Shown: positions 1 through 51,062 of the stretch, piece after piece
Layout of the letters: every line of letters begins with the position of its first letter
Numbering within the stretch: position 1 is the first letter of the stretch
Origin: an uncultured Pseudomonadota bacterium
Lineage (GTDB): Bacteria > Myxococcota_A > UBA796 > GCA-2862545
Assembly: GCA_913061235.1 (NCBI GenBank)
Contig: CAJXTB010000034.1
Span: forward strand, 1 to 51,062
Direction: 5' to 3'
Length of the DNA stretch: 51,062 nucleotides
The notes under the pieces: model-generated
Told to the model about the DNA's origin: nothing
What the model saw: the letters and a program-made list of their open reading frames with translations, nothing else
Databases searched by the model: none
Made by a program: the position numbers and the translations under genes

Positions 1-156
1 GGTGGTGGTGCCGGCGGAGCCGTTCGAATCGTAGCGCCCTCACTGCTGAGCTCCGGCATGCTGGATGTGACCGGCGGAGTGGGGGGCCCTGAGGAGTGTC
101 CCGGCGTAGGTGGCGGCGGTGGTGATGGCGGCGACGGGCTGTTGTTGGTGCCGTGA
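1..156 (+). CDS. C-terminal end of a glycine-rich exported surface protein (partial)
   Basis: The reading frame is open from base 1 and stops with TGA at 154-156, leaving 51 residues. It shows the pattern GG-x-GG-(A)-V-R-I-V-A followed by a short segment and a Gly-rich tail, as in large secreted beta-rich proteins of Myxococcota-like bacteria in which Gly-Gly pairs alternate with short hydrophobic strands. The start lies outside the window. A fragment with the same pattern occurs on the other strand at 47083-47238. No catalytic residue is visible and the function is unknown. Confidence 0.6.
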   Translation, partial: GGGAGGAVRIVAPSLLSSGMLDVTGGVGGPEECPGVGGGGGDGGDGLLLVP

Positions 157-230
157 GTCGTGGGTAGACCCGGCTATCTCTTCATTGACGACGGCAGGCT
201 GATGGGACCGGTGGCGGAACCGTCGGTCGC

Positions 231-1106
231 CTAGAAACGCCCGACCGCACGCGGGCCGACCGGGGTCAGGAGCAGCGCCCACTCCACATGTGGACCGCGC
301 TGCAGTGAAGCGCCGCGTTCGTACCCGAGCTGTGCCGCGAGTCGGTCGTTGTGCTGGCTCACTCCCGTCTGGAGTTCTTCGGGGGTGTAGTACCGATGCA
401 CTTTTCCCCGTCCCTGACCGCCGCGCACCATGACCAGTCCGCCCGCGATGGCCAGGGGTATACCCACCACGGTCAGGACCGCACCGGTGACTGCGACGGC
501 CGTCACTGCCCCCATCTCGCCACCGTTTACGCTCACCACAATGGCAGCAAAGAACGACCCGACGAGCAACACGGGGCCGACAAAGCGGCTGAAGATGAGC
601 CCCGTGGCGAGTGCTGTGCCTCCCCAAACCTGGGCACTCCTGCGGCGCCGTTCGAGGTCTGCGAGGGTGTCAGCATCGCCAAACCGCAGCGCGACTTCGG
701 CCGCAGTCAGAACGCCCGCCGTCGACAGAACCTCGGACCCGTGGACCATGAGACTGCCCTGTTGGTAGGCGGCGCTCAGCAGCGGCGGCTCCGAGACAAC
801 GCACCGCCCGAGCAGTGTGGTTCGCCAGCCCGTTGGGACAGCCGTCGCCAACAGCCCGCACTGTGCACCTGCGCGTTCCACGGTCTTGCGGGCAATACTC
901 GGCCGCACCGTGCGAAACGACACGCCAGCTACCGGGCTTGCCTCCAGCGCGTCGTGCAGGGCGGGAGCATCGCGTCCTCGGACGGCGACCACCACGTTGC
1001 CGTAGTCACGCTGCAGCTCGCGCATCTGGGTCGTAAACTCATCGACGTCTGCCGCCGACGCTTGCGTCGCGAACAACAGACACACCATGCAGACCAACCG
1101 AGTCAT
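231..1106 (-). CDS. Exported membrane protein of unknown function
   Basis: This is a 291-residue protein. Residues 1-19 form a signal peptide ending ATQASA. About 140 soluble residues with three cysteines follow, then hydrophobic spans at about 161-194 and 198-227 and a basic tail with a TPEEL motif. The start at 1106 is chosen because GGGAGGG lies just upstream of the ATG; an upstream in-frame start would precede this and spoil the signal peptide. It is followed on the same strand by nothing until the window edge. I do not recognise the family. The topology suggests an inner-membrane protein with a periplasmic N-terminal domain. Confidence 0.7.
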   Translation of the reverse strand: MTRLVCMVCLLFATQASAADVDEFTTQMRELQRDYGNVVVAVRGRDAPALHDALEASPVAGVSFRTVRPSIARKTVERAGAQCGLLATAVPTGWRTTLLGRCVVSEPPLLSAAYQQGSLMVHGSEVLSTAGVLTAAEVALRFGDADTLADLERRRRSAQVWGGTALATGLIFSRFVGPVLLVGSFFAAIVVSVNGGEMGAVTAVAVTGAVLTVVGIPLAIAGGLVMVRGGQGRGKVHRYYTPEELQTGVSQHNDRLAAQLGYERGASLQRGPHVEWALLLTPVGPRAVGRF

Positions 1107-1197
1107 GAGCCCTCCCATTTCAAGGTCGACAGGTACCACACACGACCGTGCGAGGCATCGGGTTCGCTCGTCCAGAATAGGTTTTTGAAACGCGACC

Positions 1198-2802
1198 CTA
1201 CTTGATGGGCTTGGTATGAAGCTTGTAGATGGTGTCCCGTTGTGCCCACTGCCAACGCTGTTGGTGGTGTTTCGCGTCGATACGCTCGCCTACGACTTCA
1301 GCGAGGCGGTCGGCCAAGGCCCTCACTGTGGCATCGCCAGGGGTCGCGAGAAGTGGAAGTTCGATATGCGCAATGCCGCCGCCTTCGCGAATGATGGCGC
1401 GGATCTGAATGGGTTCATCGGCCCATGTCGCAACCCCCTCAAACGTGACCTCGAGGCGTGTGCTGGGCCAGCGAACATCGCTCTTATGAGGATTCTTGGC
1501 CGGCAGAGTGGGCAGGAAATCAGGCGATAGGCACGCTGTGAAGGCATCGAGCTCTGCATGGTCTTGTCGCAGCCAAGTCCAGCGAACACAGTCAGGGACT
1601 CGGACATCCTCCCAGTGGTTCACGGGTGCATTGGAACGCCAGCTACACTCGTTGGGCTCTCCCAGCTTGGCGAGGGCAGCCTGGGTGTAGGCAGCGTGGT
1701 TGTGTTCCCCCAGCTTCACCATGTCTGTGCGCTGTCCGTCGGTGAGGACTGCAGCCTCGACGCTGGACATGAGCATCCCCGGATGGATGCCGCAGTGGTC
1801 AACGACCCGCTGTCTGAGTGGCTCGTTCAGCACTTCATAGGCGTTGAACTGCAACACTGTTGGAGCCAAGCCCTCTGCGAGAGCCTGTACAACTCGGTTC
1901 AGAGTGGTCAGACGGTCTGCCGGGGTGTCGCCGGGCAGCGGAACACCGCCCTTGAACAGGAGAAATTTGGGTCTCTTGGGCTTCTTGGGTATTGGTTTTT
2001 TGGGAAGTGGTCGCTTCTTGTAGGGGTCCTTGGGAGCCTTGAATTTGCTTCCCTTTTTTGCCGACACACCGGAGAAGTCGGCGTTCACGGAGCCCGTGCG
2101 CTCCCCGTGTTCGTTGAGTGCGTCGCAACGCACTCCATCCGTCTTTAAGGTCCCGAAAGCCGCTTGCAGTGCACTCCACACGGTCATGAACGGTGCGGAT
2201 GACGCACCTTCGCCGTGAACACAGGCGTCTACAATGGCAGTGCACCCGGTTGGTGCAAGCTGCGTTCGTATGCGGACCCATCCGCCATGAGGAACCTCAA
2301 CTTGCTGTGTCACGGTCATCTGAACACGTCCCGATTCGACAGATGAGACGAAATCGAGTTCGTGGATGCGTGCCCATGCGTAGCAGCGGTCGAGGTCTGG
2401 GCTGTCCACGGACCAGTTCCAGACCACGGCTTGCGCGTCGTCTTCTCCAAACTCCTCGTCGTCTTCTCGCTGAACCAAGAAGCCGACAGAGACGGGTTCC
2501 CCAAGAACCTCAGAGACCTCTGTGACGAGGGGATGGCCATTGGGGACTACGGCGAGTCGGCGGTCGGATGGAATGGCCTGACCGGCGCACCGGTCGTCTT
2601 CGGGCTGCAGGACCGTGGGCAGAATCACCGCTGTGAGTTGCTCATGCGTGACGTCTTCGACCACCGAGAGCTCCAGCTCGGTACACTGGACCTCACCGCC
2701 GATACCGCTGAGAGCGGCCTGCACTCGGCTCCACGCGGGGTGTAGGTCGTAGTGAAGATTGATGTGAAGCGCCGGCTCCAACGTCACGATGTGCTGTTTC
2801 AT
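1198..2802 (-). CDS. Unknown protein, paralogue 2 of a tandem pair
   Basis: This 534-residue protein has no signal peptide or membrane segment. It aligns along its whole length with the protein encoded just upstream (2816-4273). Shared landmarks are the N-terminal hydrophobic strand, C-Y-A-W-x-R near 140, GGWVRI near 173, a Lys/Pro-rich linker at about 249-286 ending RPKFLLF, then PLPGDTP, a DGQR-(T/S)-D motif, PDCVRW and a C-terminal H-I-E-(L/F)-PLLA block. Only 13 bases separate it from its partner, so the two form one transcription unit. The ATG at 2802 is chosen because homology to the partner begins there; much longer in-frame upstream sequence overlaps the partner gene and has no homology. 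Probably cytoplasmic; function unknown. Confidence 0.75.
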   Translation of the reverse strand: MKQHIVTLEPALHINLHYDLHPAWSRVQAALSGIGGEVQCTELELSVVEDVTHEQLTAVILPTVLQPEDDRCAGQAIPSDRRLAVVPNGHPLVTEVSEVLGEPVSVGFLVQREDDEEFGEDDAQAVVWNWSVDSPDLDRCYAWARIHELDFVSSVESGRVQMTVTQQVEVPHGGWVRIRTQLAPTGCTAIVDACVHGEGASSAPFMTVWSALQAAFGTLKTDGVRCDALNEHGERTGSVNADFSGVSAKKGSKFKAPKDPYKKRPLPKKPIPKKPKRPKFLLFKGGVPLPGDTPADRLTTLNRVVQALAEGLAPTVLQFNAYEVLNEPLRQRVVDHCGIHPGMLMSSVEAAVLTDGQRTDMVKLGEHNHAAYTQAALAKLGEPNECSWRSNAPVNHWEDVRVPDCVRWTWLRQDHAELDAFTACLSPDFLPTLPAKNPHKSDVRWPSTRLEVTFEGVATWADEPIQIRAIIREGGGIAHIELPLLATPGDATVRALADRLAEVVGERIDAKHHQQRWQWAQRDTIYKLHTKPIK

Positions 2803-2815
2803 GGGTGCAGTCTTC

Positions 2816-4273
2816 CTACCACTTGATGTCTTTGAGCGTCCGGTGGTGTGCGGCGTCTCGGCTCGCTTTCTTCCATTGTCTACGTCTTGGATGGGTATCC
2901 GTACGTTCACCCACAACCGCGTACAGACGGTCTGCGAAGGCCGTGAATGCGTCGTCTCCCGGCTTCGCGAGCAGGGGGAATTCGATGTGCACAACGCCGG
3001 ACTCTGCACCAATGACGGCGCGTACCGAAATCCGTTCAGAAGACCAGCTGACGGTGCCCTCAAAAGCCGGTTCTAATCTTGTGTAAGGCCACTTAATGTC
3101 GGGTAGGGTGCCTGGGACGAGACTGGCTGCGAAGGCGTCGCGCTCGGAGTGGTCGTCGCGTCGCCACACCCACCGAACACAGTCGGGGATGACGTCTTCG
3201 TCCCATCGTCCGGTGAATCGATTGGCACGCCATGCGCAGTGGGACGGCTCACCGTGTTTGGCGACGGCTGCGAGCGTGGGGGCGTTGTGAGTGTGCTTGC
3301 CGCGCGACACCAGGTCGCTTCTCTGGCCATCCTTGAGTGCTACCGGATGAATGCTGCGCCTCTGCATGAGCGGTGGCACGCCGCAAAACTGAACAAGGTT
3401 CTCTCGAAATGCCGGCTCTATGTCCTCGTAGGTGCCCAACTCTAAGCGCGTGGGCGTCAGCGTCTCTCCAAGCGCTTGAATGACGGCGTCCAGGCTAGCG
3501 AGGCGTTCGGCGGGTGTGTCCCCGGGTAGCGGAAGCGGACCATCGAAGAGGAGGAACTTGGGTCGTTTCGGAGCGGGAGGCTTCTTGAACGGGTCTTTGG
3601 AAGCTTTGAACTTGGGCAGCGGGTCCAGCGAGTGGGGCTGGGCGTAGCTGTAGATTGAACCGGTGCCGTCTCCGTCTTCGTCGAGCTCTTCTTTGCGGAG
3701 TGAGTCTGTTTTGATCGTGCCAAACGACGCCTGCAGCGCATGCCATACGGTGGTGAACTCGGGTGATTGCACGCCATCCCCGTGGACGCAGGCCTCGATG
3801 ACTGCGGTGCAACGAATCGGATTGAGCTTCGTGGTGATTCGAACCCACCCACCTCCGGTAAGCGCCACCTCTTGTTCCACGTCCATGGACACCCGGCCCT
3901 GGTGCAGGGCGTCAACGATTTCGCGCTCATGCGTGCGAACCCATGCGTAGCAACGGCTCAGCTGGTCCGCGTCAGGCTCCAGATTCCAGATAGTGGCTCC
4001 GTCATTTCTTCGGAGCATGCGCGCAATCTTGCGCCCCGGCGAAGGGTGCGCGGAGATGGGCTCGCCCAGCGCTTCTGTCACCTGTGCAACAAGGGGAGAG
4101 CCTGGGGAAGGCGAGTCTGTGGGCTCGTCATTCAGAACGATGAACGTGAGCTCTGTGCACCGAACGTCGCCGTCCATGGCGGTCAGGGCGGCCTGCACCT
4201 TGCTCCACGCCACGTGCAGGTTGGTCCGCAGGTTCACGTCGATGGTTGGCTCGAAGATGATGGCTTTCTGCAT
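2816..4273 (-). CDS. Unknown protein, paralogue 1 of a tandem pair
   Basis: This 485-residue soluble protein is the upstream member of the tandem pair. The domain order is an N-terminal alpha/beta region (1-215), a Lys/Pro-rich linker (about 221-245, shorter than in the partner) and a C-terminal region with PDCVRW and HIEFPLLA. A GTG lies three codons upstream of the ATG, but AGGTGGAG sits five bases before the ATG at 4273, which supports the ATG. The pair shares structure but has diverged in the linker and in acidic insertions, which suggests an old duplication with two retained roles, perhaps a heteromer. I recognise no known family and see no catalytic motif. Confidence 0.75.
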   Translation of the reverse strand: MQKAIIFEPTIDVNLRTNLHVAWSKVQAALTAMDGDVRCTELTFIVLNDEPTDSPSPGSPLVAQVTEALGEPISAHPSPGRKIARMLRRNDGATIWNLEPDADQLSRCYAWVRTHEREIVDALHQGRVSMDVEQEVALTGGGWVRITTKLNPIRCTAVIEACVHGDGVQSPEFTTVWHALQASFGTIKTDSLRKEELDEDGDGTGSIYSYAQPHSLDPLPKFKASKDPFKKPPAPKRPKFLLFDGPLPLPGDTPAERLASLDAVIQALGETLTPTRLELGTYEDIEPAFRENLVQFCGVPPLMQRRSIHPVALKDGQRSDLVSRGKHTHNAPTLAAVAKHGEPSHCAWRANRFTGRWDEDVIPDCVRWVWRRDDHSERDAFAASLVPGTLPDIKWPYTRLEPAFEGTVSWSSERISVRAVIGAESGVVHIEFPLLAKPGDDAFTAFADRLYAVVGERTDTHPRRRQWKKASRDAAHHRTLKDIKW

Positions 4274-4365
4274 GGGCTCCACCTGTTTACGGTCTGTGCC
4301 GTTCGGCGGTTTGCCCCCGCCGCAGTCAGCCTATCAACACACGGCCTGTGGCACTGCAGGTGGGA

Positions 4366-6771
4366 CTAGAACTTCACCCAGCCCCAGCATGTGTTGTCGC
4401 CAGCGGTGGTGACGCCGCAGGTCATGCGCTCGCTGCCGGGCTCCGCGTAGATGTGCTGGAAGGTGGTATCTGGCACCTCCAGGCGCCCGATACTGCTCTC
4501 ACCCCAGCAGGTGACGGTGCCGTCGCTGGCAAGGCCACAGGCGTGTTCCCAGGCCACGACCAAGCTGTCGAACGGTCCAGCGGGTGCCTCGTTGACCACG
4601 CGGTTGATGGTGCCTTGATTTCCGTTGCGTGACTGGCCCCAACAGGTGGGCGCACCTGCGGAATCCAACGCGCAGCCGGCCCATCGACCAACCGCAACCT
4701 GGGTAAAGTCGTTGCTGCTTACTGGGGTAGACTGGCCTCTGTCGTCCGCGCCCCAGCACTCAATCGCACCCGCAGTGTTCACGGCGCAGGCGTTGTACTC
4801 GCCGGCGTCCATGTCGATGAAGGTGCCGGCGGGGCTGTTTAAGACGCCGTCGTTGCTGGTTCCCCAGCACGCGATTTGGCCGGTGTCTGCGGTCAGGCCG
4901 CAGGCAAAGGTGTTGCCCATTGACAGCGTGCTCATGGGCGCGGTCGGAACGCCTGTGGTGAGGGTGCTGCTGCCGAAGCAGCTCACGACACCCGTCGCGT
5001 CGCGGGCGCACTCGCCTCCGGGGTTCATGTTCAGGTCAACGAACTGGCCCTGGCTTGCGACGGTATTGGTGGCGGTGGGGCGTCCAAAGCACTCGATTTG
5101 ACCGCTAGGCCGGATTCCGCAGTGTCCTCTTGACGAGAATGCCCACTCTTGCCACGGGCCTTGGTACTCAGTGGGGTGCTGGCTCTGGAGCTTGTCGTTG
5201 TTGCCGAAGCAGTACAGAGCGCCGTCGTCATCCAGGCCGCACATCATGTACGCGCCGGACTTCACCACGGCCATGGCCACGTCTGTGGGGGCAGACACGC
5301 TCGGGGTGCTGTTTCGGTAGCAGTTGAGCGTACGGTCAGCCCTACGAATGCAGCCCCAGTTGGTGTCGTAGTGAGCGCTCAGTGCAGGCTCGGTGGGAGG
5401 ACTCGGCCAGCCACCACCATTGGTCGTGTTGCCCCAACACTCGGTCACGCCATCGGTGCGCACGCCGCAGGTCCTCGTGCTTCCGGCGGCAATGTGCTGG
5501 AAGGTGACGCCGACAGGCACGTCGAGCCGACCATCGGTGGCGTTGCCCCAACACTCCGCCTGTCCGTTCGCCCGCAGGCCACACAGGTGGCTCCCGCCTG
5601 GGCTTAGCTGGACCCACGGCCCAGGAATCGGGCCTTCGCCGGGGCTGATCGCGGCCCCGCCGGACCAGCAGTACAGGGCTTGGTCATCTCTACCGAGGCC
5701 ACACCACGACTCGATACCCGTGCCGACAATGGTGGACATGGGAACGTCTGGAACATCTCCACGACCAAACCGGGTGTCTCCCCAGCAGGTGGCATCGCCG
5801 TTGGCGTCGAGGGCACACATCATGTCCCCCCAACCTTCGGACAGGCTGGCGAAGGTGCCGCTGGGTGCGTCGCTGACAATGCCGCTGGTGTTTTGGCCCC
5901 AGCAGTCGATGTTGCCATCGAAGTCCAATGTGCACACTGTCTTCTCGGCCATGCCCACGTCAGCGTACCGTGCTTGTCCGCTCAGAATGGTGTTGCGAGG
6001 AATGAGGGTGTTGTCTTCTACAACTACGTTGGTGCGAAGGCGAGAACCGGCCCGGATGGTGACCGAGTCTCCCACGCGCACGCTGACTTCCATGATGACG
6101 TCGCGGCCAATGCGCGACTGCTCACCAATCTCCGAGTTGGAGTCAACGCGGACCCGCTTGCGCAAGCGGACTTGCTGGCCAACGACGACGTCGTCTCCAA
6201 TGACCGCTTCTGGGCCGACAACAACGCCATTTCCCATGCTGACGGTGTTGCCAATGCGCGCGGCTCTGGCAATCACAACGCCTTGGCCAATGACGGCGTC
6301 ATCCCCAATCTGAACGAGTGCACCGAGTGTGGCCCAGGCGCCAATCTGCGCGTTGTCTCCAAGCTGAGCGGCGTAGCCAAGGGCAACGTCGGCCCCGATG
6401 TTTCCCCCCGACCCAATCACCACGTTGCGAGCGAGAGTGACCCCGCTGGCCAGAGATGTACCGGCTCCAATGCGTGCTTTTCGGGCGATAATCACATCAT
6501 CCGCCACCGTGACACCGTCGGCCAACTGTACCCGTGCGCTGACCACAGACTGCGGGCCTACGGTCACTCCACTGCCCAAAATGGCGCTTGGATGAACCAC
6601 TGCGGTCACGTCTACACAGGCGTCGCCCCGGCCGTCCGCGTTGGCATCCACCTGGTTGGGATTGGAGATGCCGAGGCAGTTGTCTACGTCGTCTTCGATG
6701 GTGTCAAAGTCAGCGTCTGCCGCCCATGCGGAAGAGGCTCCGAGGAGCAAGAGGGCCAGTGTGCGCATCAT
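4366..6771 (-). CDS. Exported protein: Ca-type repeat, left-handed beta-helix and RCC1-like repeats
   Basis: This 801-residue protein has a signal peptide at 1-17 (ending SSAWA). Residues 19-53 are a thrombospondin-3-like calcium motif with alternating Asp and one Cys pair. Residues about 57-262 are hexapeptide repeats ([LIV]-G-x-x-[STAV]-x) typical of a left-handed beta-helix. Residues about 270-801 hold around a dozen RCC1-like units, each with a C-x-W/F-G pair, predicting one or two beta-propellers. The beta-helix is not accompanied by any acetyltransferase active-site loop, so it is likely structural. ATG at 6771 is followed at once by a second ATG (6768); either may be used after GAGAA. 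Surface display or secretion is inferred. A truncated relative of the N-terminal half lies at 49516-50154. Confidence 0.85.
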   Translation of the reverse strand: MMRTLALLLLGASSAWAADADFDTIEDDVDNCLGISNPNQVDANADGRGDACVDVTAVVHPSAILGSGVTVGPQSVVSARVQLADGVTVADDVIIARKARIGAGTSLASGVTLARNVVIGSGGNIGADVALGYAAQLGDNAQIGAWATLGALVQIGDDAVIGQGVVIARAARIGNTVSMGNGVVVGPEAVIGDDVVVGQQVRLRKRVRVDSNSEIGEQSRIGRDVIMEVSVRVGDSVTIRAGSRLRTNVVVEDNTLIPRNTILSGQARYADVGMAEKTVCTLDFDGNIDCWGQNTSGIVSDAPSGTFASLSEGWGDMMCALDANGDATCWGDTRFGRGDVPDVPMSTIVGTGIESWCGLGRDDQALYCWSGGAAISPGEGPIPGPWVQLSPGGSHLCGLRANGQAECWGNATDGRLDVPVGVTFQHIAAGSTRTCGVRTDGVTECWGNTTNGGGWPSPPTEPALSAHYDTNWGCIRRADRTLNCYRNSTPSVSAPTDVAMAVVKSGAYMMCGLDDDGALYCFGNNDKLQSQHPTEYQGPWQEWAFSSRGHCGIRPSGQIECFGRPTATNTVASQGQFVDLNMNPGGECARDATGVVSCFGSSTLTTGVPTAPMSTLSMGNTFACGLTADTGQIACWGTSNDGVLNSPAGTFIDMDAGEYNACAVNTAGAIECWGADDRGQSTPVSSNDFTQVAVGRWAGCALDSAGAPTCWGQSRNGNQGTINRVVNEAPAGPFDSLVVAWEHACGLASDGTVTCWGESSIGRLEVPDTTFQHIYAEPGSERMTCGVTTAGDNTCWGWVKF

Positions 6772-6888
6772 TTCTCGAGAGGGACGCGGATTTTAGCAGA
6801 ACGGCAGTGACGACAGCGCAACAAATCGCCACAGCGGCCTGTGGGAAGGGGCGATTGTGCTGGCGCCTGTGTGACGCAGGTTCGCCGG

Positions 6889-8049
6889 TCAGTCCAGACG
6901 CTTGCGAAACAACAGACTCGCGAAGCCCAAGATCAGCAGCCCGTACACCAGCAGGGCCGCGGTCTGTACAGGCACGTCAGACAGCGATGCCCCCTTCAAC
7001 AGAATCGCCCGAATCGCCTCCAGATAGAACCGGAGCGGGTTGAGCAGCGTCATGGGCTGCATCCAGTCGGGCATGGCGTGAATTGGCGTCATGGTGCCCG
7101 ACAGCAGAATCGCTGGGAGAATGAACAGGAATGCCCCGACGAATGCCTGTTGTTGTGTCTTGGAGACGGCAGCGAGGAACAAGCCTACGCCGACCGTGGT
7201 CAACAAGAACAACGACGTCACAATGTAGAAGTCGAGCATGCTTCCGCGAATGGGGACGTCGAAGATGTACACGCCTGCGGTGAGCGCTAGGGTCACGTCA
7301 AAGAGGCCCACAGCGACGAATGGCAGGACCTTTCCGAGCATCAGGACGGCTGTTGGCAACGGGGTGACGCGAATCTGCTCCAGGGTGCCGACTTCGCGCT
7401 CTCTAGACAGGCCCATGGCGGTCACAATGGTGGTGATGATGAGCAGCAGCATGCCGGCAATGCCCGGCACCATGTAGATGGGTGTCGATAGGCTTGGGTT
7501 GTAGGCCAGGCGGGAGCGCACATCGATGGCTGAGATCTGCACGTCGGGCGCTACGGCTGCGAGGCGCTGCTTGGCGAGAGAGAAGCCCTGTTCGCCAAAG
7601 TAGCGAACGGCCGCGCCACCGGCGATTCCCGAGCGTGTGGGGTCTGTGCCGTCGAGCAGCACCTGCACTTGGGTGGGCTCGCCGCGTGCCAGGTCGCGTG
7701 CGTAGCCCTCGGGCACAATCAGGACGACAGCGGCGTCACCTCGGTCCAGGGCTGCGTCGGCGTCGGACGGTGAGCCAGCGGTGCCCACGGCGGTGAGCGA
7801 GCCATCGGCCATCAGGGCGGCGACGGCATGTCGGCTCTCGGGCGTTCGGTCCATGTCCACAACGATGGTCGGAACCTGGTCTACGTCCAAGTCGATTGCG
7901 AAGCCGAGCAGGACCAGCTGCAGGAACGGCGCAATCACGATGAGGGCCATGATGCGCTTGTCTTGCACCGTCTGACGGACCTCTTTGACAACAACCGCCC
8001 ACAGCTGAACCAGCCAGCGAAAGGGGCCTGCGGCAGTGACGGCGCTCAT
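6889..8049 (-). CDS. ABC-2 family export permease
   Basis: This 386-residue protein has one N-terminal membrane span (about 29-50), a periplasmic domain of about 130 residues, and five C-terminal spans, the standard plan of ABC2_membrane_3 permeases (YbhR/YbhS/YhhJ type). Its ATG overlaps the TGA of the preceding permease by four bases (ATGA), showing translational coupling. It is the last gene of the five-gene exporter operon, after the membrane-fusion protein, two ATPases and the other permease. It should pair with the 376-residue permease to form the inner-membrane channel. The substrate cannot be read from the sequence; relatives export drugs, dyes, cations or lipids. Confidence 0.92.
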   Translation of the reverse strand: MSAVTAAGPFRWLVQLWAVVVKEVRQTVQDKRIMALIVIAPFLQLVLLGFAIDLDVDQVPTIVVDMDRTPESRHAVAALMADGSLTAVGTAGSPSDADAALDRGDAAVVLIVPEGYARDLARGEPTQVQVLLDGTDPTRSGIAGGAAVRYFGEQGFSLAKQRLAAVAPDVQISAIDVRSRLAYNPSLSTPIYMVPGIAGMLLLIITTIVTAMGLSREREVGTLEQIRVTPLPTAVLMLGKVLPFVAVGLFDVTLALTAGVYIFDVPIRGSMLDFYIVTSLFLLTTVGVGLFLAAVSKTQQQAFVGAFLFILPAILLSGTMTPIHAMPDWMQPMTLLNPLRFYLEAIRAILLKGASLSDVPVQTAALLVYGLLILGFASLLFRKRLD

Positions 8050-9176
8050 GCCAACTTCCGCTTGAACATCACGGTTGAGACCACCATCATCAGTGTGGCG
8101 AAGGCGGCGAGCAGCATCAGGGGAACGGCGAGCTCGGCAAAGCCGTTGTCTTTGAGCAGGGTGCCGCGCAGCACTTGAATGTAGTAGCGAGCCGGCACCA
8201 TGTTGCTGAGCGTTCGCAAGGGTAGCGGCATGTTCTCAACGGGAAACATGAAGCCGGAGAGCAACATGCTCGGCAGCATGGCGGTCATCACAGCGGTGAG
8301 CGACGCCACCATCTGGTTTCGGGCCACAATCGAGATGAGCAGCCCCTGTCCGAGCATGCCGACCATGAACAGCAGGCTGCCGAGTGCCACCACCAGTCCG
8401 TTCCCGTTGGTTGGCAGGCCGAAAATCCACGTGCCGGCTACGAGGACCAAGAGCACCTGGATGATGCCCATTCCCAGGTATGGCAGGAGCTTTCCGACCA
8501 CAATTTCGGCGCGGCGAACGGGGGTTGCGAAGAGCTGTTCCATCGACCCTTGCTCCCACTCTTTCGACACCGCGAGTGCGGTGAGCAACACCGAGACCAA
8601 GGCCATGACGTAGGCGGTGACGCCGGGAACCAAGAACAGTGCCGAGCGTCCGGCGGGGTTGTAGCGAGTCCAAGTGCGGGCCGAAACGGGCATGGAGCCA
8701 GCGATATCGAGGCCGCGCCTCTGGGCTGCTTGTGCGCTGGCGAGCTGGGCGAACGCGTCGGCACGAGCCAGGGCTTGCTGGGCAGAGTTGGCGTCTGCGG
8801 CGTCCAAGATGAGACCCACCTCAACATTCTCACCGCGCGACAGGGCAGCGGCGTAGCCCTCGGGAATGGTCAGCACTGCGTGGGCTTGGCTCTTGGCGAA
8901 GGCGTCGAGGGCGTCGTCAGGGTTGTCGAGAGCGCCGGCGAAGACGAACTCACTTCCTGCGGTGAACAGCTGGCGCAGCTCCCGGCTCTCCGTGGTGTTG
9001 TCTTGGTCGACGACGGCCAGCGGGATGTGGTCGAGGTCGAACGAGATGCCAAAGCCGAACAGAATGAGCAGAAACAGAGGCAGCGCGAGGCCGAGCCACA
9101 GGGTCAGCGGGTCCCGGCGAATGTGCAAGGTCTCCTTGCCGGCCATCGCGCCTACGCGGGTGAGGAAGAGCCACAT
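8046..9176 (-). CDS. ABC-2 family export permease
   Basis: This 376-residue permease has an N-terminal span at about 28-48, a periplasmic domain, and five or six C-terminal spans including the conserved region with REWEQGSMEQL-like sequence (here K-E-W-E-Q-G-S) after the second span. The start at 9176 lies two bases after the stop of the ATPase gene. It is similar in plan but not closely similar in sequence to the downstream permease, so the transporter is predicted to have a heterodimeric membrane part. It acts with the two ATPases and the HlyD-type adaptor at the inner membrane. Confidence 0.92.
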   Translation of the reverse strand: MWLFLTRVGAMAGKETLHIRRDPLTLWLGLALPLFLLILFGFGISFDLDHIPLAVVDQDNTTESRELRQLFTAGSEFVFAGALDNPDDALDAFAKSQAHAVLTIPEGYAAALSRGENVEVGLILDAADANSAQQALARADAFAQLASAQAAQRRGLDIAGSMPVSARTWTRYNPAGRSALFLVPGVTAYVMALVSVLLTALAVSKEWEQGSMEQLFATPVRRAEIVVGKLLPYLGMGIIQVLLVLVAGTWIFGLPTNGNGLVVALGSLLFMVGMLGQGLLISIVARNQMVASLTAVMTAMLPSMLLSGFMFPVENMPLPLRTLSNMVPARYYIQVLRGTLLKDNGFAELAVPLMLLAAFATLMMVVSTVMFKRKLA

Positions 9177-9178
9177 GT

Positions 9179-10144
9179 TCAGCTCCCCCCGAAGGCTTTG
9201 GCCGTACCGGCCTGTTGTGAGTCCGCGTCCACCACGGCCAAGAAGACGTCTTCGAGGTTGGCCTCGTCTTGGTCGATCTCAACGGGCCGAGCGAGCGCTT
9301 GCTGAAGAGTCTGCTCGGTAATGGGGGCGTCGTGTTGCACGCGCAGGCGCAGGCCGGCACCCATGGTCTGAACGTCGATGGCGCCGGGAAGGGCGGACAG
9401 GCGGGCTGCGGCGTCTCCGGTGAGCAGATCGGGTCCACGAACGACCCACAGTCGGCCAGGTACGAAGTGCTTCTTGAGGCCGTCAGGGGTGTCCAGCGCT
9501 GGCAAGCGACCGGCGACCATGAGTCCGACGCGTGCGCAATACTCGGCTTCGTCCATGTAGTGGGTGGTGACGAAGATGGTGGTGCCGGACTCAGCGAGTG
9601 AGCGGATGAGGGTCCAGAAGCGGCGTCTAGCCAAGGGGTCAACGCCGGCCGTAGGCTCGTCTAAGAACAGAATGTCGGGGGAATGCAGAATGGCGCCAGC
9701 GAGTGCGACGCGTTGGCGCATACCGCCGGGAAGGTCGCCAGTGACCACGTTCTCGCGGCCTTGCAGGTCTACAAGCTCCACCACTTCTGCAATGCGACGG
9801 CGCAGCGCTTTGCCCCACAGACCGTACGCGCCGCCGAAGAACTCGAGGTTGGCCTTCAGCGTGAGCTCTGTGTACAGGCTGAACTTCTGCGACATGTAGC
9901 CAATGGCCCGCTTGATACGCTCGGGGTTCTTGGACAGCTGGTGGCCCGCCACAATCGCGTCGCCTTCGCTGGGTGAGAGCAGACCGCACAGCATGCGGAT
10001 GGTGGTGGTCTTGCCGGCACCGTTGGCCCCGAGGTAGCCGAAGATTTCGCCCTTCTCGACCTGGAACGACACGTCATTGACGGCCGTAAAGTCACCATAG
10101 CGACGCGTCAGCTTGTCAACGACGATGGCGGGGGACGCGCTCAT
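9179..10144 (-). CDS. ABC exporter ATPase (second ATPase)
   Basis: This 321-residue ATPase has Walker A GANGAGKTT at 39-47, a Q-loop at Q86, a signature LPGGMRQR at 138-145 (Pro for the usual Ser), Walker B ILFLDEP at about 158-164, and the switch histidine at H195 (THYMDEA). About 70 extra C-terminal residues form the DUF4162-like tail usual in ABC-2 exporter ATPases. Its ATG overlaps the stop of the first ATPase as ATGA. In-frame sequence continues further upstream, but it overlaps the first ATPase and is not conserved in type, so 10144 is chosen. It has a complete catalytic set, unlike its partner. Confidence 0.93.
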   Translation of the reverse strand: MSASPAIVVDKLTRRYGDFTAVNDVSFQVEKGEIFGYLGANGAGKTTTIRMLCGLLSPSEGDAIVAGHQLSKNPERIKRAIGYMSQKFSLYTELTLKANLEFFGGAYGLWGKALRRRIAEVVELVDLQGRENVVTGDLPGGMRQRVALAGAILHSPDILFLDEPTAGVDPLARRRFWTLIRSLAESGTTIFVTTHYMDEAEYCARVGLMVAGRLPALDTPDGLKKHFVPGRLWVVRGPDLLTGDAAARLSALPGAIDVQTMGAGLRLRVQHDAPITEQTLQQALARPVEIDQDEANLEDVFLAVVDADSQQAGTAKAFGGS

Positions 10145-11046
10145 GCTTCGGCCAAGTGTGCGAGGAAGAGGTCTTCGAAGGTGGCCCGAGCGGGCTGCAG
10201 CGTGCATCCGAGCGGACGTAGGCGGTCGGTCAGCGCAGGCACGCCATCCGGAGCCACCACCACCCTCAGCCGAGCGCCTGCCGGAGAGTACGCGCGCACT
10301 TCAGGGGCGGTCTGAACGATGGCCTGAACGTGCTCGCGTGCACCGCCGAGAACGATGAAGACGGGGTGGTCGAACTCCTGAACCATGGTGTTGGGGGCGC
10401 CCATGGTCAGCATGCGTCCCTCGTGAAGAAGGCCGACACGGTGGCAGCGGGCTGCCTCGTCCATGTACGGAGTGCTCACCAGGACAGCCATGCCGTCGCC
10501 CACGAACTCGCCGAGAAGGGCCCAGAGCTCACGACGGCTCACGGGGTCCACGCCGTTCGTAGGCTCGTCGAGCAGGAGGACACGGGGTTCGTGGAGCAGG
10601 GCACACGCCAGAGCGAGCTTCTTGTACATGCCGCCAGACAGGGCCTGAGCGGGGCGGTCTACAAAGGCTGTGAGCCGGGTGAGTCCGAGCAGTCGGTCAA
10701 TGCGCTCGCGTCCGACCTTGCGCGAGATGCCGAACAGCTGTCGAAAGAAGTTGAGGTTCTCCGCGATGGACAGGTCGCCGTACAGGCTGTGCTGCTGGGG
10801 CATCAGACCCAGGTCTTCGCGTACTTGGGCACTGTCTGGGGGTAGTCCCAGCACGCTGACCTCTCCCGCGTCGGCGTCTAGGAGTCCGGCGATAGCTCGG
10901 ATGGCGGTCGTCTTTCCAGCGCCGTCCGGTCCGACGAGACCCACGATTTCGCCGGCCGCGACGGTCAGATCGATGCCCTTGAGCGCTTGGTTGTCGCCAA
11001 AGCTACGGGTCAGACCGCTCACGGAGATGGCGAGGGGCTCGCTCAC
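10141..11046 (-). CDS. ABC exporter ATPase (first ATPase, switch His replaced)
   Basis: This 301-residue ATPase has Walker A GPDGAGKTT at 39-47, a Q-loop at Q84/Q85, signature LSGGM at 136-140 and Walker B VLLLDEP at about 156-162. The H-loop position reads S-T-P-Y-M-D-E-A, so the switch histidine is Pro193. The start overlaps the stop of the HlyD gene by four bases. With the next gene it corresponds to the two halves of the fused YbhF-type ATPase. If the two subunits form a heterodimer, one composite site would be degenerate, as known for asymmetric ABC exporters. Confidence 0.92.
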   Translation of the reverse strand: MSEPLAISVSGLTRSFGDNQALKGIDLTVAAGEIVGLVGPDGAGKTTAIRAIAGLLDADAGEVSVLGLPPDSAQVREDLGLMPQQHSLYGDLSIAENLNFFRQLFGISRKVGRERIDRLLGLTRLTAFVDRPAQALSGGMYKKLALACALLHEPRVLLLDEPTNGVDPVSRRELWALLGEFVGDGMAVLVSTPYMDEAARCHRVGLLHEGRMLTMGAPNTMVQEFDHPVFIVLGGAREHVQAIVQTAPEVRAYSPAGARLRVVVAPDGVPALTDRLRPLGCTLQPARATFEDLFLAHLAEA

Positions 11047-12083
11047 TGGGCCACTTCTTGAAGCTCTACTTCAACCGGCATTCCGGGACGCAGCGCTCCG
11101 TCGGGATTGGGGACGTCCACCTCGACTCGGTACACCAGACGGTCGCGGTCAGTGCGGGTCTGGATGTTGCGCGGGGTGAACTCGGGCTCTGTGGCGACCG
11201 TTGCTACGGTGCCGCGAAACTCGGTATCGGGCCAGGCGTCTGCGCGAACAATGGCCGTACCGCCAGCCTGAGCTGCGGCGAGCTCCGCGTTGGGTAGGTA
11301 GAAGGCGGCGTGCACGACGGACAAGTCCACAATGCTCGCGAGCGTCATTCCTGGGCCCACCAGCTCTCCTTCCTCGAAGGGAAGCAAGCGTACTTGGCCC
11401 GTGCGAGGCGAGCGCACGTCACACTCGTCCACAGCGACTTGGGCGCGTTCCAGTTGGGCCTCGGCGGCGACCACCCCTTGGGCGGCGGCTCCAGCCTGTG
11501 CCGATGCAGCGCTGGCACTGCCTGTGGCGGCACGGGTCTGGGCTTGTCCGGCGCGCTTCTGCGACTGGGCGGCCTGCACCTGGGCCTCCAGGCCGATGGC
11601 ACCGGCGCGGGCTTGGTCGCGCTGTGACTCGCTGACGTCCTGTGGGACGGCATCTAGGCGGTCGGCTTGGCGCTGTGCGGCGTCGGCTTGTGCGCCGAGT
11701 GCGCGGGCTTGAGCGTCTGCTGCGGCGACGGCTGCACGGGCGGCACCAATCGCGTCACCTGCAGCCGAAGCGCCCTCAGAGGCCGCGGTAGCTTGTCCTC
11801 GGGCTGCGAGGACTTGGGCCTGTGCTGCGCTGAGGGCTGCGTTGGGTTCCACGCAGTCTAGGCGCACTAAGACCTCGCCTTCGTTGACCGCTTGGCCTTC
11901 GATGACGAACACCGCGTCAATGCGTCCTCCAACGCGGGACGACGCTCGAACCGTGGTGCCTTCGACCACGCCGCTGCCGCCCGGTGGACCGTCCAAGGCC
12001 ATCCGATTTCGGACGATGCGCACACCCAAGAGTGCCGAGAGCACCAGGATTGCGAGTACAAAGCCAACTGCCATGCGCCGCAT
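11043..12083 (-). CDS. HlyD/YbhG-type membrane-fusion protein
   Basis: This 346-residue periplasmic adaptor has an N-terminal membrane anchor at about 5-25, a biotinyl-lipoyl-like first half (V-x-A-S-S-R-V-G-G-R-I-x-x-V near 50), a long Ala/Gln-rich coiled coil at about 85-215, then the second lipoyl half and beta-barrel (V-R-S-P-R-T-G-Q-V). It should join the ABC permeases to the TolC-type channel encoded divergently. The ATG at 12083 follows GGAGGA by six bases; a longer in-frame N-terminus would run into the promoter region. First gene of the operon 12083 to 6889, with overlapping stops and starts throughout. A sigma-54 promoter match lies at 12123-12138. Confidence 0.93.
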   Translation of the reverse strand: MRRMAVGFVLAILVLSALLGVRIVRNRMALDGPPGGSGVVEGTTVRASSRVGGRIDAVFVIEGQAVNEGEVLVRLDCVEPNAALSAAQAQVLAARGQATAASEGASAAGDAIGAARAAVAAADAQARALGAQADAAQRQADRLDAVPQDVSESQRDQARAGAIGLEAQVQAAQSQKRAGQAQTRAATGSASAASAQAGAAAQGVVAAEAQLERAQVAVDECDVRSPRTGQVRLLPFEEGELVGPGMTLASIVDLSVVHAAFYLPNAELAAAQAGGTAIVRADAWPDTEFRGTVATVATEPEFTPRNIQTRTDRDRLVYRVEVDVPNPDGALRPGMPVEVELQEVAQ

Positions 12084-12122
12084 GTCATTCCTCCGTCCGG
12101 AAGGGTCCGGTGTGCTCTGCCA

Positions 12123-12138
12123 AGCACAGACCGTGCCA
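12123..12138 (-). promoter_or_regulatory. Sigma-54 promoter for the exporter operon
   Basis: On the minus strand the bases read TGGCACG-GTCT-GTGCT, matching the -24/-12 consensus TGGCACG-N4-TTGCW with one clear mismatch and with invariant GG and GC at the right spacing. The predicted start of transcription is near 12112, about 29 bases before the HlyD ATG. It faces away from a matching promoter for tolC, with palindromic sites between them. Confidence 0.65.
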
Positions 12139-12189
12139 AGAGTGTGGATGCGCTGACTGGGCTCGACTTCGGGTAGAAGCGGTCCAGAT

Positions 12190-12232
12190 CTGTACGGAAA
12201 CCCGTACACTGCACTGTCGGACTTCCGTACAG
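12190..12232. promoter_or_regulatory. Palindromic activator sites between divergent sigma-54 promoters
   Basis: A perfect dyad TGTACGG-AAAC-CCGTACA lies at 12191-12208. A second, half-degenerate site with the same CGG-N4-CCG core and an intact right arm lies at about 12214-12231. The centres are about 23 bases apart, two helical turns. The sites lie about 76-100 bases upstream of the tolC start point and 87-110 upstream of the exporter start point, the usual distance for NtrC-family enhancer sites. The likely binder is the NtrC-type regulator encoded at 15002-16330; this is inference. Confidence 0.6.
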
Positions 12233-12272
12233 GTGAGGCCTCACGATGCCGTGACTAGGCCCCTCGTGGTGT

Positions 12273-12288
12273 TGGCACCGCAATTGCT
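12273..12288 (+). promoter_or_regulatory. Sigma-54 promoter for tolC, kinase and regulator
   Basis: The bases TGGCACC-GCAA-TTGCT match the -24/-12 consensus at all positions but one, with the invariant GG and GC correctly spaced. Transcription should start near 12299, 23 bases before the tolC ATG. The operon it drives encodes an NtrC-type activator, so positive autoregulation is likely. Confidence 0.7.
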
Positions 12289-12321
12289 TGGGAGTCGGTG
12301 TCTCGTCACGACGGAGTCTCG

Positions 12322-13647
12322 ATGACCCACCTGCTCCTCACCCTTGTGAGCGCCCTCGCACTCAGCACCGCAAACGCCGCCGAGCCCGCACCGTTGGTGG
12401 CCGACCTGTCGCTGTCACAAGCGCTCGAGCGGCTCGTGGACGACTCACCGCTTCTCGCAGAGGTACAGGGACGGGTGGACGAAGTCCAGGCCGGTGCACG
12501 CATGGCGTCGGTGGGTGTGCAGCCAATGGTCGTTGCGACCGGCGGATTCGCGGTGAACAACGCGGAAGCTATCGTGTCTCTCGGCAACATCCTGTCGACT
12601 CTGCCGGTGCCCGTGGACCCGGCGACGCTGCCGCCGGACCTGATCATTCAGCCAAAACAGCAGTGGACCGCCGGTGTGTCGGCAAAGGTTCCGCTCATTG
12701 TGCCGTCGGCATGGGCATCCCGTTCAGCGGCTCGTCGTGGTGTGACCGCCGCTCGAGCCGGTGCCGACCATGCTGAGCTGTCTGCGCAAGCGGGCTTGGT
12801 TCGTGCGGCGTGGGGGGCTTGGGTGGCGGATGAGCAGGTGACCGTCTTGAACTCCGCCCTGGAGTCTGCCCGCGCCCATCATGACAGCGTTGCCCGACGC
12901 ACAGAGGCCGGGCTCGGCACCCCCTTAGACGTGTTGGCTGCGGAGACCGAGGTGCTTCGCCGTGAGCGCGAGTGGTTGGGTGCAGTTGCCCAGCTAGACG
13001 GGGCCCGACGCGCCGTTGGCGGCTTGTTGGGTGTGGAGGGGGCCGTTCGAATCGCGGTGCCAGATGTCGACCGCCTGCCGAGTCTGGGATCGGTCTCTGC
13101 GAGCGAACATCCACAGGTTCGCGCCAACGAAGCCCAGCAGTCTGCGGTTCGTGCGGCATCGCATGCAGCGGCGTGGCGTCATGCGCCGACCCTGTCCGCG
13201 TCCGCCGCGCTCATGGCATCCGACGTGGCCTATCCAACCGGTGAAACAGAGTTCTGGCGTGTGGGCTTGGACCTGAACTGGGTGCTGTACGACGGTGGAG
13301 CACGCTACGGAATGGCAGACCAAGCGGCAGCACAGCGCGTTCAAGCGGAGGCGTCGGGTCGACGTCTGGCCCTCGACTTGTCGCGTGCGCTCGCCGATGC
13401 TGAACAGGCTGAGACGACTGCACGTCAGACCCTCGCTCTGGCCGAGTCTGGAGCCAGCACGGCGGCGGTGGCTGAGGCGACTGCGACTCGCCTGTATGAA
13501 GGCGGCCTTGCTCGCTCTCTGGATGTGTTGGACGCGCAGCAGCGACGGCTCGAAGCTGACCTGGCGCTCGCTGGGGCCACGGCTGCTGTGGCGTCCGCTC
13601 GTGTTGACCGCCTGCTCGCCATGGGGCAGCCGTGGCCGACACCCTAG
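12322..13647 (+). CDS. TolC-family outer-membrane efflux protein
   Basis: This 441-residue protein has a signal peptide at about 1-19 (ending TANA) and two repeats of the OEP type. Each has long Ala-rich helices with spaced Leu/Val and one beta region; an N-E-A-Q/A-Q-Q helix appears in the second half, and L-Y-E-G-G-L-A-R-S-L-D-V-L-D-A-Q-Q near 395-411 is the family's C-terminal hallmark. The ATG at 12322 has CGGAG six bases upstream; longer in-frame starts would disrupt the signal peptide. It should form the outer-membrane channel for the divergent ABC exporter. The kinase gene follows after about 17 bases. Confidence 0.92.
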   Translation: MTHLLLTLVSALALSTANAAEPAPLVADLSLSQALERLVDDSPLLAEVQGRVDEVQAGARMASVGVQPMVVATGGFAVNNAEAIVSLGNILSTLPVPVDPATLPPDLIIQPKQQWTAGVSAKVPLIVPSAWASRSAARRGVTAARAGADHAELSAQAGLVRAAWGAWVADEQVTVLNSALESARAHHDSVARRTEAGLGTPLDVLAAETEVLRREREWLGAVAQLDGARRAVGGLLGVEGAVRIAVPDVDRLPSLGSVSASEHPQVRANEAQQSAVRAASHAAAWRHAPTLSASAALMASDVAYPTGETEFWRVGLDLNWVLYDGGARYGMADQAAAQRVQAEASGRRLALDLSRALADAEQAETTARQTLALAESGASTAAVAEATATRLYEGGLARSLDVLDAQQRRLEADLALAGATAAVASARVDRLLAMGQPWPTP

Positions 13648-13664
13648 AGGTCAGAGGAGGTAGG

Positions 13665-15005
13665 GTGGGGGACATGCCCGCGTTCCCACCACCACCACCT
13701 GTCGACGACAGCGCCCTTGTCGACCAAGACGTCATTGTAGGCGCCGAGCTTCAGGGCTTGCTGCGCACGTTGATTGCTGTGCGCATGTGGGTGGTGCCGC
13801 TTCTGGCAGTCATCGCCGGTGTGGTTGTGTGGTCGGACCCAAGCCCATGGCGCGTATGGGTGCTCGGGGTGCTGGTGGCCGTCGCCGTCATCGCGTCGGT
13901 TCTGATGGAGCTGCGCGCCCGTCGAACGGATCTCACGCTTCACGCGGCTGGCCCCAACCTGGTCGCCATGGCGGTCGCCCAGCTCACGCTGATTACCGCG
14001 AGCGGTGGGGTCGACAGCCCCATCCTTCCCATCATGTTGCCCATGGGACTGCTGACCACGGTGTCTATGGGTCGCCGTCCGCTGACGGTCGGCGTGCTTG
14101 CCGTTCAGATTGTCGGTCTGGCAGTCTTGACGAGCGCTCAGGCCAGTGGACTGGCTCCCGTGCTGGACATGCCGGTTTTGTACGGAGAAAACGGACCTCC
14201 CGCACCCATGGTTCGGGTGGTAGTCGGCACCATTGTCGGTGTGGCCTTGGTGCTCTCGGCAGCCATCGGCCTGCACATTCGCACGCGCTTTGTTGCCATG
14301 GTCGACACCGGCCTGCACGCGCGGGCCGAGCAGCTGGCCACGTGGCGGACCTCTTCCCGCGACCTACAGGCGCTCAGCGGCGAGCTCGCTCATGAGCTGA
14401 AGAACCCGCTTGCCTCCATCAAGGGACTGAGCGCGCTTGTGGCGCGTGACCTCACCGAGCAACGCACCCAAGAGCGCATGCGGGTTCTACAGGCTGAGGT
14501 TGAGCGTATGCGGGGTATTGTCGATGAGTTCCTGACGTTCTCCCGTCCACTTACTCCGCTGTCCGTGTCGCCTGTTGACCTCGTCGCGCTGTGTGAACGC
14601 GCACGCCGACTTCACGAAGGGACCGGTAGTCATCGTCGTGTTCAGGTGACTTGTGGGGGTACCGCTCCTGCCGTCCCCGGAGATGTTCGCAAGCTGCTTC
14701 AGGTGCTCGTGAACCTGGTTCAGAACGCGATTGTGGCCACGGCAGAGGGCTCGCAGGTGGAGGTCGTCCTGTCGTCTGACGCTGACCAGGTGTTCGTAGA
14801 CGTGCTCGACCGTGGCCCCGGTGTCGACCCGTCTGTCCGCGACCGGGCCTTTGAGGCGGGGGTGACCAATAAGCAGGACGGAAGCGGACTGGGACTGCCC
14901 ATATCGCTGGCCATTGCCCGTCAACACGGCGGTGACCTGGCCCTGCTCGACCGCCCGGGTGGCGGCACGATAGCCCGGCTGACCCTGCCTCGGAGTTCTC
15001 CATGA
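13665..15005 (+). CDS. Six-TM sensor histidine kinase, RegB/NtrB-like
   Basis: The protein of about 446 residues has six predicted membrane spans (about 33-58, 62-83, 97-113, 118-135, 140-160, 180-205). The kinase core has H-box A-H-E-L-K-N-P-L-A-S-I (His at about 243), N-box N-L-V-Q-N-A, G1 D-R-G-P-G-V and G2 G-S-G-L-G-L-P. The loop between spans 3 and 4 reads S-G-G-V-D-S-P, resembling the GGxxNPF quinone-binding loop of RegB/PrrB. GTG at 13665 has AGGAGG four bases upstream; ATG at 13674 is the alternative. Its stop overlaps the regulator start as ATGA, so the pair is co-translated. It probably phosphorylates the NtrC-type regulator that controls the exporter. Confidence 0.9.
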   Translation: MGDMPAFPPPPPVDDSALVDQDVIVGAELQGLLRTLIAVRMWVVPLLAVIAGVVVWSDPSPWRVWVLGVLVAVAVIASVLMELRARRTDLTLHAAGPNLVAMAVAQLTLITASGGVDSPILPIMLPMGLLTTVSMGRRPLTVGVLAVQIVGLAVLTSAQASGLAPVLDMPVLYGENGPPAPMVRVVVGTIVGVALVLSAAIGLHIRTRFVAMVDTGLHARAEQLATWRTSSRDLQALSGELAHELKNPLASIKGLSALVARDLTEQRTQERMRVLQAEVERMRGIVDEFLTFSRPLTPLSVSPVDLVALCERARRLHEGTGSHRRVQVTCGGTAPAVPGDVRKLLQVLVNLVQNAIVATAEGSQVEVVLSSDADQVFVDVLDRGPGVDPSVRDRAFEAGVTNKQDGSGLGLPISLAIARQHGGDLALLDRPGGGTIARLTLPRSSP

Positions 15006-16330
15006 CCCCCCACGTGCTCGTTGTGGACGACGACGACGGTGTGCGCTTCACGGTCACCAGCGTTCTCGAAGACGCAGGAATGACCGTGGTCCAGGCCCGT
15101 CACGGCGTTGAAGCGCTCGCCATGTTGGACGCCGAAGACGGTATCCACGTCGTCGTCACCGACCTGCGCATGCCCACCATGGACGGCATGGCTCTGCTGA
15201 CGGCCATCACCCAGCGAGACGACCCGCCCCGCGTCATCGTCATGACCGCCTACGGTGACGAGCGGGCTGCGGTGGACGCCATGAAGGCCGGAGCCTGGGA
15301 CTACTTTCGCAAGCCCTTCGACATTGACGAGCTGGCAGCGGTTGTTGAGCGTGCCGCCGAGACCGTGCGTCTCCAGGGGCATGTGGACCGCCTAGAAGGG
15401 GAGCTGCAGCTCGCCCGGCACATGGTGTTTCGCTCCGAGTCCATGGCGCGGCTTGCCTCCCTTGTTCAGCGCGTTGCCCCGCGGGACGTGACGGTGCTCA
15501 TCACTGGCGAGAGTGGAACCGGTAAGGAACATATCGCCGAAGCCATCGTTGCCAGCTCAAGCCGTGCGAACCAGCCCTTTGTGCGGTTCAACTGTGCCTC
15601 GCTTGGAGCCGAGCTCGCTGAGGCCGAGCTGTTTGGCCACGCACGCGGCGCCTTCACCGGTGCTGTTCGGGCGCGTGCTGGCTTGTTTCGCGAGGCAGAT
15701 GGCGGAACGTTGCTGCTGGACGAGGTGGGTGAGCTGGACCCCGTCGTACAAGCCCGTCTTCTTCGCGTGCTTCAAAATGGGGAAGTACGGCCAGTTGGCG
15801 AAGACCGTCCTGTCTCGGTGAACGTGCGCGTCTTGGCCGCTACCCACCGCGACCTTGCCGCGATGTCCGCGGACGGCTCCTTCCGCGAAGACCTATACTA
15901 CCGCCTGAACGTGGTTCAGCTCCATGTACCCAGCTTGCGCGAACGTCCCGACGATATTCCAGAGCTGACCAGGCACTTCATTCGACAAGCCGCCGACCGT
16001 TTCGGCGTGGCGAACGTGCAAGAGCCCGCGGGCTTGATGGACGCGCTCATGCGCAAGCCGTGGCCGGGCAATGTGCGCGAGCTGAAGAATGCGGTGGAGA
16101 TGATGGTGGCGCTGTCTGCAGATGGCGTGCTGGACCTAGCCCTCATGCACGACACGCCGAGCGAAGCGCCAGCGGCGGTGGGGCTGCGCGCGCGGGTGGA
16201 CGCGTACGAGCGTGGTCTGCTGCGTGAGGCGCTGAAGGTGGCCGGTGGCAACAAGGCTGCGGCGGCACGAGCACTTGGGATTGGGCGGGTGACGCTGTAC
16301 GAGAAGCTGGCGAAGCACGGCCTGGCGTAG
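15002..16330 (+). CDS. NtrC-family sigma-54-dependent response regulator
   Basis: This 442-residue regulator has three domains. The receiver (about 1-120) has acidic residues at 10-12, phospho-acceptor D54 in V-V-T-D-L-R-M-P, and K104. The AAA+ domain (about 140-375) has Walker A GESGTGKE at 169-176, the sigma-54 contact loop GAFTGA at 216-221 and Walker B LLLDEV at 237-242. The Fis-type helix-turn-helix at about 400-442 has G-G-N-K-A-A-A-A-R-A-L-G. It is the last gene of the tolC-kinase-regulator operon. It should bind upstream palindromes and activate sigma-54 promoters by ATP hydrolysis; matching promoters flank the palindromes at 12.2 kb. Confidence 0.94.
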   Translation: MTPHVLVVDDDDGVRFTVTSVLEDAGMTVVQARHGVEALAMLDAEDGIHVVVTDLRMPTMDGMALLTAITQRDDPPRVIVMTAYGDERAAVDAMKAGAWDYFRKPFDIDELAAVVERAAETVRLQGHVDRLEGELQLARHMVFRSESMARLASLVQRVAPRDVTVLITGESGTGKEHIAEAIVASSSRANQPFVRFNCASLGAELAEAELFGHARGAFTGAVRARAGLFREADGGTLLLDEVGELDPVVQARLLRVLQNGEVRPVGEDRPVSVNVRVLAATHRDLAAMSADGSFREDLYYRLNVVQLHVPSLRERPDDIPELTRHFIRQAADRFGVANVQEPAGLMDALMRKPWPGNVRELKNAVEMMVALSADGVLDLALMHDTPSEAPAAVGLRARVDAYERGLLREALKVAGGNKAAAARALGIGRVTLYEKLAKHGLA

Positions 16331-16462
16331 CGGGCAGTCGAACGGCATGGTCGTTGGCACCACGGACCCACCTGCGGTTGAGGTCGCTCACTCAGGCGTG
16401 AACGATTGCCTACGGTGGACCTGGGACACAGCGGGATCGTGTCGCGCGGGCTAGGTCAGATC

Positions 16463-16864
16463 ATGATGCTGACCCTACTGACCACCGTTGCCTTGGCGGC
16501 GACTCTGACCGTCGACGTCGACACAGAGGCGCTGAGCGGGTCTGTCCATGTGCGCTTGTACGACGGACGGGACGGATACCCAGGCAAAGCCCCACCACAG
16601 ACCGCGATACGGACACTCGATTTGATGAGCGACCGGTCTGTCGTGTTCCAGGACATCTCTGCCGGAACGTACGCCGTTGTGGTGTTCCACGACGTTGACG
16701 GTGACGGCAGCATCGCGACCAACTGGCTCGGCATTCCTACCGAGCCGGTCGGGGTCTACCTACCCCCTGACACTCGGCTGTGGGGTCCACCGTCTTTTCG
16801 GCGTACCTCCTTCGAGATTCAGGACGACGACCGACGCATACGCGTAGCACTCGTCAAGCCGTAG
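16463..16864 (+). CDS. DUF2141-like exported protein
   Basis: This 133-residue protein has a signal peptide at about 1-14 (LLTTVALAA). The remainder is a single beta-sandwich with the DUF2141 hallmarks: V-x-V-R-L-Y-D near 30, a G-T-Y-A-V-V-V-F-H-D-V-D-G-D-G segment, then N-W-L-G-I-P-T-E-P-V-G-V. ATG-ATG at 16463/16466 follows AGGT by seven bases. The TAG stop ends exactly one base before the stop of the convergent gene, leaving no space for a terminator. Function in this family is not established; relatives are periplasmic. Confidence 0.8.
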   Translation: MMLTLLTTVALAATLTVDVDTEALSGSVHVRLYDGRDGYPGKAPPQTAIRTLDLMSDRSVVFQDISAGTYAVVVFHDVDGDGSIATNWLGIPTEPVGVYLPPDTRLWGPPSFRRTSFEIQDDDRRIRVALVKP

Positions 16865-18502
16865 CTAGCGCTGGGTTCCCTGCGTGTTCTGGATGCCCGC
16901 GGACACGTCGGAGAAGAACAGGTTGCCCTGCACCTTGGTTGGGATGCGGTTGTCCGTTGTTGAGCCGTCGCCTTGGCGACCGTAGTCGCCTCTGCCCCAG
17001 CACCACATCTCGTCGTTCATGTCGATGGCACAGCTGTGCTGGTAGCCAACGGCGAGCTGCTTGTAGGTGCCGTCGCCAGAGATGGGCAGGGGCGTGTTGT
17101 TGTCGCCCGTAGTGTTGCGACCGGTCTGGTACTCGCTGGCATCGCCCCAACAGTAGATCTTTCCGTCTGTCCGAAGTCCGCAGGAGTGCGCTTCGCCGGT
17201 TCCGATGAACTCCCACGCATGGCCGCCGGAAATCAACGCTGGGGTCTGCGCATCTGTGGTCGAGCCCCGTCCGAGCCGTCCGCTTCCGCCTTCGCCCCAG
17301 CAGTACCCAATGTTGTCTACGGTCACACCGCAGTTGTGGAACGAGCCCGTCTCGATCCAGTCCCATTCGTATCCGAGGATAAGGCCGGGTGCACTTGGGT
17401 TGTAGCCTGAACCACCGTTTCCGAGCTCACCGTGGTTGTCGTTGCCCCAGCAGTAGCCATTGGCCTGCCCTGTCTGGGTGGTGACTCCACACAAGTGGGC
17501 CCGGTGAGCGGCGCCGTCGTAGCGGCCGCCAGGAGACAAGACCTTCCAGCTCAGTCCGCCGACCACGGCTTGCGGGGTGTACAGGTAGGACGTGGAGCTG
17601 ACTCCGTTTCCGAGCCCGCCGTAGTGCTGGTATCCCCAGCAATACGCCTGGTCAGAGGTCGTGATTCCACAGGAGACCAGCCCGAATCCCTGGTAGACGT
17701 CGCGCCACTGCTGGCCGTTGCTCGCTTCAACAGGTCGGTTGATGTTGGCGGAGTCGCCGTCAGGGACATTGCTCCCGCGTCCCCAACAGTACAGCCGCTG
17801 CTCCGTATCAATAGCGCAACCAGTCGTGTCGTTGCCGTTGGAGTACCCACCCGCCGCCATCTTCACGAACGTGACTCCGCCAGGGACTTCAATCTCCTTT
17901 GGGAAGGATTGGTCCACTTCGTCGCCAAGTCCGAGCCCACCGGTCTCGGCTTGGCCCCAAGAAAACACACCCGTGCCGACTTGGTTCGTACTGCCGCCGA
18001 TGGGAGCCCAAGAGGAACCTGTCCAGGTCTCTAGGCGTGTTGCACTGCTGTTGTAGATGATCTGGCCAAGGACTGGCTCCAGGTCGTCTCGTTCGGCGGT
18101 GGTGACGGGCGTGGGGACCACCGCACCTGAGCTTCCGGAAGTCTGTCCCGCCGACAGAGCGAATGGCACTGCGTGAATCTCCGACCTGGGAAGCAACTCG
18201 GGACCACCGGAGACCGTGAGACTGACCCAGTAGGTCGTGTCGCTCAGGCTCAGTGTGGTCAAGTCACAAGCACCGTCACCGATGACCACGCTGTAGTAGC
18301 CGTCTTGCACGGTTATCGGCTCGTCTTCCGAACATTGGGCACTACCGCCCGTAGGTTGCGTGTGCAATCCGACGTTGAGTGTGACGTTCCCGTTGATGGG
18401 CCCGCCAGCGGCGTCGATCAGCCGGCCTTGTTGGAGCATTGTATTGGGGGCGGCAAACGCTGTTGATACACCGGAAATGATAAGAAACGCCCAACGATAC
18501 AT
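16865..18502 (-). CDS. Exported RCC1-repeat protein with stalk-type N-terminal domain
   Basis: This 545-residue protein has a signal peptide at 1-18. Residues about 22-115 form a domain beginning Q-G-R-L-x-D-A-x-G-x-P-I-N-G that is shared with the 271-residue protein at 40030. A short segment like those of phage tail fibres (I-I-Y-N-S-S-x-T-R-L-E-T-W-T-G-S-S-W) follows at about 145-165. Residues about 175-540 hold seven or eight RCC1-like units with C-x-W-G and G-x-L-G-x-G, predicting a seven-bladed propeller. GGAGTAGAG precedes the ATG. Surface location is inferred; no enzyme motif is seen. Confidence 0.85.
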   Translation of the reverse strand: MYRWAFLIISGVSTAFAAPNTMLQQGRLIDAAGGPINGNVTLNVGLHTQPTGGSAQCSEDEPITVQDGYYSVVIGDGACDLTTLSLSDTTYWVSLTVSGGPELLPRSEIHAVPFALSAGQTSGSSGAVVPTPVTTAERDDLEPVLGQIIYNSSATRLETWTGSSWAPIGGSTNQVGTGVFSWGQAETGGLGLGDEVDQSFPKEIEVPGGVTFVKMAAGGYSNGNDTTGCAIDTEQRLYCWGRGSNVPDGDSANINRPVEASNGQQWRDVYQGFGLVSCGITTSDQAYCWGYQHYGGLGNGVSSTSYLYTPQAVVGGLSWKVLSPGGRYDGAAHRAHLCGVTTQTGQANGYCWGNDNHGELGNGGSGYNPSAPGLILGYEWDWIETGSFHNCGVTVDNIGYCWGEGGSGRLGRGSTTDAQTPALISGGHAWEFIGTGEAHSCGLRTDGKIYCWGDASEYQTGRNTTGDNNTPLPISGDGTYKQLAVGYQHSCAIDMNDEMWCWGRGDYGRQGDGSTTDNRIPTKVQGNLFFSDVSAGIQNTQGTQR

Positions 18503-18748
18503 GCTCTACTCCATACACTTAGCAGTCAACTGTACCATGACTCTGCGAGATTCTGGAGGATATGAGGCGTTGGTTGTTTCCAGGGTCCAGCACCGCAATG
18601 AACAGATTGAGTTTTGGGGATCTGCTGCCCGCTGCTAGATGAATGGCACTGTTGGTGCCACAGAGCGACCCCAGCACCTGACCACCCGCCGAGTGCTCCC
18701 CATGCCTGCTTCCGCGGAGCTTTGCACAGCCTATGCATTAGTCGAGAC

Positions 18749-19504
18749 ATGCACAAAACACCCTCACTGCTGCTTGTTCTGCTCGGCAGCACGCCTGGAG
18801 TCGAAACGGACACGTCGCAAGAAATTGATGACGACACCACCCCAATCCCATCGCAAGTCGAAGCGGCCATTCGCGCCGACACCTACACGCGCTGGGTCTT
18901 CGAAGTGGACGCTGTGGGCGGGCGCACGCTGGACGCCGAGACCTCCACGGCGATTCCACAGATTCTCACCCAGCTCGTCGATAAGCCCGACGGAATTGCC
19001 TTCGTGAGTGACGACGTTCTGGAGGGGCAGCTGCTGTGGGACGACGCCGCGTTGCGTGCCATCGCAGAAGCGACCTTCGACGACGACGCTGGCACCGACG
19101 TCCACAGCACCCACGTGATGTTGCTGGACGGAACCTACACCACCCCCAACGTTCTTGGCGTGGCGTGGGAGCACACCCATGTGGTCTTGTTTACCGACGC
19201 CATCGTGAGCTTCTGCGCGTTCGGTCCCGGCGACGCCGACCGGGTCTGCCCGCTCGTTGAACGTGGCGTACTGCTTCACGAGATTGGCCACATTCTGGGC
19301 CTGGTCAACACTGGCCTGCCGATGGTCACCGACCACGAAGACCCCGACAATTCGTACCATGACGTGGACAGCGACTGCATCATGTACTGGGCCTATGAGC
19401 GCGACGGAATCGTGCAGTACGTTCAAAACCAGTGGTCAAACGCACCAGATTTGGGGTTTGATGAGTCCTGTCAGGACGACATCGCCGCCATTCGCCTGCG
19501 CTAA
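18749..19504 (+). CDS. Exported zinc metalloprotease (metzincin-like)
   Basis: This 251-residue protein has a short hydrophobic N-terminus (1-16) and an acidic linker. The motif HEIGHILGLVN at 177-187 gives zinc ligands H177 and H181 and catalytic E178; the usual third-ligand position (+10) is Asn187, as I recall for a group of bacterial 'HExGHLLGLVN' proteases. I-M-Y-W at 211-214 is a plausible Met-turn. The N-terminus resembles a lipoprotein signal (L-L-G-S-T-P-G), but Ser stands where the lipobox Cys would be. The start is the ATG giving this signal sequence; upstream in-frame sequence looks non-coding. Secreted or periplasmic; substrate unknown. Confidence 0.78.
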   Translation: MHKTPSLLLVLLGSTPGVETDTSQEIDDDTTPIPSQVEAAIRADTYTRWVFEVDAVGGRTLDAETSTAIPQILTQLVDKPDGIAFVSDDVLEGQLLWDDAALRAIAEATFDDDAGTDVHSTHVMLLDGTYTTPNVLGVAWEHTHVVLFTDAIVSFCAFGPGDADRVCPLVERGVLLHEIGHILGLVNTGLPMVTDHEDPDNSYHDVDSDCIMYWAYERDGIVQYVQNQWSNAPDLGFDESCQDDIAAIRLR

Positions 19505-19599
19505 CGGGTAGCGTTGAGTGGAACAGGCCCCCACCTGTTGGGGTGGAGGCCTCTCGGGCATATCTAGATGCCGTCATCGCCGAGTTCGACGCTGCGTCC

Positions 19600-19986
19600 T
19601 CAGCGGATGTGACAGGTCTGACAGGACTCGGGGTCTGGGAAGTTCTCGGTTCCGTGCGGCGGGCCATGGCACTGGCTGCACGGCGTGATGGCGGTGTGAC
19701 CTGGACCCGCGCCGTTCGAGCCGTGGCACTCCGCGCACTCGTAGGGTGCCAGCCCAGCGTTGTGGTCGTCGCTCGTGTGGCATTCTAGACATGACGGCGT
19801 GCTCCATCCCGTGTGTGTCGCATCGGGGATGGGCGCAGGTGGGCTGGTGTCGGGGTCCTCAGAGTCTGTGTCTGTGTCTGTGTCGCTGGTATCCGCAGTC
19901 TCCTGGCTGGAGGTGCACGACGACGCCAGGCACGGAAGGACAACCAGCCATACTGCGAACGAAGCGGCCCGGAAGGTCAGGCGCAT
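19600..19986 (-). CDS. Lipoprotein with four CxxCH haem motifs
   Basis: This 128-residue protein has a lipoprotein signal with lipobox LASSC (Cys24), an Asp/Thr linker at about 30-48, then four CxxCH motifs at 66-70, 84-88, 103-107 and 122-126, predicting a tetrahaem cytochrome c with extra His residues for axial ligation. The ATG lies one base after the stop of the flavoenzyme gene (TAA-T-ATG), so the two are co-expressed. In Shewanella-type flavocytochrome c fumarate reductases a tetrahaem domain and a flavin domain are fused; here they appear as separate lipid-anchored subunits. Likely passes electrons to or from the flavoenzyme in the periplasm. Confidence 0.85.
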   Translation of the reverse strand: MRLTFRAASFAVWLVVLPCLASSCTSSQETADTSDTDTDTDSEDPDTSPPAPIPDATHTGWSTPSCLECHTSDDHNAGLAPYECAECHGSNGAGPGHTAITPCSQCHGPPHGTENFPDPESCQTCHIR

Positions 19987-19987
19987 A

Positions 19988-21541
19988 TTAGGCTTCAACC
20001 AAGTTCTTCACCGGCTCGAGCGCCACCTCGTTGGCTGCGTTCGTGCCTGCAATGCGCCCGAAGACGACGGTGGCTGCAATCGCAGTACCGCTCCCTGGGT
20101 AGTACGGACCGATGAAGCCGCCAGTGGTCATTCCTGCCGCGTACAAGCGCTTTATCGGCTGACCGTACACATCGAGAACTTGGGTGTCGGTGTTGATCTT
20201 CAGTCCGCCACAGGTACCCAAGTTGATTGAGGTGACCTGTATTGCGTAGTACGGCGCAGTGTTCAGCATCGCCAGACCTACGGCCTTGCCGAACAGCTTG
20301 TCTGTGCCATCTGCCATGTCGTCGTTCCATGAAGCGACCGTGCGTTCGAGCTCGGATGCGTTGACGCCGAGGGCTGTGGCGAGGTCCTCTAGTGTTGCGG
20401 CTGTGATGATTTGACCGGATGCAATCTCCTCGCTGAGGTCGTCACTCCACCCGCCGAATCCGCCGATTGCGGCGCCGCCAATGTCCCCTACGGTCTTGTC
20501 GAATACCGCCCAGGCCATGTGCTCCTCTTGGTCGTAGACACCGCGCATGAGGTAGGCGTAGTGACCGCCTTCGTTGATGAAGCGCTGGCCGTGTTTGTTG
20601 ACCCAGATTCCCGGAACGGTTGTGCTCGTGCCGATACCCACGCCGGGGTAGCCAATTGTGCCACCCAAGGCGGCGACGTCTGCACCGACGTTCATGCCCA
20701 TGACCAGTCCGTCTCCGGTATTGGTGGGCGCGCAGTAGCAAACACCCGTCTCCATTTCCCACTTTTGCTGTGGGGAGAAGGCAAGAACGAGGTCTTCGTT
20801 TCGCTCGAAGCCGCCACTGGCAATCACGACGGCCTGTCGGGCTCGCACGTTGAGGATTTGGCCGCCGATTGTCACGGTCACGCCCACAATACCTTCGTCG
20901 AAGTCCTCGACGAGACCCTCGACAGCCGCTTCGGTTCGCAAGTCTCCGCCAAGCGCGTTCACCTCGGCAAGCAAGACCGCCACATGGTCCGCACCGACGC
21001 CAGCGACGGCCTCACCGATCAGGTGGATTCGGTCAATCATCACACTGGGGTCGACAGTGGGGATGGGGTCCACGCCGTAGACGCCGCTGTAGGCGAGTCC
21101 GAGCCCTTGCATGAAGGTGACGGCGGCGGGAGCGTTGTCGGTGAGCGTGCGCAAGAGCTCCGGCGTGGGGACGCCTTCACCGGCTTGCTCGTAGTAGTCG
21201 TAGTGTTTGTCGGGGGTGTCGTTGGTGACACCACCGCCAATCTGCACGTCCGTTCCGGCTGCCTGGATGACGCCACCCGAGAGCGCTGTGCTCCCGCCAG
21301 CTTCAAGGGCCTTTTCAAACAGGATGACGGATGACCCAGCTCGCAACGCTTCAATTGCCGCGGTGAGTCCGCTGCCGCCTGCGCCCACAATGATCACGTC
21401 GGCCTCTTCGTTCCACTCCATATCGGTGGTGTCCTTGCACCCTGAGAGCCCTGAAGCCGCAGCCGTTGCGGCTCCGATTGAAAGGGCGCCGCCAATGAAC
21501 TGACGTCGACTGCTGCTGGGGCCGAAAAAGCTACGGGACAT
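19988..21541 (-). CDS. Tat-exported FAD-dependent dehydrogenase/reductase (fumarate reductase or ketosteroid dehydrogenase superfamily)
   Basis: This 517-residue protein has a twin-arginine signal (S-R-R-Q-F-I-G, R12-R13) ending in a lipobox-like L-S-G-C (Cys35). The FAD-binding fold begins V-I-I-V-G-A-G-G-S-G at about 49-58 and closes with Y-Y-P-G-S-G-T near 490. The segment W-V-N-K-H-G-Q-R-F-I-N-E-G-G-H-Y-A-Y is the substrate-domain signature of this superfamily; Tyr after N-E recalls 3-ketosteroid dehydrogenases, so the reaction cannot be fixed by eye. GGAGG precedes the ATG. The tetrahaem lipoprotein follows directly, and a sigma-54 promoter match lies at 21574-21589. Confidence 0.88.
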   Translation of the reverse strand: MSRSFFGPSSSRRQFIGGALSIGAATAAASGLSGCKDTTDMEWNEEADVIIVGAGGSGLTAAIEALRAGSSVILFEKALEAGGSTALSGGVIQAAGTDVQIGGGVTNDTPDKHYDYYEQAGEGVPTPELLRTLTDNAPAAVTFMQGLGLAYSGVYGVDPIPTVDPSVMIDRIHLIGEAVAGVGADHVAVLLAEVNALGGDLRTEAAVEGLVEDFDEGIVGVTVTIGGQILNVRARQAVVIASGGFERNEDLVLAFSPQQKWEMETGVCYCAPTNTGDGLVMGMNVGADVAALGGTIGYPGVGIGTSTTVPGIWVNKHGQRFINEGGHYAYLMRGVYDQEEHMAWAVFDKTVGDIGGAAIGGFGGWSDDLSEEIASGQIITAATLEDLATALGVNASELERTVASWNDDMADGTDKLFGKAVGLAMLNTAPYYAIQVTSINLGTCGGLKINTDTQVLDVYGQPIKRLYAAGMTTGGFIGPYYPGSGTAIAATVVFGRIAGTNAANEVALEPVKNLVEA

Positions 21542-21573
21542 AGCAATACCTCCGTTAGGTCTATGAATCCGAA

Positions 21574-21589
21574 TGCAATCAACATGCCA
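21574..21589 (-). promoter_or_regulatory. Sigma-54 promoter for the flavoenzyme-cytochrome operon
   Basis: On the minus strand the bases read TGGCATG-TTGA-TTGCA, one mismatch from TGGCACG-N4-TTGCA with invariant GG and GC in place. The predicted start is near 21563, about 22 bases before the ATG, with GGAGG between. Confidence 0.65.
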
Positions 21590-21763
21590 GAATGAGTGGG
21601 TGATTCGGAGTCGGGAATCACGCGATGATTAGGCATTTGGAATGTGTGAATAGTGCGGATTGAAGAAACCGAGCATGGTTAGCGGATTTTGTACGGGTTT
21701 GCGAGGGGTTCTGCGGACTCCGGTCGTTGAATGGGTCGGGAGTTCCGAACGTGCGTAACGGGT

Positions 21764-21794
21764 GGATTCATCTGGAATCCTCAGAAATTCTGAG
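21764..21794. promoter_or_regulatory. Two adjoining palindromes, candidate activator sites
   Basis: GGATTC-ATCTG-GAATCC is immediately followed, sharing one base, by the odd palindrome CTCAGAA-A-TTCTGAG. They lie roughly 200-230 bases upstream of the flavoenzyme start point and 260-290 upstream of the dehydrogenase start point, within the range used by sigma-54 enhancer sites. Confidence 0.4.
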
Positions 21795-22029
21795 AACGGT
21801 CGAAGGGTGTCAATGCCAAGAACCAGAGTTCGCCGGTTCAGCGCGCTACGCATCCGCCGGACTGAGATCAACTGCATTAACCGTGTTATTTGCCACACAT
21901 AGGTGTGTTAAATGGTACAGTTTTAGGGTTATTGAAAACCGTTATCGATTGAATTGTGCGTAAATCTATTTGATTTGATGCGGGGCCTTCCAGCCTCCCG
22001 GCCGTTGGTTCGACTCGTTGCCCCATCAT

Positions 22030-22045
22030 TGGCACGTCCTGTGCT
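22030..22045 (+). promoter_or_regulatory. Sigma-54 promoter for the short-chain dehydrogenase
   Basis: TGGCACG-TCCT-GTGCT matches the -24/-12 consensus with a perfect -24 element and one mismatch in the -12 element (the same GTGCT as in the exporter promoter). The start is predicted near 22056, 23 bases before the ATG, with AAGGAG between. Confidence 0.65.
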
Positions 22046-22078
22046 TTGTGCACGGACGTCCCCCACAAGGAGTTCGCC

Positions 22079-22837
22079 ATGACAACGATTGAATCACGTG
22101 TGCACATTATTACTGGAGCTACCGGTGGTATCGGTTCCGAAACGGCTCGCCAGATCGTTGGCGCTGGGGGGCGGGTGGTTCTGTGTGACCGCGATTCCGG
22201 CAGTCTAGAGGCACTGGCTCTGGAGCTTGGGGACAGCGCCGTTTGTGTTGTAGGGGATGTCACGCAGGCCAGCCACTTGGAAGAGGCCGTCCAGGTTGCT
22301 GTGAGCCACTTCGGCAGACTCGATGCCGTGGTTGCCAATGCTGGAATGGAGGGGGTTGTCGCTCCTCTCGTCAACCAGACCACGAAGGACTTTCTCACCG
22401 TGCTCTCGGTGAACGTGCTCGGCGTATTCCACAGTATTCGCGCGGCGGCTCCGGCGATGGTGGAGGGGGGCAGCATTGTCATTACCAGCTCGGTCGCTGG
22501 GTTTATTGGGTCGCCGGGTCTGGGGCCGTATGTGACGAGTAAACACGCGGTCGTTGGATTGATGCGCAACGCAGCGCTTGAGCTTGCGGCCCAGGGAGTC
22601 CGGGTCAACAGCGTTCATCCAGGTCCCATCGACAATCGGATGATGCGCTCCATCGAAGAACAAGCAGCCCCTGGCAACGGACAGGCCGTCAAGCAGGCGT
22701 TTGAAGCGCAGGTACCCCTGGGTCGCTACGGAACGAACCAGGAGATTGCTGCGCTTATCGGGTGGCTCTGCTCCGAACAGAGTTCCTACTGTACGGGCCA
22801 GCGCTTCGTCGCAGATGGCGGCTTCCTGGCCCAGTAG
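22079..22837 (+). CDS. Short-chain dehydrogenase/reductase (SDR)
   Basis: This 252-residue classical SDR has the cofactor motif TGATGGIG at 12-19, Asp37 at the end of beta-2 (favours NAD(H) over NADP(H)), NAG at 87-89, catalytic Ser about 138, Tyr151 and Lys155 (Y-V-T-S-K), and the P-G-P-I motif after beta-6. AAGGAG lies six bases before the ATG; an upstream in-frame ATG would include the promoter region. It is divergent from the flavoenzyme operon, with sigma-54 promoter matches on both sides, so a shared pathway (oxidation of an alcohol or ketone substrate) is suggested but unproven. Confidence 0.9.
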   Translation: MTTIESRVHIITGATGGIGSETARQIVGAGGRVVLCDRDSGSLEALALELGDSAVCVVGDVTQASHLEEAVQVAVSHFGRLDAVVANAGMEGVVAPLVNQTTKDFLTVLSVNVLGVFHSIRAAAPAMVEGGSIVITSSVAGFIGSPGLGPYVTSKHAVVGLMRNAALELAAQGVRVNSVHPGPIDNRMMRSIEEQAAPGNGQAVKQAFEAQVPLGRYGTNQEIAALIGWLCSEQSSYCTGQRFVADGGFLAQ

Positions 22838-22847
22838 GGCGAACCGG

Positions 22848-22861
22848 CGCGCTTGAGCGCG
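22848..22861. terminator. Short GC hairpin between convergent genes
   Basis: CGCGC-TTGA-GCGCG lies between the stop of the dehydrogenase and the stop of the pps gene. The stem is five pairs and no T-run follows on either strand, so terminator function is weakly supported. Confidence 0.3.
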
Positions 22862-22865
22862 GCGG

Positions 22866-25261
22866 TCAGAGTTCCCGCTCGGCGTCTGCCACCGAGCGGG
22901 TCACGCTCAACACGGCGTCGGGTGTGACGCTGATGCTGCTGATGCCGTGGCTCACGAGAAAGGCAGCGAACTCGGGATGGTCAGAGGGCGCCTGGCCACA
23001 GATGCCCACCGGAGTCCCTGATGCGCGGGCAGCGACGAGCAACATGCGGCATGCCTCCTTGAGAGCGGGTCCGTCGTCGTCGAACAGTTGGGACACAATC
23101 GCCGAGTCGCGGTCCACCCCGTACACGAGCTGGGTCAGGTCGTTCGAGCCAATGGAGAACCCGTCGAACAACGCGGCAAACTCGGCGGCTAGCAGCACGT
23201 TGCTGGGAATCTCCGCCATCACGTAGACCTTCAACGGCACGCCGTCGCCACCTGCTTGGGGAAGTCCTCCGGCGATGAGCTCGTTCAGCACCGACTGGCC
23301 CTCTTCGGGGGTCCGGCAGAAGGGGACCATGACGTGGGCGTTGTCGAATCCGAGCGTGTTCCGCACGCGCTTCATGGCTGCGACCTCTAGTGCAAACGCC
23401 TCTTTGAATATGGGATGCGCATAGCGGCTCGCTCCCCGCCATCCAATCATCGGGTTCTCTTCGGTGGGCTCGAAGGACTCCCCGCCGAGCAGGTGGGCGT
23501 ACTCATTGGACTTGAAGTCGCTGAAGCGAACAATGACGGGACGCGGGTGGAAGGCCGCCGCGATTCGGGCGTTGCCCGTGGACAATCGGTCGATGAAGAA
23601 GGTCTGTGGTGAGTCCCATCCGGCGGTGTGCGCAGCGACCTGTGCGGCGACGTCAGGGGCGAGCTGTTCAGGATGGAGCAGTGCGAGGGGATGGACCCCA
23701 ATAGCGCCGGCGAAGAGGAACTCCATGCGAACAAGGCCAACGCCGTCCACTGGAAGTCGGCTTACTCCCAACGCTTGGTCGGGGTCGGCCAGGTTGACAA
23801 GGATGCTTGTACAAGGATTGGGCAGCGTGGCCAGATCAATCTCTTCGGTCTGGAACGGCACCGCCCCTGAGTACACGCGTCCGACCGGGCCTTCCGCACA
23901 GGAGACCGTCACAGTGCCTGCCTGCGCCAGGAGCGCCCGAGCGTTCGGTGCGGCAACAACTGCAGGAATGCCATGTTCCCGGGCCACAATGGCGGCATGA
24001 CTGGTTCGACCACCTTCTTCGGTCACCAGGGCGGCCGCAATCTTCATCACCGGCTCCCAGTCGGGATTTGTGTTGCGTGCGACGAGGACATCGCCGGGCT
24101 GGACCTCGCTGAGCTTGCTGGCATCGTGTACGACCCGTGCGGTGCCGGTGGCGATTCCTCGGCCTACCGCGAGTCCCTCGCACACGGCTTCTTTGGGTGC
24201 GGTGATCTCGTAGTGCAGCAGCGTACCTTCCTGTTGGGAGTGCACCGTCTCGGGTCGTGCCTGGAGGATGAACAGCTCACCGGTCTCGCCGTCCTTGCCC
24301 CACTCAAGGTCCATGGGTGTGGGAGTCTTGCGCATGGCAGAGAAGTGGTCTTCGATTGCACAGGCCCACCGCGCCAAGGTCTTGACCTCGTCGTCCGTCA
24401 AGGACCAGGCCCGCTGCTCGTCCAGCGGCACCGGTTTGTCGACCAGCTTCCTGGCGACGTCGTCCCACCGTAGAGCGAGGGCTTTGGTGCCCTTCTGGCG
24501 GTCGATGATGCCTGGAAACCCGTGAGTAGCGTGGCCTTATGGACGATAAAGCCGTCGGGAACCACTTTTCCCTGCACGACATTCTCACCAAGTCCGTACG
24601 CTGCGGTCACATAGACCACGCCGCGGTGCCCACTGTCTGGGTCGAGGGTGAAGATGACGCCCGCGGACCCGGTGTCTGTCCGCACCATGCGCTGAATACC
24701 GACCGACAACGCGACTTCTAGGTGACCAAAGCCACGGTTTTCCCGATAGGCGATGGCGCGCGCGGTGAACAGGCTCGCGAAGCAGCGGCGAGTCGCGTCC
24801 ACAATCTTGTCGGCTCCTCGGATGTGCAGGTAGGTGTCTTGCTGGCCGGCAAAGCTTGCCGTGGGCAGGTCCTCGGCCGTCGCAGAGGACCGAACTGCAC
24901 AGGAGACGGTCTCCCCGGCGGCGACGCACATGTGACGGTAGGAATCCCGAAGGGACTGCTCGAGTTCAGGCGGCCAAGCGGCGACCTCGATGGCCTGTCG
25001 AATGGCTGCTGCGCGGGACTGGAGGTCGGCGACGTCGTCCACATCCAGCCCATCGAGCTGATGCTGGATGACCGTCACCAAGCCGCTGTGGCCGAGGAAG
25101 TCACGGTACGCGGAGGCGGTCACCGCAAAGCCGCCGGGGACCGCGATGCCGAGTTGTGTGAGTGAGCCCAGCATCTCGCCGAGTGCGGCGTTCTTTCCAC
25201 CGACCGCGTTCAGATCAGCCATGGTCAGGTCTTTGAGTTCTCGAATCCAGCGCTCATTCAT
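22866..25261 (-). pseudogene. ppsA: Phosphoenolpyruvate synthase with one frameshift
   Basis: Two overlapping frames (25261 down to about 24510, and about 24510 to 22866) together give a full pyruvate, water dikinase of about 798 residues, the usual size. The first part has the ATP-grasp domain (G-G-K-N-A-A-L-G-E-M near 20; V-R-S-S-A-T-A-E-D); the second has the phospho-His loop G-G-R-T-S-H-A-A-I-V-A-R-E and the TIM-barrel domain ending G-I-C-G-Q-A-P-S. Adding one base near 24508-24512 (TTCCAGGC read as TTCCCAGGC) restores a continuous frame. GGAGGT precedes the ATG at 25261. It is either a recent inactivation or a sequencing error; everything else is intact. The enzyme makes PEP from pyruvate and ATP for gluconeogenesis. 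Confidence 0.88.
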
Positions 25262-25283
25262 TGAATACCTCCGCGAAGGAAGC

Positions 25284-25299
25284 TGCAAGCTTTGAGCCA
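25284..25299 (-). promoter_or_regulatory. Possible sigma-54 promoter for ppsA
   Basis: On the minus strand TGGCTCA-AAGC-TTGCA has a perfect -12 element and T-G-G-C of the -24 element, at the right spacing. The predicted leader would be only about 13 bases, just enough for the GGAGGT site, so this is a weaker call than the others. Confidence 0.3.
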
Positions 25300-25437
25300 A
25301 TCAACCCGGTGTGGTTGGTGTTGAGTGTGGCCCGAGAAATCAAGATGACTCGCCTGGTTCCGACCGGGCCATGCCGCGACAAATTGCCGCACTTCCGCCG
25401 CGGATGTGCGTGGACACTTTCAAGCTAGGAGGTGTCT

Positions 25438-26604
25438 ATGAGATCGATTTCTCTGTTGTCGGTGGCTCTTTTAGCGGCCTGTCCGGGGTCTGATACGGAC
25501 ACGGATGTGGTCGACGCCGACTTGGACGGGTTCACGTCTGCGATTGACTGTGATGACACCGATCCCGAGGTGCATCCCGGGGCGGTTGAGATCTGCGACG
25601 ACGGTATCGACAACGACTGCGCAGACGGCGATGAGCCGTGCATCCCCATGGCATCCTTGCCCGTCGCTCCGTCTGCGGACCAGTTCATGGCGCAAGGACG
25701 CCAGTCTCACTTTTTGGATGCGAATGGTGAGGACTGTTCTTCGTCCATCGTCGCCACTGTGTCGACAAAAGTCGCCTGCTATGTCGATGATGCTGGCGCT
25801 CTCCTCTGCGCTGGACAGCTTCACACCCATGACTTTGGGTCGAGCTTTGTGGCGACCACCCTCGAAGACGTGAGCCAGGTCTTGGTCACGTCTGGAGACA
25901 GTGCTTGCGCGACGGTGGCGGGGGTTCCGACTTGTATGGGTGCAAGCAACAGTAGTGGACAGCTTGGTACGGGTGACACGGACCCCGTTGATGACTGGAC
26001 TGAGTGGTTCGGCAGCGTCAACAGCGTCTCCTTGCTTGCGTCTGGAACCGGAGACCAGTTTTGCGTCATCGCGAATGCTGACGCAGGTTGGTGTACTGGC
26101 TACAACTTCGGACTCGTCCCAACTCCGGTGCCGGGTGGGCCGTTTGACGGGGTGTTCATTGACACTTCCGGTGACGCGTACTTCAACCCGACCGATGTCT
26201 GGCGCGTCTCTCAAGGCCGGGGCCAGTGTACGGTGGGGCCTGACGGACTCGACTGCGAGAACGACGAGCTTCTGGGAAGGCCGGGTCATGTTGTCGACGG
26301 CGGACACATCTCCGAGGGGGACTTTGACGAGAGCATCGTCTGGCTCGAAGATGACGGCAAGGTGTACCGCTACGACTTGGACGACGAGGAAGTCGCTACG
26401 ACAACCGAGCTCTTCACGGACGTCACATCGCTGGCCATCGCCTACCACTACTACACCGACACCGTCTGTGCGGTCACCGACAGCGGAGCCATGCGCTGTG
26501 TGGGCTCCAACACCGAAGGCAAGCTGGGAACGGGAGACATGGAGCCCTTGTTGGAGGAGACAGAGGTCTTGCCATCCGGGACGTTTGACCTGACCTGTCA
26601 GTGA
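25438..26604 (+). CDS. Lipoprotein with MopE-like metal-binding motif and RCC1-like repeats
   Basis: This 388-residue protein has lipobox LLAAC (Cys15), a short Asp/Thr linker, and at about 26-66 the motif D-x-D-L-D-G-F-x(5)-D-C-D-D-x-D-P-x-V-H-P-G-A-x-E-x-C-D-(x)-D-N-D-C, the copper/metal-binding MopE-type motif common in Myxococcota. The remainder holds degenerate RCC1-like units (G-A-L-L-C-A-G, S-S-G-Q-L-G-T-G, T-E-G-K-L-G-T-G). AGGAGGT lies five bases before the ATG, ruling out the GTG two codons upstream. Outer-membrane lipoprotein by inference. Confidence 0.83.
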   Translation: MRSISLLSVALLAACPGSDTDTDVVDADLDGFTSAIDCDDTDPEVHPGAVEICDDGIDNDCADGDEPCIPMASLPVAPSADQFMAQGRQSHFLDANGEDCSSSIVATVSTKVACYVDDAGALLCAGQLHTHDFGSSFVATTLEDVSQVLVTSGDSACATVAGVPTCMGASNSSGQLGTGDTDPVDDWTEWFGSVNSVSLLASGTGDQFCVIANADAGWCTGYNFGLVPTPVPGGPFDGVFIDTSGDAYFNPTDVWRVSQGRGQCTVGPDGLDCENDELLGRPGHVVDGGHISEGDFDESIVWLEDDGKVYRYDLDDEEVATTTELFTDVTSLAIAYHYYTDTVCAVTDSGAMRCVGSNTEGKLGTGDMEPLLEETEVLPSGTFDLTCQ

Positions 26605-26662
26605 TGACAGTGGGCGAGTCGCGCGGGCCGTTTGAACCGGTCCGCGCGGCTACAGCCAATGG

Positions 26663-29600
26663 TCAGTCGCACTCAAGGGTGGTGGAGATGCTGTACTCAC
26701 CGCCGTAGCCGCTGTCGCGCTGGACCAGTACCCAGCGGGGAACAGCAGTCTCACCAATCGAATCGGTTGAACCGCGTGAGATGCGGCTCATGGACCCGAC
26801 TGCCGCACCGTCCTCGTCTGTGATGATGCCGTAGGCGCTGTTGTCGCCGAAGGTGAAGACGTTCACCGTGCCGGTGCAGCCAGCCGGCACCATGGGGAGG
26901 TGCAGGTAGTCAGCGCTGCCGCAGATGGCGAGACGGGTGGTCACGTCCCACTGGATGAACGGAGCCTGCTCGACCTGCCAGTTCGGGGCGAACATATCGT
27001 CGTCTGGACAGGTTGGGGCGGCGCCGCACTCTGCCTCGGCGCGAATGCGGTACTCGGAGCCCGCGCCGTCAGACAACAAGAGTGTCTGGTCGTTTCCGAT
27101 GTACTCGATTGGGCTGGTGGTGCGGAAGGTTGCCTGAACAACCCCGTCACCATCGACAAGATCGACGGTCGCTCGTGGGGCAATGTCTACGTTGATGACG
27201 GTCGAACAGACTTCGCCATCGGGTTGGTCGATAGACCAGGCGTCTACGTCGTCCTCGCACAAGCTGGCCATCTGGGGCAGGCCGAACTCGATGGGATTGG
27301 CGACGTCGAAGGTTCCGTTCGGTTCAAAGGAGTCGGTGTCACACTCGTGCGCGGGGCAGTCGTATTGGTCGACAATCACGCTGTAGGATTTTTTTTTGAG
27401 GGAGTCCACGCGAAGGTGCACGGTGCCGGTTGTGCGTGGCGAATACACGATGGACGTGCCGTTTAGGCCCTCAACGTAGGAGCCACGTCGGGAGGTGCCG
27501 TTGAGCAATTCAGCGTTGATGCTGGTGTCGAACGTGTCGTGCGAGACCTCCACGCCCAGCTTGCAGCCACTCTCGAACGGAATGGCGTACCAGTCTTCGT
27601 CAGGGCCGCACAGCTCCGCATCCCAGGCTTGAGTGCCGGTGATGGGGGTGGCGGTGGCTTGGTCGTCATTGCTCACGCCGTCGGCGTTTTCTTCCCATTC
27701 GTCGTCTACGCACTCGCCAACGGGGCAGTCCAGCTCGATGGACAGGTCGTAGTCGTGCCCCACACCCGTTGGGCCGAACACGCCGACCTTGTGAGTGCCG
27801 GTGTTGACCGCGAGCAGCGAAGCGTCGAGTAGGGGGGGACTGTCGTCAGCCGAGTGGATGCTGTTGAACGTGTCCGTAATGACCAGGCGTGTACCGAACT
27901 CTGTTGTGGTGACCGCGTTGATGATGCAGCCTTCGTCGACCTCAATGGCGAACCAGTCTGCGTCCGACTCCTCTGCTCCTGAGCAGAAGTTCAGCGTGTC
28001 GTTGAAGGGAAGGGTCACGGCCGGGGGAGCGGGATTGAAGACGTCGTTATTGGCCTCGAAGGCGTCTTCGACGCAGTCTTCTATGACCGGACAGTCTTCG
28101 GTGATCGACAGGTTGTAGGGACCTACGTCATTGGAGCTGTAGCCGAACACGCGCAGGTTCAGCGTATCCGAGCCCGCGTAGTCACTCGCGAACTCGTTGC
28201 TGGACCCGCTGCCAGCTTCCATGGCAACGCTGCCGTCTTCGTTGAGCACGGTGAGGTCCAGATCGGACGTTGCGGAGTGGGTGAACTCGAGCTCCACCGT
28301 GATGAGGCATCCCGCGGTGGTCTCGATGGTGTACCAGTCGTCCTCGTTGGCGTCGCACAGCTCGGCGCTGGCGTTGACGAGCGGGAATGTGTCGATGACG
28401 TAGCCATCATCGATGTTGTCATTGGGCTCGCCCCACTCCTCGCACTCGTTGATGACGACGCAGTCGACCTGGTTAGCCGTGAGCGTGTAGTCGCCGGCGT
28501 CATCGGGGTCGGCGCCGCTGACCTCAACGATGTAGTCGACTCCCGTTGTGGGCCATACCAGTGATTCGGTGTCAGTCGACCCGACGGATTGGTCCAAGTA
28601 CAGGCCGGTGGCGGTGCGCAAGACGAGAGACAAGTCGCTCGACTCGCTGTGGTCGAACGACAGGTCCAGCTCAAGGGTGCAGTCGGCGTCTGGTGTGATG
28701 CGGTACAGGTCGAGGTCTTGGCAGATGTTCGCGTCGATTGGCACGGGGGACAGGTCGAGTGGTGTAGCGAGCCCGACCGAGTTGTTGCCGTTGGTGCCCT
28801 CGTAGCTGTCGGGTGAACACACGCCGCTACAGTCTTCGATGACGTCCAGCGTGTACGGTCCCTCGGAGCTTTGGTAGCCGTAGACTTCTATGTAGAAGGT
28901 GTCGGTGGGGGTGACGGCCGTGATGCTCTCGTCGTCGGAGGAGGAGGTTCCGCCGAATCCAAACTGTCCGCCGTCGGGACGGATGAGGCGCATCTCCAGG
29001 TCGGTCGTTGGTGAGTAGTCGTAGTCCATGTTGACGGTGACGGAACAGCCCGCGCTGCTGGAGACTGCGTGCCAGTCGCGGTCGTTCGCACAGATCTGAG
29101 CACTGCGCACAATGCTGTCGTTCATGGGCGCGCTAGCGGTCTGGAGCGTGTCGTTGTCTTCGAAGCTGTCGTCGATACAGCCCGGCGGATCTGTGTCAGG
29201 GTCGGTATCTGGCTCTGTGTCGGGGTCGGTATCTGGGTCGGTGTCGGTGTCCGTGTCACCCTCGCAGTCCAGGTCCACAACCATCAAGTAGTCGTTGGTT
29301 GCGCCCTGGTAGCCGTTGATGAGGACCGCGTAGGTGATGCCGTCTCCGGCGAAGGTCAGCGTCTCGTCGCTGTCTTGGCTGTCGGAGCGAGTGACCTCGG
29401 TGTTGCCGTCGTAGACGAACAGGTCTAGGTCGCCTTGTGCGTGGTTGAAGCCGAGGGTGATGTTCGCTTCGCAGTCGTTGTCGACTTGCAGACGCATCAC
29501 GTCAATGTCGCCGGGACAGATGGTGCCGCTGATGCGCGAGCCGTCCTGAACCACAGTGCCGGATGTGAAGTCGTCGTCTTCTTCGTTGCCGTCGTCAATG

Positions 29601-29770
29601 CAGCCCTGCGGGTCTGTGTCCGGGTCCGTGTCGCGTTCGGTGTCGACCTCGGTATCCGGTGTGGTGTCGACCTCGACGTCTGAGTCGCTCTCTACATAGT
29701 CTTCGAACGGGCCCGGCAGGAAGGGCCAGCAGCCGGACAGAAACAACAGAACGAGAGGGGATGCGCGCAT
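26663..29770 (-). CDS. Large lipoprotein with eight PPC-like domains
   Basis: This 1035-residue protein has lipobox LSGC (Cys14), an Asp/Thr/Glu linker, a first domain, a second D-T-D-P repeat linker (about 175-205), then further domains. Eight units each begin with a Cys-x(2-4)-D-x-(F/W)-E-x-N-D-like motif and carry D-x-D-W-(Y/F) followed by Cys and beta strands (L-x-V-x-G), the pattern of bacterial pre-peptidase C-terminal (PPC) domains. No peptidase domain is present, so it may be an adhesin or scaffold. GGAG lies eight bases before the ATG. An A9 run at 27389-27397 (minus strand) falls inside the coding region. It is convergent with the lipoprotein at 25438. Confidence 0.83.
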   Translation of the reverse strand: MRASPLVLLFLSGCWPFLPGPFEDYVESDSDVEVDTTPDTEVDTERDTDPDTDPQGCIDDGNEEDDDFTSGTVVQDGSRISGTICPGDIDVMRLQVDNDCEANITLGFNHAQGDLDLFVYDGNTEVTRSDSQDSDETLTFAGDGITYAVLINGYQGATNDYLMVVDLDCEGDTDTDTDPDTDPDTEPDTDPDTDPPGCIDDSFEDNDTLQTASAPMNDSIVRSAQICANDRDWHAVSSSAGCSVTVNMDYDYSPTTDLEMRLIRPDGGQFGFGGTSSSDDESITAVTPTDTFYIEVYGYQSSEGPYTLDVIEDCSGVCSPDSYEGTNGNNSVGLATPLDLSPVPIDANICQDLDLYRITPDADCTLELDLSFDHSESSDLSLVLRTATGLYLDQSVGSTDTESLVWPTTGVDYIVEVSGADPDDAGDYTLTANQVDCVVINECEEWGEPNDNIDDGYVIDTFPLVNASAELCDANEDDWYTIETTAGCLITVELEFTHSATSDLDLTVLNEDGSVAMEAGSGSSNEFASDYAGSDTLNLRVFGYSSNDVGPYNLSITEDCPVIEDCVEDAFEANNDVFNPAPPAVTLPFNDTLNFCSGAEESDADWFAIEVDEGCIINAVTTTEFGTRLVITDTFNSIHSADDSPPLLDASLLAVNTGTHKVGVFGPTGVGHDYDLSIELDCPVGECVDDEWEENADGVSNDDQATATPITGTQAWDAELCGPDEDWYAIPFESGCKLGVEVSHDTFDTSINAELLNGTSRRGSYVEGLNGTSIVYSPRTTGTVHLRVDSLKKKSYSVIVDQYDCPAHECDTDSFEPNGTFDVANPIEFGLPQMASLCEDDVDAWSIDQPDGEVCSTVINVDIAPRATVDLVDGDGVVQATFRTTSPIEYIGNDQTLLLSDGAGSEYRIRAEAECGAAPTCPDDDMFAPNWQVEQAPFIQWDVTTRLAICGSADYLHLPMVPAGCTGTVNVFTFGDNSAYGIITDEDGAAVGSMSRISRGSTDSIGETAVPRWVLVQRDSGYGGEYSISTTLECD

Positions 29771-29936
29771 CTGAGAGACTCCACCGGATCGGCCTGCTTG
29801 ATACTTGCCACAGTCCCGACCGTCGACGTTCATTGGACTGTCTTGATGCGGTTTGAGACGGGTTTGAGGTCTGTGATGGTGAGCAGGCCCTTGCGTGCCG
29901 TTGGAGGGATACCGGAGGCGAACCAGGAGACCCCCA

Positions 29937-30536
29937 ATGTGGATGAACGGCGGAACCTACGACTCCGAGCACTTCGTAGCGGCGAGTGGCGAGGCGTCCG
30001 GGCCCTCGGCAGACCTCGTGGATGTGCAGTTTGAGGACTGTGTGTTCGAGGGGCTTGTCCTAGAGGCCCAGATGTTTCGAGAGTGTGCGTTTGAGCGGTG
30101 CCAGTTCATTGGCTGCACAATGAACCGCGTCTCTCTGGCCGATACTCGACTGCACGAGGTGGTCTTCGAGCGATGTCGGCTGATGGGTGTGGACTGGAGC
30201 GCCGCCCGTCAGTTCGGGTTCGACGTTCGCTTTGAGGAATGCCAGCTGGACTACGGCCTGTTTGAAGACATGCGGCTGAAGCAGCAGATATTTGTGAACT
30301 GTCGCATGGTGGAAACCGAGTTCTCCGGGTCAGATCTGACGGGTGCATCCTTCGACGGGTGTGACCTGGCGCGCACCCGATTCCACCGCGCGAATCTGTC
30401 GAAAGTTGACTTTCGAGGAGCGGAGAACGTAGGCCTTGACCTTCGTACCGCCCGACTCGCCAAGACCCAGGTTGGTCTTCAGACCGCCATCTTGCTTGCG
30501 GAGTCTATGGGGCTGGTGGTCGACCCGACTCGGTGA
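29937..30536 (+). CDS. Pentapeptide-repeat protein
   Basis: This 199-residue protein has A-(D/N)-L-x-x / C-x-F-x-x pentapeptides from about residue 30 to 170 (V-Q-F-E-D, C-V-F-E-G, C-A-F-E-R, C-Q-F-I-G and so on), with a break around 95-105 and a C-terminal helix ending L-G-L-V-V-type. This gives a right-handed quadrilateral beta-helix. The composition rich in C-x-F resembles Qnr/McbG-type proteins that mimic DNA and protect gyrase, but this cannot be assigned by eye. AGGAGA lies six bases before the ATG at 29937. It has no signal peptide and is probably cytoplasmic. Confidence 0.82.
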   Translation: MWMNGGTYDSEHFVAASGEASGPSADLVDVQFEDCVFEGLVLEAQMFRECAFERCQFIGCTMNRVSLADTRLHEVVFERCRLMGVDWSAARQFGFDVRFEECQLDYGLFEDMRLKQQIFVNCRMVETEFSGSDLTGASFDGCDLARTRFHRANLSKVDFRGAENVGLDLRTARLAKTQVGLQTAILLAESMGLVVDPTR

Positions 30537-30676
30537 GTGGGGACTCGTCGGCCAACGGGGTGGAGAGGACTTTCAAACAGAACATTGCTATAGTGGGGCC
30601 AATCAAACGGGCTGACGTGGCGTGCCCGCGAATCGAGTGCGGGTCGCATGAATACGACTCGCGAAGGAGAAGCCCA

Positions 30677-31576
30677 GTGTTCAGCGAACGTTCCTTTGGA
30701 TTGCGGCACTTTTGTCTGGCCAGTGCCTTGCTCTGGGGGTGTCAGCCAGGAGAGGATGACACTGCTGATAGCGGCACTGAGGCAGACACCGACGTTAGTA
30801 GCGACACTGAGGCAGACACCGGCTCTGTCTTCGATACAGACACCGACGTTGACAGCGATAGCGACACGTCGCTGCCCGAAGACTGTGATGCTGCAGGTGA
30901 TGAAGACGGAAACGGCCTGGCCGACTGTGAAGACAGCCAGTGCATGGAACATGAGCTGTGTACCGAGCAGGCGTGCGCAGGCGGTGACGACGAAGACCTA
31001 GACGGTCTGATTGACTGTGATGACCCAGATTGCTGGGGTCACGGCTGTGCTGCCGAGGTGGTTCACTTCAGCACCGGTACCCTTAGGGCTTGGCGCGGCC
31101 TTTCTCGCAGCGTGGGCTGCGACGGCGTCGAGTACGATTTTCATCAAGGCTTCGAGGTGGAGGGCAGACAAATCGCCGGTACTTTCGCCCGGTTTTCGGA
31201 GGCGGGTGTGGTGAGTTCCTGCACGTTCTCGGTGCCCGACTTGGATGGCAGGCTCGACCGTACATCTTGGGCCACGCGTTCAGACCCCGTCGAGATGGTG
31301 CTCTCCCGCCCCAGGGCTGTATTCGGCAGCGGTTGCTCTCCCGATGTGTCGCTCTTGGTGCCAGACCAGGCGGAGTTCACCGGGGCCGAAGTGCAGTTCC
31401 ACGTTGGAGGCGCTTCGGTGAACTGGTACCCCGCGGGCCTGGTGGCTGCACAGACGCAGGGCATGCATGTGCCATTGCACTCCCCTGGGCGTGTCTGCAA
31501 TGGCTATCAGATGTTTGGGTCTGGCGAGATAACGTTGGATTTAGAGGGGGTTTGGGTGCCTCGGGTGTCCGAGTAG
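30677..31576 (+). CDS. Lipoprotein with Asp-rich linker and calcium-type motifs
   Basis: This 299-residue protein starts at GTG (30677), with AAGGAG seven bases upstream; the resulting signal ends in lipobox LLWGC (Cys21). An Asp/Thr/Ser linker covers about 25-68. Two motifs of the D-E-D-x-(N/D)-G-L-x-D-C-x-D-x-x-C kind follow at about 75-120, as in many Myxococcota surface lipoproteins. The C-terminal domain (about 130-299) is beta-rich with paired cysteines. Function unknown. Confidence 0.78.
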   Translation: MFSERSFGLRHFCLASALLWGCQPGEDDTADSGTEADTDVSSDTEADTGSVFDTDTDVDSDSDTSLPEDCDAAGDEDGNGLADCEDSQCMEHELCTEQACAGGDDEDLDGLIDCDDPDCWGHGCAAEVVHFSTGTLRAWRGLSRSVGCDGVEYDFHQGFEVEGRQIAGTFARFSEAGVVSSCTFSVPDLDGRLDRTSWATRSDPVEMVLSRPRAVFGSGCSPDVSLLVPDQAEFTGAEVQFHVGGASVNWYPAGLVAAQTQGMHVPLHSPGRVCNGYQMFGSGEITLDLEGVWVPRVSE

Positions 31577-31783
31577 GACCCACTGGCGGGTCGTGCAGGC
31601 AGCGAGTGGTCCGAGCCCAATCGCCGCATGGGGTGTCGTCTCCGGGGATGTATCCGCCGCGCCATTCAGAATAGAAATGGGGGACGCTTTTGCCGCACAG
31701 AGGGCTGAAGAGACAACGTCTTGAGCGAACGCACCCTGACGCACCCGGACCCCGATATACGGCAGTCACTGGAGTGGAGCCGC

Positions 31784-32485
31784 ATGTCCGCAACGCAACG
31801 GAGGATTTTACTCGTTGGGGGCCTGCTGGTCGCGGTTGGACTGGCATGGTGGTTTGACCTGAGCTCGGTGCTGTCCTTCGAGAGCCTCAAGGCGAATCAG
31901 TCGGAGCTTGCGGCCTTTTACGACGAAAACTCGGTAGTGACGGTTGTTGGCTACTTCGTTCTGTACGTTGTGGTTGCAGCATTGAGCATCCCTGGCGCCG
32001 CCGTGCTCACGCTCGCTGGGGGAGCCATCTTCGGGTTTGGGCTGGGTTTACTCATCACCAGCTTCGCCAGCAGCATTGGGGCAACGCTGGCCTTCTTGAT
32101 GAGTCGGCACCTGTTCCGGAGCTGGGTGGAGACGCGCTTTGGCGAGCGTCTTGCGCCCATTCAGCAGGGGGTTGAGCGTGATGGCGCCTTCTACGTCTTC
32201 TCGCTGCGCGTCATTCCGGTCGTTCCCTTCTTCATTGTCAATCTAGTGCTTGGGCTCACACGTATTCGTGTTTTGACCTTTTATATCGTTAGTCAGGTCG
32301 GCATGCTGATCGGAACCGCGGTGTACGTGAACGCCGGTACACAGCTGGCAAGTCTGGAGTCGCCGTCGGGAATCTTGTCCCCAGCATTGCTCGGCAGTTT
32401 TGCGCTGCTCGGCCTGTTCCCAGTCGTTGTGAAGTGGGCAATGGGCTGGATTGGCCGACGCCGTGGAGTGTCGGACGCCCGCTGA
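31784..32485 (+). CDS. TVP38/TMEM64 (DedA-like) membrane protein
   Basis: This 233-residue protein has five or six membrane segments. The SNARE-associated/VTT domain signature is seen as G-A-x-x-L-T-L-A-G-G-A-x-F-G near 82-96, then F-x-x-S-x-G-A-x-x-A-F-L-x-S-R, and the second half-motif L-R-V-I-P-V-V-P-F-F-x-x-N near 150-163. Proteins of this family are probable lipid scramblases or small-solute transporters. ATG at 31784 follows GGAG repeats; a TTG 21 codons upstream is the alternative and has no RBS. It stands alone. Confidence 0.88.
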   Translation: MSATQRRILLVGGLLVAVGLAWWFDLSSVLSFESLKANQSELAAFYDENSVVTVVGYFVLYVVVAALSIPGAAVLTLAGGAIFGFGLGLLITSFASSIGATLAFLMSRHLFRSWVETRFGERLAPIQQGVERDGAFYVFSLRVIPVVPFFIVNLVLGLTRIRVLTFYIVSQVGMLIGTAVYVNAGTQLASLESPSGILSPALLGSFALLGLFPVVVKWAMGWIGRRRGVSDAR

Positions 32486-32602
32486 GCACGACCGCCGCTT
32501 TGATGCCGCATGGGGCCTCCGTTTCGTAGGTGTACTGCGGCTGACCATCGTCGCTGCACCGCAACGTTCCCAGCGGTTGCGTGGGGCGTCGCGGTACAGG
32601 GA

Positions 32603-33183
32603 CTACTCGCTGGCGTCTGCGTCTTGCTCAGTGAGGTCGACGTAGACCTGCGGGCAATTGCTCCCGCATGCGGGTAGCCAGCCGCCATCGGTGCAGTTGC
32701 CACTGACAAGGACAGTCAGGGTAGCGATGGCGAACACGGGTGTGCTCTCCGTGGACGCCTCCGTTCCGACGTCTGTGTCTGTTCCGACGTCTGTGTCTGT
32801 TCCGACGTCTGTGTCTGTTCCGACGTCTGTGTCGTCGGCTGTTTCAGTGTCGGGTTCTGTTTCCGCTACGACGGCGGGTGGTGCCGTCGCGAGTCCGACA
32901 AGCAGCTCGAATGGAATCTCGGCGGTCCAGACGCCACCAGAAATGGTGGCTTCGACACCGGCAACGCGAACACTCTGGGCGGGCTCGCTGTCGACCTGCA
33001 TCGTCCCGGTGAGGGTGATTCCTGTCGTGAGGGGTTGGCGTCCGGCGGGCATGGCCCATGTGAAGTCGACAGGGCAGGATGCGTCACAGTACGGCTGTGC
33101 GTTCTGCTCGCAGTTGAACCGAAAGACTCCGGGAGTCTCGCAAGCGGTCGTTAGGCAGAGCAGCGAAAGAATGAGGGCACGCA

Positions 33184-33184
<1 letters not shown>
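32603..33184 (-). CDS. Lipoprotein with TDTDVG tandem repeats
   Basis: This 193-residue lipoprotein has lipobox LTTAC (Cys15) and a small cysteine-containing domain (about 20-105) with four cysteines near the N-terminus. Residues about 110-140 are an Asp/Thr linker that includes four copies of T-D-T-D-V-G, and a Cys-containing tail follows. Its ATG overlaps the stop of the upstream gene by one base (TGATG), so both are translated together. Function unknown. Confidence 0.75.
32763..32834. repeat. 18-bp tandem repeat, four copies
   Basis: The unit GTTCCGACGTCTGTGTCT repeats at 32763, 32781, 32799 and 32817, the last copy with one change. It encodes the TDTDVG linker of the lipoprotein on the minus strand. 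Near-identity of the DNA units indicates recent slippage or unequal exchange; copy number probably varies between strains. Confidence 0.9.
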
Positions 33185-34800
<1,616 letters not shown>

Positions 34801-34950
34801 AGAAGCCTCTGTGGGTGGGGAGGCGATACTCTAAGGCTCTCAAACCGCGCTGCATACACCCCGTTCGGGGTAGGCAGCGCACAAAACCTCCGGCCACCGC
34901 TGGGGGGCGAAGTCATGGCTGCGTCCCCAACACATCGGTCCATCTGGGGC

Positions 34951-35577
34951 CTACGCCACCTCACTCGTCAGCCGTCGCACAGGCTCACGCACCATCGACC
35001 ACACCATCAGGTCCGTGCCTGGAATGGGGCCTGCATCTTGGGTCACAAACCCGTGTGCCTCGTGAATGGCCTTCGCCAGCGGGTGACTGGTCTCTAGGTA
35101 GCAGGGAACTCCCAAGCCATCGGCCTCTTCGAAGGTGCGCGCCATCAGCTGACCCCCTAGGCCTTCGCCTTGACGACTTGGGTCCACCGCAATCATCCAC
35201 AGGTACCAGTGCGGGCCGCGCATGAGCTTTCGGTGACGTGCATCCGTCTCGCGGTCGGCCATGAGCATGCGCCATGTGGCACGAAGGCCGAGACGGAACG
35301 GTAGCCAGGCAATGCCAGATGTCAGGATGCCTAGAATGGACATGTGTTCCTTTCCGGGGGGCCTACGCAAGGCAACGCCGGACACGTCATCTGTGCACCA
35401 CACAATGCCGTTGGACATGCCGTAGCGCAGAAAGGCTTTGGCAATGTGCGGCGCGATGCGGGCGCGTTTTTTTGGGTCCGGCAGCAGGTGATGAAGCGCC
35501 GGGTCTAAGGCGAATGCGTGCTCAACTACGCGGCATGCGGGACCGAGATCTGCGTGTGTCAGGGGACGAACGGACAT
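34951..35577 (-). CDS. GNAT-family N-acetyltransferase
   Basis: This 208-residue protein shows the GNAT fold: strand L-W-M-I-A-V-D-P-S-R-Q-G-E-G-L-G-G-Q-L-M near 133-152 contains the acetyl-CoA loop (R/Q-x-x-G-x-G/A as R-Q-G-E-G-L-G), followed by G-V-P-C-Y-L-E-T-S and F-V near the C-terminus. The substrate is unknown. GGAGG lies six bases before the ATG at 35577; a longer in-frame N-terminus is not supported. It is divergent from the FkbM-type methyltransferase. Confidence 0.85.
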   Translation of the reverse strand: MSVRPLTHADLGPACRVVEHAFALDPALHHLLPDPKKRARIAPHIAKAFLRYGMSNGIVWCTDDVSGVALRRPPGKEHMSILGILTSGIAWLPFRLGLRATWRMLMADRETDARHRKLMRGPHWYLWMIAVDPSRQGEGLGGQLMARTFEEADGLGVPCYLETSHPLAKAIHEAHGFVTQDAGPIPGTDLMVWSMVREPVRRLTSEVA

Positions 35578-35690
35578 GAAACCCTCCATCCCCTTTGTAG
35601 AACCCTGCCCGGCTTCCTTCACTTACGCCCGATGCCAGCAACCGTCGCCGGCTCCATCAAGGCGAGATACGCCCGCCGCGGAGGCACTCA

Positions 35691-36455
35691 ATGGGAATGC
35701 GACGAGCCGCTGTACGTGTCACCAAGTCGGCGCTGGAGCGTTTGGGATTCGAGGTCTACCGACCCACCGCGTTCAATCGCATCTTGGCCGCCCAGCATGA
35801 GCGCAGCGAGCGCTTCTTCTTTGTTCAGGTCGGGGCCAATGACGGCGTCTCATGGGACGACCTGTACGGGTTTGCCACCACGCACCCTTGCGGCGGTCTG
35901 CTGTTTGAGCCGGTGCCGACCTACTACGCGCGCCTGTGTGCAAACTACGCGGACTATCCCGATATTGTCCCCATCCAGCTTGCTCTGCACAAGACGCAGA
36001 CCGAAGCGACCATCTACCGCGTCGACCCCAACCGCCTAGACGAAGTTCCGAGCTGGGCCGAAGGTATTGCGTCACTTGACCCGAACCATCACCTAGGCTC
36101 TGGTGTGCCCAGTGACGTCATTATCGAGGAGCCGGTTCGCTGCGCGCCGCTGATGCAGGTGTTGGACGAGCACAAGGTCAGCCACGTGGACTTGCTGCAG
36201 ATCGACGTTGAAGGCTATGACGCTGAAGTCGTTCGCATGGTCGATTTTGATGTTCTCAAGCCGGCCATCATCAAGTACGAGCACCAGGCACTGTCTGATG
36301 AGGACCAGGCCCAGCTGCGCGAACTGCTCGGAACCCACGGCTATCGGGTCTTTGCAATGGGCAACGACACGGTCGCTGTTCAGCCAGATGTACACGTACC
36401 TGACCTCACTCCGCCGCGTCGTCGCCTTCGTCGGACGGCTGCGAGTCGCCGCTAG
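35691..36455 (+). CDS. FkbM-family methyltransferase
   Basis: This 254-residue protein has the SAM motif F-V-Q-V-G-A-N-D-G near 44-52, then F-E-P-V-P-x-Y at about 71-77, and the FkbM hallmark D-L-L-Q-I-D-V-E-G-Y-D near 165-175. Relatives O-methylate sugars or polyketides. GGAGG precedes the ATG. The last 50 bases overlap the end of the convergent membrane-protein gene; the basic tail (P-P-R-R-R-L-R-R) here is antisense to that protein's acidic tail. Confidence 0.88.
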   Translation: MGMRRAAVRVTKSALERLGFEVYRPTAFNRILAAQHERSERFFFVQVGANDGVSWDDLYGFATTHPCGGLLFEPVPTYYARLCANYADYPDIVPIQLALHKTQTEATIYRVDPNRLDEVPSWAEGIASLDPNHHLGSGVPSDVIIEEPVRCAPLMQVLDEHKVSHVDLLQIDVEGYDAEVVRMVDFDVLKPAIIKYEHQALSDEDQAQLRELLGTHGYRVFAMGNDTVAVQPDVHVPDLTPPRRRLRRTAASRR

Positions 36456-37797
36456 AGTCGGTGTCGGGATCTGGGACTTCTTCGGGCTCTTCGTACAGCG
36501 AGACCGCCCATGAATCACTGCCCACTGCGCGGTTGATGAGCTCAAGCCACATGAAGTCTTCGGGGGGGCGGAATCCGCCCTCGGACACGTTGACGATGAC
36601 GTTCCCCACGGTGTCGTCTGCACAGGCCACACGAACGAGAATCCTGTCGTTTCCTGCGTCATGGAGCGCTTGAATGACTGGGCGCAGTGTGACCCAAGGC
36701 AAGTCGCGGTCTGCCGAGAGCTGTGGTGCGCTCGTCGCGGGGAGCTCTTGCAGCAAGGTAATGGCGGTTTGTACCGTTGGCGGGCCGAGATAGCGACGGT
36801 CCAGACTGATGACATCACGGCTGACCATCACGCTGGGGCCGGTCGCGGCGGGTGGCGCGCTGGGAACGCGAGGGAGGTACACGTCGTTGAGGGCCAGGTC
36901 GGCTGTGGCAGCGCGCTGGTCGAGTGCCAACAACTCGGTCGTGGCACGCCGCGTTGTGTTGGACTGCCAGGACAGGCCCGCGACGCCGAAAACGAGGGTC
37001 ACGGCAAACAACACCCACCCTGGAATGTGGGTCGATTTGGGACGCTTGGCCACCGGTGCCACAGCCAGTGCCGTAGCCACAACGACGGCAGCAATGGCAA
37101 CCCACGCAGTCATGGACGACGCCTCGGCGAGACCGTCCAACAGCACAGCATCGCGGTTGTCTGCCCCAGCCATGACCGTGAGCTGTACGACGGACCGGGT
37201 GTGTGCGACCGAGTAATAAAGCGCGACCCCGAGCGTTCCAATCAGACAGTGGGCGCCCACAGCAAGGCGTGCTGCGGCCGTGCCCTTGGACTGTTTGATG
37301 GCGCAGGTGAACAGCCATGCCGCACTCGCCGTCGCACACAACACGACCACCAGGACCGCGTCTGGAAACACCGATGCCGCTACGCCGGCAATCGCTACCG
37401 GTGTGATTGCGTGAGCCGGTGACCCTGTCTCACGCCGTGCAAGCGCCCCGAGACCCGTAGCCACAGCGCCGACACATCCCAACACCGCCAACCCCGCACC
37501 CGTGGTCATGCCTACGCCGAACAGCGTGTCCAGCGCGGCGCGAACGACGGTTCCATGCGTGGCTCGGGCGTAGGTGGCAATCGCTTCGATGAGCAATGAA
37601 CACCCGCGTCCAACGCCCCATAGCGACACACCCACCAGCACCCAAGTGGGCACTACGCTGAGCGCGAGTGTCCACGGAGAATCCGACCGGCGACTGCCCA
37701 AGATGAACACGAGAACAGCCAGCAGCATGACCAACACGGCAATGCCTTGGGCGATGGGCCCCCCATCTCCGATAGCCGAGAGCAGCTCGTGGGTCAT
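36406..37797 (-). CDS. Multi-span membrane protein with ExbD-like C-terminal domain
   Basis: This 463-residue protein has about seven membrane spans in the first 280 residues. The soluble domain at about 300-410 runs L-P-R-V-P, then V-M-V-S-R-D-V-I-S-L-D, then L-S-A-D-R-D-L-P-W-x-T-L-R-P-V-I-Q-A-L-H-D-A-G, the order of motifs seen in the periplasmic domain of ExbD/TolR. The tail is acidic (Asp/Glu/Ser). It follows the MFS gene by 44 bases on the same strand. A fused TolQ/TolR-like energy-coupling protein is possible, but the first half does not clearly match ExbB. Confidence 0.7.
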   Translation of the reverse strand: MTHELLSAIGDGGPIAQGIAVLVMLLAVLVFILGSRRSDSPWTLALSVVPTWVLVGVSLWGVGRGCSLLIEAIATYARATHGTVVRAALDTLFGVGMTTGAGLAVLGCVGAVATGLGALARRETGSPAHAITPVAIAGVAASVFPDAVLVVVLCATASAAWLFTCAIKQSKGTAAARLAVGAHCLIGTLGVALYYSVAHTRSVVQLTVMAGADNRDAVLLDGLAEASSMTAWVAIAAVVVATALAVAPVAKRPKSTHIPGWVLFAVTLVFGVAGLSWQSNTTRRATTELLALDQRAATADLALNDVYLPRVPSAPPAATGPSVMVSRDVISLDRRYLGPPTVQTAITLLQELPATSAPQLSADRDLPWVTLRPVIQALHDAGNDRILVRVACADDTVGNVIVNVSEGGFRPPEDFMWLELINRAVGSDSWAVSLYEEPEEVPDPDTDSSGDSQPSDEGDDAAE

Positions 37798-37841
37798 GGC
37801 GCGTGCAATGGGGTGGGGTGGGACGTCAACACAGGGTCAGT

Positions 37842-39041
37842 CTACAACGGGTCGCCCGTTGGCTCGGGAACTCCGGACAGCAGCAGGGCCGCAGTAATGA
37901 CCGCGCCAACGGCGGCGAAGATGGCGTTTCCAAGGAATCCTAGGTGTGTGTACGACAGTCCCGCACCCGCAGAACCGAGTGCAAAACCGGCTTGTCCTGT
38001 GGCCATGGTCAGGCTCATCAGCGAGCCACGCCGGTTGGTGGACACCAAGGCGGTCATCCACGCGTTGAGCGGTCCCATTCGGGCTCCCACCGCGATCATT
38101 GCGCAGAACATGACCGGGTAGGCCCAGTAGATGCTGGGCACTGCCGGCATGACCAAGAATGCGCCTGCCATGATCACGCTGGCGCTGACAACGAGTGGCT
38201 TTCGACCAATCTTATCGCTGACGTATCCGGCAATCGGTCCGCTGCCTGCGTTGGCCATTCCACCCACAGCGAAGAGCGTAGCAATGTGCCAGTCTGTGGC
38301 GCCTAGCTCTAGCTCTAGCCATGTCGGTTGGTAGGTAATGAAGGCCGATACCGACAGCATCATGGTGGCGGATGCCAGCGTAAGAATGGCGAGCGGGCGC
38401 TGGGACAAGATCTCCCGGTAGTTTCCAATGGCGCTCGTCAACGTCAACGGCTCTGCGTCGCGGGCTGGCGGTGGCTCCAGTACGAGCCAGGTCAGCACGG
38501 AAGCAACAAGCATGACCACGCCCAAGACCACGAAGGGCGTGTTGAAGGTTCCCCAGGACGCGAGTATTTTTCCGCCGGGAATGCCCAGAATCTGGCCAAA
38601 AGCCATGCCGCTCATGATGATGCCAAGGGCGCGACCGCGCAGCTTGTACGGCATGACGTCGCCAATGTAGGCGACTGCTGCTCCGCTCATCATGCCCGAG
38701 GCGCTTCCCGCGAGAATGCGCAGGGCGAGCAGGCTCGTGAAGTCGTAGGCCAAAGCGTGTAGTAGCAGTGCGATGGCCATGCACGTGGTGCCGGCGCGCA
38801 AGATAATCCGCCGTCCGAAGCGGTCCGAGATGGGGCCTGCGACCAGAGCAAAGCACGCGACGGCGACTGCGTAGCCCGTGATGAGTGTGCCCCGCGCAGC
38901 CTGGGGAATGTTGAGCGCTTCCCCAATATCGGTGAGAATCGGTGCGACAATCAGGAACTGGCTCGAGGCTGTGAACATCAACAGCCACAGCGTCAGCAGC
39001 ATGGGAATGCGCGGCAAGATGGAGTCGTTGTCGTGTGTCAC
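37842..39041 (-). CDS. Major facilitator superfamily (MFS) transporter
   Basis: This 399-residue protein has 12 predicted membrane spans. The motif G-P-I-S-D-R-F-G-R-R in loop 2-3 and its counterpart G-Y-V-S-D-K-I-G-R-K in loop 8-9 are the MFS A-motifs. The start is GTG at 39041 with GAGG six bases upstream; longer in-frame extensions lie in the upstream region shared with the divergent gene. It belongs to the drug/H+ antiporter-like group; the substrate is unknown. It is transcribed towards the ExbD-like membrane protein. Confidence 0.9.
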   Translation of the reverse strand: MTHDNDSILPRIPMLLTLWLLMFTASSQFLIVAPILTDIGEALNIPQAARGTLITGYAVAVACFALVAGPISDRFGRRIILRAGTTCMAIALLLHALAYDFTSLLALRILAGSASGMMSGAAVAYIGDVMPYKLRGRALGIIMSGMAFGQILGIPGGKILASWGTFNTPFVVLGVVMLVASVLTWLVLEPPPARDAEPLTLTSAIGNYREILSQRPLAILTLASATMMLSVSAFITYQPTWLELELGATDWHIATLFAVGGMANAGSGPIAGYVSDKIGRKPLVVSASVIMAGAFLVMPAVPSIYWAYPVMFCAMIAVGARMGPLNAWMTALVSTNRRGSLMSLTMATGQAGFALGSAGAGLSYTHLGFLGNAIFAAVGAVITAALLLSGVPEPTGDPL

Positions 39042-39153
39042 AGAGTCCTCAGGGCGGCGGGTATACCTGGCCTGTGGCGCTTCACCACCGACGGTGATGC
39101 AACACTGTGTCCAAGGCCTAGCCAGAGTGCTACGGGGCCCGTTCGGAGGACCC

Positions 39154-39960
39154 ATGGACAAACCGTTTCGCACCGTGGCCTGTGTAGGCAACCTTGAGAT
39201 GTTTCCCGCTTGGTTGACCAAGGTGTTGGGTGACGAAGAACGTGCCACTCAGCTGTGCCGAGCCATCAAGGCAGAGGGGCTGGCGTGGGCCTTTGTGGGC
39301 AGTCCTCGTGGGCCGCTGGAGTTGGTTCTGTGTGACGAGCGTCGCGCGTTGCTGGCTATGCTTCACGCAGACGTCACGGTCGCGCTCACCGAACAGCCGT
39401 TCTCCTTTGCGTTTGTCGCCGGTGCGTTGCAGGCGCCGCTGTGCTTGCCCGAAGAGGACAGCGCACTTCCCGTTCACAACATCTGGGATGCCGACGTGGA
39501 GCCACTGGACCCCGAGGCCGCAGTGCGCTTTCGCATTGAGTCCCGGACCGTCTCCCCAGAGGGATTGTCGCTGACCGGTACTGTCCTGTGTGGCACGCTC
39601 TCTGCCGGCCAGACCGTCCACCTCCCCGGTGTCGGAGAGTGGCGTGTTGACGGCATCTCAGCAGAGGGAACTCCGCGTTCGGTCGCAGGTCCAGGAGAGG
39701 TCGTGGACCTGGCATTTAGTGGTGGCGAAGACCCCGGTGAACTGCCCGGTGCCCTGCTGCTTCAAGAGGCCCAAGCCCCGACCACGACCGCTGCACTGGA
39801 CGTCGAAGACGGCGGCGGGCGGCTGTGGTGGCCGGACGGTTGGGTGCGTGTCTCCGTCAAGGACGGCGTCGCCACGCTGCGTGCTCCACGGATGGTGGCT
39901 GCGGGTCAGCGTGCGGTGCTGGCCCGTTCCGGTCAGTGGAGTCTGGTCACGCTCGGCTAG
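39154..39960 (+). CDS. EF-Tu-like protein lacking a P-loop
   Basis: This 268-residue protein begins T-V-A-C-V-G-N-L-E-M-F, where translation GTPases have V-x-x-x-G-H-V-D-x-G-K-T/S, so the P-loop Gly-Lys-Thr is absent. Residues about 118-190 follow domain II of EF-Tu/SelB (F-R-I-E-S-R-T-V, L-T-G-T-V-L-C-G-T-L-S-A-G-Q-T-V, V-x-S/G-I, G-E-V-V-D-L-A-F-S-G). The last 60 residues resemble domain III (A-G-Q-R-A-V-L-A-R-S-G). The result is a degenerate translation-factor relative without GTP binding. GGAGG precedes the ATG at 39154. Cytoplasmic; role unknown. Confidence 0.75.
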   Translation: MDKPFRTVACVGNLEMFPAWLTKVLGDEERATQLCRAIKAEGLAWAFVGSPRGPLELVLCDERRALLAMLHADVTVALTEQPFSFAFVAGALQAPLCLPEEDSALPVHNIWDADVEPLDPEAAVRFRIESRTVSPEGLSLTGTVLCGTLSAGQTVHLPGVGEWRVDGISAEGTPRSVAGPGEVVDLAFSGGEDPGELPGALLLQEAQAPTTTAALDVEDGGGRLWWPDGWVRVSVKDGVATLRAPRMVAAGQRAVLARSGQWSLVTLG

Positions 39961-40029
39961 TTCAGCTCGGTCCTGTTGATGATGGCCTTTTAACTGGTTT
40001 TACGCTAGGATTGGAGGCCGGAGGCTCTC

Positions 40030-40845
40030 ATGACCCGTACGCTCGTCGCTGCCCTGTTGTTCGCTCCGCTGCTTGCGCATGCAGTCCCCGTTGACCTGAC
40101 CCACCAGGGGCGCCTGCTCGATGCCCAAGGGGCGCCGATCAATGGCTCCGTCTCGCTCGTCGCCCGACTGCATGACACCGCCTCTGGTGGCTCGCCGGTG
40201 TTCGTTCAGACCATCGCTACAGACGTAGTCGACGGGTACTACAGTCTTGTGCTCGACACCCATGACGGCAGCGCCGCGCCCCTCGATTCGTCGCTCTTCG
40301 CGGACCCAGAGCTGTACGTGTCCATTGGCATCGGCACGCAAGAGCTCTCGGGCCGCTCCCGCTTGACGTCAACGCCGTATGCAGCCGAAGCGGACGTCGC
40401 TCGGAGTGTCCCGGTCAGCTCGGCACCAGGCTCATGTGACGATGGTCAGATTCGGTGGAACCCATCGACAGAGTCGCTCCAGGTCTGCGACGGCTCCAGC
40501 TGGGTGCTGACGGGCGGTACAACCGGTCTGTCGCAAGGCACATTCGCCAACGCGAGCGTGACGGTGAATGCGGCTGGCCAGATCAGTGCTGTGTCGTCGG
40601 GCTCGTCTGGCGTAACGTCAATTCAGACGCAGACAAAGACCGTCACAACCCTCAATAGCTGGCAGACCGCTACGTGCGATAGTGGGTATGTGATGACGGG
40701 TTGCGTGTGCCGGTACGTGAGCGATGCCACCAACTTCTGGCCGGGCTGGTGTGAAGTGGCTTCGGCCACCGCGTGCCGTGGGCGTGGGTACTACGGAAGC
40801 TCATGGACCTACAAGGTTCAGGCCATTTGCGCGCGCGTTCAGTAA
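40030..40845 (+). CDS. Exported stalk-type protein with Cys-rich C-terminal domain
   Basis: This 271-residue protein has a signal peptide at 1-16. The N-terminal domain (H-Q-G-R-L-L-D-A-Q-G-A-P-I-N-G) is shared with the RCC1 protein at 16865. A tail-fibre-like segment (I-R-W-N-P-S-T-E-S-L-Q-V-C-D-G-S-S-W) follows near 145-162. The C-terminal 75 residues form a domain with seven cysteines (C-D-S-G-Y-V-M-T-G-C-V-C). GGAGG lies before the ATG. A decayed copy of the last 80 residues is found at 50711-50950. Confidence 0.8.
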   Translation: MTRTLVAALLFAPLLAHAVPVDLTHQGRLLDAQGAPINGSVSLVARLHDTASGGSPVFVQTIATDVVDGYYSLVLDTHDGSAAPLDSSLFADPELYVSIGIGTQELSGRSRLTSTPYAAEADVARSVPVSSAPGSCDDGQIRWNPSTESLQVCDGSSWVLTGGTTGLSQGTFANASVTVNAAGQISAVSSGSSGVTSIQTQTKTVTTLNSWQTATCDSGYVMTGCVCRYVSDATNFWPGWCEVASATACRGRGYYGSSWTYKVQAICARVQ

Positions 40846-41160
40846 GGGCGACGGGTGGGGAGATGCCTGTGTGACCCCACCGCGACCGAGAGGCACACCT
40901 TGGGTCGGGGATGACGGCTACGGCAGTGCTGGAAAGCGTAGGACATCCCCACAAGTGCCGTCGTCTGCCCATCGCGACCCAACCAGTACTGCGCGGTCCC
41001 AGAGCGGTTGGCCAATGCCCCGCTGAACTTCTGGGGCGGTCCGTTGCTGGCGGCCAGGCTCCAATCCAGGGACACCCCTCGCGGATTTTCCAGTATGATC
41101 GTTCGTATTCACGTTGCAAGGACCCGCGCGCGTTACCGTCAGCGTACAAGGGAGGTCCGT
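40846..41160. other. 315-base gap without a confident gene
   Basis: Both strands have short open frames but no RBS-supported start. The longest, on the minus strand, ends in low-complexity sequence and overlaps other frames equally well. The last 13 bases hold the AGGGAGG site of the next gene. It may contain a decayed gene; I see nothing I can name. Confidence 0.5.
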
Positions 41161-41853
41161 TTGCGACCACAGTTTACCGTTCGTCTGGTCACCAAAAATC
41201 CCATCACTCTTATGGACGGCATGTGGCCAGAAGACCGTCAGCGCGCGCTTCTCGAGGAGCTACTCGAAGAGCCAACCGAGCTGACCGGGCCCGACCTCAC
41301 CGAGATGCTAGAACTGGCTCTCCAGGACCTAGAGCCCGTTGAGTGCGGCATGAAGCTGTTGCAGGTCTTGATGGGCGACACGATGACCAAGGGCATGCGA
41401 GACACCGTGGCCCGCGACATGCTGGAGGCTCAGCCGTGGGTCGAGCACTCGCACATGAACTGGCACCGGTCCATCTACGAAGCCGCCTGGCTCGCACGCG
41501 CCGCCCACGGCTCTTCCTTCACCCGCCCCCACGGCCTGAAGCTCACGTTCAACATCGAAGCCTTAGATGACGACGCGAACGCCCTGTTGGACACGCCCAT
41601 TCTCCCGGCTCTGGCCATGCGCCTGGTCGCTCCTTGTGCGCCAGATGCCTTGTTGTGGCGGCTCTTTGAAGACCAGCTCGGCGACGAGACCTTTGCTGAG
41701 GCCCCGAGTATTGCCTGGTTTGCACAGTGGTCGGGCCGCGAAAGACGCTCGGCGACGCTGACGATTGAGGGCTCGGACCACTGGTGGTCGAGCTTCAACC
41801 CCGGCGAGTCCATTCCGGTCGACGCCTGGCCAGATGCTGTCGACGAAGACTAG
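41161..41853 (+). CDS. Unknown protein, intact member of a duplicated convergent gene end
   Basis: This 230-residue soluble protein starts at TTG (41161), with AGGGAGG five bases upstream; homology-free in-frame sequence further up has no RBS. It is helical at 30-100 (W-P-E-D-R-Q-R-A-L-L-E-E-L-L-E-E), then mixed, and ends in an acidic tail D-A-V-D-E-D. Its stop TAG lies in the palindrome CTAG, which also serves as the stop of the minus-strand 2OG-oxygenase remnant. The last 89 bases of coding sequence are duplicated at 42944-43032. Function unknown. Confidence 0.72.
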   Translation: MRPQFTVRLVTKNPITLMDGMWPEDRQRALLEELLEEPTELTGPDLTEMLELALQDLEPVECGMKLLQVLMGDTMTKGMRDTVARDMLEAQPWVEHSHMNWHRSIYEAAWLARAAHGSSFTRPHGLKLTFNIEALDDDANALLDTPILPALAMRLVAPCAPDALLWRLFEDQLGDETFAEAPSIAWFAQWSGRERRSATLTIEGSDHWWSSFNPGESIPVDAWPDAVDED

Positions 41854-41919
41854 CGAAACGGGCGGTCGCCGTGTACCCACACGGCCCGCACAAAGCGCTC
41901 ACCTGATGTGATGCGATGC
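41765..41919. repeat. 155-bp direct repeat, copy A
   Basis: This segment and 42944-43098 align without gaps over 155 bases with roughly a dozen differences. It contains the last 29 codons of the plus-strand unknown gene, the shared CTAG stop, and the last 22 codons of a minus-strand 2OG-Fe(II) oxygenase. In the coding part several differences are third-position changes. The two copies flank the peroxiredoxin gene. Confidence 0.9.
41850..41919 (-). pseudogene. Fragment of a 2OG-Fe(II) oxygenase C-terminus (copy A)
   Basis: On the minus strand, H-R-I-T-S-G-E-R-F-V-R-A-V-W-V-H-G matches the end of PKHD/PiuC-type oxygenases: the His is the third iron ligand and Arg of G-E-R binds 2-oxoglutarate. 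The upstream part of the gene is missing; a hairpin begins two bases away. The stop shares the CTAG palindrome with the convergent gene. Confidence 0.6.
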
Positions 41920-41920
41920 T

Positions 41921-41957
41921 GGAAGAGGCGCCGACCGAGTCTGTCGGCGCCTCTTCC
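41921..41957. terminator. Large perfect hairpin between convergent genes
   Basis: Arms of 15 bases (GGAAGAGGCGCCGAC and its exact complement) enclose a 7-base loop. It lies after the unknown gene and before the end of the peroxiredoxin gene, a natural site for a two-way terminator, but no T-run follows on either strand. Confidence 0.65.
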
Positions 41958-42047
41958 GTCAGCGGCGGTGCGGTAGAACCGGGTCTATTCGCTGGCACGA
42001 CCGCTGCACCGCGGCGTCCGTCCACGCCGTGAGCGGCGAATCGTGAG

Positions 42048-42695
42048 CTATGCGGGTGTTTTGGCTAGACGCAGGTAGGGGAACTTGATGTCCAGCGGGC
42101 CAAATTTCGCCTCTGCCTGTTCATTGTCAAGGCTGAGCCCTACAACGACGTCCTTGCCTGGGGTCCAGTTGGCCGGTGTCGCGACCGGTGCTCGGTCGGT
42201 GAGCTGAATGGCGTCGAGTACGCGGATAATCTCGGCGAAGTTGCGTCCGACCGACATGGGGTAGGTCAGGGTCAAGCGAATCTTCTTGTTGGGGTCAATG
42301 ACAAACACCGTCCGGACTGTAGCGCTGTCCTTGGCGGTACGGCCGTCGGGCATGTGAGCCTCGGCGGGGAGCATGTCGTAGAGCTTTGCGACCGTCAGCG
42401 AAGAATCATCGATGATGGGAAAGTCAGCGGGCACACCCGCGAAGGAAGCGATGTCCTCTTTCCACCTTTGGTGGTCTTTCACACTGTCCACGGACACGCC
42501 CATGACCTTGGTGTTGCGCTTGGCGAACTCGGGAGCGAGCTGGGCGACCGCACCGAACTCGGTCGTGCACACAGGGGTGAAATCTTTGGGGTGGGAAAAC
42601 AGCACGGCGTAGCCGTCTCCAATCCAGTCGTGAAGGGTGAGCGTACCGGCGGTTGAATCCGCGGTGAAGTTGGGTGCGGTGTCGTTGATTCTCAT
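42048..42695 (-). CDS. 1-Cys peroxiredoxin (Prx6 type)
   Basis: This 215-residue protein has the peroxidatic motif D-F-T-P-V-C-T-T-E with Cys43. The conserved Arg of the active site is in R-x-x-F/V-x-I-D-P (T-V-R-T-V-F-V-I-D-P near 126-135), and the Prx6 C-terminal domain has W-T-P-G-K-D-V-V-V. No resolving Cys is seen, so it is 1-Cys. It reduces peroxides using an external thiol. GAGGG precedes the ATG at 42695. The 7-bp-arm palindrome TGCATCT-T-AGATGCA lies 20-34 bases upstream of the start. The gene is flanked by the two copies of the 155-bp repeat. Confidence 0.93.
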   Translation of the reverse strand: MRINDTAPNFTADSTAGTLTLHDWIGDGYAVLFSHPKDFTPVCTTEFGAVAQLAPEFAKRNTKVMGVSVDSVKDHQRWKEDIASFAGVPADFPIIDDSSLTVAKLYDMLPAEAHMPDGRTAKDSATVRTVFVIDPNKKIRLTLTYPMSVGRNFAEIIRVLDAIQLTDRAPVATPANWTPGKDVVVGLSLDNEQAEAKFGPLDIKFPYLRLAKTPA

Positions 42696-42714
42696 GGGCC
42701 CTCGTCTCGTGTCC

Positions 42715-42729
42715 TGCATCTTAGATGCA
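42715..42729. promoter_or_regulatory. Palindrome upstream of the peroxiredoxin gene
   Basis: TGCATCT-T-AGATGCA is a perfect odd palindrome 20 to 34 bases before the peroxiredoxin ATG, in the position of a repressor operator or leader site. No regulator can be named. Confidence 0.4.
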
Positions 42730-42855
42730 TAGAACACTGTTTTTCGTGGTTGGTTGGAGCGCCGAAGTAGGCGCTAAGGGTTGGTTGGCAAGGCCTAGGG
42801 AATGCCCGCATGGACACGTTTTGTCAGCACGCGACGGGTAGACACGACAAGGTGG

Positions 42856-42878
42856 CGTCTCGCGGGGAACGCGAGACG
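42856..42878. repeat. Perfect inverted repeat, 9-bp arms
   Basis: CGTCTCGCG and CGCGAGACG flank the loop GGGAA. It lies in the non-coding stretch between the peroxiredoxin and repeat copy B. There is no T-tract, so its role as a terminator is doubtful. Confidence 0.7.
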
Positions 42879-42943
42879 GGCCTTCCACAGAGCGCCGCGG
42901 AGTTGTTCACAGACGCGTGAACCTGAAGGAGGATTTCGGTCAT

Positions 42944-43098
42944 TTGAGGGCTCGGACCACTGGTGGTCGAGCTTCAACCCCGGCGAGTCCATTCCGGTCG
43001 ATGCCTGGCCAGATGCCGTCGATGAAGACTAGCGAGACCGGCGGTCGCCGTGTACCCACGCGACCCGCACAAAGGGCTCACCTGATGTCACGCGATGC
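42944..43098. repeat. 155-bp direct repeat, copy B
   Basis: Same element as at 41765-41919. Here the plus-strand gene is reduced to its last 29 codons (E-G-S-D-H-W-W-S to D-A-V-D-E-D, TAG), while the minus-strand oxygenase part extends further than in copy A. Upstream of 42944 there is no similarity to copy A. Confidence 0.9.
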
Positions 43099-43220
43099 GG
43101 AATGAACGACGGAAACAAGATGACCGTGCCACGGGCGCGCGGATAAGGGCTCAAGTCTGGCATCCACTCCAAGCGTGGCGGACCTCGAAGACGGGGCTCT
43201 GCTCGGATGTCGCGTGTGCG
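43029..43220 (-). pseudogene. Fragment of a 2OG-Fe(II) oxygenase C-terminus (copy B)
   Basis: A 63-codon open stretch on the minus strand ends at the shared CTAG. It carries R-G-T-V-I-L-F-P-S-F-I-P-H-R-V-T-S-G-E-P, the C-terminal signature of PKHD/PiuC-type oxygenases, with the iron-ligand His but Pro in place of the 2-oxoglutarate-binding Arg. No start or upstream domain (HxD motif) is present. It lies just beyond the end of the LysR gene. Confidence 0.6.
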
Positions 43221-43241
43221 TCAGCCAAGCCTAGCAACGGT

Positions 43242-44132
43242 TCAGCCAGTATCTGCGAGCTTGCGTAACTCCGCGAGCACCGCCTGTACTTTGGGCGTTC
43301 GATTCAGGTCCACATGTGTGACGAGCCACACGGGTATCTCCCAGTTTTCCAATGGAGGATGGACCTGTACCAGGTCGCTGTTTGTCGCTGCGATTCGCGC
43401 AGGCATGAAGCCGATGCCCAGCCCCATCTCGATGGCTTGTGTCCGCATGTGGAGGTTCGCGCTGTGAAAGACGGTCGGGGCGTCGGGAGCAAGCTCCACA
43501 AGCCATCGTGTGAGGACTCCCGGTTGTTCTCGAGTGCCATCCATCACAAATCCGTACCGTGCGTACGAGTCGGGCCCAGCAGGCAGTCCGTGCTCGTCGA
43601 TGTACGATCTGTGGGCGTACAGCGCCGACCTCAGCTGCAGAAGCGGGTGCACGATGTTGTCGGGGTGTTCTGGCCGGGTCCCCATTCGTACCGCGACATG
43701 CGCTTCGCCGTACTCCAACTTGAACAACCGACCGCTCGCCTCCACGCGCAGGAGGCAGTCTGGATGACGTCTCCGAAACGACGCCAACGCAGGCATGACC
43801 ACGGGTCCGAGCAACTCCAGCGTGGTCACGATCAGCTCACCCGACACCCTATTCGAGCGGCCTCGTGTCCTCCCCGCGAACTCTCGGAACTGCTCGGAGG
43901 CGCCTCGGCCGACGCGGAGTAGGTCCTCTCCCGCCTCCGTAGGTTCGTAGCCACGGCCGTGGCGCTGGAACAACTTAGCGCCAAGGGCTTCTTCAAGCAG
44001 GTCGACGTGCCGAGCGACGGTCGCCCGGTGCATACCCAGCTGTGATGCTGCCGCGCTCAGGGTGCCGAGTCGGGCCACCCAGTAGGCGGTTCGAAGTTCG
44101 TCCCACTTCTCCAAGGTCTCTCCATCTGTCAT
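43242..44132 (-). CDS. LysR-family transcriptional regulator
   Basis: This 296-residue protein has an N-terminal winged helix-turn-helix at about 12-70 (L-G-T-L-S-A-A-A-S-Q-L-G-M-H-R-A-T-V-A-R-H-V) and a LysR substrate-binding domain at about 95-290 (V-R-M-G, G-L-G-I-G-F-M-P). It is divergent from the four-TM protein at 44355, its most likely target in the usual LysR arrangement. The intergenic region of 222 bases has TGCGC...GCGCA arms around 44266-44293 that could form a binding site. Confidence 0.92.
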   Translation of the reverse strand: MTDGETLEKWDELRTAYWVARLGTLSAAASQLGMHRATVARHVDLLEEALGAKLFQRHGRGYEPTEAGEDLLRVGRGASEQFREFAGRTRGRSNRVSGELIVTTLELLGPVVMPALASFRRRHPDCLLRVEASGRLFKLEYGEAHVAVRMGTRPEHPDNIVHPLLQLRSALYAHRSYIDEHGLPAGPDSYARYGFVMDGTREQPGVLTRWLVELAPDAPTVFHSANLHMRTQAIEMGLGIGFMPARIAATNSDLVQVHPPLENWEIPVWLVTHVDLNRTPKVQAVLAELRKLADTG

Positions 44133-44354
44133 AAATTCGCGCGGTCAGTGCCCGAAGGTCCATTGAGTGCGGAATTGTACACCGTCGACTGGCGGCATCA
44201 AGAAGGGCTCAGCTGAGGTCATCCGAACCCAGGGTCGTCGCTTGTCGCACGAACCGGTTCTCCTATGCGCGTTTTTGAATCATTGGGTGCGCAATATCGA
44301 CACATGTGTATCCATTTTGATCGAATAGTTGGCATGCATGAATAGGAGAATTCA

Positions 44355-44786
44355 ATGTCTGTGCTCGCCAATCGCATCGCTGCTGTCTTGTGGTTCATCT
44401 GGGGTGCTGTGCACCTCTTGGCAGGGATCTTGACCGTCTCGCAGGACACCCCCCAGGCCATCGCCGGCATTGCCGATGCGGTCGATCCCGCTACGCTCGC
44501 CCTGGAGTACGCGCCGGCGGTCGGAGCCATCATCAATCAGCACGGGTTCAACCTCGGCTGGATTGGTATCACCACCCTATTGTGCGTCCCGTTCGTCTGG
44601 ACGGGGCGCCGCGAAGCTGTGTTTCTCGCTGCTCTTGTCGGTGGCCTCGCAGATGTCGGCTACTTTCTATTCCTCGATCTCGGCGGTCACGTACACTTCG
44701 TGCCGGGAACCATCATGACACTCGTCTCAGGTAGCGCCGTCCTGTTGAGCTTTGGCTCGGCTTGGGCCACGCGCAACCAAGCGTGA
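44355..44786 (+). CDS. Four-span membrane protein, divergent from LysR
   Basis: This 143-residue protein has four predicted spans (about 5-25, 55-80, 88-108, 115-137) and almost no loops. AGGAGA lies five bases before the ATG. Small four-TM proteins divergent from LysR-type regulators are common, but the family is not recognised. Its stop TGA is followed in the same frame by a further 55 open codons (see next entry). Confidence 0.8.
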   Translation: MSVLANRIAAVLWFIWGAVHLLAGILTVSQDTPQAIAGIADAVDPATLALEYAPAVGAIINQHGFNLGWIGITTLLCVPFVWTGRREAVFLAALVGGLADVGYFLFLDLGGHVHFVPGTIMTLVSGSAVLLSFGSAWATRNQA

Positions 44787-45167
44787 GCGAGCTCCAGGGT
44801 GTTGGACGCCAGTGTCGGGCTCGACGTGTGGGGGCCTTTGGGCGTAGAGGTCAGCGCCACGGACACGTACAGCGCGGTTGGCTTGGACCCGCAGGACCTC
44901 CAGGTGTCGCTCGGAATCGCGGCGGTTGCCCGGCCTCGCGGCAAGTCAAAGTAGGGTTCGTGCTCGTTTCCGTATTCTGGCTCAAACGTTCACTCGCCTC
45001 GCAATGCCCAGTCTGCCTGCCGACCCGACCTGCGTCACACGGCCCGGCGGCGGCCTCGGTCTGAACATCGTGCCGTCGCTCGCCGCCCAGGAGGGCCGCG
45101 ACACGAATGGGGGCGGCACAGTTGCCCACGTTGACGGCGCAGCTCGACTAGCGCAGACCGGTTGGCC
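44787..45167. other. 381-base gap with a possible gene remnant
   Basis: On the plus strand from 44799 to 44954 a 51-codon stretch (V/L-D-A-S-V-G-L-D-V-W-G-P-L-G-V-E-V-S-A) looks like the last strands of an outer-membrane protein and is in frame with the upstream gene, but no RBS or start fits. The rest has open frames on both strands without codon bias that I can defend. Confidence 0.4.
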
Positions 45168-46518
45168 CTATTCGGGGTGGTTCACGGTCAGCGACAGAGT
45201 CATGCGGGCCGGTGGAGGGGGTTCGGTAGGCACTTGCTGGTCCATGCAGGTGTGCATTGGATGCAGGTCACCATCCCAGTCGAATACCCACGCTCCGTCG
45301 AATGTCGCTTCCGCTTCGAGGGTCGTTCCTGGCTCTACCGCGCCCTCCCCGAGGTGGCATCGCCAGACGGCGGCAGTCACCGCGCCGGTCCATGTCGTGG
45401 CCTGTGTTCTGGACAATGCACGGATTTGCCCGGTCGTCGCCGCGACCTCAAACTCATACATGCCGCACATCTGGGTGGTGCCCAGAACGCAGAGGTCTGC
45501 GTACGCCTGTTGCACTCTGCCTTGCCAGCGTTGGGCAACGTCCCAGTCGCCGTTGGCAACCGCTTGTTCCGCGCCCATGAAGGCCACGGTCATCCGCGAC
45601 ATGGCGTCGCCCATTGAGCCGTACGCCGCATCGATGGAGTCGAGCTCCTCGCGTGACAGCGTCTCTCCCGTGTGGAGGAGCTCTCCACGCAAGGTGGATG
45701 CCGCCGCTTCGACGACTAGGTCGTCTTCGGCTTCGTCCAGTATTTCTAGAGTGGCCGCTACTCCCCGGTCTCCCGCCGAGCCCTCAGATTGGGCGTGTAG
45801 CGCGTACAACCCCAAATACTCGGCGACCGCGTCGTCGGCGTATGCGTCACGAAGCGCCATGGCCACATCGTTCACCGCGTCGAGTTCGTGTTCGGGCCAG
45901 ATGCGCTCGGGAATGTAGGTGTCGGTCGGGCCCCACACTTCGGCCGCCGTTTGCCAAGCGCGTTGGTCTTGTCGCCGGGCGGCTTCAAGGGCGACTAAGG
46001 CCTGCCATGGGTCGTCCATCTCACCGAGTGGCAACAGCCCGTCGGCGAAAGCGGCTTCTAGGAAGTCGTCTTCTGCTGCGGTGTGGGCGTCGGATGACCC
46101 GTCGCCGCTGGCCTCAAGGTCGAGAATGACGCTGCAGAGCGTCGGCGCAATCGCTTTCCGGAATCGGGGCTTCGTCCGGCGCTGGAAACCAGTGGGATGG
46201 GCTGAAGGAAGTGGCCAGCTGGAAGTTGCGGTGCAGGGCCCGGGCCTCGCCGACAGGCACGAAGAGGCTCATTGAAGGTGCCTGCGCATCGAGTCCGGGT
46301 TCGGGCTCAGACGGTTTCGGCCGTGCGGTTCTGGCTCGCTGGGTCATCGATGGACGCAGTTGCCTAAGCGCATCCGGCCGCACAGGACCCTCGACGTGTG
46401 GACTCGAGATGGCTGGCGACTCGGCTCCAAGAAAGGTGACTACGCAGATCCCGAATACGCCAAGCCGAAGGACGAGTGCCAGTGGAAGCCACATTCGGTA
46501 TCGGTAGCCATCGCTCAT
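45168..46518 (-). pseudogene. Membrane-anchored protein, probably frameshifted
   Basis: The first part (46518 to 46114, 134 residues) starts with GGAG seven bases before ATG and has one membrane span at about 9-32 followed by a Pro-rich soluble region. The second part (open from before 46150 to 45168) continues in another frame with R-K-A-I-A-P-T-L-C-S-V-I-L-D-L-E and a helical domain plus a Cys-containing C-terminus. The two overlap near 46110-46300 and read sensibly only if joined there, so one gene with a one-base shift is likely; two separate genes are the alternative. Function unknown. Confidence 0.5.
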
Positions 46519-46533
46519 GGGTGTCTCCGGTCA

Positions 46534-46550
46534 GGTGACACGACCGTACA
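46534..46550. repeat. 17-bp direct repeat, copy 1
   Basis: GGTGACACGACCGTACA occurs here, next to the start of the gene ending at 46518, and again exactly at 46710-46726. The copies are 176 bases apart. Confidence 0.85.
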
Positions 46551-46709
46551 GTCTTGCTGATACGATTGCTAATGCGGGCGAGAGATGGCCACCGCGCCGG
46601 CAGGTTGGCTAACGCCCGTGGATTGGGCGCCCACCCCGTCATCGCGAGCACGCTGCGCATGTAGCCTTGCGGCTTGACCGGATTGGGGACTGGCCCACAA
46701 GACAACCTG

Positions 46710-46726
46710 GGTGACACGACCGTACA
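46710..46726. repeat. 17-bp direct repeat, copy 2
   Basis: Exact second copy of the 17-base sequence at 46534. It contains CCGTACA, the arm seen in the activator site at 12.2 kb, but without the matching dyad partner. Confidence 0.85.
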
Positions 46727-46947
46727 CGGGTGCATGACCTCGCCATTGCCCGTCGCTCACACCGAGATTGTGCGCGGCCAAGACGCTGGGCTGCGACGGA
46801 CGAAAGCCGGCATCGGGAGCTGCCGGTTTACGCCGTAGCGGTCGGCACGCGGCCCGCCTGCCAGCGGGATGGATGTGGCCCGAGTCTGAAGTGCGGTGGG
46901 GGAGTGCTGTGAACTCGGAGAGGTGTGTCTCTGAGGGCTGGGCCAAC

Positions 46948-47082
46948 GGAAAACCTTCGTTTTCGCCCGGTGTGCGAGGGACTCAGTCGAGGGTGATGCG
47001 GGCGCGAGGCGCTGGCGGTAGGGGCCGCGCGGGGCCGACAGGTAGACTTCGGGGGTGCCGGATGTTTCCTACCCTTTCCGTT
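46948..47082. repeat. ~135-bp dispersed repeat, copy 1
   Basis: It aligns with 49599-49741 over nearly its full length at roughly 80% identity, with one short insertion in the second copy. The plus-strand left end is a small hairpin (GAAAAC-CTTC-GTTTTC). On the minus strand it begins A-A-G-G-G-T-A-G-G-A-A-A-C-A-T-C-C and translates in one frame as G-K-G-R-K-H-P-x-P-P, directly joined to a truncated gene. Confidence 0.85.
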
Positions 47083-47238
47083 GCGCGTAGTGGCGCCACC
47101 ACGCGACTGCGAGCCGGCCTTGCTGTTGGTAACAAATCCCCAACCGTTGACGGTCACGGTGGCGTCTTTGATGAACAATACGCCTCGGCCACCGTTGTCG
47201 GATGGGTTCTCTCCGCGGTAGGACGCGGACAGCTCGCC
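47083..47238 (-). pseudogene. Fragment of a Gly-rich exported protein
   Basis: The minus-strand frame following the stop of the TPR gene reads G-G-R-G-V-L-F-I-K-D-A-T-V-T-V-N-G and continues to G-S-Q-S-R-G-G, where the ~135-bp repeat begins. The pattern is that of the Gly-rich surface protein at 1-156. Both ends are missing, so it is a remnant. Confidence 0.55.
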
Positions 47239-49101
47239 TCATCGTATGTCGAACGCAACGCCGCAGATGCCACCGTCATCCGCGCGCTTCACCTCTTCCG
47301 ACGTCATTGGCTCCTCCGAATGCTGGACCACCGCGCGAACAAAATCCACAACCGTCGTTCGAGCGGCGGCACCTTCTGGCGTACATGTCCTGGATGCCCA
47401 GTAGTCCACGAGCGCCATCCGTCTGGCCGCTGGTGTCATCAACACCTCGCTTCCGGTGAGCGACGTTCCGTTGTCCCACAGCAACTGCAGCTGATCGGCT
47501 AGCTCCGCCCCGATACGCGTCATGGTTTGCCTTGTGGCAAGCGCCTCCTGAAGCGCATGGGCCTCAGCGTGTGTAGCGCGAAGCACCCGCTCATAGCGGA
47601 ACTTCATCTTGCGACGGCTGATGACACCGATCATGCTGCCGGGCAGGTTCGAGTCCTCTGGGGGTCGAACGACCCCGCTGCTCTGCACCTCGACGCGTCC
47701 GTCCGCGTACACCTTGACCCATGGGGAAAGCGGGACTTCGCTGCGGTAGGTGGCGACACTTCCGTTGTCATTTCCGAGGGCATACCCGAGCTCCGAGAGC
47801 CGGTCTTCGAGGGCCTTGCGGGCCGTTAAAGCGTCATCTTGAATGATGATGGTCATGTCGGAAAGAGGGTCCGGAGCCAGGTTGTCGACGGAGAGGTCTG
47901 CCGTGATGTCTGCCAGCTGGTCAGCGGTCAGCCACGCCCGACCGGTCCGCTCTGACGACGCTCGCGCCCGTGCTACGACCCCAGCATGCCGCGGACGCTC
48001 CACCAGCAGCGCCTCCAGAACATCGCGCGCCTGCAGCTCATGACCGTCCACGACCAGCCGATCGACGTAGGCCAGCGCCACATCGGGGTCCAATGGGTAC
48101 AACGCCATAGCGTGCGCCAACACGGCGCGGCCTTGGTCGGCTTTCTGAGCGGCAAACAATGCTTGTGCTAGCGAAATGCCCACAAAGGGCTCATGTGTGA
48201 CGGTCCAAATCCGCCCAAGGGTCAAGATGCCTCGTTGATCTCCGCGTCGAACACGTGCAAGAGCCACGGCCCGCTGTACACCAAGCGATGGCGTCGGCGT
48301 GGTCCCCGCGCGCTCTAGGTCCGTCGCGGCGGCTTCCCTGTCACCGACGGCCGAGCGAAACAACGACCGAGCCATCCACACCGCAGGACAGTCCGCAGAC
48401 GTCGACGTAAGACCATCAAGATTGGCCCCCACCAACGCCCGCCGCCGCCCCGTTGTCAAAGCCATCGATGGCAATGATTGTGCGTCCGACGTGCTCAGCG
48501 AGCCGTTCGCCGCACACGTTACCGACTCGGTGACCAACGTGGGCACCCCGGGTAGGTCGTTTAGGATCACAAGCGCAGCCATCGGATTTCCACTGGCCAA
48601 ATGGTGGTCGGCAGCGGCTCGGCGAACATCTACGTTGCTAGGAAAACGCGCTATCGCTTCGTCAACCCGTCCCGTCGCCAGCCAGGCCAACGGCTCACCA
48701 GGCAACGCTTTCAGGGCGCGTTGTGCCACAATCGAATCGCCGGGAAGGGCGGTGATGAGCCCGCGCCACGCTGCAACATCGGCAGGTTCCATCGCGACCG
48801 CACGCTCCCACGCCAGTGTCGCCGAGCCGTGGTCGCCCGCCGCAAACGAAGCATTGCCAGACAGGGTCCATGCCGGCGCGTACGTCGGGTCAAGTCGAAG
48901 CGCCTCGTCGATCAAAGCGGCCGGGTCCATGTCTACAGACACAATCTCGGCGAGAAGCACCCATCTGGCTGGGTCTTCAGGGGCCGACGCGAGCCACTCC
49001 CGCGCCACTTTCTCGGCGGAGCCCACCCGTCCCTCGGCCACGAGTTCGCGGGCGTCCATGACGGGGTCCGCGCTCGCCAACCATGTAAGAAGAAGAATCA
49101 C
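47239..49101 (-). CDS. Exported TPR-repeat protein
   Basis: This 620-residue protein has a short signal peptide (1-11, ending ASA) and then TPR-like helix pairs to about residue 360 (P-x-W-x-L-x-G-x-A-x-x-x-x-G-D-x-x-x-A, A-x-A-Y-x-D-R-L). The last 220 residues form a separate domain with cysteines near 575 and 612. GTG at 49101 has AGGAG six bases upstream. Periplasmic protein-protein scaffold by inference; the C-terminal domain is not recognised. It lies between the two copies of the ~135-bp repeat. Confidence 0.82.
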   Translation of the reverse strand: MILLLTWLASADPVMDARELVAEGRVGSAEKVAREWLASAPEDPARWVLLAEIVSVDMDPAALIDEALRLDPTYAPAWTLSGNASFAAGDHGSATLAWERAVAMEPADVAAWRGLITALPGDSIVAQRALKALPGEPLAWLATGRVDEAIARFPSNVDVRRAAADHHLASGNPMAALVILNDLPGVPTLVTESVTCAANGSLSTSDAQSLPSMALTTGRRRALVGANLDGLTSTSADCPAVWMARSLFRSAVGDREAAATDLERAGTTPTPSLGVQRAVALARVRRGDQRGILTLGRIWTVTHEPFVGISLAQALFAAQKADQGRAVLAHAMALYPLDPDVALAYVDRLVVDGHELQARDVLEALLVERPRHAGVVARARASSERTGRAWLTADQLADITADLSVDNLAPDPLSDMTIIIQDDALTARKALEDRLSELGYALGNDNGSVATYRSEVPLSPWVKVYADGRVEVQSSGVVRPPEDSNLPGSMIGVISRRKMKFRYERVLRATHAEAHALQEALATRQTMTRIGAELADQLQLLWDNGTSLTGSEVLMTPAARRMALVDYWASRTCTPEGAAARTTVVDFVRAVVQHSEEPMTSEEVKRADDGGICGVAFDIR

Positions 49102-49515
49102 ACCCCACTCCTAGCGTTGGCAGGGCGGGCCCGCGATTACAGCTGCCGACACAACACAGCGGATCACCGTGCCGTTCCGTGCTGCCTTTGTCGGATTCGG
49201 AGAACAAGAGGCTCCCGACCTACACAGAATGGATGATTCTGCGGACCGCAGCATCCATGGCGAGCCTTTCCCTGGTCCCAGTGGTTCGACGTTTGCTCTG
49301 TCCACCACAGAAGAACCCGACGAGAGACACATTGGTCTGAGTCGTGATAGTGAGAGGTTCGAAGATGTCTTTCAGCTTACCGACTTATGGCTGAAACCCC
49401 CTCATAATACCGAGCCAGCCCCGGAGCGTACAGACCGATTCGGGCTGCGATGGACTGCCGGCAAGGTCGATGAGTACGACGTCGAACCGTGCAGCGTCAT
49501 CTGAGACCGACGCGT
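49102..49515. other. 414-base gap with a possible gene remnant
   Basis: On the minus strand a frame open from about 49590 to the stop at 49385 reads D-D-A-A-R-F-D-V-V-L-I-D-L-A-G-S-P and could be the end of a lost gene, without a start. A plus-strand frame of 111 residues has no RBS. Nothing further is seen. Confidence 0.45.
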
Positions 49516-50154
49516 TCAAACGCTCGCCGTCGTCGACATCACCCACATCGAGGTCGTCTGTGGTCTGCGTCCCCCTGCATGTCGCGGGCGGGGCGGGCCG
49601 AAAACCATGTTTTTCGCCCGGTGTGCGTAGGGCGTAAGGGACTCAATCGAAGGCGATGCGGGCGCTAGGCCGTGCCGGTAGGCGCCACGCGGGGCTGACA
49701 GGTTGACTTCGGGGGGGGACGGATGTTTCCTACCCTTCGTTACCGTGTACGCACTCTGTGGTCCTTGCGTAGCCCGGGCTTGTCTCGACCTAGTCGGTGC
49801 AGGCCACGTGCGTCCGATACTGACGTCTTCACCAATCTGGCTATCGGCGCCGATGGTCGCGCTGCGTCCCACGATACTGTTCGCTCCGATGTTCGATGGA
49901 CCAGGCTGCCCCACCCTACCTAAAATGATGCTTCGTGGTGCAATAGTCACACCTTGACCCAGGGGCACATCTGGGCCAACGTCCGCAAAGGCGGCGACCT
50001 GGACACCACTCGCTGCGGACAAGCCCGCCGCCGTCGCCGCCGTCGTCGAGACACATGCCCCCGTGGCGTCGTAGAACGAGTCAACGCAGCCATCTTGATT
50101 CAAATCGGCAGCACCGGCGGTACTCACAGCAAGAACGACCAAGGCAAACATCAT
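49516..50154 (-). pseudogene. Truncated relative of the beta-helix surface protein
   Basis: It starts at ATG 50154 after GGGGAG (six bases), with a signal peptide ending S-T-A-G-A. The next ~90 residues parallel the 801-residue protein at 4366: D-x-N-x-D-G-C, then hexapeptide repeats (I-A-P-R-S-I-I-L-G, I-V-G-R-S-A-T-I-G, I-G-E-D-V-S-I-G). After residue ~130 the helix pattern stops and the frame runs into the ~135-bp repeat (T-K-G-R-K-H-P-S-P-P), so the RCC1 half is lost. Confidence 0.7.
49599..49741. repeat. ~135-bp dispersed repeat, copy 2
   Basis: Second copy of the element at 46948-47082, in the same orientation, with about 11 extra bases (a doubled G-T-A-G-G-G-C-type segment). It again lies directly at the truncated end of a surface-protein gene on the minus strand. 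Confidence 0.85.
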
Positions 50155-50530
50155 GAAATCTCCCCACCTCATGGTACCGAAGGTCCACAGTAATCGTCAG
50201 CTATTCGATGGCGCAGCCGCCCGAATGGCGTACCTTGTTGGTTTCAGCAACGCTCACGCCCCACAATTGGTGGTTTGACAGGCGAACTCACTCTTTGGTT
50301 TTCCCGTTTGCGGTCCGTCGATATTTGTCACCGGAAAGAAGCAACAGTGGTCTTAGGCGGGCGCACGCGGGGCCCACCCAAAGGCAGCACTGCGTGCTGG
50401 TCATAGGCCAACTGTTTGGTGGCAGTAGCCGACCTTACGAGGCAGGTCGTTGCCGACCACCGAGTACATCAGTTCGATTTCGTCACATAGACTGTTATAT
50501 TTCAATCGACCGCATTCGGAAACACGGCTT

Positions 50531-50573
50531 TACAGCGGCGCTGCCCGTATCAAGCTGGAGCGGCGCCGCTGTA
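50531..50573. repeat. Hairpin with 11-bp perfect arms
   Basis: TACAGCGGCGC and its exact complement flank a 21-base loop, in which a few more pairs can form. No T-run follows. It lies 138 bases before the pseudogene. Confidence 0.7.
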
Positions 50574-50710
50574 CGCATCCAACCGACCGTTGCCGGTGGG
50601 CGGGTCAGTCTTGGTCGCAGGCCAGTGCCTGTCACTCGGGTTTGAGTAGGGCCCCCCCGGGCACGAGCCATGGGTCGCCGCTGATGAAGAAGAGGCCGTC
50701 GTCTCCAGCC

Positions 50711-50950
50711 GTGAAAGCCGACGCGGCGGGCCAGATCAGTTCTGTGTTGTCGGACTCGTCCGGTGTAACGTCACTTCAGACACAGACAAAGACGGTCACA
50801 ACCCTGGGTAGCTGGCAGACCGCTACGTGCGATGGTGAGTGCGTCATGACAGGCTGCGTGTGCTGGTAGGCGAGCGATGCCACCAAACTCTGGCCGGGCT
50901 GGTGTGAAGCGTTGTCGGCCATCGCGTGCCGTGGGCGTGGGTACTACAGC
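50711..50950 (+). pseudogene. Decayed copy of the Cys-rich C-terminal domain of the 40030 protein
   Basis: About 240 bases align with 40550-40790 (Q-T-K-T-V-T-T-L-x-S-W-Q-T-A-T-C-D). The frame stays open to the codon that is TAC in the intact gene and TAG here (50867-50869), then resumes as A-S-D-A-T-K-L-W-P-G-W-C. The signal peptide and N-terminal domain are absent. It is a nonsense-bearing partial duplicate. Confidence 0.85.
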
Positions 50951-51004
50951 GTTGCCCGAACAGGTTGACCTGCGGGGTGCGTAGTTCAGGTGCGTGCATA
51001 GCGA

Positions 51005-51049
51005 CCCGGCGCAACGTGATTGTGTCGGGACACAGTGCGTTGCGCCGGG
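51005..51049. repeat. Long stem-loop, 12-bp perfect arms with inner stem
   Basis: CCCGGCGCAACG pairs with CGTTGCGCCGGG; an inner stem TGTGT-CGGG-ACACA is separated by a small asymmetric internal loop. The outline (outer box with AAC/GTT, spacer, inner box) recalls integron attC sites, but the boxes each miss the consensus by one base and no integrase is present. A U-less terminator is the simpler reading. Confidence 0.6.
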
Positions 51050-51062
51050 GAAGCTAGGTGCG

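Follow-up and report, generated by a model that had tools for sequence, protein, structure and literature searches.

The zraP/zraSR locus of E. coli and Salmonella has divergent sigma-54 promoters and encodes an autoregulated two-component system (PMC4987338). GlrR of E. coli and Salmonella was reported to bind TGTC-N10-GACA (PMC4987338). In Myxococcus xanthus, Nla28 acts at sigma-54 promoters on the efflux operons MXAN989 and MXAN7147 (PMC9765219). Furthermore, the exporter YbhGFSR of E. coli lies in one operon with the TetR-type regulator YbiH/CecR (PMC7190983). In the present study, a stretch of 51,062 nucleotides (the window) was analyzed, in which the genes of an exporter and those of a TolC channel, a histidine kinase and a response regulator diverge from the intergenic region 12084-12321 (Table 1). 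Judging from its sequence and from that of its relatives, the locus is very probably a self-contained, positively autoregulated, sigma-54-dependent signaling and export module that serves one exporter.

Pfam analysis bore out the gene content proposed in an earlier note on this DNA: one side carries HlyD, two ATPases and two permeases, and the other carries tolC, a kinase and an NtrC-type activator. An HlyD adaptor, two ATPase domains and two permeases, together with TolC, make up a tripartite ABC-2 exporter of the YbhGFSR/RbbA type, and the best family matches of the exporter were RbbA and PRK03598 (secretion protein HlyD). The exporter was not the RbbA equivalog (NF033858) itself: the permeases scored at most 240.7 bits and ATPase 2 scored 284.9 bits against a curated cut-off of 1050, and the proteins are separate, whereas RbbA is an ATPase-ATPase-permease fusion. 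Start and stop codons overlapped at the hlyD/ATPase 1, ATPase 1/ATPase 2 and kinase/regulator junctions, which is consistent with two operons. Two minus-strand genes, at 4366-6771 and 16865-18502, flank the module and encode proteins with RCC1-like repeats according to the reading of their frames; in the protein of 4366-6771 there is, in addition, a long repeat of hexapeptides (left-handed helix). Both genes were left out of the comparison among relatives.

The structure model of the kinase (mean pLDDT 82.9) contained six transmembrane helices, in agreement with the earlier reading of the protein. Its GG-x-x-SP motif was nearly invariant among the 24 sequences compared, and this motif, which lies after helix 3, resembles the GG-x-x-NPF motif of RegB. 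The kinase could not be assigned to the ActS/PrrB/RegB redox kinases, as its score of 78.6 bits fell short of the curated cut-off of 350 and it carried no cysteine after H254 in the same helix. The regulator had the architecture of an NtrC-type response regulator, with a receiver, an AAA+ domain and a Fis-type helix-turn-helix. Asp54, Walker A, the helix-turn-helix and the GAFTGA loop, the last of which had been noted before as intact, were complete in this protein and in its relatives. Identity with ZraS/ZraR was also rejected, with scores of 117.2 against a cut-off of 479 for ZraS and 367.6 against 760 for ZraR.

Table 1. Genes, predicted promoters and dyads of the divergent locus (positions in the window)
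Feature	Position	Strand	Remarks
ABC-2 permease 2	6889..8049	minus	Pfam
ABC-2 permease 1	8046..9176	minus	Pfam
ABC ATPase 2	9179..10144	minus	probable ATG at 10144 overlaps the ATPase 1 stop; listed ORF from 10207
ABC ATPase 1	10141..11046	minus	GTG start overlapping the hlyD stop
hlyD-type periplasmic adaptor	11043..12086	minus	Pfam; ribosome site GGAGGA ahead of ATG
Exporter-side -24/-12 element TGGCACGGTCTGTGCT	12138..12123	minus	direct sequence reading; predicted start ~12112
Perfect dyad TGTACGG-AAAC-CCGTACA	12191-12208		predicted enhancer; centre ~-88 (minus start), ~-100 (plus start)
Second dyad CTGTCGG-ACTT-CCGTACA	12214-12231		predicted regulator site; centre ~-111 (minus start), ~-77 (plus start)
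tolC/kinase/regulator-side -24/-12 element TGGCACCGCAATTGCT	12273..12288	plus	direct reading; predicted start ~12299
tolC-type outer-membrane channel	12322..13647	plus	probable ATG start; Pfam
Six-helix histidine kinase	13632..15005	plus	H254; GG-x-x-SP (residues 125-130) after third helix
NtrC-type response regulator	15002..16330	plus	receiver D54; AAA+ with GAFTGA; Fis-type helix-turn-helix

The facing sigma-54 promoters proposed in the earlier note were both read in the intergenic region. The GG and GC dinucleotides were correctly spaced in the two elements (TGGCAC-N5-TTGCW), and TGGCACCGCAATTGCT was the sole zero-mismatch match to this consensus in the window. Each element outscored all of 200 dinucleotide-shuffled versions of this region, with p-values that are indicative, as the scoring matrix was self-built from the published consensus. 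The genome also has a gene for RpoN (PF04552, E=2.5e-59). Across the window, the generic -24/-12 pattern with at most two mismatches gave 34 matches against 29 expected, which is no enrichment, and five sites in the whole window scored at least 15.5 with the sigma-54 matrix. Since the pattern was not enriched and five sites scored equally high, the statistics of this single sequence are of moderate strength, and conservation must decide.

Between the promoters, the perfect dyad and the second site two turns away were found as described before, with a centre-to-centre distance of 23 bp. The dyads are common to both promoters, and the two predicted starts lie 77-111 bp downstream of the dyad centres, which is a normal enhancer distance. 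The only exact matches to the family motif in the 51 kb were these two dyads. The perfect dyad occurred as a single copy in the 7.18-Mb genome; copies with at most two mismatches numbered 39, against 36 for the reversed pattern, which is the background level. A wider regulon in the same genome was not supported, as the three one-mismatch dyads had no sigma-54 element nearby. Because the dyads are the sole exact matches in the window, the perfect dyad is unique and the one-mismatch copies lack a sigma-54 element, the regulator looks dedicated to the adjacent exporter locus.

Other sigma-54-like elements were observed in the window. A second divergent pair, of strong elements, lies at 21574-22045: TGGCATGTTGATTGCA (21589..21574, minus) precedes a flavoprotein gene at 21541, and TGGCACGTCCTGTGCT (22030-22045, plus) precedes a gene for a short-chain dehydrogenase whose start is at about 22079. 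A further sigma-54-like element, TGGCTCAAAGCTTGCA, is located at the start of a PEP-synthase/PPDK-like gene (25299, minus). This gene is broken into two overlapping minus-strand frames (24398-25300 and 22866-24431), which points to either a frameshift or an error in the assembly. The strong element TGGCACGACCGCTGCA (41993-42008, plus) has no evident gene start directly downstream, and a peroxiredoxin-like gene lies on the opposite strand.

Orthologues of the regulator, with 62-68% identity, were present in five relatives. In four of these, the divergent arrangement was complete as far as the contig extends. In the fifth, genome G032, two contigs each carry a part of the regulator, and the same arrangement was seen at the kinase end. 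The kinase query found matches in 6 of 63 genomes at the level of the order, in 8 of 71 at class level and in 29 of the 379 genomes that made up the phylum sample (kinase relatives in the phylum sample being defined by E<=1e-50). In the phylum sample, hlyD was adjacent in 21 of the 29 kinase loci. A second draw gave 14 further, held-out kinase loci, with hlyD alongside in nine and tolC in one. In some families, tolC is the first gene of the exporter operon (L066, L068, L075 and L076) and the kinase directly faces that operon. In addition, some kinase-regulator loci had no neighboring exporter. In one relative (L063:3449-7924), the kinase-regulator pair is convergent with a gene for an AcrB-type RND pump and not beside the ABC exporter, hinting that the kinase-regulator family may serve other pumps.

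The promoter elements were also conserved. After exclusion of L024 and L071, which are near-duplicates from the same genus, the exporter-side element reached p<0.05 against shuffles in 17 of the 18 discovery loci and in 9 of the 9 held-out loci (26 of 27 linked loci in total). The kinase/tolC-side element (p<=0.05) was detected in 13/18 discovery and 7/9 held-out loci, giving 20/27, and several of the promoter elements were perfect TGGCACG-N4-TTGCT. The family enhancer motif was TGT-(N)NGG-N4-CCN(N)-ACA. Its half-sites were not uniformly spaced (TGT-N10 to N12-ACA), and the two dyads of the window already differ from each other in this respect. The motif was exact in 14 of the 18 regions of the discovery set, against a mean of 0.01 in shuffles. 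As these regions had in part served to define it, the held-out set is important. There, it was exact in two of eight regions (0.01 expected) and present with at most one mismatch in five of eight (0.34 expected). Conservation in orthologous loci had been proposed earlier as a check on the locus, and the gene order, the facing promoters and the enhancer motif were indeed kept across many families of the phylum.

The kinase-side promoter was undetectable in the remaining 7 of the 27 loci, which would fit a system in which sigma-54 acts on the exporter side only and the tolC-kinase-regulator operon is transcribed mainly from an unrecognized housekeeping promoter. Furthermore, a closed sigma-54 loop requires a basal supply of regulator. 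However, the kinase-side element of this locus has no mismatch and beat all shuffles, and a scan of the intergenic region, of a kind poorly suited to such genomes, found no sigma-70-like promoter; the preferred loop, too, has thus no recognized source for its initial regulator. This explanation is therefore considered unlikely, and sigma-54 control of both operons is preferred.

The sigma-54 promoters could also be real and be activated by another enhancer-binding protein, with the adjacent regulator acting elsewhere. The source genome contains at least 30 NtrC-type matches from which such an activator might come. Moreover, the exporter at L102 (genome G053) is orthologous to the present one and stands without kinase and regulator, and it retained an element of the sigma-54 type, with p-values of 0.000 in one run and 0.015 in another. 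On the other hand, the kinase and regulator lie beside the exporter in most of the kinase loci, as given above, and no dyad was found upstream of the L102 exporter. The dyad thus goes with the regulator, as the locus that lacks the kinase and regulator also lacks the dyad. Control by a different activator appeared quite improbable, and the adjacent regulator is regarded as the protein that probably binds the dyads.

The earlier statement that exporters of this type are usually under TetR-type repressors agreed with a small sample. Among three distant exporter operons of the same order, a TetR-type gene came first in two (L104 by Pfam, L105 by reading of the frame), and no convincing sigma-54 pair was found at L104, the operon whose promoters were checked in full. 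YbhGFSR of E. coli shares its operon with the TetR-type YbiH/CecR. These TetR-type regulators of related exporters might suggest that the dyads are repressor operators and the -24/-12 matches incidental, as might the fact that repressors typically act at perfect palindromes flanked by divergent genes. This reading is highly improbable, however. The conserved module has no repressor gene, and its -24/-12 elements are retained on the two sides, each suitably spaced from its start codon. Moreover, the predicted starts lie about 80-110 bp downstream of the dyads, a position expected of an enhancer and not of a repressor site.

In the preferred sigma-54 module, the six-helix kinase would respond to a signal within the inner membrane or close to it, and would phosphorylate the NtrC-type regulator. 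Dimers of the regulator would then occupy the two tandem dyads midway between the facing promoters and assemble into an AAA+ ring. From this one enhancer, both operons, hlyD-ATPase-ATPase-permease-permease and tolC-kinase-regulator, would be switched on, and the tripartite pump and its own controller would be raised together, which would amount to positive autoregulation. The binding of the adjacent regulator to the dyads, the control by phosphorylation and the transcription starts are predicted from the arrangement of the locus. As to the nature of the signal and the cargo, and the basal source of regulator expression, we infer rather than observe. Sensing of membrane quinones or lipophiles by the kinase is a guess, because its membrane region is only weakly RegB-like (78.6 bits against the cut-off of 350).

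The module is new as an assembly and is built from parts of known kinds. No published description of such a module was found, in a literature search that missed most subscription papers. A larger proposal is that these loci form an undescribed, phylum-wide class of sense-and-export systems, in which a six-helix kinase with the RegB-like GG-x-x-SP motif would detect a lipophilic or quinone-like compound in the membrane, and positive feedback through sigma-54 alone would switch on, in an all-or-none manner, the pump by which this compound is removed. This proposal is tentative and rather doubtful. With an autoregulatory loop that runs on sigma-54 alone, basal expression should be close to zero and the switch should be sharp. 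The host phylum is rich in NtrC-type two-component systems, and a large group of them that is unstudied would here be tied to one concrete target and a predicted binding site. In addition, the locus clearly illustrates how one type of exporter can be placed under different regulators, TetR-type or sigma-54 two-component, in related bacteria.

Compared with described systems, the module shares its parts with several of them. Like zraP/zraSR, it has a membrane kinase and an NtrC-type regulator that would activate both a target and their own operon, and ZraS and ZraR were among the best matches of the kinase and the regulator. The two differ in the target, which is a single periplasmic chaperone in the Zra system and an exporter here, and in the six-helix membrane region of the kinase. 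The exporter resembles YbhGFSR/RbbA in its HlyD adaptor, two ATPase domains and two ABC-2 permeases; it differs in having separate ATPases, tolC within the module, and predicted sigma-54 two-component control instead of TetR-type control. The kinase gave a weak full-length match to RegB/PrrB/ActS, including the membrane region (78.6 bits), far below their cut-off of 350, and is without the redox cysteine near the phosphorylated histidine. With GlrR/QseF, the regulator has in common the NtrC type and a role in envelope functions, and the spacing of the GlrR site equals that of several family dyads. It was different from GlrR in score (376.5 against a cut-off of 763) and in targets, which for GlrR are the small RNA genes glmY/glmZ and rpoE. 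Nla28 is likewise an NtrC-type protein that controls efflux operons through sigma-54 promoters, but it is a pleiotropic starvation regulator with the half-site CT[C/G]CG[C/G]AG, whereas the regulator here looks dedicated to its exporter. The earlier view that sigma-54 two-component control of such an exporter is unusual can be kept with the qualification that the efflux operons of M. xanthus have sigma-54 promoters and that zraP/zraSR is a precedent for the regulatory design.
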